In this document: piece by piece, positions 1-64,000 of the stretch
Position numbering within the stretch: position 1 is the first letter of the stretch
Layout: each line of letters opens with the position of its first letter
Assembly: GCF_029962835.1 (NCBI RefSeq)
Contig: NC_080577.1
Span: 434,001 to 498,000, forward strand
DNA from: Magnolia sinica
Taxonomy: Eukaryota; Streptophyta; Magnoliopsida; Magnoliales; Magnoliaceae
DNA: 64,000 nt
Direction of reading: 5' to 3'
Notes under the pieces: generated by a model
What the model was told of the DNA's origin: nothing
The model's database searches: none
What the model saw: the letters and a program-made list of their open reading frames with translations, nothing else
Position numbers and translations under genes: made by a program

Positions 1-479
1 TAAGTAACTAAGGGTATTTTGGTATTTTCCTTTTATTTGCAAATTCTATTTAAAGGGAGTTAATTTTTTTTTGGAGAAAATAAAGCTACAGAGCTTTTCC
101 ACAGCTGGGCGTGAGACCTTCCTCTTCCTCCTTTTACTTTTCTTACTTTCTTTCTCTGGTTAATCATTATAATCTTCTTCTTACTTCTTCTTTCTTCCAT
201 CTAGTTTATTTGCAAAAATCTGGAATTCTATTTGTGAATTTCCTACTTCTTGTATCAAATCAAACGTCCCCAACTGATAATACTATCTGATCTAACGGTT
301 TGTTAAAGGATTAGATCATCACGTTGGATGGTTGAATTGACCCTTGTGAGACATGAAAGTCATACTTTCATAGGATCCACTTTTCAGATTTGAATATTTA
401 GTACTATATGATTGTAATGGATGGCCATGATCATTAATGAGTTTCTTTCAGATAATTCTTATTTATGATGAATAACCAC

Positions 480-480
<1 letters not shown>
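1..480. other. AT-rich spacer, no gene seen
   Basis: This stretch has no convincing reading frame or splice structure. It holds pyrimidine-rich tracts and ordinary intergenic sequence up to the dinucleotide repeat at 481. Confidence 0.5.

Positions 481-575
<95 letters not shown>
481..575. repeat. (CT)n-(GT)n microsatellite
   Basis: About 67 bases of CT repeat pass directly into about 28 bases of GT repeat. The compound repeat abuts the left LTR of the TRIM element that starts near 573. Confidence 0.97.
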
Positions 576-577
<2 letters not shown>

Positions 578-1016
578 TCAAGTCACCACTTGCTCTAAAA
601 GCTCAAGCCGCTAGAGGATGGTGTATCAATGTTTATCGAGGGACTTTAACACTCCCCCGCACACCTAGGTGGAGGGACACTCACAACTCACACCATAAAC
701 AGCCCCCGTACCTTCCACTCTAATAACATGTCATACAACCAATTACTCTAAAAGCTCAAGCCGTTAGAGGATGGCATATTGATGTATATCAAGGGACTTT
801 AACACAACCCCACACAGGAACGTACTGGGCAGGGTGGAGACACTCATAACTCACACCATAAAATGACCCCCTGTGGGATACCTTTCTCTCTGATACCATG
901 TCAGATCACCACTTGCTCTAAATGCTCGAGCCACTAGAGGCTTTAGATCACCACTTGCTCTAAATGTTCGAGCCGCTAGAGGATCGTGTATTAATGTATA
1001 TTAAGGGACTTTCACA
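573..1016 (-). mobile_element. Tandem TRIM retrotransposon: three short LTRs, two internal domains
   Basis: Three copies of a roughly 76-118 bp terminal repeat lie at 573-651, 729-804 and 899-1016. Read on the minus strand each begins TGT(T/G)AAAGTCCC. The right copy ends TGACA, directly followed by TGGTATCAGAG, a primer binding site matching the 3' end of initiator tRNA-Met (888-898). The same position after the middle copy reads TGTTATTAGAG, a decayed site. Internal domains are only about 77 and 94 bp, and each ends in a G-rich polypurine tract before the next LTR. There is no coding sequence. This matches terminal-repeat retrotransposons in miniature, arranged LTR-internal-LTR-internal-LTR. 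The right LTR carries an extra 42-bp internal duplication. Mobilisation would need proteins from an autonomous element. No clear target duplication is visible. Confidence 0.8.
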
Positions 1017-1024
1017 CACACACG

Positions 1025-2088
1025 CATGTTGTCATAATCGTCATCGTATTGTAAATCGTTATCGTATCGTAAATCGTAAAGAGGTCTGAATTGTAAGAAT
1101 TTTTCAGATTTTCATCAAACATGTCATAAAAAAAAATAAATTGTATATAAATTTTATTTTTAAAAAAAAAAACATATCAATCATCCATTTTGTCATGAAT
1201 ATGCAAAAAACAAATATATATATATCATTGATTCATTGTCTGTGTTGTACTTGTATCATCATGTCATAATCAAGTTCAAAAAATAACATTTTCCCCATCC
1301 CCATTTACATAGAAGAAAACAAAAAACTATTGAGGTCCCACACAAGCATAGAAGATTATAAATTGATTAAAAATGAGAAAACTAGTGAAATTTTGAAATA
1401 AATGAGAAAACACTTGAAAAAAAAAAAAAACTAGTTATGCCTACATAAACTCCAAATCTCACCACTTTCTCTCAAAAGAAAGGAAAAAAAAGTGATATTA
1501 TAATGTATGTGAAGCATAAATAGCTTTCAAACATAAAGGCCCTAAAAAAGAATTCAAAAAACTGAAAAAAAAATAAAAAATTGAAATATTCTATTTTTCT
1601 TTTCCGAAAAACCCATATTTTCACCAATATATGAAATAAATAAAATAGGAATGAATAATTGAATATTTTACATGTATTCTTACCTATTTTAACGTAGGAA
1701 TCAAATGCAACAGGCGGCGTTCGATTCTGTTGAGCGATGAAAAAGATACGTTGATTTCTTTCTCTAGGTTTCCCATGGCCCACAAGCTCCAAATGTCCCC
1801 AAAATCTCTCAAAAGTTGCAAAATATATGTTATTTTAACGAGGGTGAGGCCTAAATACATTTTTAAAAAAGAGCCATAAAATTTGCAAAAAACGAAATGA
1901 AAAAAAAAACCAGATTTTCTACCAGATGCTGCTGGTTTTCTGCGCAGAAAATTGAATCGTACGAATCGTACAATTCACAAGATAATCGTATCGAATCGTA
2001 TGATACATCTTGATTTGCGATTCAGTCATACGATTTGTATCGTGCAATGGTACGATATGATACAAATTGTATGATTTTGACAACATTG
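1025..2088. mobile_element. Non-autonomous hAT-like element with TGTTGTCA ends
   Basis: The left end reads CATGTTGTCATAATC. The right end, read on the other strand, is CAATGTTGTCAAAATC, giving imperfect terminal inverted repeats about 1.06 kb apart. Just inside both ends are short repeats of ATCGTATCGT type, as is common in subterminal regions of hAT elements. The interior is AT-rich with no transposase frame. I do not see an 8-bp target duplication, so the superfamily call rests only on the ends and may be wrong. Confidence 0.5.
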
Positions 2089-2099
2089 ATATATAACTA

Positions 2100-3735
2100 G
2101 AGAACCCACTCCCTTTGATACAAATGGACCCGACTAAGGACCCCATTGGCAGACCACCCAACATTCTAGAAGCATCGACTATTTCTCTCGCTCTAAAGGG
2201 ACCAAAGGACAACCATCAGCGCTACTTTCCACCTAGATTTGCCCAAGCCGCCGCCACCTTCGGCATGCTACGGCGGAACAAATCTTCGATTAAGCCAGGC
2301 ATCACACAAAGCACACCAAAACATATCAAGATTCCAAACCAAATGATCCTGGAGAAAGAGCAATGGATCTCCTCAGCTTTAAAACAAAGCAGATAGACAT
2401 TTGGTAAAACCATCGATCTCTTTTGGAGATTAGAGATAGTAAGGACCTTATTCTATTTCTACCAATGAGCCAAGCAAAGGTGGGACACTTTGAGAGGAGC
2501 TTTATAAGACCACGCAGGAGTTATATGGCTTCTTACGCTCCTGCCATTAACCCAGATCAGAATAGTGAACAAGGAACGAACCAAGAACTCCCCTGATTTG
2601 CTACAGCGCCAAGTAAGAGAATCTATGGCACTCGGAGAAGGGGACAGACCATACAGATGAGCCAATAACGAGAGCAAGTCACCAAATTCGGCATAAAAAA
2701 GATCATGCCGACAATGGGGGACCCAATCCCACCAAAGGCAAGAGAACTAAAGCAATCCACTACAAATATACTAGGAATAGGGCACAAATGGGCTAGACTC
2801 AGGAAAACATTTGAAGGGGGGAATCGCCACACCACATCCTCCCAAAATCTAACCCAAGACTCTGACCCAGTAACACAATTGAAGCCACTGAAAACAATAG
2901 GAGCCATTTTAGAAATGCCTTTCCAAATAAAAGAGGACCTTTTTGTCTACCAAGAGCTTGCCCATACTTAGTCACCATGACCTCCCTCGAAAGACTAGAA
3001 TTCTCTACACCAAAGCGCCACACCCACTTACTAAGTAGTGCATCATTGAAGGCATCCAAATGCCTAATACCTGCAACTCCTTCAACAATATGGTGGCAAA
3101 CCTCACTCCAATTCAAAAGATGAAACTTACTGGAGGAAGTTCCCCCTCGCCACTGAAAATTTCTTCTCAATTAATTAATGCCGACGCCCACCGGACACTT
3201 GAACAGGGACATAAAATAGAGTAGGAGATTTAGAGAGGGGGGATTTAATAAGAGTGATTCTTCCACCTAAGGAGAGCAACCTTCTCTTCTAAACTTTCCT
3301 CTCCATTCTCTCAATAACTTTATACCAGAGATAGAAGGCAAAGGAGGAGACCTAATAGGATGAAGGGAAGGAACTAGTGTGGCATCCAAAAACTTCTGCC
3401 AAATGGGCCAACTTATCAAGAGGGACAGAGATAACCCAAAATTTCACTTTTAGATAAATTAACCTAAAGACTTGATACCACTTCAAACCAAGAAATAGCC
3501 AACCACAAAAGAGCCATCATAAAATCTTCAGCCTTGCTAAACAAAATAATATCATCAGCAAACTGCAAACGAGAAATCGGGACAAAGAAGTTCTCGATAT
3601 GAAAACCCCTAAAGAGGCATCATCTTAGCCTCTAGATAGCATCTTGCTGAGAGCTTTAGAAACTATCACAAAAAGAAAAGGGGATAAAGGATCACCCTGA
3701 CAAAGGCCACAATAAGATTTGAAAAATCCAAACAG
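2100..3735 (-). pseudogene. Decayed L1-type LINE: reverse transcriptase C-terminal half and zf-RVT region
   Basis: Minus-strand fragments in several frames reproduce an L1-clade ORF2. From high to low coordinate they are: a GLCQGDPLSPFLF motif near 3700, a QFADDIILFSK catalytic motif near 3550, then RRNFQWRGG, FHLLNWSEVCHHI, GIRHLDAFNDALLSKWVWRFG and VRFWEDVVW (about 3170-2830), and a zinc-knuckle-like C-terminal region (about 2680-2220). Frameshifts and stops separate the pieces, so it encodes nothing intact. The 5' part, including the endonuclease, is missing. The remnant stops at the CA microsatellite near 3738. 5' truncation is normal for LINEs. The 3' boundary near 2100 is uncertain and no poly(A) tail is obvious. 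Confidence 0.8.
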
Positions 3736-3737
<2 letters not shown>

Positions 3738-3789
<52 letters not shown>

Positions 3790-3791
3790 AC
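3738..3791. repeat. (CA)n microsatellite
   Basis: This is a nearly perfect CA repeat of about 50 bases, directly next to the truncated 5' side of the LINE remnant. Confidence 0.97.
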
Positions 3792-5090
3792 GTTTCAGAA
3801 ACTTTATATTTAGTTACGAGTCATCCAATGTAAAAGCTGAAGATTACTTTTAAATTTTAACCCAATAAAAAACAGTGTTTGGCGAGATCTTGAAAATTGT
3901 TAATTTGGGCTTCAATTTACAATGCATGATTGTTCCATATTTTGCTGAGTATAGCTTACATATACAAAGAAGAGTATCCTAAAATTGTGTCTACAAGAGC
4001 AACTGGAGTGAGAAATGCAACTAAAATGGAGAAGCATGAAAAATTGCTTCACAAAACATAGACATTTCTGGCAGCAAGCTTCAATGGCAACTACATGAAG
4101 AATGGGTTTCCAACACCTGGAGATGATTGTAAAGGATAAGTCTGAGCAGCAACAGGCAGCAAGGCAGTTTAGTCAGCAAGTATGGATGTGCTGAGAAAGT
4201 TAAGGAAGATGCAGATACAATCTTGGCAGCAGGTGATGTGGTTCTGGATCTGTCAGTTGACTAGACTCGTGCTGGAGAAATAGGGGTGGTTATTTGAGGA
4301 GATGCAGATTAGATCTGGTGTGGTGATGAATAGAGCCAACAATAGAGATGCAAATCCGTAGAGCGACAGATTAAGAAGGGTGTGGTAATTGTTAGAGATG
4401 GGTTTTATCTGATTACAGCACCAATGCAAAGATGATTTTTAGTGGTCATTTACAGAGGCGAGGCATCGGAAAGAAATCTGCCAATGCACCGGATTTGTTT
4501 TCAGATAGCAATAAACTAGATCCACTGCTGCAGAGATCATTTCAGGGATTTTCCAGTCTTCAGTGAAGAAGCACCCAATTAATAGGGACAATAAATAGAG
4601 ATGGGTTTGATCAGTGATTACGACGAGAAATTGAGGATAAGATCAAAGCCGTGCAGGAACAATGCTGTCAGATTGGATCAAAGATGGGAGATGCAGATCA
4701 ATAACTGGAAATGATGAAGATGGGAATTGACGGTTGGAGAAGAAGTAATGGATGATTTGGCTCGAGATCAAGGGTATAACAGACATCAAAGGCCAGGAAT
4801 GGCCCAAATAACTGACTTGCTCGAAATCTTGGTGAGTCACTGGGGACTCGGGCGAGTTGTTAGTATGGCAGATCCTAAGTAAGGAATGTCCCAAATCTTG
4901 CACGCATTTGCCTTGTTGGTACCCGAGCCATGAAGCCTGCACAAGTAGGTGCATATAAGGCAGCATTTCTCACTCTAGCCGTATGGGTTTCTTTTTTTGA
5001 TAAGCTTGAAGAGCTGCATGAGGGAATCTATTTTGGTACCAGAATACTCTACAACACCTTTGTCAAAAGAGCATGCAACACCAAACTTTT
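3792..5090. other. Spacer without recognised gene
   Basis: Only short open frames occur here. The longest, about 107 codons on the minus strand at 4643-4966, shows no motif I recognise. The composition (AG-rich, many GCAG and AGATG runs) suggests an old retroelement leader, but nothing supports that firmly. Confidence 0.4.
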
Positions 5091-5455
5091 TGTGGGCCCA
5101 TCATGATGTTTGTGTGAAATCCAATCTGTTCATCAGTTGTGACACCTCATGTTTTTACCTACATCAAATAATCAGGTCGATCCAAAATTTAGGTTGATCA
5201 CACAACATGGAACAAGTGGGGATGGGGACACCCAACATAGAAACCTTCCAAGGGCCCACCATGTTTCTCATATGCCATCCAACCTATTCATCATTTGATC
5301 CCACCAAGATGAAGACACATCCCAAAATCAGCATGATCCAAAGTTCAGGACTGCGTGAATTAGAGGTTTTAGGCATGCTTACATTGTTCCAATGGTGTGG
5401 CCCACCTGAGTCTTGGATCAGGCCAATTTTTGTTATGTGGAAAAAGTGGGTCCGG
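5091..5455 (+). mobile_element. Degenerate palindromic Mutator-like element (family PAL)
   Basis: Pieces of the palindromic family described at 8109-9405 can be followed in forward order: a left-arm GTGGGCCCATCATGATG motif at 5092, the central GCCCACCATG...CCATCCAACCTATTCAT block near 5252, and the right-arm GTGTGGCCCACCTGAG block near 5396. Both ends are too diverged to place, and no target duplication is visible. Confidence 0.6.
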
Positions 5456-5572
5456 TGAACATGAGATGACTCAACTTAAGGACAAAGTGGATGTGACACA
5501 CTCATCACACTGGCATGAGAGCTCGAGTGTTGCATGACCTTTACTACATGTTTTAGAGGATTTAGTATCCTA

Positions 5573-5622
5573 TTTTTGGGGGTAGAGGGAGAAGGTGAAC
5601 TTAGGTATCTATTTTTGGGTTA

Positions 5623-5691
<69 letters not shown>

Positions 5692-5741
5692 GGGGGTAGA
5701 GGGAGAAGGTGAACTTAGGTATCTATTTTTGGGTTAGAGAG
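5573..5741. repeat. 55-bp direct duplication around a (GA)n tract
   Basis: A unit containing GGGGGTAGAGGGAGAAGG and ending in TTAGAGAG is present at 5573-5627 and again, almost identical, at 5687-5741. About 60 bases of GA repeat separate the copies, and a second GA run follows the second copy. This looks like replication slippage or unequal exchange anchored in the GA tracts. Confidence 0.9.
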
Positions 5742-8099
5742 AGAGAGAGAGAGAGCATGTGTGTGTCAAGCCAAGTTGGATAGTCCGATCTTCATGAAAA
5801 ATCGGCCACTTTGTCGAATTATTTGGCAGAGTAGTTGAGTCAATAAGTGATCCAAAGTGTGTGAGTTTTTGAGTGATCCAACAAGGGATTTGGCCAATCT
5901 TGAGGGGAACAACTAATCCCTAAGTCGGATAACAAGTTTTTAAACAATGAATTCAAGTCAGAGTGTCAAGCTACAAGCGAGGATTGATAAAAGTGTTAGA
6001 TTATGCGTGGCCTATCAGACCTATTGGAGACATACACATGTTTTTACACATTAGATTTTATTGATGATTATCTAATGTGGATGGATACGTGTGAATGTGA
6101 TTGTATTATGCACTGTTCATGGTGATGCATACACATTATTCTAGGTGTGGTCAATGCAATGAGTATTACCATTGTGATGTAGGACATGAAATTAACCATG
6201 GAGTGCAAGAAATCAAGTTTGTGATTATGCCAATATTCAATAATCACAAAATTTCACATCCTACATATTATCAAACATTCAAGAAGGAGAATCTATGGGG
6301 GTCCAAGCCTACATAACCATTAGGGCCGGATCAAATAAAATTATAAGCCAAACAAGCTCAAAGGAGTGTAAGAATCGCCCATTCTTCCATAGGATTGTTC
6401 CCGACTCAAGAGTTCACTAAGTTTCAATTTGGGGGAAAATTTAGGGTTTGAAAATTGGGGAAATTGAGATTCGGGACCCTTTTGGGTTATGAATTTCGGA
6501 TTATGAGGTTTTCTAGATGACGGTTAGGGATCGGTCAAGGTGTTCGAAGGTAAAGGGGCTGATTTAACAATTCCGTTGTACCACATGTTGATCATATTTA
6601 CGAGTGAATATTAGGGGTAGATCTAAAGAGGTTTAGGTAAAGGATTAATGGGGGATTCTATGGGAAGGTTTTAAGCCAAAAAAAGGAAAGAAACAGAGGG
6701 GAAAAGAGGACTTGGGATGGACCATGCACGTGTGTGACTAGATGTCCATACGTGTGTGGGGCTCACAAAATCGGGAAAGGACTCCTAGGCTAGGTTCAGC
6801 TAGGGATGGGTTGTTTCCATACTAAAAATCACATCAATCCGGCACATGGTTTGTGCGTAGTACTCCGCCGAAGTTTCAGCCCCGTAGATGCGCCGGAATC
6901 TAAAAACCTTCTTGTGCACCGCTGTGGGAGAGGATTCTGATGAAAATATTGGTGAATCTGATGGTGGATGTGGTGTTGAGGATGATGGATGAGATGCGGA
7001 AAAAGATGGTGATCATTTAGATTGGGTGTGGCTTCGCACCACAGTACTTAACCCTTTCGAGGAAGGGAGGGCTTCGCACCTAATTTCATCCTTCAACTCA
7101 ATGTGAGGGAGAGGAAGAAACGTAGAATTTTTTTTTCTTTATAATATCATGAGAGTCCATACATGGGATTGCTTTATTTATAAGAAAACCCTAAATCCAA
7201 AAGACAAAACTGCCCTTGCAACATGTGCGCGCACTAATACCAAAGCTAAAATAAATAAAATAACTAATTTAAGCAATCAAAGTCGTTCATGATGCTTCTA
7301 ACAATAAAAATAATCAAAACTCAAAATCCTAAATCATCTAAAGTAGTGGGCCACAATCATGAGATCCGATGGTAAGATCTATGTGATGATCGGGTCCACT
7401 CTAATGTTCCATAACATAGCCCCCTAATTATGGGGTCCTCCAAAAATGTTGCCGTCGATCCAAATCGACAGTGGGGCCCGCTTCCTCGAATACGTGCGTA
7501 GAGGGGGCATGTGCATGATGTCCCCATCACATTGTCAATTATCGTCAGTATAAAGACTTGATCTACCATTTGCACGACATAGACATTTTGTGGATGTGCA
7601 CAACAAGAGTAGTGCATGATAAGGTGCACGTACATTTGAGATGTACCTCCATCTTCATCCATGAGGAGATTAGGATGAGGTCTCACCGAGACCAACATGA
7701 TCGGCTTCATACCTCGCATAATTCGTGCAAGCCTATTAAGAGCACGGAGAGGTCATAACATTATCAAGAAGATCTCGCATGATGATCACATGCACAACGA
7801 GCATTAAATCAAACACGATGTGTGGATTGAGTCACACGTAATGTGAGACCACTTGTATATGACCAATGAATCAATTTCATCCACTTCAATATGCAAGCAT
7901 ACTGGTCCTATAGGTGACCCTAGTGTCCTTTGTACACTCCACTGTGAGGTTGGAATATAATGAGGTGGCAAAACTTTATTGTATGTTCTAAAGTTCATGA
8001 TTAATGGAATCGACTGGGATGCATGTACATAGGGAAAGCGGTTGAGTTCAGTTGGAACACATGGGTGAGTTAGAGGAAGACCATAAATGTGATCACATA
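5742..8099. other. Long spacer, possible retroelement leader, no gene assigned
   Basis: No coding region is supported. Around 6370-7200 there are motifs reminiscent of LTR or untranslated leader sequence, including a TTTATTTATAAGAAAACCCTAA stretch near 7165, but I found no paired repeat or primer binding site. The 120-codon frame at 7357-7719 (minus) has no recognisable domain and overlaps an equally long frame on the other strand. Confidence 0.35.
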
Positions 8100-8108
8100 G
8101 TTTTGGAG

Positions 8109-9405
8109 GGAAGTGGACTGCGTCCTGCCCCCACCTGGACGATAATCAGTCCAGGAAGGGCTCTGTGGGGCCCACCGTGATGTGTGGTTTTTATCTATGC
8201 CGTCCATCCATTTTTCCAAATCATTTTAGGATATGAACCCAAAAATGAAGCAGATCCAAGGCTCAAGTGAACCACACATTGGGGATTGAACTCCCACCAT
8301 TAAAAACTTCCTGTGAGTGGCAAAAGTTTTAGATCAATCTGATATTTGTGTTTTCCCTTCATCCAGGTCTAAATGACCTGATGCAGGACAATCAACCACT
8401 TGCTCTAAAAGTTCGAACTGTTAGAGTATGGTGAATTAATCCCTTTATCTCATAGCCCAAGCCCCATATCTCATGGGTTAGGACCTCGGCCGAACTCCCT
8501 TCGTGGGCCCCAAATCACATGGGCCGCCCACCCCGAGTGTGTCCCCGCATCTCACGGGCTACCCCACTCGAGCCCGGTGTGAAATGCGCATTAATCACCC
8601 TTGGTAAAGAGTCTCGAACACGAGACCTCTCCGTGGGTCCTAAATCGCATGGGTTACCCACCCCAAGTGTGCCCCTGCATCCAACAGGCGACCCCACTTG
8701 AGCCCAGTGTGAAAACGCCCCTGCATTAATCATCCCCGGTAATGAGTCTCGAACACAAGACCTCCCGCTCTTATACCAATTTGATGCAGGACAATCAACC
8801 ACTTGCTCTAAAAGCTTGAACTGTTAGAGTATGACAAATTAATTCCTTTATCTCATAGCCCAAACCCCACATCTCATGGGTTAGGACCTCGGCTGAACTC
8901 CCTTCGTGGGCCCCAAATCACATGGGCCACCCACCCCGAGTGTGTCCTCACATCCTACGAGCTACCCCACTCGAGCCCGGTGTGAAATGTGCATTAATCA
9001 CCCCTGGTAAGGAGTCTCAAACACGAGACCTCCCCCGTGGGCCCGAAATCGCATGGGTCACCCACCCCAAGTGTGACCCTGTATCCAACAGGCGACCCAC
9101 TCGAACCCAGTGTGAAAATGCCCCTGCATTATGACCTTATGAACAAGTTGGATGGAAAATAAACATCACGGTGGCCCCTAGGAAGGTTTCAACAGTGAGT
9201 TTCATTATCACCGTCACTTCTTGTGATGCAGTCCACTTCAGCATTGGACCTGCCTAATTTTTAGACTTGTAACCTAAAATGATATGAAAAAATGGATGGA
9301 CGGCGTGGATAAAACCCATACATCACGGTGGGCCCCACAGAGCCGCTACTTGGATGCATTAAGCATTTAATGCGTCCAAGCGGGGGCAGGACGCAATCTG
9401 CTTCC
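8109..9405 (-). mobile_element. Palindromic Mutator-like MITE (family PAL), split by a TRIM; 9-bp target duplication
   Basis: This is the best-defined copy of the dominant repeat family. It is flanked by a perfect 9-bp direct repeat, GTTTTGGAG, at 8100-8108 and 9406-9414. Its ends are inverted repeats: GGAAGTGGACTGCGTCC on the left and GGAAGCAGATTGCGTCC reading in from the right. The inverted similarity continues inward for most of each arm, through a CTCTGTGGGGCCCACCG block, so the single strand could fold into a long hairpin around an asymmetric centre. A 9-bp duplication and long terminal inverted repeats are hallmarks of Mutator-like elements. There is no transposase. Without the nested TRIM and its duplicated 7 bp the element is about 540 bp. 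The centre (ATGACCTTATGAACAAG) marks it as reversed relative to the copy at 29437. Confidence 0.88.
8380..9130 (-). mobile_element. TRIM retrotransposon nested in the palindromic element
   Basis: Two nearly identical direct repeats of about 350 bp, 8380-8734 and 8783-9130, are separated by an internal domain of only about 48 bp. Read on the minus strand, TTGGTATAAGAGC begins about 3 bases after the first LTR and is a slightly degenerate initiator tRNA-Met primer binding site. The insertion is flanked by ATGACCT at 8373-8379 and 9131-9137, and removing it restores the centre of the palindromic element. LTR ends are short inverted repeats (TGCAGG/CCTGCA) set in by two bases from the duplication. 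Each LTR contains a CTCGAACACGAGACCTC-type block and ends in a segment (ACCACTTGCTCTAAAAG) shared with the TRIM at 573-1016, so the two elements are related. Confidence 0.8.
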
Positions 9406-9414
9406 GTTTTGGAG

Positions 9415-10368
9415 ATAGTTAATTTTCCTATGGGCATTAGGCATGGATCAAATGGACAATTAGATTTTCACTGTGAATGTTTTTGGTAAAATATTGATAT
9501 ATAAGATATTAAATACTTTTTTAAATGGTTTTGATCAATCAAGTTTGTAAAAGAAAATCCATTAAATCTCAAAAGCAGATAAATGCATATCTAGATTGGT
9601 GCATTGGGAATTGTGCGTGAGCACAAATGTTATTAAATGATGCAACCAAATGGCCACACGTACCGATTGATCAAGATTTGAAGAAAAGGCCCGCATCTCA
9701 CACGAGCACGCTTCGCATGTGTGTACAAGAAAAGGACCGCCTTCCTTTTTTAGTCCTTTTTCTTTCAAATCTCTAGATTAGGAAATTTCATCTTTCTTTC
9801 ATATCTTTATTTTAGGCAGGGAATAATTTTAAATATTTTCTTATCTAAGTATCTTCTTATTTTAGGCATTTTCTTAATTATAATGCTTTATTATTTAGGT
9901 GTTTTCCCATTTTCGCAGTTTTTTAGATTCCATAGTCTTTATTATAGGTTGTAAGGTTTGATTATAAATAGAACTTATGGCCTATGGAATAAGACAAGCT
10001 AATTAATATTCTCATTATGAAATTCTCTTATTTTCCCTATAGTGGCTGTTGAAGGGAGGGAGAAAGTGATCTCTAGTTCAAGATTAGACTGTTGAGATTG
10101 CTCACGGTCTTGCATTAGTGATCTCTAGCATTTTGCTAGAGGATTGTTAGGTATTTTTCTGCAATATCTTTCTTTTCTAATTGATTTATTTGCTTTCCCT
10201 TTCGGGTTCGCATCAAGAAAGTATGAGAATTGATAAAGCAATGGGAGAGATAAGTATTTCTTATATCATGGGAGTGGACTTACTTATCAGTTATACCAAA
10301 AAGTCCAATTTCCCAATGATAGAAATCTAGTCCATTGCTCTAAAAGTTGTAAAGTGTATCAAGTATTC
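9415..10368. other. AT-rich spacer, possible solo LTR remnant
   Basis: A TTATAAATAG TATA-like box (about 9963), a downstream AATAAG, and a pyrimidine-rich tail ending GGGTTCGCATCA (about 10214) are the order expected in a plus-strand LTR. No second copy, primer site or target duplication was found, so this is only a suggestion. No gene is seen. Confidence 0.3.
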
Positions 10369-11156
10369 TCATCCCATTTTCTGGTTGAGTCTCAGCATCT
10401 CTAGCAGGCTTTCCTTCATCTCCTTGGTGATCGAACTGGCCAGTATTTGTAGTTCTACATCTGAGGTAATATCGATCCAAATTTTATTCTTGAGCATTGT
10501 TGCTTCCACTTTTGGTTTCAAAAAGGTAATATGGCTTCCTCTTCTGCTTCTTCTTCTTTTTAATTCAATAAGGGAAGGTGAAATTGGCTCTCATTTTACG
10601 CTAAACAACCATTGACGTTGGAATTTACTGCAGTAAGTAAACAATGGAGTTGGAAACCTGAAATCATAATCATAAATTGAACAACGTTTCAACCCAAAAT
10701 GATACCAGGATTTTTATTTATATTTTCTTCTTAAAGGCATGACCCAAGCGCTCAAAAAAAAAAAAAGAAGCAACGACTCAGTGTAGTTGGAAAAAAGAAA
10801 AGAAAGAACGAAAAGTTAAAAAAGGAAGTAAGCAAGAGAAGGGAAGTCGAGAGGCATTGGAAAGAAGGTCAGAGAATGGGGAGCAATAGAAAGAAGAAGA
10901 AGAAGAAGAAGAATGGAGAGAAGTTAGAAATGGGAGAATGAAGAGATGTAAAGGAATAGACATACTTGGCTAAGTGGAGGCAGGCGTTGAAGAGATCACC
11001 GATTTGGGTGTGGAGACCCAACCTTTGTATCACCGCCCCTATGCGTAGCGAGTTCATTGCCGACGCTGTCACCTCTCCTCCTCCTCCTCCTCCTCCTCCT
11101 CTGGGATCCACCCCTGCCTTCAGCGGGGGATGAATATCCATTGCTTCGTTCACCAT
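10369..11156 (-). CDS. Candidate spliced gene of unknown family (two putative exons)
   Basis: Putative exon 1 runs from an ATG at 11156 down to 10966. It reads MVNEAMDIHPPLKAGVDPRG, a run of glycines (from a GGA/GGC triplet repeat), then a compact segment containing SLRIGAVIQRLGLHTQIGDL, and meets a GTATGT splice donor at 10965. A second open segment, 10509-10369, contains VEATMLKNKIWIDITSDVEL, a charged helical stretch and the C-terminus LNQKMG before a TGA stop. Both segments look protein-like rather than random. The two do not join in phase with the acceptor sites I tried (exon 1 ends after two bases of a codon), so a small exon may be missing or the gene may be broken. I do not recognise the family. 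The antisense poly-leucine frame is a shadow of the glycine run. Confidence 0.4.
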
Positions 11157-11471
11157 TCTCGAAGCCACGTCAAGGCTTTGTTGCGCCTTCAACCTTGTTC
11201 GGAAAATATGCCCTTCGTTTTTCTTTTATTTACGAAAATACCGTTGACTGATGCCAGTAAATATCGCAACAGAAGAGGTCGAAGGAAAACATAAAAAAAC
11301 CTCGGTGCATGACAGCCCGGCTATTTTTGTTAGGCCATAGGACCCGTTTTAACGCTCCGAAGGCTATTTTTGTTAGGCTAGAGGCCCCGTTTTAGAACTC
11401 CCGCGGTTTCCCTTCCCCTACAATTTTTTATTTTTATTTTTATTTTTTTATTTTTTTTTGGGAAAACGATA

Positions 11472-11513
11472 GGAGACGGAGACGGAGACGGAGACGGAGA
11501 CGGAGACGGAGAG
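11472..11513. repeat. (GAGACG)n hexanucleotide tandem repeat
   Basis: About seven copies of a GGAGAC hexamer lie about 320 bp upstream of the unknown minus-strand gene, where the 5' region or promoter would be. Confidence 0.95.
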
Positions 11514-13725
11514 GTATTATCCATCGGAGCGGAATCCTCTGCAACACCAATTTTACACCGCGCCTACACCAAAGATCTGTGGGTCCCGCCGGTTGTATTT
11601 GTAAAATCCATTCCGTCCATCAGGTTCTATCCTTGAATCTAAGACCTAGGGAACAAAATCCTTCCGATTCACGGCTCAGGTGGGCTACAGGACAGGGAAC
11701 AATAGGGATAGAATACCGAGCATGAGTTTGTGTGTGGGGCCAGCATGGCATATTTCTTTCAAGTTAATGAGGGAGGATGAATTGAAGATGCAGATATCAG
11801 CCCGATCTAAACTCACCCGGACCACACAACCTGAGCTTACCGGTTTTAGGAGTATTTGTACATTGTTTCCACTGGTGAGTCTACCGAAATTTTTATATCC
11901 CGCTGATCTTTTGTACGTACTGTTCAAATAAGGGTTCAAACCCGATGGATAGAAGTGGCTTTACAGGTATCATCTTCTAAATAATGCGTTAAGAAATCGC
12001 ATTAAGTACAATTCTCTGCTTTTGAGCCTACTTAAAAGTGGGTCAAGTCGGGTCCAATTAGTTTTTTTTTTTTTTTTTGCTCCTCGTTGCGTCGGTTCGA
12101 TTGGAAGCTCAATACGTCCATTTGAACACATTTCATAGGGTGACACACGAAAATCATATTAATTGGATGATCCGGTCCAATCTTGTTTTCTTTTTTAAAG
12201 CCTTGTATACGATGTTTACAAATTGCCTAATAAAAGTTCATGTTAAAGAATAATCAGCAATCCATGATGTGTCTTAAAGAATTAGATAGATCACAAATTG
12301 CCAAATAAAAGTACACATTAAAGAATAATCAGCAATCCATGATGTGTCTTAAAGAATTAGATAGATCAAATTGCTGGCTGAACTTAATTTTGTGTTAATG
12401 ATCTAGACCATCCACATTAATGACCACCGATCAAATAGTTCATGTGTCCCAATTTAATGCGTCATTCGCATGGTTACTCATAATGTGTAAGGGAACTTAA
12501 TAACCAACTTAGATGGAGGGATTGGATAGTCAATGTGTCCCCATACAACTATGAGCATTGTAACTTATGGTCTTCCCAGGGCATGGGGAACATCTCCATG
12601 TTTCTATGATCTTAACAAAATAAAACATCTGGAGCCACACACATGTTGTTGTCTGATATATTAAATTTGTTTGTAATAGAGTTTATTGATGTCTTCAATA
12701 TATCACTCGATTCTATCAAGTAGTTGTTGATGCCATCAACAAATGCTCGATTTCATTGAGAAAATTTAGAAAAAAAATAAATAAATCATTATTTATTGCT
12801 AGACAAGTTTGGAGGTTGATACTCGATGGCATTGGAAGTTCTTCGATGTCATTAACTAGTCCTCAATAATAGTTAATGCCATCGAAGGTCCCACCGAAGG
12901 CAATGCAAAATTGCACAAGTGTACGATTTGTTTTTATTCTGATTGTAGTAATATATATATCGGGTGTATTTGGAATTATGGCAATGATTAAGGCTTGTTT
13001 GGATGACAATAAGTTTTTTAAGTTGTAAGTAAATTCCGGTTAACTTATTTATAGGTGAAAGAAAGTTATAGATAATTCTATTCGGATGTAAGTTGTAACT
13101 TAAGGTAACTTACTTTTTTGTGTTTGAATAGCTAGTAATTTAGTAATAAGTTGTATATTCGTATTAATTAGAGCTTGAACTATGAAATCGTTAAAAACTC
13201 AAATTTGCATATAACCAAATTTGGATAAAAGTATTTTATTATATTGAGCTCATGTAGATGAATAGTTTAGCCAATTCTCAGGCTAAACTAATCAACAAGT
13301 GTGCCATAAAAGTGGGCTTACATTTTTTTTAATGCTTGTTATGTGGGAAAAAAAAATAAAAAAAAAACTTAAGGCGGCATATCAAAGTAAAAAGTTTCCA
13401 TTTTCTTTCTAAAATAGGCAAGTTTTTTCTGTTTTTCTCTACTTGCCATGCACATGTGACAAACAAACACTAGTTGGATACATGCACATTTCAAAAGCAC
13501 TCAATCTTATAGTACTATATAAGCATGAAAACAATGGCTTCATATAACCAAGCCAGCAGAGGATCTCCTTCAAAAGCAATGGCTTGGGGAATTAGGTTAG
13601 GCTAAGAATAGGGGTTGTTTCTTAGCTTCGCACCAGTTATAGATCTCACAAGGTACTTGAATTAAACAGATCTGGGATCTATTTGGGGACAACCTACACT
13701 AAACAACAAGCCCCACTTGTACAAA
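11514..13725. other. Spacer with a 75-bp tandem duplication, no gene seen
   Basis: Frames of about 83 codons on both strands at 11680-11939 mirror each other and carry no motif. Apart from the duplication at 12218-12367 the rest is AT-rich and featureless. Confidence 0.4.
12218..12367. repeat. 75-bp tandem duplication
   Basis: The unit beginning ACAAATTGCC and ending AGATAGATC occurs at 12218-12292 and again at 12293-12367. Only a handful of differences are seen, so the duplication is fairly recent. Confidence 0.93.
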
Positions 13726-13927
13726 TAGGGATGTACACGAACCGGGCTAGCCCGGTTAACTCGCTCGACTTGGCCCGAAAAAGCTCGACTCAGCCTGACC
13801 TAAAACTGAGTTCGGTCTGGGACGGGCCATTTTCTTCAACTCGAAACTGACTTTGGGCCGAGTTCGAACAGGTCCCAGTTCGGCCCAACTCGGTCCGAAA
13901 CCCGAATCGACCTGGTTCGACTCGGCC

Positions 13928-13981
<54 letters not shown>

Positions 13982-14341
13982 CTAAATTCTTATCCTAACA
14001 ATTTACAGCAATCCAGACCGTCAAATTTGTGAGTCCCTTTGTAGATAGAGCAAAGTTCCAAAAATTTATGATAAAAGCCCTTTCCAAAAATCAAGATTGT
14101 TCAAGTTACCTGTCAAAACCCTTCCCATAGAGTAGATGGAGCAGAGTAAAAAAATCAAGGCTGTCTAAATTGTGGGTCCGAAACTGGCTTGAACTCGGCC
14201 CGAACTCGCCCGATTGTTGACCGGGCTGAGTTCGGGCTGGACTTGTTGGCCCGGTGATCGGGCCGGGCCGGGTTTGGCTAATGATCGGGTCGGGCCGAGT
14301 TGAACCCAGTTCGACTGGGTTCGGCCCGATGTACACCCCTA
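13726..14341. mobile_element. Non-autonomous hAT element, 8-bp target duplication TGTACAAA
   Basis: The element is bounded by a perfect 8-bp direct repeat, TGTACAAA, at 13718-13725 and 14342-14349. Terminal inverted repeats are TAGGGATGTACA on the left and TAGGGGTGTACA reading in from the right. Both subterminal regions are dense in short GAGTTCGGCCCG/CGGGCCGAACTC-type motifs, as in hAT elements where transposase binds subterminal repeats. A (TA)n tract at 13930-13979 lies inside. No transposase is encoded, so it would depend on an autonomous hAT elsewhere. Confidence 0.88.
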
Positions 14342-16486
14342 TGTACAAATGAACACTGGAATGACCCATGCCTGTGATATGTGACTTGCTGTCGATAGCC
14401 CATGCACCGAAAATCACTAGATGAGAAGATACTAGCCATAGAAAATTTGGCTTTTTATTGGTTGGATGGAAATCTTGCTGCATTTTCCCTTTGAACCCTC
14501 GACTTCTTATCAGCTTGTTAAAAGGTTTACAATTTTTCCATCTGGGACATTTTTGGTGCAAGAGCCAACCATAGTGAAGTCCATGATATTAATGGTTTGG
14601 ATCACAGAACAATGGCCCCGCTTGTACAAACTAGAGACAACAAATGCAGTACTATGTGATAGCTTCGTCAAGCACCGGACATCTTAACCGTTCAACACGT
14701 GAAGTGTCCTGCTAGGACAATCTTGACCATTGAAAAAATTTCATGCCTATCTAGCAACTTTGATGGTGGACTTTCAATTATTACTGTTTTCCAATGTTGT
14801 GGTCCACCTAAGATTTAGATATGCCTCGTTTATGGAATCAAGCCCTAAAATGATCTGAAAAAATGAATGGACAGCATGGATAAAACACATACAAGATGGT
14901 GGGTCCCACTTACCACCAATCATTACCCATGCTTCATAGCCAAACCATGTCCGTCAACCTCAACGCAAAATAAATAAATAAAGGGGGAAAAATGACTTTT
15001 CTTAGGTCAACCTTACTAGATCTTGATGAGAGAGGGAGAAGGAAACTGAGTGAGAGGGAGATGGAGACGTTGGAGGGGAAGAAGCTGTTTATATGATAAA
15101 GAGGCCACCAACTAGCTTGAATGCAACTGTGATTCTCCCCAACGGCAACCTTGCAACCTTCATTGCATTTAAATGCAGCCTCATAACTTTCAATGGCCGC
15201 TTAGCCTTCACTCCATTTGAACGTGAGTAGGCCTCTTCAATACAAGCTGTGATTCTTTCCAAAAATTTTAATTTCAAAGATTCCAACGATTACCTATATT
15301 AAAGATACATGTAACTTGAAAAACAACTCTAATCTCTATATTTTTCTGTATGAAAGTCATACGTTGGGAGAAAGTTACCTGTAACTTTATTCCCCAAAAC
15401 ATCAACCACAACATTCGTACATGTAACTTTGTTACATTTTAGAAATGTTACTAGCATCCAAACGGGCTTAGGGTTCTCTAAATGTTTTTATAAGTTTGAG
15501 AGAGTTTTGAATGGCAAAGGCTATGGCTTTTCCTCTTGGAGCATTGATCAGTGAAGTTTAATCTTTTATAACTTTGTTTTTCATAGCGCATCTCGCTTTG
15601 TAGCATAGTTTTTTTATTCTACAAGAAAATTTTCACATAAATTCCGTGATTATAATTATCTTGTTTGATTTCTCCATGTGTGCTTCTACAAGTCCCAACA
15701 CATGTATAAGAGCACCAATTTACATCCCGTTTCAAAGTAACACGTGTGTGATCTAATCTAACCATCAAGTGACTATAGCCATGTAAATGCTCTCATATTT
15801 CTGCAAACCCAACTTAATCCAGGTCCAAAGACCTGATGGGTACCCAGACCCATTCAGATCCGAGACTAGGTAATTTAAGAAGTCGAGCATGAGGGACCCG
15901 AAACCAGTTAGCTAGGCTACGGCAATTATAGCACCAGGCCTGGTGACAGCCCTGGTTGTAGAAACAGTAGCACCAGACCTGTTAACAGCCCTAGCTACTT
16001 ATAGACAATTCCATGTCAGTATAGAGAACATGGTAATCCTGATCATCCATCTCTTGGGATGGGATGTCCCAACTCCTTTTGCCATTGGACGTTCCATTCA
16101 ATCGGTATGTCAGCAGGTTGAAGTATTGATGGCCTGACCTAAGAATCTACGTTCCACCGAATGCGAGGCTCATCAAATCAGTACCTAAGTTCTCGAGACA
16201 TTTTATGACGAATTATCCCGCCGGAGGATATCCACATTATGCTTGGATTCTCGAAGAAGAGCAAATGGTTCGATGATCCAGAACATTGGGTATGTTGGGC
16301 CTGTTAGGGATGGAACGTTCCATACAGACCTTCAGCTTGCAGCATCCTCGTTCAACTGAAAACGCACGAGAATAGTGGCTAGGAGTTTTCCATATGAGCA
16401 ACAACCAGATATCTCCATTGTTGGGGGCCGCTTAAAAGGTTGGGTTTTCAGCTAACGCAAGTTGGGCCCATTGGGACCCACCAAAT
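14342..16486. other. Spacer, no gene assigned
   Basis: One palindromic-element arm (14766-14912) and short open frames are present. Sequence around 15800-16440 has a higher GC content and a TGGGTACCCAGACCCA-type start suggesting an old repeat, but I could not pair its ends. The 64-codon frame at 15943-16137 has no recognisable motif. Confidence 0.35.
14766..14912. mobile_element. Single arm of a palindromic Mutator-like element
   Basis: Only one arm remains: TGTGGTCCACCTAAG, then CCCTAAAATGATCTGAAAAA, then ATGGATAAAACACATACA and a GTGGGTCCCACT end. The other arm and centre are gone or too diverged to see. Confidence 0.7.
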
Positions 16487-17583
16487 TAGAGTTGTACATG
16501 AACTGAGTTAGCTCGGTTAACTCGCTTGACTCAACTCGGCTCAAACTCAGTTTTGAGCCGAATCGAGCTGATTTTTTAATTTTAAAAAAAATTTCGAGCC
16601 AAGTCCAAACTAGACCGAACTCGACTCAAATCAGCTTGGAACTTGACTCGAACTTCACTAATTCGACTCCGATTGGTCTCACTTAGTATAAATATTTTGT
16701 ATATATTTATATATTTAAATAAATTATATATTATATATGATTTATTAATTATATTATATATTATATATATTAAAAACAATAAAATTTAAACTCGAACTCA
16801 GCCAGAGCTGTACATGAGTCAATCTGAGTCGAGCTTGGCACAACTCAGCTCAGCTCAACCAGTAGCTAACCCTAGCTCGAACTCAGCTTGGCTCAGTCCT
16901 TAAGCCTGTTTGCCTAGCTCAGCTCGGTTCGATCAGCAGCTCGGGCCAATTCGAGCTGAGTTCGAGCCCGTGCGGCATTTTATCAAACACCTGAAATACA
17001 TCTTAAATTTCTCATATAATGCAAAGCAGTAGCGACACTTTACAAGTATTTCATCAAACACCGGCGTGCAACATCAAAATCAAACAAAATCTAACACCCG
17101 GTGTGCAACATCAAAATCAAACACCCAGTAAGTAGCATCAAAATCAAACACCCACGGTATCCATTCTTTCCTCGCCAACACTTCATTGAGTCATTTCATC
17201 AAACACTTGGCGAGCAACATCCATATCAAAATAATCAAGTCCTCGATTCGATCCGAGTTGGTTTGAGTTGAGGTTCGATCCGAGTTGAGTTGAGCGCGGG
17301 CTGGCTCGAATTCGGCTCGACAAGTCGAGCCTTTTGCGAGTCGAATGGAGCGAGTTGACCAAGCTAACTCAACTCATGTACAACTGTAAACTTAGCTCAT
17401 AGGCTCGAACTCGAACTAAGCTCGACTCAAACTTGGCTCGAGCTGTTGACCAAGCCGAGCCACAAGCTGCCCAGTCAAGTTCGAGGACCGAGCCAAGCCG
17501 AGCTTAGTTTGAGCTGAGGTAGCATGCTAGCCGAGCCAAGTTGAGCCAGGCCAAGGTCAACTCAGTTTGACTTGTGTACAGTA
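16487..17583. mobile_element. Outer hAT-like element interrupted by a second hAT
   Basis: The left end TAGAGTTGTACATGAACTGAG at 16487 and the right end GTCAAACTGAGTTGACC (read inward from 17583) resemble the TGTACA-type hAT ends at 13726. Both flanks are rich in CTCGACTCAACTCGGCTC-type motifs. No clear 8-bp duplication flanks the outer pair, so the pairing of these two ends is an inference. A second element (16803-17388) sits inside. Confidence 0.5.
16803..17388. mobile_element. Inner non-autonomous hAT, near-perfect 8-bp target duplication
   Basis: Left end CAGAGCTGTACATGAG and right end (inward) TACAGTTGTACATGAG form the inverted repeats. The flanks AACTCAGC (16795-16802) and AACTTAGC (17389-17396) match at 7 of 8 bases, as expected for a hAT target duplication. 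The 586-bp interior consists of GAGCTCGGCTCGAG-like motifs with a short CAAACACC-containing direct repeat array at about 17045-17150, and it has no coding capacity. Confidence 0.75.
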
Positions 17584-17789
17584 GTGCCATCATGAATGCA
17601 CCATGTTCGTATAATCTACCCACATGGAACAGATGGACGGTCCAGTTTTAAGTAATTAGATAGAGAAGGCTCGCCCGCGCTGCTGTGGAATTGAAGGATG
17701 CACCACCTATGATTGGGAGCTCGGTGCACCATCAAGAATCTTGAGATTGGGAGCTCGGTGCACCATCAATCTACAGCATAGAAAGCCAT

Positions 17790-18085
17790 GGGAATTCAAC
17801 ACCTACCATTAAAAGATTCTCCAGAGCACAAAAGTTTTAGATCAAGTTGATATTTGTATTTTTCATTCATCCATGTCTCGTTGACCTTATGAATAAGTTA
17901 GATATCAAATAAACATCATGGTAAGCCCTAAGAAGGTTTCAATGGTGGGTGTTATTATTCCCCTGCCTTTTGTGGTGTGGTCCGCTTGAGGTTTGAATTT
18001 GCCTCATTTTTGGATTCATGCCCTAAAATAATTTGGCAAAAAAGATGGATGATGTGGATATAAACATCATAATAGGCCCACAAAA
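17790..18085 (-). mobile_element. Partial palindromic Mutator-like element, reversed orientation
   Basis: The central block (TTCATCCATGTCTCGTTGACC, then TTATGAATAAGTTAGAT) and the whole distal arm, ending ATAGGCCCACAAAAC, are recognisable. The proximal arm is mostly lost. Orientation is inferred from the asymmetric centre. Confidence 0.7.
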
Positions 18086-18211
18086 CTTTGCGACATCAAC
18101 ACACCATTAAGACTAGTGGGCACATCCCACCTAAGGGGAACAGATTCCATGAGGACCTCGGTAAGTTCCTAACATGGTAACATTCAATTGTTTAAGTCTC
18201 TTATGATGTCA

Positions 18212-18251
18212 ACTTTCAAATGAAAGGGGATAATTTCAAATGAAAGGGGAT
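18212..18251. repeat. 20-bp tandem duplication
   Basis: The unit TTTCAAATGAAAGGGGATAA is repeated twice in tandem without change, just upstream of the Copia LTR. Confidence 0.85.
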
Positions 18252-18882
18252 AATGTCCTTGCACAACCTGAATGGATTCAGTCCAAGTGGGGGATTCGTG
18301 TGTTAGGGGCCGTTGCACAAAACCTTAGGATCTAGCATCCTAAAAACACCAGAATTATGGGATAATGAAGCAATAAAATAAATTAAATCATGAACCACAC
18401 AACACAAGAGATTTTTACGTGGAAAACCCTCGAAGAGATAAAAACCATGGAACCTCGTCTAGAGCAACAATTCACTATGAAGTAGAACGTTACAACCGAT
18501 CACAAGCACACCTCGCTTGGATTAAACGTTCTTCACTCACATAGGAGCGGATGAACAATAAGAGAATAAAAGAAAAACGGTAAGATCTCACCGATCACAA
18601 GAACGTAGAAGTGCTGAGATGTCAAGTGTACAGTAGATCACCTCTACGAGCAGAACCTCCCTTCTACAAGCTTCCTCTCTCTCTCTCTCTCTCATACACA
18701 CACATTTGAAAGCCCTAAACCCTTTAGCAAACCCTTGTAAAGCTTTAGGAAACTCTCTTGCATTACTTAGAACAGCCCTATGTACCCCTATTTATAGTTT
18801 AGGCAACTTGCTTCCGCACTTCTTTGAAAACCATCTCAAATTTACACAGTCTGCACAAAATCCGGACATGAATCTGCGTAAT

Positions 18883-21800
18883 CTCGACTGGTCGAACAGG
18901 GTCCTCAACTGGTTGAGCGACCCACTCGATCGGTCAAGCACTTGTAACGCCCTGAAATTCGGGGGTCGAGCATAACTCAGCTCCCGAGTTCCAAAACATC
19001 ACTTATGCAACATATTTAATGATGAATGTATGTTGACTGTATTAGTGCACAAAACATAGAATAGATTAAGCCAAAACACAGATATGATTTAGGGATAAGT
19101 GAATAAAGCAAGCGGAAGACTTATAGAAAACTAGGTGTACAAGTGTAAATCCCTGAAGTACATATACAAACCAGGTCGTACTGAAAGTGTTACTTAACAA
19201 AATTTAAGTATCAAGTTACATCATTTGAGTTCCCAAAAATAATCCCATAAACCCGCACATCAGACCGAGGCTCGCTAGAACCCGTCTGAAAACTGCATAT
19301 AGGAGAAGGCAGCCTCATCATCATCCAGCTCCCGCTCTGCCTCAGAAGTCGCATCCACATCTGCAACATCAGAGCCTAAGACAGAGTCTGGTGGGTGTTT
19401 AACACCGCCCCAGAAACGTGGGAGTGAGTGATCAACTCAGTGGAACAATAAGGCATTAGTTAACATGTTATCAGTTCAATCAAACAGTAATGATAAAGCA
19501 GAACAATTAAATAAATCCTAAGTACTCTTGTTTAATGCGAGGATGTATGCAATATGATGCGTGCCCTCACGCGTACACCCTCAACGTCTTCATCTTACGT
19601 TACGCATGACATTGCCTCAAAGTGCGCCACATCTACAAAGCACATGCAAATGCGGTGAATGGATATGATTACCAAGTTGTTATTAGTCCATTTCACACAG
19701 CAGGATTGGGAAGCTAAGATACCTTCCTCATGTCACCATCCAAACAGTGATCCATACTAGGGTCGTCAATCCTAAACATCTCATACGATCATATATTTGA
19801 GGTCGTAGCAAAGGGCTCGTCACCAATCAATGCACGCCTTTCATGCCCTTACTACCACAGTTCGGCTCGTCACCTTATTGCGGTATCCAGGTATGCTCGA
19901 GGTCACTACAAAGGGCTCGTCACCAATCAATGTAGGCCGACAGCACGAATATAGTGTCCCATACCACCATAATCGGCTCACGAGTTTAGTTGCTCACTGG
20001 TCACTACGGGGAGGCTCGTCACCCCAGCGTAGGCCGACAGCTTGACCACGGTGTCCCATACCACCATGTCTGGCTCATGAGTCTTAGCGGATCAAGTACC
20101 ATAGTTAATAGGATTTTACTGGTAAGTTCGGTACCCTAGATTCAATCAATAGCGTCCATACATGGTGAACATACATCGGACAATCGGGTTACTTGGCGAA
20201 CTCAACTAGCATGAGCGCACGTTGAGTTGAGCGACATAGAGTGCGCAAACACTTCGCGTGGCCAAACCACTGCCGACAACTCTAATACGGCTCGGGTTCG
20301 TCTCATACGTCCTACGTGGCGAAAGCAACCTCAACCACGAATATAGTGTCAATTACGGATTTTCTGGACTAAGGCATAGTCCCAAACACCTTACACTACT
20401 ACAGATACTCATATGGATTGTAAAACAATAATGGAACAACAACTTAAATCATGGTACATACACATCTGAAGAATCTCAACTAAGCATAAATGTAAGCATA
20501 TGTAATGCTTGAATTTAAATAACATGAAATGTAACTTGTATAAAGGAAATCATGCAAATCAAAGGGAGTATTGAGAATCACTTCTCAACGCCCGCAATAA
20601 GTGTAATAAGTTACACTTTAGATCATTCATGCATTTCTACAAACACTTAGCATACATGGAACAACATACATGACGTATGTTGAAATACATGCATCTAGAC
20701 AATTCCTTTTACCAAGGAGTTGTCATACATGCCTCTAGCATACATATATGACAAATAATCATGGCAAACATAAGTGTATATTTTATACGTATATGGTACT
20801 TTATAAATACACATAGAATACACAAATCTCAATATAGCACATGTATATCAGGAAAGCAACGTAAACACAACATTTGGCATGTGAAATTTCATCCATAACA
20901 AGAATAAATCACTAACTGGCGTTGAAAGCCTTGAAAACCATAACCTATACACTTAAAGTCCGCACCTTAAGCGAAGAAAGAACCACCGAACTGATTTAGA
21001 TGAGTTGTCTTCGTCAACGGCGATGGAATACCCGAAGACAAAGATAGAAATGAGATACAACAACACCAAAACTAATCTAAGCTCTAACACAGGTTAGAGT
21101 TAGGTTAGAGTTAGATTAACTTACCCCAAAAAGAACTCAGAACCGTCAGAAGAACGATTCAAAGTGAAGGTTCAAAGATGAAGCAGAACAAGGAAGAATC
21201 CAAGATGATTCACCAACTTATCTCTCTCACTTTCTCTCTCTTTTCCACTCTCTTTCCAAGCTAGGGTTAGAGAAAAATTGGTATGGAAAAGAGGGCTAGG
21301 GTTTAAGGACTATAAATAGGCCTATTCTTGATGAAAATAACCCTAGGGACAAGGTATACTTAGGTTATAACCAAAGCATGCCTTTCTCGATCCAACGAAG
21401 CACTTCTGGTGGGCCTATAACCACGAAAGGTCGGACTTAAGCTCATTGACCATGGATCTAGGTCAGGCTGAGTTTTCGTACCGACTGACTCTTCAGATCA
21501 GCCGTGGCGGACCACACTCAATTCAACGGTCACGGGATCTCGATCAGGTCCACAAGCACTAGGATATGCCTGGGCCAACTATCCTGATCAGAGGGTGAAA
21601 TTGGGTCAGAATCCAACGGTCAGATAGCTTAAAATCGTCGCGCAAGCGACACGATTCATATTTCATAAAAGCTTAATAATTTCCAACCGTTCTCACACTC
21701 TTCACTCCGAACTCAATCAAATCGACCCAGAACATTAGATGGACTTGATTTTCGAGAAGATGGTCAAGCCCAACTCGGTGACCGCAACAGCCTAAGATCA

Positions 21801-22156
21801 TCACCATCGGACTTTCGAGCGCGGTCCAGGTCCGATCCAGATCTTCCAAAAATTCTCCAGAACAACTGGCTTTAGCGATGGATCCCAGATTTCAGAGTAA
21901 CGTAGCGCTAACTAATCTACAAGTTTTGAGCCATGCAGATACAATTTAAAGTGATTGATGCGAATTTCACAAGCAATCGAGTATAGCGCTAATTACCCCA
22001 AAAATAACTACTTAAGGAAAGATTAACACAAAAATTTCAAGGTCATTACAACTTCCCTCGACTGGTCGAGCACCACAGAGTTCCAAATCAATTTGCTCGC
22101 TGGACTTTAAGTCGAGCACCACTCGACCGGTCAAGCAGTGCTCTCGACTGGTCAAG
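18883..22156 (-). promoter_or_regulatory. 21-bp-phased palindrome array in LTR-A (interrupted copy)
   Basis: Fourteen-base palindromes of form CTCGACTGGTCGAG start at 18883, 18904 and 18925 (steps of exactly 21), then at 22057, 22122 and 22143 beyond the nested solo LTR (last step again 21). One copy reads CTCAACTGGTTGAG, in which both arms have changed and the dyad symmetry is kept. The array lies on the upstream side of the minus-strand TATA box at 18789-18796. I infer a U3 enhancer-like array; no binding protein is known to me. Confidence 0.6.
18943..22050 (+). mobile_element. 3.1-kb solo LTR of a long-LTR (probably Gypsy/Tekay-like) retrotransposon
   Basis: The insertion begins TGTAACGCCC and ends GGTCATTACA, so it starts TG, ends CA and has TGTAA/TTACA end symmetry. 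It splits LTR-A of the Copia element, which gives independent proof of both boundaries. Inside are irregular repeats of a GGCTCGTCACC...GTAGGCCGACAGC...GTGTCCCATACCACCAT module (19805-20100) and a CTATAAATAGG TATA-like box at about 21310. No internal domain or second LTR is present, so it is a solo LTR left by recombination. The module recurs inside the LTRs at 36134-40817 and 48529-51670. The target duplication is unclear (ACT shared). Confidence 0.8.
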
Positions 22157-22242
22157 CAACGCGGTGATTCCAGTGTTTGTGGCATCCGAACCGCACCACA
22201 TCTCCTCTGATCTGAGGAGGAAAACCCCATCAAATCTCCTCA

Positions 22243-22842
22243 TTTCTGAGTCAGGAGGAATCTGCCATCTGAGAGCTTGCGCGTGAATACACAGTGGTCC
22301 GACTCTGTTCTGTCATACCCATGCTTCAATATAAACGAGTTGAACTTCTTGTACCATTGACGTATAGCTTGTTTCAGCCTATACAAGCTCTTCCTCAGCC
22401 TACACATCATATGCTCTTTGCCCTTAACTTCGATGTACTAAGCCTCTGTCGTCGATAATGCTACAACCTTCTGTAGTTTGCTCTCCCAAGAGACCGCTTC
22501 TCCTGCAAATGTGAACATGAACCCCAATGTAGACTTCCTAGAGTCTATCTCACTTGCCATATCTGCATCTGTGTAGCCCTCTAACACGAGTTTTCTATCA
22601 CCATAGTATAGGCTCAACCTGAATGAGCCTTTTAGATACCGCAGTATCCATTTCACCATGTCATAGGTGTGGTTCTTATGTAAGGATCTCATCTCCTCTT
22701 GCATAGCTTTCAACCACTCCCCCTTATGCTCGTCGGATAGGGCTTTAGAATAATCTTCTGACTCTCCCACATTAGTGAGCATACTGTACTCATGCGGCGA
22801 GTACCTCTTAGACGGCTGTCTGTCCCTAGATGACCTCCTCAC
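22243..22842 (-). pseudogene. Copia RT/RNase H fragments in rearranged order
   Basis: Minus-strand translation gives the start of the reverse transcriptase region (HKGEWLKAMQEEMRSLHKNH), then jumps directly into the RNase H side (VKWILRYLKGS..., YTDADMASEIDSRKSTLGF, VALSTTEA). After a stop at the usual EAEYI position it continues into YIEVKGKEHMMCRLRKSLYR and QWYKKFNSFILKHGYDRTES, which in an intact element lies before the RNase H domain. The catalytic YVDD segment is missing. The coding order is therefore N-RT, RNase H, mid-RT. The joins fall at places of short similarity, which fits template switching during reverse transcription. The fragment cannot encode an active polymerase. Confidence 0.8.
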
Positions 22843-23719
22843 CTGTGGCTCAACAGGTGGATCAAGTGGGGACTACTCTCGGTTCATCTTCCGTAGGAAT
22901 TTTCTTATCCTCTGCACCTTGTTGTACTCCCCCGTCATCAAGCACCATGTGAGGAATAACCGGATCCATATCCTCTAGCTCTGTTGAACTAGGCTGCGTC
23001 TTTTTTGGCTTACAAATGTCTTCAATATATTAGTCTTCAAAGAAAACCACATCTCTACACCTGACGAGTTTTTTCTTGGTTGGATCCTACAATTTGTAAC
23101 CGAACTTTTCATCACCGTACCTCAAGAATACATACTGTCTGATCTTCATATCGAGCTTGGACCTCTCGTCCTTTGATACGTAAGTGGATGCCCTGCATCG
23201 AAATACCCTGAGATGATTTTACGATGGATCCAATACAATCCACATCTTCTTGGGTACTTCTCCATTCAACGGGGCTAATGGAGGCCTGTTTATCAAATAC
23301 ACTGCCGCGTGCATTGCTTCTCCCCAGAACATCTTGGGCAACTTCGCATGGGATAACGTGCATCTGATTCTCTCAACAATGGTGCGATTCATCCGCTCAG
23401 CTACACTATTATGCTGGGGAGTCTTGGGAACCGTTTGTCCATGTTGTATACCCAGGGACTTGCAATACTCATGAAAGTCACCGATGTATTCACCACTATT
23501 GTCAATGCGGATGCAGTTCAATAATCTACCTGTCTCTCTCTCGACCATAGCATGAAACAATTTAAACACACCAACGACCTCGTCCTTAGATTTCAAAGCA
23601 TAAACCCAAACCCTCCTAGATGCATTATCTATAAAAGTGACAAAATACAATACCCCACCCAAGGTTTTTGTTCTCATAAGACCACAAACATCAGAATAAA
23701 CCAAATCTAATGCATGCAC
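22843..23719 (-). pseudogene. Copia integrase core and C-terminal region
   Basis: The minus strand encodes an integrase core: HALDLVYSDVCG with the first catalytic Asp, FVTFIDNASRRVWVYALKSK, RIDNSGEYIG with the second Asp (usual form DNGGEY), and HNSVAERMNRTIVERIR with the catalytic Glu, followed by INRPPLAPLNGEVP. The downstream stretch near 23130-23030 reads like the Copia integrase tail (FLRYGDEKFGYKL, DPTKKKLVRCRDVVFFED), with stops replacing a Trp and a Gln. The DDE residues are present, but stops and frameshifts disable the polyprotein. In a live Copia element this enzyme inserts the cDNA into host chromatin. Confidence 0.85.
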
Positions 23720-24095
23720 TTTATTAACATGAGAAGCAGATTTAACAAATGAAACTCTATGTTGTTTTCCTAATAAACAATCAATATAGGTTTTGAGAGG
23801 TATACATGTCAGTCTGAAAGGAGCCGCTTCCTCGCCAGTAGCTGAAGTCCCTTTTCACTCATGTGGCCTGAACGCCTGTGCCTAGAGCCGGGTAATCCTG
23901 ACCCAATCCGGTGGATTCGACCCAATCCGACCAGATCTGACTCGATCCGAACCGATCCGACGGCTTGGATCGGTGCGAATCGAGTAGGGTAGTCCAGATC
24001 CGAAAGATTTTTGGGTCGAGTTCGGATCTATACTTACTCGGATTGATCCGATTGGATCCGATCTAATCCGACCCGACCCGACTCGATCCGGCCCC

Positions 24096-24571
24096 ATCAT
24101 GATGTATGTGTTTCATCCATTCCGTTCATCCATTTTACATATCATTTTAGGGCTTCATATAAAAAAATGATAGTGATATAAATCTCAGGTGGACCACACC
24201 ACAGGAAAATAATAATGATTGGATATCCACCATTATAATCCTCCTAAGGTCCACTGTACTGTTTATTTGACATCTAATTTGTTGATTAGGTCATAAGGAC
24301 CCAGATGAAAGGAAACAATAAATATCAGCTTGATCAAAAACTTTTATGGCCTCCAAAATGTTTTTGGTCAATGTTCATTCAACATTGTTTCCTACAATGT
24401 GGTACACTTGAGATTTCTATATACCTAATTTTTTTCTCATTATATAAAATGATCTATAAAAATAGATGGAGGGCATGGATGAAACACATACATCATGGTG
24501 GGGCCCACAGAGCACTGACCACGAACCATTAGCTGGTGGCAGGGGAGTAGGCAAGTAGCCCATCCGTTTCC
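24096..24571 (+). mobile_element. Palindromic Mutator-like element inside the hAT
   Basis: This is an almost complete forward copy. The left arm begins ATGATGTATGTGTTTCATCC, the centre contains TTTATTTGACATCTAATTTG and the right arm ends CATGGTGGGGCCCACAGAGC. It is followed by a right terminus, read inward as GGAAACGGATGGGCTACTTG, which defines the outer end of the family. The left terminus is lost in the hAT subterminal region. Confidence 0.75.
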
Positions 24572-24638
24572 AGTACGACATCTGCGCTCCTCGAGCTCCA
24601 AGTTGTACGAACGGTTCAAAGGAGATCAAAGTTATATG

Positions 24639-24907
24639 GGCCCCACAGTGATGTATTTATTATATCTACATCGTTCATATATTTTTGGAGATCATTATAG
24701 GACCTTATCCAAAAAATGAATAATATCCAAAGATCATCTTGACCACACCATAAATAGCAGCAAAGAATGATTTTCACCGTTAAACAATTCGTGTGGTTCA
24801 CTTGATAGTTAGATTTGTCTTATTTTTCGTCTTAAGCCTTAATACGAGCTCACCAAATGGATGGACGGTTTGGATATAACACATACCCCATGATTAGACC
24901 CACAAAA
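24639..24907. mobile_element. Deleted palindromic Mutator-like element inside the hAT
   Basis: The left arm GGGCCCCACAGTGATGTATT and the right arm ATAACACATACCCCATGATT face each other with a much shortened centre, giving about 270 bp in total. Confidence 0.65.
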
Positions 24908-25045
24908 CTCGCTAATGTCGATACAAAATCACAACTGTGCAAGCTGTGCTTGCATGAAAAGCAAGTCATGCGATTTCTTACAGTGCACATCAACATCCAA
25001 TAAAAACATGAATACGGTAGATGGAAAACTCTTTCAGAGCCATGT

Positions 25046-25170
25046 GGGGCCCACCTTGATGCATATGTTTTATCTAAGCCGTTCATCCATTTTAACATAT
25101 CATTTTAGGCCTTGAGAAAAAAAATAACATATATTAAAGGTTGAAGTGGACCACATCACATAAAACAGTT
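25046..25170 (+). mobile_element. Left arm of a palindromic Mutator-like element inside the hAT
   Basis: Only the left arm is present: GTGGGGCCCACCTTGATGC, GTTTTATCTAAGCCGTTCATCC, then GTGGACCACATCACATAAAA. It then runs into the hAT subterminal repeats. Confidence 0.7.
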
Positions 25171-25407
25171 GGATTAAATTCATACGATCCGAATCGTACC
25201 TAACTCGATCCGACTCGGTTTCTTTGACCGAGTTGGACTCAGTTCGAGTCAGGTGAATCATGTATCAGATTGGTTCAAGTCAGGTGACCCGGACTTGATT
25301 CCGGATCAGATCGAGTTCGGGTCAAACTATTGACGTTTAAGATCGGATCGAGTTGAACCCAATCCGATCCGATCCAGACCGATGCCCGGCTCTACCTGTG
25401 CCACATG

Positions 25408-25701
25408 TCAATAGCTGAATCTTTCGCTGTGTTCAACCCACCCTTGCACATACTGACACTTGCCTTGTAAAGACTTCTTTCCTCTGGCCGCAATCAATGA
25501 ACCCTTAATGAGCTTCCAACGCCCACCAACAAATCGGCTTTCATAGCCATCATCATCCAACCTTTCTGTCAACATCAAGTTGAGGCAAAGGTCTGAGATA
25601 TGCCTCACATCCCTAAGAACCAATGTGCAGCTCACATCGGTCTTCACACAAATATCACCGACCTCTATGATCTTTAATATGCCAGAATTTTTCATCTTCA
25701 C
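25408..25701 (-). pseudogene. Copia pre-integrase (GAG_pre-integrs) region
   Basis: The minus strand reads MKMKNSGILKIIEVGDIC, LVLRDVRHISDLCLNLMLTE and RLDDDGYESRF. This matches the stretch between protease and integrase in Copia polyproteins (pattern L-x-DVRH-x-P-x-L-x-x-NL). The following frame is closed by stops, and the hAT insertion begins 14 bases beyond it. Confidence 0.8.
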
Positions 25702-25716
25702 AGTTCCAAAATCACC

Positions 25717-26067
25717 TCACTTGTAGCTTGTGAAGAAGTCCCTGCATGGAGTCGTATGAAATGAAGCTCCCGAGTCTATCACCCAGTCAGTGTCTTGACT
25801 CGTAGCCATGAGACAAATATTATGATTAGCTAAAAGAATAACTACAACGTCGCCATCTGAAGCAGCCGCAGTAGAATCTGATTCATCTTCCTTCTCCTTT
25901 TCTTTTTCTTTCTTGTCGTTTTTCTTATTACGACATTCATGCTTGTAGTGGCCCTTCTTGCCATAATTCCAGCATTCGACATCCTTCCTAGTACTCGACT
26001 TATCTCTTGATTTATCTCGGGCCTTCTCGCCCTTTCTGTTCTTTCTTCTCCCTTGATCTTGTATCAT
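25717..26067 (-). pseudogene. Copia zinc knuckle and aspartic protease region
   Basis: A lysine/arginine-rich stretch leads into a nucleocapsid knuckle, CWNYGKKGHYKHEC. The second cysteine of the usual CX2CX4HX4C pattern is Tyr, so zinc binding is probably lost. Downstream, DTDWVIDSGASFHTTP is the Copia protease active site (D-S-G) and FFTSYK follows. The upstream gag frame does not run into this one without a shift. Confidence 0.85.
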
Positions 26068-26203
26068 AAGGGCATCTTGCTGAGTAAACCCCTGAGACTT
26101 CCTCCTTGTCTCCTCATTGAAGAGATAACTAGTTACCTATTCCATGAACACCTTTCTGTCTGGCGCAGAGTTACTTAGAGACACCATCAATGTCTCCCAA
26201 CTA

Positions 26204-26638
26204 TCAGGCAATACTAAGCAATAGTAAGGCCTGTAGTTCATCGTCCAGGACCATCTTCATGGCGGAGAGTTGGTTCAATATATTGTTGACTTCATTCATG
26301 TGCTCAGCCACAGAACCACCATCTTTGAACTTGAGATTCACAAGTTGTTTTATCAGAAAAATCTTATTGCCGGCTGTCTTTTTCTCATACAACCCTTGTA
26401 ATTTCAGCCATAAGCTAGCAGCTGAGGTCTCCGTAGACACATGATGGAATACAAAATCGTCTAGCCATTGTCTAATAAACCCTACCACCTTCCCGTCCAT
26501 CTTATTCCCATCATCATCTGACATATCCTTTGACTTTGCTGATATATCTTGAATTGGAGAATACAAGTCTTTGCAATAGAGCAAGTCCTCCATCTTAGCC
26601 TTCCATATGGTCCAGTTAGAACCATTGAGACTGATCAT
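26204..26638 (-). pseudogene. Copia gag (UBN2-type) fragment
   Basis: The frame starts at a Met shortly downstream of the primer binding site and reads LNGSNWTIWKAKMEDLLYCK, SLWLKLQGLYEKKTAGNKIF and VAEHMNEVNNILNQL. These are the standard landmarks of the Copia gag domain that forms the virus-like particle shell. It ends early at a stop after LLLLSIA, where intact elements continue into the knuckle. Confidence 0.85.
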
Positions 26639-26700
26639 CCTTGATTAGCCACCTTCCATAATTCAGAATTGATCCCACTCTGTTCAACCAACCTGAACGC

Positions 26701-26712
26701 TCTGATACCACT
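26701..26712 (-). other. Primer binding site (initiator tRNA-Met)
   Basis: On the minus strand TGGTATCAGAGC directly follows LTR-B with a short AAG spacer. It is complementary to the 3' end of plant initiator tRNA-Met, the primer used by most Copia elements. The last base falls just outside the listed span. Confidence 0.85.
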
Positions 26713-26713
26713 T

Positions 26714-28652
26714 TGTTGGGGTTCGTTCCACAAATTTCAAAAGGCCTAGTTATATGTCCTTTCGGGGGAATAGGACTATGCCAAATTAAAACTTTAACAA
26801 TGGAATTTAAATGAATAAAGTAAAGATAGCACTATAAACCAATCACTGTATGAAAATGTAAAGCAACCATCAAATACTAGAACAAAGAGGTTGATACCAA
26901 TGTTGTTCTAAGGACAACCTTTCACCATAAAAACCGAGGGTTTATGACAGGACAACCTTACTAGAATAATTTGAATATTAAAAACTCAAACTGAAAGGAA
27001 ATAAAGGAAATAACAAGAAATAAATTCTAAACTATTACAACATTTTCCACAATGCTTGAAATGTAAATATTACAACATTCACATCCACACATACATCCCA
27101 CAAACTTGAATGATAAAAGATATAGAAAATAAATCACACATTCACAAAGCACAAAGAGTTGTAGTGGTTCGCTTGTGTATTCACCAATTGTTAAACAACA
27201 GCCACACAGCTTGCTATTCCACTCCTAATATCCTCACACAGGGGATATTAGCGTTCACTATGAAAATAGGTTTCTCAGGTTCACCTAAAACCCTCACAAT
27301 TGTGTCTTTCAAATGGGCTTACACAATTCAAAAACCCTAACCTTTGAGTTTTCTGGCTCTCCTCAGATAATCAAAACAATAAGATTTTTCTGGCTTAATC
27401 TAAAAAAAAAACCAAAATAAAGAAATTTACAATAATGTAAAAATACCTGGATTTCTCCTTTTGTAGTAGCCTGGAAGAACCAATCGGAGTAGAAGTTCGA
27501 ACATAGAAGTTCAATTGTCTAATACTCACTTTGAAATGGTTCTAAGTTCTAATTGATTTTAAATTAAATCAAGTTAGGGCTAGCTCTATTTGATTTTGAT
27601 TCCAAGAAGTGGAATATCCCAATTCCTCTTTCAAATTAGATTGGAATGTATAAACAAAATCAAATAAGAAAAGCTAACAAAAGAGAATTTTAAATATGCA
27701 CAAAGTAGCTTAAAATGAACACAAACTTATCTCAGAGTGATGTCTTGATTTTTCTTGAATTGGATTATCAAACTCTAAAATTCGTGCTCTATTTTTAGTT
27801 GCAGAAATCGTATCTACGACTGGTCCTGTGGACACTAAGACTGGTCATAAGTCGAATAGATTTTTAAATTTTTGAGCGCGATCGGATAAAATCGTTCCAC
27901 GACTAGTCGTAGTCCTTGCACGATCGGTCGTGACACCTCTACGACTGGTCGTGGGGCACCAGGTTTGTTCGCTGTAGTTTGAGTCATAGATCCTAAACTG
28001 GTCATAGGACGAGTCGTGCACTGTTCACACGACCGGTCGAACAGAGTCCAGGACTGGTCGTAGCTCAACCAAAAAATACCAAAAATTTGCAACAAACTTA
28101 GGACTAGTCTTGAAATTTCTTGGACTGGTTAAGGCAGCTTTAGGACTAGTCGAACAAGGTCCAGGATTAGTTTTAGAACAGACCAAACATCTATAAAATG
28201 ATTCAATTTGAATTATGTATATAAAATGACCTACCATAAGGTCAATCTAAGGTCATTCATACCTTAAATGAGAAGTATATATGGACATTGAAACTTCATT
28301 TCTTCAGATGATGCATGGTTGACCTTTGAAGATTATGAAACTTTAAGATCTTTACAAGATGTAGCTTGAACTTGAGATCTTCTAAAGCTTAAATTATACT
28401 TCATCTTGTATGTTATATTGAGTTGTACTTGAGTCTTGAACAAGAACTTGCCTTTTGATGTAGCTTTTGGAAGACTCTGAACTTTGAAGCTTACAGTACA
28501 TGACCTTACATTTCTTGAAGTAGATCATCATTCCTAACTTGAAGCATTGTGATGTAGTATCTTGAACATATAAATCAACATGCTACACAAGACACAAATT
28601 ATGTTTTTGGCACCACAAAATTTGATAACTAAAGGAGCAGAAAACCATAGCA
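26714..28652 (-). repeat. LTR-B, a second Copia LTR beside the primer site
   Basis: On plus the segment begins TGTTGGGGTT and ends CCATAGCA, so on the minus strand it starts TG and ends CA, immediately before the primer site. Near 27170-27260 it carries sequence like the transcribed part of other Copia LTRs (CACTATGAAAATAGG, CTCACACAGGGGATATTAG). It is about 1.9 kb, long for Copia, so it may itself contain insertions. No matching 3' copy of LTR-B exists in the window. It differs from LTR-A except for the phased palindromes. Confidence 0.55.
27816..28172 (-). promoter_or_regulatory. 21-bp-phased palindrome array in LTR-B
   Basis: Eight-base dyads of form GAC-YR-GTC start at 27818 and 27839; 27902, 27923 and 27944; 28031 and 28052; and 28102, 28123, 28144 and 28165. 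Within each group every step is 21 bp, and the gap 27839 to 27902 is 63 (three steps). The seven or more bases between dyads vary while the core and spacing stay. A minus-strand TATA-like CTAAAAATAG lies just beyond the array (about 27788-27797), so the array sits where U3 activator sites would be. The function is inferred. Confidence 0.6.
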
Positions 28653-29007
28653 CTTACAAAAACCTTAGGATCTAGCCGTCCAAAAACACCAGAATTATGA
28701 GATAATAAAACAATGAAATAAATCAAAGCACGAACCACACAACACGAGATTTTTACGTGGAAAACCCTCGAGAAGGTAAAGACCACGGGACCTCGTCCAG
28801 AGCAACAATCCAATATGAAGTAGAATGTTACAACCGATCACAAGCACACCTCGCTTGGATCAAACCTTCTTTACTCACGCAGGAGCGGATGAAAAATAAG
28901 AGAATAAAAGAAAAACAAAGAGATCTCACTGATCACAAGAACGTAGAAGTGCTGAGATGTCGAGTGCACAGTAGATCACCTCTACGAGCAGAATCTCCCT
29001 TCCACAA

Positions 29008-29044
<37 letters not shown>

Positions 29045-29128
29045 TTTGATAGCCCTAAACTCTTTAGCAAACCCTTGCAAAGCTTTAGAAAATTCTTTTG
29101 CATTACCTAGAACAGCCCTAAGTACCCC

Positions 29129-29136
29129 TATTTATA
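29129..29136 (-). promoter_or_regulatory. TATA box of Copia LTR-A
   Basis: TATAAATA on the minus strand, inside CTATAAATAGGGGTA. It is about 300 bp from the 5' end of the LTR and just downstream of the palindrome array. The same box is conserved in the partner LTR at 18789-18796. Confidence 0.7.
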
Positions 29137-29218
29137 GTTTAGGCAACTTGCTTCCACACCTCTTTGAAAACCGCCTCAAATTTACAAGTCCGCACAAAAT
29201 CTGGATATGAAGCATAAC

Positions 29219-29360
29219 CTCGACTAGTCGAGCAGGGTCCTCGACCGGTCGAGCGGCCCACTCGACTGGTCGAGTACCATGGAGTTCCAAATCAATTTGC
29301 TCACTGGACTTTGAGTCGAGCACAACTCGATCGGTCGAGCAGTGCTCTCGACTGGTCGAG
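29219..29360 (-). promoter_or_regulatory. 21-bp-phased palindrome array in LTR-A (intact copy)
   Basis: Five 14-base palindromes start at 29219 (CTCGACTAGTCGAG), 29240 (CTCGACCGGTCGAG), 29261 (CTCGACTGGTCGAG), 29326 (CTCGATCGGTCGAG) and 29347 (CTCGACTGGTCGAG). Steps are 21, 21, 65 and 21 bp, with 7-bp spacers of unrelated sequence. The nearest palindrome is about 83 bp upstream of the minus-strand TATA box at 29129-29136, so the array occupies U3. All sites would face the same side of the helix, which suggests cooperative binding of a dimeric protein. Confidence 0.65.
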
Positions 29361-29436
29361 TAACATGCTGATTCCACTGTTTGTGGCATCTGAACCACAC
29401 CACATCTCCTTTGACCTGAGGAGGAAAACCCCATCA

Positions 29437-29858
29437 CCGTGAGGCCCACCATGATATATGGGTTTTATCCTCGACATCTATCTATTTTTCTAGATCATTT
29501 CAGGGTATGATCCCAAAATTGAGGCAGATCCCAGGCTCAAGTGGACCACATGAGAGAAAGTGGTGGTGATAATGACACCGACAGTTGAAACCTTACTACG
29601 GCACCCAATGATGTTTATTTCCCATCTATGTTGTTTATAAGGTCATGATAGAGACTTGAATGAAGGGAAAACACAATTACCGTATTGATCCAAAACCTAC
29701 GTAGCTCTTAAGAAGTTTTTAAGGGTGGGCATTCAATCCCCACTGTGTGGTCCATTTGAGCCTTCATTCTCTTTATTTTGAGGCCCTACCCTGAAATGAT
29801 ATTAAAAATAAATACAAATAAAGAGCTTGGATAAAACCCATACATAATGGTGGACCTG
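29437..29858 (+). mobile_element. Palindromic Mutator-like element, forward copy
   Basis: The left arm (GAGGCCCACCATGATATATG) and the right arm (CATACATAATGGTGGACCTG) are inverted over about 140 bp. They are separated by the asymmetric centre with GATGTTTATTTCCCATCTATG and TTATAAGGTCATGATAG. The Copia mosaic inserted at its left edge, which is why the outer left terminus is missing. Confidence 0.8.
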
Positions 29859-29880
29859 ATAAGCGCTCACCTAGGAGTCC

Positions 29881-29966
29881 ATAAGCAGGCCGGAGGCAGT
29901 TGGCTTACCTTTCAAACATGCCTATAAGCAGGCCGGAGTCAGTTGGCTTACCTTTTAAGCATGCTT
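29881..29966. repeat. 43-bp tandem duplication
   Basis: The unit beginning ATAAGCAGGCCGGAG occurs at 29881-29923 and again at 29924-29966, with four differences. Confidence 0.9.
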
Positions 29967-30257
29967 TGAGTTGGTTCATCTTTGACACTGGCACATGGCA
30001 AACTCAAATGTGTGGCCATATCTTCTTCTTTTTACTGTGTGGTGTTGCTTTCAAATATGTTTTGTATGGGCAATCTTAGAAATGGCACGTGTCCTGATCA
30101 AATGTAGCCATGTTGGTAGGACAATATAAAATAAGCATGGATTCTATCCTCACTGTCTATTCATTTTTCAGATTAATCCAAGGCATGAGCCCAAAACTGA
30201 AACATATATCCAACACTTATATAAAATAATAGAGATAATGATGTCCATATTCCTTAA

Positions 30258-30859
30258 GGGCCTGTTTGGCCAGTTGCATTGGAATGGATTAGGTGGGATG
30301 AAATTGCATCCGTTCTTGTGCCAATTCCACTCCATGTTTGGGAAGAATGGAAAAGCTTGGAAGTAGATCAGATGGAATCGCATTGTGTCCCGTGCCAATT
30401 TTACTCAATGTTAGTAAGTTGTGTAGGTCCCACCATGATGTGTGGGCTATATCCACACCGTCCACCCATTTTTTCAGATCATTTTAGAGCATGGGCCAAA
30501 AAATCAGATAGATCTAAAGCTCAAGTGGACCCCACCATAAAAAGCAACGGGGATTGAATACTTACCGTTGAAAACTTCTTAGGGGCCAAATAAGTTTTGG
30601 ATCTGCCTCATTTTTAGGCCCATGCCATAAAATGAGGTTAAAAAACAAATGAACGGTTTAGATATAACACATGTGTGTTATTCTCAATAGTTTCAAATGA
30701 TGGTAGGTATATCCATTCAATGTACTACCGTGTTACAAACAAAATATGGAATTAAGCTTATTCCATGGTAACAGGAACAATCCCTGCCATGAGTAATAAT
30801 TATGTTTCTTTAATCCCATCCCACCTAATCCTTTTCAATGCAACTGGCCAAACAAGCCC
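30258..30859. mobile_element. Tourist-type (PIF/Harbinger) MITE with nested palindromic element
   Basis: The ends GGGCCTGTTTGGCCAGTTGC and, inward from the right, GGGCTTGTTTGGCCAGTTGC are near-perfect inverted repeats. They are flanked by TAA at 30255-30257 and 30860-30862, the 3-bp target duplication used by PIF/Harbinger elements. The inverted similarity continues (GGAATGGATTAGGTGGGAT against AAAGGATTAGGTGGGATGGG). A further palindromic Mutator-like copy fills the middle. No transposase is encoded. Confidence 0.88.
30425..30680. mobile_element. Palindromic Mutator-like element inside the Tourist MITE
   Basis: The left arm AGGTCCCACCATGATGTGTG and the right arm GGTTTAGATATAACACATGT face each other. 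The centre is shortened, and the copy is about 255 bp. Confidence 0.7.
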
Positions 30860-31198
30860 TAAATGGTCTAGAGTATTGTTTATTTGTCATCAAACATGTT
30901 CGCGTGGTTTCACTTAACTAGATGAACCGCAGACACAAATTAGCTCCATCCAAAACTTTTGTGGCCCAAGAAGTTTTCTAACATAGCTAAGGCTTTTAAT
31001 TTTCAATGTTTCATGTGGTGTGGTTGGCTTGAGATTTGGATATGATTAAAATAGATGGAGGGCATAGATGAAACACATGCATCACGATGCTCCCACATAA
31101 AAGTCAAACTATATATGCTTTTGGCGTCGTGATCCCTCCTCAATGAACGTCCTCTCCCCTTCCTAACATCGCTCGTCCTGATGAGCATGCAAGCGTAC

Positions 31199-31218
31199 CA
31201 CGTGTGGGGTTGACGTGG
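31199..31218 (+). promoter_or_regulatory. G-box/ABRE pair upstream of LEA14
   Basis: A palindromic CACGTG core (31199-31204) and an ACGTGG core (31213-31218) lie 14 bp apart, about 205-225 bp upstream of the LEA14 start codon. Paired ACGT-core elements are the classic target of ABF/AREB bZIP factors in abscisic-acid and drought response, which fits an LEA gene. The function is inferred from motif and position. Confidence 0.55.
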
Positions 31219-31356
31219 GGAGGTAGATGATGTGGACTTCAATATGGGGAGCACACCTGTCTCAAGCAGGGGACAGATGTTTTTAGAGGAGTTTTGAGAA
31301 TCTCTATACCGTATACTAGGGAATCCAAATCCTCTTTGGCTCCCTCCCTCTCTCAA

Positions 31357-31363
31357 TATATTT
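31357..31363 (+). promoter_or_regulatory. TATA box of LEA14
   Basis: TATATTT sits 60 bp upstream of the start codon. That leaves room for a short 5' untranslated region of roughly 35 bases. Confidence 0.5.
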
Positions 31364-31422
31364 GGAGGAAAGACGGATCACAGTTGCAAAGCATAGCAGA
31401 GAATAGCAAAAAGGTAGGATCC

Positions 31423-31960
31423 ATGGCTCAGTTGATAGGTAAGGCAAAGAACTTCGTGGCAGAGAAGGTGGCTCACATAAAGAAACCAGAAGCGAACCTG
31501 ACGGATGTATCAGTTAAGAAAGTTAGCAAAGACTCGGCCACCTTCAATGGCCAAGTCTCTGTATCCAACCCATATAGCCACGATCTCCCCATCTGCGAGA
31601 TCACCTACTCTCTGAAGAGCGCAGACAGGTGAGGGACGTAAAAAACTTGCTTATATTTTGTTCTTCATATTAATTAATTCTTATAGATGTGGATGTTGTG
31701 ATTGTTAAAGAGTAATAGCATCAGGGACGATGATGGATCCAGGGTCAATCAAGGCCAAGGAGACAACAGCGCTCGACATCCCTCTCAAAGTCCCTTACGA
31801 CTTCCTATTGAGTCTTGCCAAGGACGTAGGCAAAGACTGGGACATCGACTATGAATTCCAAGTAGGACTCTGCATGCAAATCCCTGTCATTGGCAAGTTC
31901 ACGCTCCCCCTCTCTAAGAAGGGGGAGATGAAGCTCCCAACCATTGCTGACGTTTTCTAA
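31423..31960 (+). CDS. LEA14: LEA14-type late embryogenesis abundant protein (LEA_2), two exons
   Basis: Exon 1 is 31423-31628 and exon 2 is 31711-31960. The 82-bp intron is GTGAGG...TTAAAG; the AG|A junction restores an Arg codon. The spliced product is 151 residues, the usual length of Arabidopsis LEA14. It reads MAQLIGKAKNFVAEKV at the N-terminus, SNPYSHDLPICEITYSLKSA before the splice, VIASGTMMDPGSIKAKETTA after it, and DWDIDYEFQVGL, PVIGKFTLPLSKKGEMKLP near the end. These are the conserved landmarks of the LEA_2 beta-sandwich (water-stress/hypersensitive-response domain). Unlike most LEA proteins this group is folded and mildly hydrophobic, and it accumulates in cytosol on dehydration, salt or abscisic acid. 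There is no signal peptide or membrane segment. The ATG at 31423 is chosen by homology and sits after a purine-rich leader. It is the only complete host gene in the window and appears intact. Confidence 0.93.
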
Positions 31961-32036
31961 TTCACTCTTCTACTTTATTTATTTATTTATTATTTACCTC
32001 TTTCTTTTCTTTTATCGGGCATTGTTTATAACAATG

Positions 32037-32042
32037 AATAAA
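32037..32042 (+). terminator. Poly(A) signal of LEA14
   Basis: AATAAA occurs 77 bases after the LEA14 stop codon, inside a T-rich 3' region, as expected for a plant near-upstream element. Confidence 0.6.
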
Positions 32043-34153
32043 AGTTTCCTGTGGCGACCTATCTACTGCATGCCACCACTGCACAACGGAATTCTTTTAA
32101 GGCTCCTTTGTGAAATTTTGGATTTTTTTATTTTTTAATTATTATTTATTTTGTTATGTGGCAGCATGGGTTTTCAAAATCCTGATTTTAGAAATTATCT
32201 TTGGAGCATTTGATTTTGACTCTTGGATTCCTAAAATTATTTCATGGTACATTCACGTGATAAATGAAAGTGATGAATTAAATACTCTAAAAGAAAATAA
32301 ACATGACATAATTAAGTGTGCAACAGAGGATAACTTTGTGCAATCTAAGATGAACATAAGATGATCATTAAGTTGGCTAATAAATAAAATAATTCCAAAC
32401 TTTTAATAACTTAGAAAAAGTAGTCTCACTAATTTTATAATTGAAACAAAATTTTATATTTCTTTTTAATTAGTTGTCAACTTTATTTAATACTTTAATC
32501 TTTATAATAATTGCTTGGGCTTTCCAACACTATGTGAATGTAAGCGAATGCAAATGAAAATGTTAATGAATGTGAATAGTTAAAAGAAGAGAGGGTAATT
32601 ATGATGGTTGGAAATGATTCTAACATTTTAGATTTTGAATCCTATGAAAATGAAATTTAGAATTTTCAGAATTTAACATTTTGGTGTGGCAACAACTGGC
32701 TTTATTGGTAGGAGATGTTAAAATTTGATAAAGAAAATTAAATGCGCATATTGGCCAATGGATGAGTGTTTTGTCTTCTGTAAGGCAGTGTTTGTGTTTG
32801 GATGTAGGCAAAGCTGGTTAGTGCATGTGCTAATATGGGTTGACAACATGTCACATGTAAACATGGTTCTGCACAATGAGTCAAAATGAGAAAATGTACA
32901 TCAAATTCGATCCTTCTTTACTCAACTACTCTTTTATATTTTACTCATGCCTCACTCGTAGACTCACCCATTGTGTGGGTGTGAGTGCGTGTGAAAAAAA
33001 ATAAAATAATAAATAAATTTGTTGCTCAAATATACCTGCACGCTAAAAGCCTTTTATGTGGTACATGCATCACACGTGTCTGTGGTGTGCAATCGTTCAT
33101 TTTTGGAGCAGCCACGTGTAGCACCTCACATCAATGGTGTACACATGTAATAAATGTTAAAAATGTGTAAACAACTATCTTAAGCTTTGTTAGTAAACTG
33201 GATCATCCTGCTGTCTGGAGTGGTGTATTTGTCCAACCTCTCTAACCTCTGTTTTTTTTAATTTTTTATTTAAATTATAATTTTTACTGGACATATGCTG
33301 GGAATAACCAACTTGGCTCTTTGGTGCAAGTGGTCTAATAAGAGTAATGTAAATGACCCGATTTATATATATATAAAAAGACTTTTTGGCGCTCACTTAG
33401 TCTGCTAAGTATGTCCAGCGAATCTTGTATAGTCAAATCAAATACTTTAGTACGTTAAAAGAGTATCTGGCAGAATAATTATGAATATGTGGCAGGACTA
33501 CGTTATTGGGCCTTTGTTCCTGGTCAATCCCTTTTCAACCCAAATCTAGCTTATGAACCAAGTGGGAAGTTGCCCACAACCATATTAGCTTATGACTGAT
33601 CAAGCAAAAGAAAAGCAATTTTGGGAAGTTACCTAGTTCCATCTACTCATTCGTGTGAGCAAAAGATTCTCTGTTTATCTGGTCCACCAACTAAGTGACC
33701 CACCCAGATTAGTCTACTGATTAAACAAATAAATCGCAAATTTTATTGATTGATGTGGGAAGTAACCCGAATCATAGTTTGACACGTGCCCGAATTTGCA
33801 GTTTTGACTGATTCATATGAAAAGTTGCCCAGATTAGTCGACTGAAATATATATTTTTAGAAGATTATCAAAATTTTATTACTTCCTACGGGGTAGAAGT
33901 CTAAGAATCACAGGGGAAGAGCATAAGGGCGGGCCCACACTTCGGGTTAAGGAGACAGAATGAAGTATTCAGGCCTCTGCCAAAAAGGCAAAACAGAAAG
34001 GCCCATGCCTCGGATTATCTGATTTGTGAGCTGCTGATTTGCTCACCTGCTCCTGTGAATCCCAAGTTAGACCGATTCACATGCTACATGTTAGCCACAT
34101 CAAGTGCCTGATTCACATGCTAATTTAACCATATCAAGTGCCCTGGGCAGATT
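32043..34153. other. Spacer downstream of LEA14, no gene seen
   Basis: The stretch is AT-rich. At about 33540-33860 four loosely repeated GGGAAGTTGCCCA-type phrases occur, suggesting a decayed tandem array. At 34078-34140 a GATTCACATGCTA...ATCAAGTGCC phrase is repeated twice. No coding region is supported. Confidence 0.4.
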
Positions 34154-35240
34154 TGTTGGGTAATTGTATAAGCAAATTCCAAGTTGAATCAAATAAGTGA
34201 GAAACAAATGCAAATAACGTATGCATAAGAACACACGTGATAAGGGAAAAAATTTATCACGGAAAAAATTACAGTACAAAGCAGCACAAAGTGACAAATG
34301 ATCCACTATGAAAACAAAAGCACCAGAGATGAGATCAATTTATATATACAAAATCCTATTTTCCTTATTTAAATATTCTAAAAATGACTTTGCTCTCCTT
34401 GTTCTCTTTCCTAATCTTGTATTACACTTATATATATATAGTGTTACACTTAGAATAGGAAACAAATCGTGCAATTATGCAAAATTGCGCTTGTCGTCGA
34501 TATAAGCATCAATTGATCGAGCTTTGTGCCTACAATGTTCGATCAATTGAACATGTTCAAAAGTGTTCATGAATTTTTCAAATTTTGTTGATTGCTCGAA
34601 CTTCCGAGGTCGGCCGATCGAACCTGTCTAAAACTATCCAGAGACCAATCTTCTATGTAATTTGGGGTTCGCTCGATCGATCGAGAAGTCTCTTCAATTG
34701 TTTGAACTCTCCTATTTCTTTACCTATTAAAGACATCTAGACAATAATTTTTACAATGACTTCAATCATCATGAACTACAACTCCAAGCTCCATCTCTAA
34801 TCGTCTATATCGTAGCTTTACCGTTGTTGCTTCTCGTGCACACTCTGTCTTCATCAAACCTTTGCCATACCCAGAGAAGTAAAACATAATTTTAGCTTCT
34901 TTATGAGAACTATTGTAAGCATATCTGTCGGATTCATGCTCGTGTGGATCTTTTTAAGAGTAATACTGCTTTCTTTAAGCACCCATCGAATAAAATAATG
35001 ACGAACATCAATATGCTTAGTACCAGAATAATATATCGAATTCTTTGCCAAATTATCACACTTTCACTATCACAATTAACCGGCACGACCTCCTACTGAA
35101 GCCTAAGTTCATTAATCATTTTTCTAAACAAAGCACTTCCTTGAATACCTCCATCACTACCATATATTTAGCTTCGGTTGTGAAAAGAGCAACCATATAT
35201 CGAAGCTTTGATATTCAACTGATTGCCACACCTAGCTAAT
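34154..35240 (-). mobile_element. Truncated Copia element: RNase H C-terminus plus 3' LTR
   Basis: At 35240-34854 the minus strand encodes the end of a Copia RNase H in two frames: a broken KLYMVVMEVFKEVLCLEKWL part, then MAKNSIYYSGTKHIDVRHYF, KIHTSMNPTDML and ELCFTSLGM-like residues. An LTR of about 700 bp follows (TG at about 34857 on the minus strand, ending CCCAACA at 34154). It contains imperfect palindromes (GTTCGATCAATTGAAC at about 34537, CTCGATCGATCGAG at about 34672) upstream of a TATATA-rich stretch near 34338. Everything 5' of RNase H is missing. Confidence 0.75.
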
Positions 35241-36133
35241 GTAATGTGATGAATGCTCGTGTTAGCCAAGTGAATTAATTAAGTCCATTCATCCATCAAG
35301 ATTGGGGAAGCTGCCATATAATCAATGGCTTGATCTAGATTGTTAGGCCCAGGGTGGCTGTAGCGGCTTTGTGCCTGCGATTCTTGATCCATATTAGGGT
35401 TGACCACCCAGACGACAACTCCCCAATCAAGTGAGGCTAACACTGGCCTGATTGATCACTCAAGACTCGGATGACACAGCCTGGACGTACAGGGTTAGGC
35501 TACCCATCGATGGGCGGAGGGTGCCTACAAATGATGTAAGGGTTGTCACCTAAATGCAATTGTGGAACGGTTGCGGCATCATTACGGTTTGATGTACTAG
35601 GCTCATATCCTTATTGGTTGCTCATTGGTCACTACAGGGAGGATCGTCACCCTAGCATAGATCGAAAGCACGGACACAATGTCCCATATCACCATACCTG
35701 ATTTTTAAGACTTGGGGATCGTATCACTAACGGTTATCAGTAGACCTCTCCAGGATATGTGGGTGCTCCAGATTCAAGCAGACGTGAACAGACATAGTGA
35801 GCACACATGGTTGGTCGGCTAGTAAACTAGTTAGATAGACTCGATGAACCTCGGCATAATCAGCATTGGGCATAAGCATCCCGTGTAATCCGACTACTGT
35901 CGGTTATCCGCGTTCGGAACGGATCAATTAGACTAATTTGGGGAGACCAACCCAAATAGTGCTGCCCTCATAAATTTATGGTTTGTTGGCCAATCTGATT
36001 AACTAAATAGCCACAATCAATCAATATACTTAATAAATTAATTATCGCAACTATAGGAAAGATTACAAAATAATAAATCAGGAAAATTTTACTTGATTTG
36101 GGCATTTTATCGAACATGCGGACATACTATATA
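35241..36133 (+). mobile_element. Older long-LTR fragment, left part
   Basis: It contains the same module as the solo LTR at 18943-22050 (GGTCACTACAGGGAGGATCG, GATCGAAAGCACGGACACAA, TGTCCCATATCACCATACCT) in plus orientation. The fragment stops where the next LTR begins at 36134 and probably continues after 40817. Its left edge is uncertain. Confidence 0.5.
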
Positions 36134-39100
36134 TGTAACGCCTTGGTTTTCATAACCGGAGTATATAACTCGCATCCCAAAAACTTGAAAGTTAACAGAA
36201 TATAAATGACAATCAAATAAAATCAAAATGCAAATAGCGGGAATCAAGCATAACATAAATATAATCAAGATGAGAAAATTTTCCTGGCCCACTTAGTTGG
36301 GGGCCGAATACAAAAACTTCAAATGTAAAATGTTCTAAAACAAACTATCACAACTGGGTCTACTGGTTCAAGCCATAATATGCAGCCGCTTCCTGGTGTG
36401 GCTCTTCATCGTATAACTCTTCCTCGATTGTAACCGTCTCCGGGTCCGCTGCGTATCCGTCTGCCCCTGTACCTGTATCCTCTGTACAGTTGAACATTGA
36501 TAAATGAGTGGCCAGCTTAGTGTGATTTCCCCTCAAGATTTACACACCGCCACCCTAGACAAGAAATAACATAAAAACATCCAGGCAACTAAAACAAAGT
36601 AGAATGCAGTCTTATTATATGTATGGATGTGTGAATGCAATCATCGACCTGAGGATGCTCATTCATTCGGAACTTGAGCTTGTCACCCATGCAATCATTA
36701 ACTTGGGAATGCTCATCTAGTCGGACTTGGGCTCGTCACCCATGCAATTATCGACATGGGAATGCTCATCCAGTCGGAATTGGGCTTGTCACCCATGTAA
36801 CGAGGATGACCGTTAACGAAGCACATCATGTACCGCATAACGACTGCCTGTCGTACATCACGTATGTTACTGATAGATGCTGATTTATGCTATGTATGCA
36901 TGATTAGCTAAACCATTATTAGTCCAGTTACAATTAGTCAATTTCAATAAGCTCAAGGTCACTATGGGGGCTTGTCACCAGTGTAGGCCGACGGCTAGGG
37001 CATAGTGTCCCATGACCACCATCCCCGGCCCATGAGTCTACCGCCTCAGGGTATTTATAGAGCCTATCAACACGTGACCAATCAATTCTTAATACAAGGG
37101 AGCTACCACCGTATGCTGAATAGGAATAAAGCATTAAAATCATTAAATGCAGTAACTAAAATGAGACGGTATGTATGATTCAAATACGAGTAAAAAGCGG
37201 TGATAATAAATATTGTAAGGTTCATTCCATAGTTAGGTAAGTGGAATCACTCCATAAATGGTGAAATCCTATGAATCAAATGTCACTAATTATAACCTCC
37301 ATGTTGAGGGTTTAATCTTATCACAATCAGTTTCGTTACACCTTAAGTACGAACTCTCCTTAGGTAGAGGTTCCATAGAGAGGTTTCTTTAGTAAGAGTT
37401 TTGCAACCAATACGATAATAAGAGGGTATGGCATAGAAGATCAAACATGCTTTAATAATCAAGGTAAATCACATGTATACTTACATTGCAAGAGTCACAT
37501 AGCCATAATGTATCAGTTCTAAGACATGGGCTCAAGAAAGCTAAACATATAATTTATATGTTGGGTGACTAGTCAAGTAATTTAGACAAATCTAGCATAT
37601 ACTTTCCAGCCAACTAATCAAGTACTTTAACCCATCTAAAACACGCATTTAACTAGTCAAGTATACTAACCAATTTTGATTAATTTGAAGGCATGATTTG
37701 AGCTATCCACATGTTCAAATCAATTCTAAATTATAAGCTTAAGTAAATTAGTCAAGTATCAACCATTTATAAAGCATAAGTTCAAGCAACCAATTGAATG
37801 ATTTACAATTCGTGGGTCATCATTCGTAGTTATCATAAAGGCTACCCTTAGCCTAGCTTGGGGATGGAAAGCCCAAGGGGAAGAAAATCATCACCTTCAA
37901 GAGTTGTCTAACCGTTCTTGATTTACGTCCCTGTGCACACCTTATGGCCTAAATCATGCAAATGGTTCCCCAAGGCCATTCCTGATGTGATGACTTGTAT
38001 TAGAAGAATTTTAAAACATATAAGTCGTTGAAAACGAATGGAGTTTGCATGAACTTGATAGCCTAGGGAACTTGGGTCCGCATTAGGGTGAACGGGTCCA
38101 CCCAATTTTACCTTACCATTTGGCCTAGATTGGGCCCCAAGTTTGCCCACTGATTTGATCCAACTCGGCAGCCCACTGACTGTTATAACGTGGCCCACCT
38201 GATCTTTATGTGTGCCCCACCTGTTTTTATGGTGAGGCCCACTGAGTTTTAGCTCAAATGCGGCTCACTGAGTGATACACTCAGGTGTGGCCCACTGAGT
38301 TGAAAACTCAGGTGCGGCCCACCCTGTTTATGTGGTGCGGCCCACTAAAGTGGAAAATGAGACTGGATCTAGGCTGATTTCAGCTGGATTCAAGGCCCAT
38401 CTGCTGGAAATTCTGTAGCCAAAAAACAAGGCCTGATGAAGGCCTATTTTCGGCTCACAACTCGTACCAGCAGGACGCTGGTTTCACAGCCCATTTACGG
38501 GCCATTCTCGGCCATTACAAAGCTCATTAAGGGCCTGCCTTTAGTCCGTTCCAGGGCCCATGTAAAGGTTTCATTTCTGCCACAATTTCAGGTTAGTTTT
38601 GAGGTTGAAACTGGGTATGATTCTGGCTTAGTTCACCTGTTGGATGCCCCTCAGATGATCCTAGTTATCTGATAAATGGTCACTGACGATCAGTGGCCCG
38701 CATTACCGGTCTCACAAGACTTGATGAAAGCCTGGGTTTCAGTCCGTTTCAGGGCACATAAAGAGGCCCAGTTGAAAGCTGTTTTCCAGCGCTCCACATG
38801 GCCTAGTTACAGGCCGTTTTCAGCTTACTCCCCAGCCCAGACAGAGGCTTGTCTTCTGCCATATCTCTGGCCTGGTTTTGGTTTGTCTACACGGCCCGAT
38901 GGAGCTCAGTTTCAACCCGTTTTCATGGCCTGATGGAGGCTGGTTTTAGCTCACATTATGCCCTTCAATCTTAGCTGACCGAAACTCCCATGGCGACATG
39001 CCAATGGGTGAAAGAAAAGCGAGGAGAGGTAGCTCGTTACCTGGCTAGCTCCGACGTTAGCTAAGTTGGCTTGACTCATTAGCAACTACAATGAGTGCCC

Positions 39101-39289
39101 CTGTGAACGTCCACTCCTAAGTTAGCATGGTGGTAAGGATTGAAGGGAATGACTAAGCAAGTGTAGGGTCTATACTTGATGGGTCCTAATCTCAAGATGC
39201 AGTGAAACAACAGCCTTCTCTCGATCGAGTCGAGCTAGAGATGGGTCGAGTCGAGCTGGGTAGCCTTGACTCGATCACTCAACTCTCTT

Positions 39290-39332
<43 letters not shown>

Positions 39333-40817
39333 CTCCTTTTTCTATCTGGTGCGAATCCCGAGGGCAACAGTGCCCTACTTATAGTTGTGGGAGAGAAACC
39401 ACTTACGGTTGGAAAAAGAACATCCCTAGCAACGGTCGTGATTGAAAAACGGCCATGCATGGGGCCCATCCACACTTGGGGATGGATTGCTGATACCCTG
39501 GCCCACCAGAAAAGCAAGTTTTTAGGTTTGGTGGGGCCCATCTCGTGCTCACGTTCGGATGTGTTAACGGGGAAAATGACCCGGCCATTAATGACAGATC
39601 ACTATCTCATGTATTTTGACATGATCTGGTCTGTTTGAGCAGACCAGATGGGACCTCTGATCAGCATAATGCCCATTTTTTGGACCACAAACGTGAGTTT
39701 CGATTCATCTCACCAGAAAGTCCGATTCTCACCACTTTCTCATGAGATGGGATGTTTTTCTCTCTCATCTCGTACTATCTCACAGGGAAGGGCTAGGATT
39801 GCCCCACGTAGCTCAGGGAATGGCCAGGGGCGTGCCAACATCTGCTTCGCAAAAAGAAAATTCTCCTTTTTTACTTTCCTTGGTGCAGGCCATTGTTTAG
39901 CTATTTCTGGAAATGGGAGAGCATGGTTGTAGCTGGAAGACGGATGGCTGGGATGGCACGATCAGGCTGATCGTGGGCCACCCGTGCAGCCACAGATTGG
40001 CCCCACATCCCAAATCTTAGCCACATGCAAGCTTTTGAATGGTTCCATCCCAGATCTCTCGTTCTTATGCATGGGCTCAAAAGCTTATAGAGTTATGATC
40101 AGACGGGTCCCACGAGCCTGATGAATGGTCTGGATCAGTCGGATAGTGCCCAGGGTGAGCCACTTTGGAGGCTGAAGTCCATCAGATTCAAATGGGTGTT
40201 GGCAGGAGAAAATTTCATTTTTTTTTTCTGGTTTTGGATTAGTCAAAGCCGGTTTGACCGACTTGGTGTGTCCAGTGCACATCGTGCACGAGTTCACAAG
40301 GTGCACGAGCACACCGTTGTGGGGTCCATTGTGATGGTTGTGTTAAATCTACTCCATCTAATCATCTTGGGGACCCCACTTAGGGGTCCTGGCCCATTTT
40401 GGGGTGGGGCTGAGGCCCAGGTGGGCTGTATCACATGCCCCAGGCCCAATTTAGCCTAATTTATGGTGATCCGATGGTTGGATCAGTTTGATACTTAATT
40501 TCAACGACTAATTATAGATTTAAGATGCAATGGGTGCTTAGTTAGCTATCTGCTAGCCTTCGAAGATTGATCATTAGAGTATTGTTCAATTAATTGATTT
40601 AGAAACTATCGTAACTTAAGGTGCTTGATCAAGGTTACCTTCTTGACTGATGTATAGTGTATTTTAGCTCCTAAGACCTCTGATGAATGGTTTCAACGAT
40701 GCTTAGAAGTCCCACCCTGCATATGTTGGGTTGAAGTTGTTTGTTAGTCGATTTTAGATTTTCCATTGATGTTAGTTTAAATGGTAACACCCGCGTACCG
40801 GAGGTACGGGGTATTAC
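36134..40817 (+). mobile_element. Long LTR (about 4.7 kb) nested in an older LTR
   Basis: It begins TGTAACGCCT and ends GGGGTATTACA, matching the TGTAA/TTACA end pattern of the other solo LTRs. At 36957-37033 it carries the shared GGCTTGTCACC...GTAGGCCGACGGC...AGTGTCCCATGACCACCAT module. At about 38180-38350 and 38400-38940 there are irregular repeats of GTGGCCCACTGAG and GGCC-TTTTCAG phrases. A (CT)n tract (39292-39328) followed by TACTTATAGTTG resembles the promoter part of the 18943 copy. The flanks TACTATATA and TACTA could be a slipped target duplication. A pair of oppositely oriented LTR fragments is the alternative reading. Confidence 0.5.
39292..39328. repeat. (CT)n microsatellite
   Basis: A pure CT run within the long LTR, close to its presumed promoter. 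Confidence 0.95.
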
Positions 40818-42000
40818 ATACTACCTAAATTATCACAATTTATATGTGATAAGGCAAAATTAGGCGCACATATAGGAGAATGATACAAAACATGAACGTG
40901 AAATTTCAGCAATTTTCACCCTATTCTAGCATGTAATCAGATGTTCAGGCTACATTACACAAAATTCAAAATTTATGAATGACAATCAATCGAACGAGTA
41001 TACACTGATTAGCATGCGATCATCTATTTACTACATAAATCATTAATTGTGACATGGGCTTAATAATCGGCAACCTAAATGTAATGGTCCGCACCTATAA
41101 GTGATTCATCGATTTTTTAGCATCGCTCCTAAGATTTGGGTTTATAGATCAATGTATTGGTGCTTGTGCCAGCGAGGTTACCTTGCAAGGGTGCATGCAA
41201 TCAACCTCTAAGGCTCAAATCATAAGGAGGGTCCGATATTTGTCTCTTTCTTACTGTCGGGTTGTTTCCTATGGCACGACACAGTCGGGAGCTATGCTGT
41301 GGCTAGTGGAGGTGGAGAAATCTCCCAAATTACCTTCCCTAAAATTTCATTCTCCTCCTCTCCTCACTCCCTCTACCTGTTTGCAATTAAAATTTCCTAT
41401 TGGGGGGGGGGGGGGGGAGAAATAGGGCATTTTAAATTACCGGGGATTTGTACAAATAGCCCCAAGACCCCCTTTTCTCTTAGACTAGCCTTGGGGGAGG
41501 GTGTTTCTGACTTACAGGGCCTTAATGGAGGCCCATAGGCTCATCCGCACTAAAGGGTAGGTATCCCACCATGGGATCTATATTACATTACAATTTGGCG
41601 ACAAACGGACGCTTCGATAAACCGTGGGGACCCCACTTGCCATAGATGGTCATCGGTGATCGATCGGGGTGGCAACTATATGGATATGAGCATGAAAATA
41701 TCTTTAACTCATACCTCGAGTTTGGTATCGATCTAACGGTCAGAAAGCCACAACTTCGAGAAAAAAGCGGAATGTTTATTTCATTTGAGTTTTAAGCTTC
41801 AGTGTAGGGTATTTGCACATTTCAAGCACTCGACCTCTGGCCCAAGTTGCGCAGTTCTGAGTACTATCTTGATTCGTCACTCGCGATGGACGTCAAGCCC
41901 AGTGAAACAGATATTATTCTATAGTTTCGGAACTAGTGACCCACTAACAAGTGGTATAGAGCTTGTTCGGATAATCGGTGCATTTCTACAATGAATTAGA
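40818..42000 (+). mobile_element. Older long-LTR fragment, right part
   Basis: Sequence style and position suggest the continuation of the LTR at 35241-36133: a CGTGGGGACCCCACTTGCC block, TCATACCTCGAGTTTGGTAT and ATCTAACGGTCAGAAAGCC-type phrases typical of the downstream half of these LTRs. A run of 16 G residues lies at 41402-41417. I could not find its terminal CA, so the right edge is nominal. Confidence 0.35.
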
Positions 42001-44265
42001 TATTATGATTTATTATGCTTAATCATTAGGGTTTAGATTAACTATGTTCATAGTGTGGCCTATTCGTAATTAGCAGAAATGACGATTCGGTTATAATCAC
42101 TATAAACCGTTGGTTCGTAGGTTAAATGAGTAACTGGGTTGATTTAGTTTTTTAATTAAGATACGAACCATAGTCGTTTCGGCTTTAGATATGTCTTTAT
42201 TTGGTTATGGTTGTCTCAATTGGTTAGTGATAGGTTGGGTAGATTTAGGCCCTATGTAAACAAATCACGGAGTTAAACTTGATGTTTAAGAGATTGGTCG
42301 GATTCGTTGGCTTTCTATGATTAATTAATCTTATTTGTGTAGTTCTTTATTGGTACCACCCACATATAGGCTCAATTCGAGTATTAAAGGTTAGTAAGTG
42401 ACGATGTAGGTTAGTTATATATAAAAAATAATTTTTTAAAAAATAAGGATTTTTGACAATCCAAAATAGCGAAAATTTAGTACTTACAATTCTACTATGA
42501 AAAAAGCCTATTTACCTTCCTAATCCATATAGTTCAATAATCCATATCCCTTCACTATTTGTGGTCATTATTATTGGACAATTCCCATGTGGCCCCAAAT
42601 ACTTGATCATTAAATCTTAACCATTGGATCCCTTCAATAATTAAAACAAATTCTATGTCTATGATTGAAAACTTACAATTAACTAATTAGAAATAATAAA
42701 AATGCTAGCCAGTCTTTAAAACACTTGATGGATGATCCAAACCTATGATTAACGACACACTAATGCTCTGATTAAGCAAATAAAGTGGATTTCATGTTGG
42801 ATCATGTGGTTCTGGATGAACCAGATGAAAGCACTCAACATTACCCACTTTTTGTGGCCGTGCAATAGTCTTGTACAATGAGCCAAATCACTATCAGTCA
42901 AGCATCTCGGCTTATACATCCTTAGGCGTAAAGATTTAATGACGTTAGTACAATTGTAAGCATCATTCTAGTTTAGACATGATAGGTTCTTCCGATCTAG
43001 CTAAAACCTTATAAGTGATTGATGCCAAACGTGAGTGACCAAATGTTCTATATAAGGCACTATTTATGGCATGTTTACATACTCATCTATAGTAGGGTGA
43101 AGGTACACGAACACTAAGTTGGACATGATGGTGGAGGCCATCCATCCGGACATCAAGTCAATCTCCTCTCATAAGATTACTATCTATATGTAATATGACA
43201 GGCTTATCCTTGGAACTAACTATATATGATTTATAGACCACGACTCTCCCCTAGCCATCCGCCATTGTGTCTAATATCAAGGTGCTTAAGGACAAAAGAG
43301 GCAAACCACCCGAACCCATAATGAATCAAACATGTTCCAAATATATTAACTTGATTAAATAAATGAATGAACAATCTAGACATAACTAGGTCCAAAGCAA
43401 CCAAACATTGGTTTTGTAGGACACGACCCCAACAGCATGGCCCTAGTGTTATAATTGCCACCCTTAGTTTCAATGCATCCATCGTCAAGAATATTTCATA
43501 GTTATAAATGTAGAACATGTCTTGTGTGATTTTACCTAACCAAAATTTCAATTCGGGCTACTTGTGTTCACGTCGAGCCTGACCCTAGCGCAGCCTGCCC
43601 ACTGCTACCCTTACTTTTAGGGCATCCATTGGTAAAAAATATTTCGTAGTTGCAAATGTAGATTAACTGAACAAAATTTTGGGTTGGGGTCGATGCGTTC
43701 AGGTTCAGGTTCAACCCAACCCAAGTTATACTCATGCCTGTTGTTTTGTAGTTAGTTAAAGCAATATAAACAACATAAAAGAAGGTATGGATGCTATTTT
43801 TATAGGTACCTTCTCATTTTTTAAAGTCTCCCTACACCATCTATTAACACCATTATCTTTTGGTAAACTGTCTTCTTTTTATTTTATTTTAGTTTATTTT
43901 ACAATAGACAAGTTAATTGTAGATTTGTGAGCTCATGGTAGTGCGTGTATGTCATCTAACTCGTTTAGCGTGGTCACTCTATCATGAAAATGGGACACTT
44001 GAAAGGTCACGTTGATCCAACCATCAGGTGGCCCATCACTTGAAATTGAAGGTCTTGGGGTGGTTGTCCATCGTTTTGGATGGCGTGAACAACTCAACGA
44101 TTGGATTATGCTGATTTTTTGGGCGTCTAGTTTTATGATTGTGTGATCCTAGCTGACAAAGTGGATGCCGTACAACTGTGAGACCCACAAGCAGATAACT
44201 CCTCATAGAGGCTTTTATTTTTCCATACGTATTCTTCTACAAAAAATTTAACAGGGGTACCTTGA
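42001..44265. other. AT-rich spacer, no gene seen
   Basis: Only short frames are present. The longest, 106 codons on the minus strand at 43231-43551, has no recognisable domain. The passage at 43560-43740 repeats a phrase about a hundred bases apart (GGGCATCCATTGGTAAAAAATATTTC and an earlier relative). Confidence 0.4.
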
Positions 44266-44945
44266 AGGTGAACCCACCTTCGATGTGGACAGTCCATCAG
44301 GTGGGGCCCACTTGATATGGACGTTCCAACATGTGGTCCACTTTGATGTGGGCCATCCGTGATGTGGGGCCCATCTTCTATCCCCACCATCCATCATGTG
44401 GTCCATACTTTGATGTGGGCCATCCATCATGTGGGGCCCATCTTCTATCCCCACCATCCATCATTGGTCCCATCTTTTGATGTAGACCGTCCATTAGGTG
44501 GGGCCCACTTGATGTGGATGATTAGTCATACCGGTCACACTTTGATGTGGACCATTCAACATGTGGGGTCCCATCTTCAATATGGTCATTCATCATGTGG
44601 GCCCACCTTCAATGCCCGCCATCCATCACGTTGGTCTCACCTTTGATGTGGACCGTCCATAAGGTGGGGCTCACTTGATTTGGATGATCCACCATGCGAG
44701 GACACACTTTGATGTGAATTGCGCATTATGTGGGCCCACCCTGATGTGGACTATTCATCATGTAGGCCCCACTTTTAATATGGGTTGTTCATTATGTAGG
44801 CTCACCTTGGATGCCAATCTTCCATCACATAGGCCTACCTTCAATGCCCACCATTCATTATGTGGGTCCACCTTTATGTGGACAAGTAATCATGCGGGGC
44901 TCAACTTTAATATGGGTCGTTCATAATGTGGGCCCACTTGAGAGG
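44266..44945. repeat. Minisatellite of about 37-bp units with higher-order pattern
   Basis: Roughly 18 degenerate units of the form GTGGGGCCCACTTGATGTGG followed by ACCRTCCATCAT fill about 680 bp. Particular unit variants recur in the same order: the GTGGGGCCCACTTGA variant starts at 44301, 44498 and 44664 (as GTGGGGCTCACTTGA), about five units apart. The unit resembles the terminal GTGGGGCCCACC...GATGT...CCGTCCATCC part of the palindromic Mutator-like family, so it may have arisen by amplification of one arm. Confidence 0.85.
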
Positions 44946-46130
44946 GGGAGATTGTAAAAAGAAATAAAAGAGAAAAAGATGGAAATTACTTAAAAAGTTT
45001 TTGGGCAAATTTGTTTCAAACTTAATTAAAAAAAAATATCTATCAGTATTAGCAAAATAAGTCCTGGAAAAAAAAACGTAAAATTTTCTTACTTAAAAAA
45101 GAAGAAGAGGTGAATCTTTTATTTCTTAATTCCGTAGTTGTAAAATTAAATTTTATTGGGCGATTTATTAAAAAAGATATTTTTTTAAAAATAAGTAAAT
45201 AAGGCCTCTAAGCTTCGGCTGTTATTAAATTAGATATGGAGCCCACATTTCCTAATAACAAAGGTCCTGTAAGCAGATACATGCATGCTGATTTGTGTGC
45301 GCGCGCATGTAGACTACCGTAGCGACAGACATGCTGAAACGAATAGGGTGAGAAATAGGAAGCCAGGTCACCAAATTGAAGTCATGCCTAGCTTACCTAC
45401 CACTGAAAAAGATGTGAAATGGTTCACAGCAAAGCCGTGGAATTTCAATTATTATTATTATTTTTTCTCACAAGCGAAGGTGTCATTGATTCTGAATTAA
45501 TGGTTGAACGGTGACTGAGGTGGACGTTGCATTGCATAGTCCATAGAATCCAAATGGAGCATTGTGACAAATACCAGCTCTTGACATGACATAATTCCTC
45601 GGTGGAAATGCATGTGGCCTTTGTATCAACAACCTATTTCATAGGATTGGATATAAATCAGGGAGAAGAAGAAGAAGAAGGTGTAGTCCTAACAAAAATG
45701 CAAATAAATGGAGATGTTGGTGATGACTCCATCAACACAAATATACAACTAGCCACGAAACCTTTTTTATAATATTTCTCAAATAAAGCTCATATTAAAA
45801 TATTAATTTGATGAACACGTCTTTGGTTTTGTCGCGCTGGATCTTGAAACACCGTTCATCACCCACTACCTGGCTTGTCACTCATGTGGAGATTGATCTT
45901 ATGTACTGGGGCCTTGAAATGGATGATCAGGGTGAAAATAGATTCAATAGAAGAAGCCGTTGGATGAATTATGCATTTGGTGTAATTTTCCACAAAGAAC
46001 CATTACAGCCATGGCCCACTGGAATGATTGCACGCTTCTTCCACTTCCGCACCTGCCAAATGTCAGTTATTATTGGATAGCAGATAGGTGATCACGACTT
46101 GAACCCGGAACCATTGATGTGGATGGACCC
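44946..46130. other. Spacer, no gene assigned
   Basis: The stretch is AT-rich with a short (GAA)n run near 45665. A 90-codon frame at 45808-46080 looks moderately protein-like (DLMYWGLEMDDQGENRFNRR), but I recognise no family and it lacks supporting signals. Confidence 0.35.
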
Positions 46131-46580
46131 TGACCGTAGATTCTACCTCTATTTTATATCCATGCCGTACATCTGTTTGCTAGTTCATTTTAAGGTATGG
46201 TCCCAGAAAAGAAAGAAGATAAAAATTCCAGGTGAACCACAGCACAGGAAACGATAGTTACTTATTATTAAAAACATTTTATGGGCAACATAAGTTTTGG
46301 ATCAAGCTGATATCTGGTTTTTTTTTTTTTTTTTTTTTTGCATTTCATCCAGGTCTGCGTGACCTTATCAACAGGTTAGACAGTCAAGACACATTACTTG
46401 GACCATAGGAAATATTTAATGGTAAGCATTCAACTACAATTGTTTCCTGTGACGTGGTCCACCTGAAATTTATATTTTCTTTACTTTTTCTATAATTTTC
46501 TTAAAATAATCTGTAAAAACAGATGAATGGCGTGGATATAAAATGCATAAATAGAGGTGGGCCCTATAGTCAGGGCCACA
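46131..46580 (-). mobile_element. Palindromic Mutator-like element, reversed copy
   Basis: Arms ATTTTATATCCATGCCGTAC and GGCGTGGATATAAAATGCAT are inverted. The centre (TTTCATCCAGGTCTGCGTGA, CCTTATCAACAGG) places the copy in reverse orientation. A poly-T run of about 20 is inside. Confidence 0.78.
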
Positions 46581-48498
46581 TCCATACGGCGGGTTCCGGG
46601 TCGCAGCCCAGTGTAGCTCCAAATGAGGTACGTAATTGTTAAAGAGGAAAAAAAAAAAAGAATAAAAAGAGCTCGTAATGAAAAGACAGATGATGGACGA
46701 TTTATGGTTTTAAAAGAAAAATGGAGAAGGAGAGTTTGACTGCATTTTGGCCGTTGTATCAATTTGAGCTTACCTACTTCGCTTCTTCTAGAAGGCCTAA
46801 CTTGTCACGATGCACCTCCCTTCTAAATCTCATTTCCAGCATTTTGCATGCCATAGACAAGCGCAAAGGATTTGGTAAGAATAACTAACTGCCCCATTAA
46901 CATTTATTATTTGCTACTGTTGCATTGGAAGGCCACTGCCCAAATCAATATAATCGGCTCATCTTTAAATATTTCCCACTAGATCAATTGTCCCAATTGA
47001 TGCATTGATCTGCCACATGTATGGCAGAGCGGTAGCTCATTCATATTCGGGTTCCTACAACTCTACCGTATCATCATTCTCACAAATTTAAAATATGAAT
47101 CAATTAAATATTTTATCTATCAAAATCATTGGTGATTCCAACATTTAAAAAAAGTTCCTCAGTATAATTTCAAATGGAGGTGCATTTGGACACAATTATT
47201 GAAAAAGTCCATTCATACAGCTAGAAGCTCTCCCTTAATCATTACTTGTAATCCATGTGAAAAACTAAAATTTGCCGTTAACCATTACTTGTAATCCATA
47301 GGTGTCATAGCAATCAAGTTCACCACAGATGTCTAAGTAAGCTAATTTGTCCATTTAATGCTCCCAATTAACTTCTCTTTACCTATAATTATGACATCAT
47401 CTTTACTCGCTATGAAAATTTAATATATTATATATTCAACTTCTTAAGTATTGTTTGAAGATTTGGATGGTTTGTTTCTGTTAAAAACCATTTTGACTGG
47501 ATATTCAAACCTTCTAATCAATGGCTAGGGAGATTGATGGCTAGGGAGATTGATGGTCCATGAACTGATATTAGCCAAGGTCCAAGTCTTCATTTGGACC
47601 ATTCATAATTTGTGATTCTTCACTTTGAATGGATGATCGTGACCTTTTAGGTCAAGTAATTGTCCATATATATTAATTATGATGGAGAAGGTCCCATCAT
47701 TGGTTTGGATTTTCTATTGTTGTCGTCATGTTTATGGAAGAAAATGGAAAGGAAATTATCTGGTTGGAAAACAAAATGATGGGGAAGGTGGTGAGAAAGT
47801 TTGTCCCCATTTTCCCAGTTCCTTCCCAAACAGGTGAAAATGGCATATCTTGAAAAAATATTTTACCACTTCCAAAACAGGCCTTCAGAAAGCCAAGAAT
47901 TGGGGTTTGGCTCTGTTAACCAATTAGTCAAAAACTGGAACAAGTTGTTCTGAAGACCCCGCATACCTAATTTAGTCAAAAACTAATAAATAACAAGAAA
48001 AAAAAAAAAAATTTAACTTCAACAAGATAAACAATCAAGCTTTATTATAATATTATTTTAAGATGAGATAGCAGCAATTGATATTTTGTAAAGTCTTAAT
48101 AAATGATATGTTGCACAAAAAAGGATGAATAATTGCTCTAGAAATTATAGTTCATCATGAATTAGGACATATATGGTTACTAGGCATGCTCTTTTTGTTG
48201 AAATGGATCCCATAATTCATGGATCTACACTACTAATTTGACACTAATGACATAGATAGATTTGTGTGTGTGTGTGTATTTTCAAAAACCTTCTAAATTA
48301 AAATATTCTACCCATCCTTGGTCTCTTCCCTAAATCTTTTATTTTTCATAATTTCTCTGAGGTTATTTATTTTTTAGGCCACTTATTTTAGGGTTAGCAC
48401 CTTCCAACTAGAGAGCAATTGTAACATTGTCAATTTATGATGGGGCTAATTTGAATAGTAATGTGATGTCGAATATTAACTAAACATCGTAATGAGAT
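46581..48498. other. AT-rich spacer, no gene seen
   Basis: No coding region or paired repeat is visible, except a 17-bp phrase GGCTAGGGAGATTGATG duplicated in tandem at about 47523-47556 and a short (GT)n at 48264-48278. Confidence 0.45.
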
Positions 48499-51400
48499 AA
48501 TAAGCAAGTTGACTTAGATAATTACAATTGCAATGTTTCGAAAAAATCCATACAAAGACCCAAGTATCACATCAGACAGAAATTTCTAAAGACCGTATAC
48601 TGTGAAAATTAGACAAAAATTAATTACGTACTAAACTAAATTAATCAGTGGACTTACTTAAACTACTATCTACACGAACTGCAAGACCCAAAACCATTAA
48701 AATCGCTAGCTCAACATTACTTAAAAACTTCGGGAAAATCTCAAAACTCAGTTGCTCTCAGGAGCACATTGAAACTCCGTATCGGATCTGGACCATGCGT
48801 CGAAAGTTCGATTACCGCGAAACTATAAGGTTATGACTACTTTATTGGTCTTGACAACCATTGTGGGAATCAAGCCCAACTAGTATCCAGAAACGCACAA
48901 CTTGAGTCTGGAGTGCAATGTGTGAGAAACGTAAATATCTTTAGAAAATGAACTCAAACTTAAGCGAATTGGACCATTTACTTGCGGGTGAAATTGAGGA
49001 CTTTAGACCGTCAGTTTCTGACCTAAATACACCCATGAATCAGGGAAATTTCCCTACACCTATTGATATACTTGTAGCTCTGATTGAGTGACAACGACCG
49101 TTGATATGATACGGGTCCTCCACAGTCGATCCACTGATCCGATCGTACCGAAATTATAACCTGGCCTAGATCCATTGTTAGGGAACTTACTCCGTGACAT
49201 AGACAGGTAATGGACTTCCAAATGAGACCTATTCATCAGAAATAGTAGCCTTTTGGCTATAACTTGAGTATACCATGGCCCTGGGGCCATTTACACCACT
49301 TCTGAGCCTATATAAGGCCCTTAAATCACCCCATTCCTATCCCATACGAATTTCCTCTAACACTAGGAGAGAGAAGAGAGAAAAGAGGAGAAATGAGTGA
49401 GGAGAAGAGAGAGAGATAGGGTGATCATTGATGAGATTCACTCTCATCACTCCACGGGCTTAATCACCTCTCCCATTTCGCTACATCATCGATTCCGACT
49501 CCGATTTGGGTAAGAAATCCTAACCCTTATACTGTTTTAGGAATCCAAATAGAGAAATCAGTGAAATAACTAACCTATTTCGATGTTTAAGTATCGTTGT
49601 TCTGTATACGAGGACGTAGGATTCGAACTGAGTTCGAAACGAGCAATCCGATGAAAGGTGTGGACTATAAACGTTTAAGTTATGGTTTTCAAAGCTTTCA
49701 ATGTCAGTAATGATTTATGTCTGACTTGATTGCTACCATATGATCTTAATTACGATGTATTCGATAAATTATACATGTGTGTGAACTATGTGAATATAAA
49801 ATGCATTCATGTGTTTGTTGAAATGTTTGAATGAAAGTGAAATTATTATTTATGCTTACCATGACTATTAATCTAAAATACATGTTTGTTATAAGTATGC
49901 TAACTCTTTTATGAAAGGATTTGCCATAATATATGTTATAACTAATTTAGTTTACGTATATAGTATTATGTAGTCCATGTGTTTGATAAAATGTCTGAAT
50001 GAGAAATTGTTTGATAAATCGCTTCCAACAAGGGTGTTGAGATAGGAGTCTCAACTACCTTATCCATATTTGTAGCTTTCTTCATATAATGTAAATTGCT
50101 GTTATGTGATTTATGAATGAAATGCATATGTATAATAACTTGTCCAATATGTTTGATAAAATACTCAAATGGGAATTATGCTTGCATTGTTCCTCTTGCA
50201 TTTGAGTATGATTGAGACTACTACACAGTCCAGGCAATCGGTAACGGTGCCCGATTAAGTGGCTAAACTAGTTACGCCACATTGGATACGTTCGATGAAT
50301 TCGAGCCGTACGGTGATTGTCGACAATGGTTTGGCCACGTGGAGTGCGTATGCGCTCCATGTCGATTTATTCAGCGTGCGCTTGTACCAATTGAACTTGT
50401 CAAATAATCCGATTGGCTTAGTATGTGTTTACCATGTATGGACACTACTGCTTGAATTTAAGGTACCACTTACTAATGTAAAGCTTGTTTAACCATGGTA
50501 CCAAGATCCGCTAAGACTTATGAGCCGGATATGGTGGTGTATGAGACATTGTAGTTGAGCTGTTGGCTTACGCTGGGGTGACGAGTCTCCTCGTAGTGAC
50601 CAGTGAGCAGTCCAAACTCGTGAGCCGAATATGGTGGTGTATGAGACACTGTATTCGAGCTATCGTCATACGTTCAGGTGACGAGCCTCCCGTAGTGACC
50701 TCGAGTATAAATTAGGCCTACGCTGAGGTGACAAGCCTCTCTGTAGTGACCTCGAGTGTAAACTCGTGAACTTACTTATCCACTGTTTTCATCAGGGGTG
50801 ATGCCCTACAACTTGCCTATCGTATGTGATTAAGTACAATTGACGACTCTAGATGGATATTTGCTTGAGTAAATGATAAAAAAAGAGGTACTTTAGCTTC
50901 TCGAATCTGCTGTATGAATAAGCTTAATAAATTATTTGGCTAACACGACCATGCATCGCATTGCATGTGCTTTGGTGAAGAATCGCACTTTTAGGGAGTT
51001 TGCCATGCGCGATCATTAGATGAAGTCGCTGAGAGAGTGCAGGCGAGGGCATGTATCATTACTACATATCATTCCTGCATTAACCAGAGTAATTAGGAAG
51101 TGATTACTGTATTGTTTTATCATTACTGCTTGATTGAATTGATAACATATTAACCTTTGCCTTATAGTACTACTGAGTTGATCAACTACTCCGACTCTGG
51201 GATGGTGTTTTAAAACACCAACCAGACTTTGATTTAGATGCAGGTTCCGACGAGGCTTATACGGCGGATTCAGATTTCTTAGATGAGGAGGAGTTCTCGT
51301 ACTTGCAGCTCTCAGGCAGGTATATGTAGACCTCGCGCTGCTTCGATGAGATTACAGGGATATTGGATTAGTTAAACATTTACATTTTGATAGTTTGTGT

Positions 51401-52000
51401 ATTTTGAAACAAAATATGTATATATTCAGCCCAGTAGCACGTTTATACTCTGGAGGCTATGAAACACGTATATACTTATATATTTATCTCAATCTTCCGC
51501 TTGCTTAATTATATTAACTCTGGAGTATGATATGTTGTTTTAGTGTAATTCCACTGATGTGTAACGCACTAATATGGACAACATTTAAATATCATTATCT
51601 ATGTTGTATAAGTGATGCGTTGGAACTCGGGATTTGAGCTTTGCACGACCCCCGATTTCGGGGCGTTACAACAACAGTTGTAACAATCTCATGAATCTCT
51701 CAATCAAGTAACTAGGATTGACTTGATTATGTGAAATGGTTTCTTAATTTTCTCCATTGCAATTGCGGTAGTTACATGCTTCTCTATAATAACTGTAGCA
51801 GTTACATGTTTCCCGCTTAGCTTGCCTGGGTGTAATAAGCAAGTTGACTTAGATAATTACAACAGTCGTAACAGTCCTGTGGTTCTCTCAATCAAATAAC
51901 CAAGGTTGACTTGATTATGTGAAATGCTTCCTCAATTTCCTCCATAGTAGTTGCGGCAGTTACATGCTTCTTCATGGCAGCCGCAATGGTTATATGTTTT
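48499..52000. repeat. Tandem duplication, one copy split by a solo LTR
   Basis: A unit of about 190 bp starting ATAAGCAAGTTGACTTAGAT occurs twice. Copy 1 is split: 48499-48528 joined to 51671-51835. Copy 2 is intact at 51836-52000. Copy 2 preserves the empty insertion site (ATAATTACAACAG at about 51855-51864), which confirms the solo LTR boundaries in copy 1. Confidence 0.8.
48529..51670 (-). mobile_element. 3.1-kb solo LTR, minus orientation, with 5-bp target duplication
   Basis: On the minus strand the LTR starts TGTAACGCCCCGAAATCGGG and ends TTTCGAAACATTGCA. It is flanked by ACAAT (48524-48528) and ACAAC (51671-51675), 4 of 5 matching. It carries the repeated module seen in the 18943 LTR in reverse (GGTGACGAGCCTCC, GTAGTGACCTCGAG, ATATGGTGGTGTATGAGACA) at 50520-50760. 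Its first bases match those of the 18943 copy, although the far ends differ. There is no internal region, so it is a solo LTR. Confidence 0.85.
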
Positions 52001-55000
52001 CTTCTCTTTTGAATTTTGTAATTTAAAATTTTAAAAAATTTGAAATATGTAAATTATATAAAGAGATATACACATGAATGAAAATACAAGAGAAAATCAA
52101 CTTATTTCTTAAGATGGCTAAAATTAATCAATTGAAATTTTATACCATATGCTATCATAAAGTGGCTCAATAGATCAAGAGGTCCAATCATCATATATGT
52201 TATCCATGTAAATAGTTAGGGTGCCATTGGGTACGCGATGAACTCAAATTGATTTAAATTGATGTGGGTCCATTCTTTTTATTTGACCCATCTAGAAATT
52301 GGGTGGGGTTTGGGTCCATCATTTTGGACTTGGTTAAAACTTAGTCTAGTTTGGATCCAACATCCTATGCCTGCTTAAATTCAAGTTAGGTTGGGTCCAT
52401 TTAATTTGAATATAGTAACATTGTATACATTAGATATCCAGCAAAAGAGCCAGGTTTGCTAAGCCATGCAAGTCAGAGAGCCCATTTACAAACAACAGAT
52501 GTCAAAGGGGCACATGTGTCTGCATGCAACCTAATTCATCCATCAGGTGGGCCCGACCATGTAAATGACCTTTTTTTTTACCTTGACCTGACCTGGACCC
52601 AACTCAAAACCAAGTTACATACACCTGATAACTACCTGACAGGCACCCAAATCCGAATAGATCTGGGCCAGGTTCTCTAGACCTGATAGGTACCTAGACA
52701 CGAAAGGACCCTACCTCAGTAAGATCCAAACTTATTATCTAGGTGTGGTTACTCAAAGACCCAAATCAAACCCAACCTGTCTACAGCCTTATACAATGTA
52801 GATGTTAGAGATGTGTAGACTGGCATGCTTTTAACATATTTATTTTTTGAAATGCAATTTACAAATATTCATAAGGATCACCTCTGGTGTTTTTTAATGC
52901 ATGGATGGCGAAATCAATTATCTTTCCCATCCATTAGGTTTGCCCCAATTTTCATGAACCATGTTGAAGAATTCACCCTGATTTTTGGAACATTTCTATC
53001 CAATCGATGGCATAAAAAATAATAGTTTCAATACTAGGCGTTCCAAATCAATATGAATATTCCATTAGATGGAGTTGACTTTCCATGATAGTCTCCAAAG
53101 AAATGTTACCAGATCACTCGTGGCTTGGGAAACTGAAAGGTTACAAAAGAGATAGAAAAGAGGCCATTGTTGTAGAATCCTTTGATCAAAATGAGTTTTT
53201 CTTGGCAGACCACTAATGTGAACTTGGTGAACCGTTAATATTGGATTACTAGATGATCGATGTGTTATGTGCACTCAGGGCACATGGAAAGCTTCGGCCT
53301 ACATGATGTTTTCGATGAAGGGAACTTAATTTACACATGATTTATGCATGTTCTAGTGAAAAAGGAAATTTATTTATGCGTGATGCCCAGAGTTCAGAAA
53401 TTATACAGGAAATTGGCTCATTTCAGGCCAATTCAACCCGACTTGATCGACTCGCTCAATCGACTTGCTGAGTATTTAATTCAAATTGGTTCTAATTTCT
53501 TGCATTTACTTGTGTTTAAGTACTGTAAAAGCATTAAGATAACTGCTAATAAGAAAGAGTCACGATTTTAATCCCCTAGTGCTAAAGAAGGTGACTCCAA
53601 CATGGGACAAGGCAATTACTGGTTCATTTGGAGTTATTTCAATTGACTCTGTTCGGTCTTCTTTAAATCAGGTGAAAGGGAATTACAAATCCTGCCATTT
53701 GTTTCTTCTTGTGCCTATTAACACGTGCCGATGCTTCTAACGCAGCACAAAGTACGTTATCAATGTATCTCCACAACAAATTTTGATAAACAAATCAACC
53801 CCATTTGAAAAGATTATGGAAACAATTTGCCAATATTTTAAAATAAACAAGGAGATTTAGTTTTGGCTTTTTTTTTTTTTTGGTGGCATAGCACACATGC
53901 ACATACGCTTAGTTAACTGATTTTTATACTAATTTGCCTTTGGAGTGATTTCTTATTTACTTATGAGTCAAAACGATACTTTTCCTACTTGCTAAAAAGC
54001 AGCAAAGAAACAAACTTATAAGCCCTTTTAACTTCTTGTAAACTTTTCTTATGGTACTAAAATTTCATATAGAAAAACAACCAAGTCAAAGAAAATTTTC
54101 CCCTTAAAAGGAAGCAAAAGCTCGTAAACAGAAAAAATTAAAATTAAAATACGGGCATAGATGGTAACAGTTATACCATTATTATTTGACATACATTTTA
54201 GCAGAGGAATCATGTGACGCACAACACAACTCTTGTTTTTTTTTTTTTGGCACTGTGCATAAAAAGGCTTCAAGTAATGAAAATTGGGCCCATTATTTGC
54301 TAATCTAGAACGTTATCTATTGCATACCATCGTGGATGAACCATCTCCCCCAAAACCCCTAAACTAGAAGAGCGATCTTGGGATTTTTTTATTTTTTTTT
54401 CAATCTAATATAAACTATAATTACATCTCTCACATTAGCAATTAATCTATAAGCCTCAAATCGAAATTATGATTGGCCCATGGGGGAGATTTTTCAGGGC
54501 ATTATACATCAATGGTGGGGTGCAGTGGACTAATGGTTTAGATAACCCAAGGGTGGGCGACTTATTGGCAGCAATTGATAGAGGTGATTGTCGTTATCAG
54601 GAGACTGTTGTAGGAAGAGAGTGAATATCCTGCTTTGCATGAAAATCAAAAGGAAGAACATTTATAGCAAAGTTGGAAAGGAGGAAGGGAAATATTAGGT
54701 GAACGACGTCGGGTGCTGTGGGTCATGTTCGCGCACACGTTTACATGAGAGACTTTTGGGTGAATGAAAGGGGGGTTGGTGGAATTATGTTTTTCAAACC
54801 ACTCTTTTTCAATACATGTTTGGTTTGGTTAGTTATCTTAAGGGAGAAGTAATTGGGTTGGTTGGGCCAGAGATTTTGAATCCATCTGACCTAAACTTAT
54901 CATCAATATCATATTCTCAAGAAAAAGATGAGCAAACTAAAGTTGACCATTCATTCTTCCATGTGTGCCCATGCAATACACGCATGGAACATTCTACTTG

Positions 55001-55109
55001 TCCATCAGCTGGGCCCCATATCAGGCTACTCCACTCATTTCTCTGCGCCATTGGTGTGCTCAAACCAAAAATCAGGATAGTCGGCCCATTGGCTTCGGAC
55101 ACCAGGGCC
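52001..55109. other. Spacer with a possible hAT-like repeat, no gene seen
   Basis: A segment from about 52217 (TAGGGTGCCATTGGGTA) to 52791 (ends CTGTCTACAGCCTTA) has GGTTGGGTCC/GGACCCAACTC motifs on opposite strands near its ends, like the subterminal regions of the hAT elements here. The ends and 8-bp flanks do not match well enough to call it. The rest is AT-rich without genes. Confidence 0.3.
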
Positions 55110-55118
55110 AACTGGGAC

Positions 55119-55658
55119 GGACTCGGATCGGGTGGTGACCCCAACACCACCAGCTGGCTGGTAAAAAATCTGTGGGTCCACCAAGATGTATGTGTTTTAT
55201 CCACATCGTCCATCCATTTTCCAGCCCATTTTAGGGCATGGCAGATCCAAGGTCAAGTGCACCACAACATGGGAAATATGAAACAATGGGGATAATGAGA
55301 CCCACCTATGAAAATCTTCTTTAGGCCCACCATGATGTTTATTTCCCATCCAACATGTTCATAAGGTCATACGGACCTGGATGAAAGGTTATATATATAT
55401 ATATATATATATATATCAGCCTGATTGAAAGTTCTATGGCCCCTAAGAATTTTTCAGTGGTGAGTGTACAATTCCAACTGTTTCATGAGGTGTGGTCCAC
55501 TTGAGATTTGGATCCACCTTATTTTTGTGCTCATGCCTTAAAATGAGCTCGCAAAATGGATGAATGGCATGAATTAAACACGTGCATCATGGTGGGGGCC
55601 GCAGAGCTTTTGCTCCAGCTAGCTGGGTGATGTTGGGTTCACCACACAATTCGAGTCC
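55119..55658 (+). mobile_element. Palindromic Mutator-like element, forward copy with diverged 9-bp duplication
   Basis: Terminal inverted repeats are GGACTCGGATCGGGTGGTGA and, from the right, GGACTCGAATTGTGTGGTGA. Flanks AACTGGGAC (55110-55118) and CACTGGGAA (55659-55667) agree at 7 of 9 positions. The arms stay inverted through CACCAGCTGGCTGG/CCAGCTAGCTGG into the GGGTCCACCAAGATGTATGT block. An (AT)n tract (55391-55416) sits in the centre after TGGATGAAAGG. Confidence 0.82.
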
Positions 55659-58204
55659 CACTGGGAAGTATAAATTGGCCTAGCTTTGGGTAAGGCTTTA
55701 GCATGGTGCGGCCCACCAGACGGAAATCTCAGGCATTTCATATTTGCTCCAGTCAGTTAATTCCAAAATAGACCGATCCTAGAACTTGTTGGATCAATGG
55801 CCATGAGTCCTGTCCTGTAAAATGATTGTTGGATCAATGGCCGTGAGGCCCTCTGAATCCTAAAGATTTATGTGGAGACTTGGGGTAATCCCTACAATTG
55901 TTTACTAATCAAGATGTTTAAAATTGTTTTAATGCTAATAATATTTTAAAAATGTATTTCATTCTTTAAAATCACTAATCAACCATTTAAATAAAAGGTT
56001 AATGTGAATTAGCATTTCCAAAGCACTGAGGGGGTGTTAGTGGGGTGGATTAGAGTCTAGAAAAGGGGATTAGTAACCTCATTGTAACACATGAGAGAAT
56101 ACCAAAAAAAAAAAACTATGAAAATTCTATTGCCAGCAATAGCATATATAGCACCAAAGTGATTCCCAAATCTCATGACACTTCCTCACTCTATATTTTG
56201 GAGACTGCCCAAGGGATCTGATCTCTGATTTTTCAATGACCCGAAGATGGACATTTGGATGATCCTGACCATGCATCAGGCGTGCTTGACTATAGATGGT
56301 TGAGGGTTACTAATTGTATGATTGCAGTTATCTGATGATTCGCGACTTTGACGTAGACATTTAAGCATCTTTTTTTCTTCTTCTTTTTTTTTTTTTTCCC
56401 GTAGATGTTGATGTGGAGGCCATCAATTCGGCACCCAAGTTGTCCAATAGGTTTGGTTTTAAATTTACCATGGGCCACCAGTAGAGGGGAACTCAGCAGA
56501 TGACTGACGGTCCAAATCACCCAACTGTAGAAGCCACGTAGGGCGAAAGTGATGGGTGGAGAGGGTGCAAGAATGTGGTGGATCCTTGTCCTGCATTGAT
56601 TTCATAAGATCAAACGTAAATATATTTTCAATATGAGGTTTCCTTGTCAGATGATAACAAATGATAAACTATAAAATTATTATAAATGCATACCACCTTT
56701 TTACTTCCAAATTAAATAGAATGCAAAACTGCTAATTTCACCTGCTCCAAGGCATTTTAAACGTGGCATTCCCTCCCACCCTCACACGTGCAAACCTATT
56801 ACACTTGTGTAAGATCACCCTGCTCGTTGCCTAATCCTCAGTCTACAATTCATATAATCTTAAATGGATGAGATCTGCAGTGTTGGAATTAGTTTGTTTC
56901 CACATGTGCACTCGAGTCGAATGCAATAATGGGTTATTTCACGTTATTCATGGATGACATAGTTGAAGTCCTTGGCATAGAAGAAAATTTTGGACTCTAT
57001 TAATCAAGTGTGATGAAAGTTGCTTTCTTGTTATTAATTTCATTTTTAAATTAGAAAATCCATTAACTTGTGCATCAAATGCTTTAGTTTTGTTCATGCA
57101 TCTTCTTTACATAGTTGGACATGTTGTTTCAAGATCATTTGCTCCTGTTAAGCCGCAAATGGGTTGAGTACTCTAGCCTACCTGGGTGCCGACCCACCTG
57201 ACCTGATTAGAAGTTGGGTTTGGGACCTTTGGGTTGAGCTTAATGGGTTCCTGCTTGGGATCATGTCTTGAAATGAGGCTCTCTTATTTATTAGTGTTGG
57301 GCTCTGTTTCACTTTTTAACTCAATTCACTTCATTGAATTTTATTTATCTTTTGTACAGTTTGATATCCCCCAATTTGGTAGTTTTGCAATTGAAGTACC
57401 GTAACTTAGGTTGATCATTGATCTACGGTGGCTCACAATTAAAAGCTATTATTTAGCTTAAATGATTGAATTGATGGAAACAAAAAAGTAACTGAAGGAA
57501 GGAAATCGATTTTCTTAGTTCGAGGGTTTCCTCTCTTACCAAAGGCATGGACTGAGCAAATAAATTTAGTTATCAGATGTAATAATTCTTTCGTTTATGA
57601 AAGGCAAGAGGACGAAGAAATTGATTTCCTTTTTATTATATTTCTCACTTAAAAAGCTAATTTCCTTTTCTATGTTCAGACCTAAGGAAAATAAAATATT
57701 TTCATTTTCACTTTTAAAAAAATAATAATAAATATAGCATTAACCTTTTCTTTATTACTTAAAAAAAATTAAATTAAATTTCCAGAAATCCAAACATCCT
57801 ACGTGCATTGTTTACATTTGTGCTTGTGTATCACCCATAGGACTAGCAAAATATCACAGATTTTCTCAAACAAGGACGGTCGTAATACTAATAAACTAAT
57901 GCATGACAGTTGGAATGCATGAAAAAGGGTGCCGCCGCCGCCGGTTGGTATAAGCTTGTGACTGTGAGGCCTAACCTCAGCCTGTAATAAAAGGGGTTTG
58001 AAAGTAACGTGAAAGTAATGAGTCCTTGGCTTGACCTTCTAACCCAAATTAATTCATAGACTACATATTAGCCCAAATCAGCGCACATCATATTCATCAA
58101 TAAGGTCGGTCCTTTTGAATTCCGCTCCGGTCCCAAAAATCAGACCGATCTAACACAAACGTGAGTCACAATTGAGATGGTAATAAAACTCTCCCTACTG
58201 TTCC
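55659..58204. other. AT-rich spacer, no gene seen
   Basis: A GTTGGATCAATGGCC phrase is duplicated near 55785 and 55829, and a short (GCC)n occurs at 57931. I see no gene, RNA gene or paired repeat. Confidence 0.45.
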
Positions 58205-58553
58205 GTATTGTTTGTAGTGCCCTCCTTGTTCTGTAATATGTCATCCAACCCATTCAAAAGATGCGAGAAATCAGGCCATTCCAAAACTCGGGTGGGGCAC
58301 AACATATGATTTTAGAGGATTTAGGCATGATTTTTACATTGCATGGCCCCCCAAGAACTTTTTATTGTGGGCGATCAATCACCATCGTTTCCTGTTTTGT
58401 GGTCCACCTGAGATTTGGATCTTCTTCATTTTTTGAACACATGCCCTGAAATGAGCTGGGAAATGGTGGACGGCATGGATATAACGGATACATCATTGTG
58501 GGTCCACAAAACTTTTCAATCACTGACGTGAGGAGTCACTACCGAATCGGAGT
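58205..58553. mobile_element. Partial palindromic Mutator-like element
   Basis: The centre (TAATATGTCATCCAACCCAT) and complete right arm (GGCATGGATATAACGGATAC, then GTGGGTCCACAAAAC) are present. The right terminus reads inward as GGACTCCGATTCGG and ends near 58553. The left arm is largely lost. Confidence 0.7.
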
Positions 58554-58562
58554 CCCTTTGAT

Positions 58563-59002
58563 GGGAGCGGATTGCCTGTGACCCCGGCCACAGGTATATG
58601 GTGTTTGGGACTAACGGAGATGTGGGTGAAAATTTTACTCCGTCCATTTATTTTTAAAGGCCATAATAGGACAGGAGTATAAGAATCAGTCGGATCCAAA
58701 ACTGGTGGGCCACTATAAATGAAACAGTGGGAATGGAATAAACTGTAGGGTGATTATCACTGAAATAAACTGTAGGCACAAATATCATCCTGCTACCAAA
58801 CAACTGTCACCCCAGGCGTTCAATCCCCATTGTTCATGTGGTATGGCCCACATGAGTTTTGTATTTTCCTGATTTGTAGGCTCCTTTCCTGCTGTGGCCT
58901 TGAAAATAGATGCACATTGAAGATTCGTCACAAATATTAATGTGGGCCGTACACAGCCCTGGCACAGGAGTATTATATGCGGGGTCACAGGCAATCCACG
59001 TG
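58563..59002. mobile_element. Palindromic Mutator-like element with diverged 9-bp duplication
   Basis: The left end GGGAGCGGATTGCCTGTGAC and the right end, inward, CACGTGGATTGCCTGTGACC are inverted repeats. Flanks CCCTTTGAT (58554-58562) and GCCTTTGCT (59003-59011) agree at 7 of 9 positions. The interior is partly duplicated (ATAAACTGTAGG twice) and shortened. Confidence 0.68.
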
Positions 59003-59029
59003 GCCTTTGCTATAGTGTGGAAGGGATGC

Positions 59030-59500
59030 CGATTAGCTGCGGCATGGACTTACCCGAGAAGATGCTGTGGGCCTCCTTGGTGCATGTATTCTATATTGAC
59101 ACGTCTATTCATTTTTTTAATATCATTTTAGGACTTGTGTTCAAAATTATTAAGATTCGAATATCAAATGACTATACAACATGAAATAAGTGATGATTGA
59201 AAGGTCTACTGTTAAAAACTTACTAAGTTACAATGATGTTTCTGTAATTCATATTTACCATCCACGTGTTGATAAGGCCACATAAAGCTGGACATATGTA
59301 AACAAACAAATACCAAACTAATTCAAAACTTATGTGACCCACCCAAGGTCAATCACTACTAATTCGTATGGTATGGTCCACCTAAGCTGAGAATTTGACC
59401 TGCTTCATTTTTGGGTTCATGTCAAAAAATCATCTGAAAAATGGATGGACATAGGATAGAAACATCAAGGTGGAGTCCATGGTAAGGACCGCGCCCTATT
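59030..59500 (+). mobile_element. Palindromic Mutator-like element, forward copy
   Basis: Arms TGTGGGCCTCCTTGGTGCAT and ACATCAAGGTGGAGTCCATG are inverted around a centre with CCATCCACGTGTTGATAAGG. Terminal GATTAGCTGCGG-like sequence near 59031 matches the family terminus; the exact ends are uncertain. Confidence 0.72.
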
Positions 59501-59599
59501 GGGTTAGGCTGGCGTGCACTTAATCTGCTCAGAGGCGAAGTTTCTCATCACCACGACTTTGAGGTTTATTTTTTTCTTTCATTCTTTCTCATGGCAGCC

Positions 59600-60090
59600 T
59601 GTACTCACCCATAACGGTGGGGACCTTAATGTGGTGCCACTTTGATGTGTATATTCTTTCTGTATTCACGTTGTTTATCTGTCCCTACAGATTATTTCCA
59701 GGCATGAGTCAAAAAAATAAAGTGGAATCAAATCTCAAGCGGAGCATTCCATACGAAACAATTGTGATTGATAAATAAAAGCTTTTTGTGAGACACAAAA
59801 GTTTTGAATTAAACTGATTTTTGATTTTCCTTTGAACCCGGTTTGTGTGACCTTATCAGAAGGTTGGACGAAAAATAAAAATAAAAATTGAGAAACATTA
59901 AAATTGTCCCCAGGACGTCTTCAGTGGTGGGACCTTCAATCACCACATTTTCCTTAGAGTACGGTCAACTTGAGATGATGGACTTTATTTTCAAGGTTCC
60001 TGCCGTTAAAATGGTATGATAAAATGGATGGATGGCATGGATATATAATACACGTGTCAAGGTGACACTATCTTGGTGGAGGCCTGGCCG
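59600..60090 (-). mobile_element. Palindromic Mutator-like element, reversed copy
   Basis: The left arm (GGGGACCTTAATGTGGTGCC, GTATTCACGTTGTTTATCTG) and the right arm (GGATGGCATGGATATATAAT, CACGTGTCAAGGTGACAC) are inverted. The centre CCCGGTTTGTGTGACCTTAT shows reverse orientation. The ends are approximate. Confidence 0.72.
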
Positions 60091-60181
60091 TCTTCTCTCT
60101 CTCTCTTGAAAAACCCGGTACAAAGCTGGACGGTTTGGATTGGCTTATAGGTGTGCCGCTGTGCGGTAGCCTCCGGTATGT

Positions 60182-61207
60182 GGAAACGGATTGGCTACTC
60201 TAGTTGGTGCTCTGGAACCTGTATGTGTCTCATCCATGCCGTCTACCCAATTTTTTTTTATAATTTTACGGTATGAACCCAAAAATGAAATAGATCAAAA
60301 TGTCAAATTGATGGCACAATGTTGATTAAACTCTTACCATTAAAAACTTCTTGGGGCTAAAAAAGTGCTGATATTTGTTTTTGCCTTCATCAGGTCTGTA
60401 TGGCCTAATATACCGGTTGGATGTCAAATAAACATTACATTGGGCTTACGATGTTTTTAATGGTATACGATTCAATCACTATAGTTTTCCCATGGTGTGG
60501 TCCACCTGAGATTTTTTTATGCCTTATTTTTAAAATAGGTATTAAAATGATATGTAAAAATGGATGAACCGTGTGGATAAAACACAGATATCATGGTGGG
60601 CCACATAGCACCGACCACTAGCCACCTGGCAGCGGGACGCGGATTAGCTACTGGCAGGTTGAGTACTGAGACAAGCTACTGAAGTGACGTCACCAACTTC
60701 GGTGGGACCCACCATGATGTATTTTTTAAAAAAATCGCCACCGTCCATACATTTCGAGAGATTATTTTAGGACATAATAAAAAGAATGAGGTAGATCCAA
60801 GGCTGGAGTGGACCCACCACAGAAAATAGTGGAGAGAGTGACACCCACCGGTGAAACCTTCAAAAGGTCCACTATGATGTTTATTTGAGATCTAATCTGT
60901 TCATGTGTTAACTCAGACACCAAAAGAAGAGAAAAAAAACAAATATCAGCTTGATCGAAAACTTTTGCAACCTTTAGAACTTTTCAACGGAGGGCGTCAC
61001 TCTCTCCGCTTTTTTCTATGGTGGGGTGCACTCGAACTTTAGATCTTACTCATTCTTTATATGATGCCCTAATATGATCTCTCGAAATGGATGGACGGTG
61101 TGGAGAAGTTGGTGGCGTCACTTCCGAGTCTCGCTACTCAACCTGTAACTGCGAGTATGTAATACGCGTCCAGTGGCAGCGTACTGCGTACCAGGCCATC
61201 CCCGTCC
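60182..61207 (-). mobile_element. Palindromic Mutator-like element split by a younger copy of its own family
   Basis: The left terminus GGAAACGGATTGGCTACTC at 60182 pairs with the right terminus, inward from 61207, GGACGGGGATGGCCTGG. Flanks CCGGTATGT and CGGGCATGC (61208-61216) differ only at three positions, two of them transitions, as expected of an old 9-bp duplication. A younger copy (60635-61173) is inserted within its right terminal region. The centre CATCAGGTCTGTATGGCCTA is in reverse orientation. Confidence 0.7.
60635..61173 (+). mobile_element. Young palindromic Mutator-like element nested in a relative
   Basis: The ends GGACGCGGATTAGCTACTGG and, inward, GGACGCGTATTACATACTCG are inverted repeats. 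TGGCAGCG flanks both sides (60627-60634 and 61174-61181), with a two-base offset on the right. The arms are the most nearly perfect of any copy: TGACGTCACCAACTTC on the left against TGACGCCACCAACTTC from the right, and GACACCCACCGGTGAAACC against GACGCCCTCCGTTGAAA. A strong hairpin is expected. Confidence 0.82.
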
Positions 61208-61909
61208 CGGGCATGCACATGGATAACTGTGTTGTACTAGCAGTTTGACCCTAGTAAAAGAGGAGAAGGTTGAGAGAGGGAACATCGTCTTGGTTGTAGG
61301 CGTAGGCTTTATATTAAATTATTAATAGCCACAATTGTTTCCTCATGTCATGAGTGCACAGGTCTGGTAGACGTGAAGCTGCCGGGTTTGGGCTTACACC
61401 GGCCAGAGCCAAGACCAAACTGACCTTTTGTCTTTAAGCCTTAACTAAGTGTTAGGTGCTGTCGTGCTGATGCTAAGGTGATAGACTGATAGTTCCCCCA
61501 CCACCATTTTACACGCATGACATCCGCATACGTCACTCTAGACCACATAAATGGTGGGTGTCATTGTGGATGGATCGTGTGTGGAAGATGACACTGGCTG
61601 GATGTTCTAGCCGTTGGTTTTCTGACCAACAAATTATTGTAAAAAAGGAAACCCCCAATCGTTCAAATCAAAGGATGGATATTAAATAGTGAAGATCATC
61701 AAATCAGTGTGATTTGGGGGATAATAATTCCTCTTAATAGCAGGAGGCTATCCGTTCATGGTCCACGTTCAGCAAATAAATGCTCAAGAACAACATAATG
61801 CAGTTAAACTATTTGAGTATATTTCGACATGCATGCTACACATGCGGCGCGGGAGAACCATCACTCTTGACAACGATTTTCCTGTAATCGGGGTGATGGG
61901 GAGCTAGTG

Positions 61910-62240
61910 TGACCCTATGCTTTTGTGGGGGCCCACCGTGATGTATATCTCTATCATTTTTTGGCTACTCATGTTGGGACAAGAGGCAGATCCACAACTC
62001 TTTAAGTGGGCCACACTAGAGGAAATGGTGGGGATGGAAACGTCTGATGTTAATTCCCTATGCTTTGTGGGGCCCACCGTGATGTATATCCCAAGAAAGT
62101 TTTAATGGTGAGGGTTTATTTTCTACTATTCCTTGTGATGTGGCCGCTTAAAAATTTTGATCTATCTCAATTTTTTGGGCTTATATGTTAACAGGAGTCT
62201 GCAAATGTAATGGATGGAGTGGATCCCTACAGGTTGATTT
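61910..62240 (+). mobile_element. Rearranged palindromic Mutator-like fragment
   Basis: The left-arm start (CTATGCTTTTGTGGGGGCCC...GTGATGTATATC) appears at 61913 and again at 62056 without the normal centre. It is followed by a right arm ending GGATGGAGTGGATCCCTACA. An internal duplication or template switch must have produced the second start. Confidence 0.65.
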
Positions 62241-63286
62241 TGTTTTGGACAATTGCATCCCATGCTAAGCAATCTTTATCATTGATCCAATGGGCATTAC
62301 CGTGGATTGATGATTCCCAACAGATTTCCTCAAAAAAAGACTGATTAAGAATAGATAGAGCACTGTATCGATTCTCAGTAGGTAATATATATTATAGTAA
62401 CACAGCAATAAATAGAAGTAGAAGAAAATGAAATTCTCACAAAAAGAAGAAAGAGGGAAAAAAAAAAAAAACAGATGACATGGGTGCGTGTTTTTCTCGC
62501 AAGAAATAGTTTAGCCCATCCGCAACTCAGGATAGCTAACATGTGGAGGCCCACTTTCTGGGATAGTCCGATGGTCGGAACTGTCCATCTTATCAGCGAT
62601 ACCAAAAATGAGTCCGATGATCATGACCTTTGATTTCTGGAATTGCATGTGAGCCATTGAAAACTTTTGTTCATGATTGTACATCCATCTGCTCACAGGG
62701 ATGGTTCGAATCATTCCTTGAGAGTCTTATGATGCCCTGTATAGTATGGAATTCAGAAGATGAACGGCTCAGACCATTGGACCATCCAAGCGCGTGGGCC
62801 AACACATACTGGCTAATGGGGTAGTTGACTAGGAGCTCCGCAATTAGCCAACTACATTATTATAGTATCAGAAGAAGAAAAACAGCCGCTATTTTGCCAT
62901 TTTAGTAGAAATATTGGAATAACCGGCAATCCGTTTTTAGTTTTAAAGCAGCCGCTACCACAGTCACGACTGAACGCGGCCCTTACTCTGCTCCTGCACC
63001 ACGCAGTGCCTGTGGTTTTCTTTTTTGGGCTTGTCATTTTCCTGCGTTTCATTTATTTATCTCTCTCTCTGCTTTTCTAATTTCTAAATGAGAGAGAAAC
63101 AATGAAAGGGGTAGCCTCTACCGCCCTCCTTTTTGCAATTCCAAACGCGTAGATGTCTTTTCGAAGAGATTCCAGACGCGTTCTTCCTCAAATAAAATAA
63201 ATATTCAATCCCTCTTAATCTAAACACAACACTTGTCATTCTCCCTCCCCACGACGATTATCAGATCGCTGCATTTGATTTATGAC
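62241..63286. other. Upstream region of the RBOH gene
   Basis: No coding region is seen. A CT-rich tract (about 63059-63078) and AAATAAAATAAATATTC (about 63189) precede the start codon and are plausible 5' untranslated or core promoter sequence. No transcription start can be fixed from sequence alone. Confidence 0.4.
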
Positions 63287-63938
63287 ATGAGGGGTTTTCC
63301 CAGGCACGAACGCCGGTGGGCGTCTGACACCGTTGCCGGAAAAGGAATTTCGTCAGATTCATCTCCTAGAAGCAGCGGTGCAACTGCCGCAGAAGATGAG
63401 CTCGTGGAGGTGACGCTTGATTTCCATGACGACGACACTATCATTCTTCGGAGCGTCGAGCCCGCCACTGTCTCCGACTTTGATCATCATGATGTCATCG
63501 GTGGGAGCGAAACATCGACGCCGGCATCGACATCGAGATCGCCGACCATTCGCCGGAGCTCCTCCCATCGACTCCGTCAGTTCTCACAGGAATTAAAAGC
63601 GGAGGCGGTGGCGCGGGCGAAGCACTTCTCGCAGGAGCTGAAAGCGGAGCTGCGGCGCTTCTCGTGGAGCCACGGACATGCATCTCGCACGCTTTCATCG
63701 TCGTCCGCATCGACACCGCAGCCGGATGCACGGTTGGCTGCTCGGGCGCTCCGTAGGCAGCGAGCTCAGCTGGATCGGACGCGATCTGGCGCACAAAGGG
63801 CACTTCGAGGGCTGAGATTCATCAGCAGAACTACAGCCAACGGTCCGGATGTAGATTCTTGGAAAGAGATCCAATGCAACTTCAATAAGCTAGCAAAGGA
63901 CGGTTTCCTTCACCGCGCAGATTTTGCACAATGCATAG
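63287..63938 (+). CDS. RBOHF: Respiratory burst NADPH oxidase, RBOHF/RBOHA type, first coding exon (partial)
   Basis: The exon encodes 217 residues plus one base and runs to a GTAATT donor at 63939, directly after FAQCIG, a conserved exon boundary in plant RBOH genes. Landmarks in order: MRGFPRHERRWASDTVAGKG start, VEVTLDFHDDDTIILRSVEP (about 50-70), SPTIRRSSSHRLRQFSQELK, a second FSQELKAELRRFSWSHGHAS, ALRRQRAQLDRTRSGAQRAL, GLRFIS, and the start of the NADPH_Ox domain with FNKLAKDGF and FAQCIG. The rest (EF-hands, six membrane spans, FAD and NADPH domains) lies beyond the window. The enzyme makes apoplastic superoxide at the plasma membrane and is activated by calcium and N-terminal phosphorylation; the Ser/Arg-rich segment here is the kind that is phosphorylated. 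The ATG at 63287 is chosen because homologues start MRG-; the open frame extends upstream only to a TTG. Confidence 0.9.
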
Positions 63939-64000
63939 GTAATTAATTAATAAATGGCTTCTCCTCGATTCCTTCTTATTATTATTATTTTCCTTAATTA

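Follow-up and report, generated by a model that had tools for sequence, protein, structure and literature searches.

Enhancer repeats are a feature of the LTRs of Tnt1 and Tto1. Across the Tnt1 superfamily, U3 has been described as evolving as a separate module (PMC1838419), and in ONSEN a site for a heat factor precedes the start of transcription (PMC12786077). Closest to the arrays reported here are the RM boxes of Sireviruses (Bousios et al. 2010, PMC2829016) – palindromes, present in at least eight copies per element, most of which precede the TATA box within the upper half of the LTR, with further copies ahead of ENV in elements that have this gene. Twelve of the 13 published RMs have a CGG-CCG core, Tnd-1 being without this signature; the consulted parts of that paper state that RMs are Sirevirus-specific and absent from classic Copia elements, and leave the role of the palindromes open.

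The window analysed here – a 64,000-nucleotide stretch of the Magnolia sinica genome (contig NC_080577.1, positions 434,001 to 498,000; the assembly comprises 1.84 Gb in 127 contigs) – contains palindrome arrays in two nested LTRs, referred to as LTR-A and LTR-B. Their unit is a 14-bp dyad, CWCGAC-YR-GTCGWG in consensus, built on the core CGAC-YR-GTCG. These arrays resemble RM boxes in being repeated palindromes upstream of the TATA box and upstream of ENV or, here, of a third open reading frame (ORF3); they differ in having CGAC-YR-GTCG instead of CGG-CCG, in a 21-bp phase that the consulted parts of PMC2829016 do not give for RM boxes, and in being present in a classic Copia family, LTR-A, the class of elements from which the same text says RM boxes are absent. 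The likeness to Tnt1/Tto1 and ONSEN lies in the placing of putatively regulatory sequences in the U3 of Copia elements, but the motifs there are others, and the consulted parts of those sources describe no 21-bp dyad array across Copia lineages. Palindrome arrays as such have been known since the RM boxes were described in 2010; new here are the GAC-YR-GTC core without CGG-CCG, the two-turn phasing and the occurrence in a classic Copia family. Our literature search found no report of a GAC-YR-GTC dyad or of 21-bp phasing, with the proviso that a 2016 paper on maize Sirevirus palindromes could contain spacing data; an exact-word search for the dyad returned matches that, by title, concern SHIVs and aptamer sensors. 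We consider it about 70% probable that the array serves Copia-type LTR retrotransposons as a cis-regulatory module, made of phased dyads upstream of the TATA box, common to both lineages through exchange or retention and putatively bound by a dimeric protein.

The two LTRs, their arrays and the parts of the outer element all lie on the minus strand of the window, where an old Copia element with LTR-A carries gag (26204–26644; PF14223, 4.5e-24), an integrase core (23219–23854; PF00665, 1.1e-9) and fragments of RT and RNase H. Its 5' LTR occupies 28659–29436, is interrupted from 28658 to 26737 by LTR-B, and resumes afterwards for its last 23 bases (26714–26736), which end in CCCCAACA, as judged against the uninterrupted LTR-A ends in L016, L020 and L021. 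The primer-binding site TGGTATCAGAGC follows at 26699–26710; because it adjoins the end of LTR-A, an early assignment of the gag-pol to LTR-B was dropped. LTR-B itself (26737–28658, about 1.92 kb) belongs to a Sirevirus-type Copia family; it is present here as a solo LTR, which has inserted close to the 3' end of the 5' LTR-A. Its ends were set from 27 copies besides the window's, not all of which span both ends, and replaced the TGTTG/CAACA boundaries drawn before the copies had been aligned. The termini in its relatives are TGTAAGTG...CCTTTTCA, the final CA having become GA in the window; target duplications of 5 bp flank the copies L029 and L034, and the flanks in the window, GTTTT and AATTT, are at best a decayed target duplication.

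The 3' LTR-A (18319–22232) is in two pieces, 18319–18941 and 22057–22232, split by an insertion at 18945–22050 (TGTAACGCCC...TTACA) that cuts it within its dyad array. Exact dyads lie at 18886, 22060, 22125 and 22146, with a one-mismatch dyad at 18928 and a two-mismatch dyad at 18907; either this copy exceeds the 5' copy by one dyad unit, or a unit was duplicated by the insertion. Just before the 3' LTR-A, at 22240–22872, the RNase H piece precedes the RT piece, and the same swapped order occurs in the A-family copies L015, L018 and L019 (three of the seven inspected), which suggests that a family whose pol is scrambled has been amplified.

The LTR-B array spans 27818–28172, within U3. The initial annotation had counted at least eleven dyads in four groups with internal steps of 21 bp, and this description holds: the groups (27818–27846, 27901–27950, 28031–28059 and 28102–28172) contain two, three, two and four dyads, with 21 bp at each of the seven internal steps; only the gap given as 63 bp needs correction to 62 (27839 to 27901). 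Eight of these eleven dyads are exact; those at 27922 and 28123 have one mismatch and that at 28165 has two, and further one-mismatch dyads stand between groups at 27996 and 28008. Neither number nor spacing is due to chance: GACYRGTC occurs 17 times in the window, as against a mean of 2.0 and a maximum of 5 in 100 shuffles; letter shuffles of the array region yield a mean of 0.02 exact dyads and at most one (2,000 shuffles); and six pairs of dyads with at most one mismatch lie exactly 21 bp apart, whereas 20,000 random placements gave 0.35 such pairs on average and never more than 4.

Comparison with the 27 other genomic copies confirms that this stretch belongs to an LTR. A single order of steps – 21-21-21 / 50 / 21 / 35 / 53 / 21-21 / 62 / 21 – is common to the 28 LTR-B arrays, the window's included, with exceptions in the form of single dyads missing from some, an extra 21-bp step in L030 and shifts of one or two bases, or of eight in L040; the copies carry 10 to 13 dyads each, allowing one mismatch. 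As the gaps of 50, 53 and 62 bp between groups are no multiples of 21, the 21-bp phase is confined to the interior of groups. In L013, L032, L036 and L040, one dyad group has units with differing spacers in different orders, which suggests shuffling of 21-bp units.

The array in the 5' LTR-A (29222–29357) has exact dyads at 29222, 29243, 29264 and 29350 and a one-mismatch dyad at 29329. It shares core and 21-bp phase with LTR-B, as the initial annotation had maintained; the outer bases, which were said to set the two apart, do differ, but in degree only, the flanks being CW...WG in general and the right outer base T in 35 of 83 A-like dyads. A TATA box follows each array: within CTATAAATAGGGG at 29128–29136, 85 bp past the last dyad, in LTR-A, and as a decayed CTAAAAATAGAGC at 27786–27798, about 20 bp past the last dyad, in LTR-B, whose B-like relatives have TATAAATAG or TATAAATAA.

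The phased dyads are abundant far beyond the window. Across the genome there are 100,758 GACYRGTC pairs at steps of 11 to 41 bp, as against 206 for the same pattern written backwards, which served as the control in place of shuffles; steps of 22–41 account for 19,377 pairs (control 146) and steps of 11–20 for 12,401 (control 50). Subtraction leaves at least 68,980 pairs with a step of exactly 21 bp, a lower bound because some starts have two partners, and the genome-wide excess of 21-bp spacing, whose absence the initial annotation had named as a refutation, is thus present. Among the first 50 places listed on contig 1, the step is 21 bp in 35 and another in 15, five of these being 41 bp. An RY centre gives only 68 pairs genome-wide (601 in its own backwards control). 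Both LTR families are large: in its first pass, the genome search returned 5,653 candidate arrays for B and 2,821 for A, of which the best 40 of each were scored. Viral contigs scanned for phased dyad pairs contained five loci with one pair each and no array; these pairs, at four loci of 63–71% GC and one of 37%, were set aside as chance.

The place of the arrays within elements was examined at 30 loci, all on contig 1: ten from the first listing (15 less five overlapping duplicates) and 20 picked from the listings of steps 22–41 and 11–20, that is, of steps other than 21. They comprise 21 A-like LTRs, five B-like LTRs and four internal arrays that follow pol and precede ORF3, the latter separated by hand, since grouping by similarity around the arrays merges them with A-like loci via pol coding sequence. 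One set of arrays, with steps 20-15-20 as in L073, had been taken for a third LTR family before proving to be internal arrays after pol. The LTR arrays lie in U3 and precede the TATA box. A TATAAATA-like box follows the last dyad at 88–90 bp in 15 of the 21 A-like loci (one of which, L080, has a second, weaker box at 39) and at 31, 58, 78 and 151 bp in four others, with no box found in the remaining two; among the five B-like LTRs it follows at 20 bp in three and at 39 in one, with none found in the fifth.

Internal arrays stand between the end of pol and ORF3 in both B elements fetched solely for their pol ends, with steps of 15-21-89 in L097 and 20-15-21-90 in L098, some dyads having one mismatch. 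Counting all loci that hold the pol–ORF3 junction, an array is found there in six out of six, four of which had been selected for their arrays. No consistent TATA box follows the internal arrays at the contig 1 loci examined. The ORF3 of the B-type elements matches Transposase_32 weakly (5.3e-5 and 9.5e-6, both below the curated cut-off). A genome search for PF20167, in which 150 of 13,875 candidates were scored, found it too common to be informative.

An array that grows and shrinks by 21-bp units might also be a neutral minisatellite hitch-hiking with its LTR. TRF does call a 21-bp tandem repeat in LTR-A, and unit number differs between copies: the first group counts four units in one LTR-A copy and three in the other, and L030 has the extra step already mentioned. 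Yet half-sites are held in place. In LTR-B, transversions per site amount to 0.0065 in the half-sites GAC/GTC, 0.0272 in the spacers and 0.0183 elsewhere in the LTR (24 full-length copies out of 28; none of 10,000 permutations reaches the observed value), with transitions not clearly separated (0.046 in half-sites versus 0.063 in spacers, p 0.07). The corresponding transversion rates in LTR-A are 0.0033, 0.0913 and 0.029 (21 copies out of 28, seven incomplete matches having been dropped; 0 of 10,000 permutations). Since the copies were the best matches to the array and the dyad columns were defined by the majority of the same copies, some bias is possible in these rates; in both families, half-sites are better preserved than the surrounding spacers. 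The dyad centre in LTR-A combines many transitions (0.24) with few transversions (0.010), a pattern consistent with tolerance of any YR step. Transversion rates about 4 to 28 times lower in half-sites than in spacers, a fixed distance to the TATA box in most A-like loci and the use of one core by two LTRs that fail to align make neutral minisatellites the least plausible of the alternatives, extremely improbable in our view.

Assignment of LTR-B to the Sireviruses draws on hallmarks seen in subsets of its copies. The Sirevirus PPT AGGGGGAG, after which come AT and then the TG that opens the 3' LTR, occurs as an exact twelvemer in five of the 28 copies, the other 23 – solo LTRs, 5' LTRs and the window copy among them – having been left unsorted. 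The consulted parts of PMC2829016 give the 5' LTR junction of Sireviruses as CA / ATTGG or AGTGG / TATCAGAGC; CA/AGTGG/ followed by TATCAGAGC or a near form is present in 8/28 LTR-B copies when slack is allowed at three positions of the primer-binding site. A poly-C signal near the 3' end of the LTR, counted as a run of at least eight C, is found in half of the copies (14/28), and the window copy has a run of five. By these features the LTR-B family appears to be Sirevirus-type, which would make its array an RM of a new sequence type: it is palindromic, has at least eight copies, sits in U3 upstream of the TATA box and has copies upstream of ORF3 – probably ENV, judging from its position – and it lacks the CGG-CCG signature, its core being CGAC-YR-GTCG.

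For LTR-A, the PPT AGGGGGAG-AT-TG is absent at all five LTR starts found among 12 loci, and a purine tract is present at the LTR start in L015, L018 and L063 only. ENV is not obligatory in Sireviruses; at the one locus concerned, L063, a space of about 40 bp lies between the RNase H match and the LTR, without a linker and ENV. LTR-A is accordingly best classed, from its sequence features, as a classic Copia family that carries the same dyad array.

How two such families came by one core and one phase is the question on which convergence has to be weighed. The initial annotation had offered convergence on a common host regulator beside its retention, and had named two outcomes that would count against its reading: whole-length homology of the two LTRs, and no genome-wide excess of 21-bp spacing. 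Neither was found. LTR-A and LTR-B share no whole-length homology (local score 34, shuffle maximum 40), and outside the arrays the scores, 25 and 19, likewise stay below the highest obtained from shuffles, 34 and 28; together with the genome-wide excess, this leaves the shared core and phase standing. Independent evolution of core and phase in both families would agree with this failure to align, with the different palindromes that other Sireviruses have at the same place (in the consulted part of PMC2829016, Table 3) and with the marginal similarity of the window's own LTR-A/LTR-B array pair, whose score is reached by 3/100 shuffles. However, words other than the dyads recur in several A-like and B-like arrays alike, among them GTGAACAGTG at a 23-bp step and GACTCAAAGTCCAG in the gap, above controls in which the dyads were kept and the spacers shuffled 100 times. 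Out of 20 A-like arrays (19 loci plus LTR-A), the number for which all 100 shuffles were beaten is 14 for L095, seven each for L079 and L086, six for L072 and four for the LTR-B of the window; these tests are not independent, the loci being related, and exclude L067, L075 and L093, whose orientation is unclear. A strict pattern for the gap word GACTCAAAGTCCAG matches three of 25 arrays, all of them A-like and none B-type.

Because the arrays share non-dyad words though the LTRs do not align, a common module, acquired by descent or exchange, seems likelier than convergence, which the shared words make very unlikely; that part of the initial annotation is disfavoured. As between the two routes to a common module, exchange is probably the better candidate than ancient retention, since A-like and B-type elements are only 35–51% identical at their RNase H ends – a deep split – while spacers change fast.

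In the mechanism that we propose for this module, dyads within groups, being two helical turns apart, would face one side of the DNA and would be bound cooperatively by a dimeric protein, the likeliest candidate being a host transcription factor; the bound factor would control LTR transcription and perhaps, in Sirevirus-type elements, also that of ORF3, the two lineages holding the module through exchange or retention and not through convergence. A dimeric, cooperative promoter binder would fit because half-sites are symmetric, the YR centre is flexible, the spacing is two turns and the place is upstream of the TATA box. The dyads are, on the other hand, all self-complementary, and might act as RNA or single-strand hairpins, adjacent dyads pairing with each other, that serve as small-RNA precursors or structural signals and not as protein sites; the palindromes of maize Sireviruses are reported to attract small RNAs (consulted part of PMC10760457, citing Bousios 2016). 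Adjacent centres are complementary in 14 of 49 pairs, however, as against 11.4 expected (computed by hand from the frequencies of the centres), which lends hairpins no support, and the arrays, being upstream of the TATA box, fall outside the 5' part of the transcript. The preference for YR over RY centres, 100,758 pairs versus 68, would have no evident reason if hairpins were the functional form, which we regard as unlikely.

As for the binder, the initial annotation had suggested a common host regulator: core and phase are the same in both LTRs, the host origin of the binder is presumed, and an element-encoded factor might take its place. The arrays would then be targets of an anti-silencing or regulatory protein resembling VANC, possibly the ORF3 product of Sirevirus-type elements. 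VANC target arrays in VANDAL elements are indeed alike in consisting of short motifs that accumulate in tandem, with repeats gained and lost between copies, and in VANDAL21 the target motifs multiply in introns and upstream regions as tandem repeats form (PMC5735166). The B-type ORF3, with its weak Transposase_32 match, adjoins the internal array. VANC arrays differ, though, in belonging to other elements and in having a known element-encoded binder, where ours is putative and its motif a dyad; VANC21 has the motif YAGTATTAY, and the consulted text of PMC5735166 nowhere uses the word palindrome. The A-like L063 has an array, yet only some 40 bp separate its RNase H match from the LTR, which leaves no room for a third ORF, and nothing links ORF3 to DNA binding. 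An element-encoded factor of the VANC kind is therefore quite unlikely, and a host protein is the preferred candidate.

The case is sharper than that of 2010: the dyad is defined and 14 bp long, the step is fixed at two turns, natural variants run to tens of thousands, and two lineages share the motif. The binding factor and the promoter role thereby become directly testable in this genome, and transfer of regulatory modules from one retrotransposon lineage to another is suggested. More tentatively, and as a conjecture that we find conceivable rather than probable, one DNA-binding factor may read at least 68,980 two-turn-phased dyad pairs and control both Sireviruses and classic Copia elements through a promoter module passed on by recombination, forming a trans-regulated retrotransposon network in which RM boxes would not be Sirevirus-specific.

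The dyad centres are biased by strand. On the sense strand, CA centres number 57 and TG centres 9 (24 oriented loci with 119 dyads, from 29222–29357 and L062–L096; binomial p 1e-9, though the loci are related). Such a bias is not expected from a symmetric site, which may be read directionally, or the bias may be inherited.

Other repeats were met along the way. A different dyad, GACATGTC, at G000:C13:27046812-27046881 has steps of 41 and 21 bp, and pairs resembling GACGCGTC...GACGTGTC, 22 bp apart, recur on several contigs; both are possibly further phased palindrome families. The window also holds many copies, on both strands, of a short interspersed repeat, mostly 100–400 bp long and about 65–86% identical (8165–9340, 14760–14930, 17789–18063, 24090–25173, 29439–30600, 46103–46601, 55170–55611, 58343–58516 and 60220–61104).
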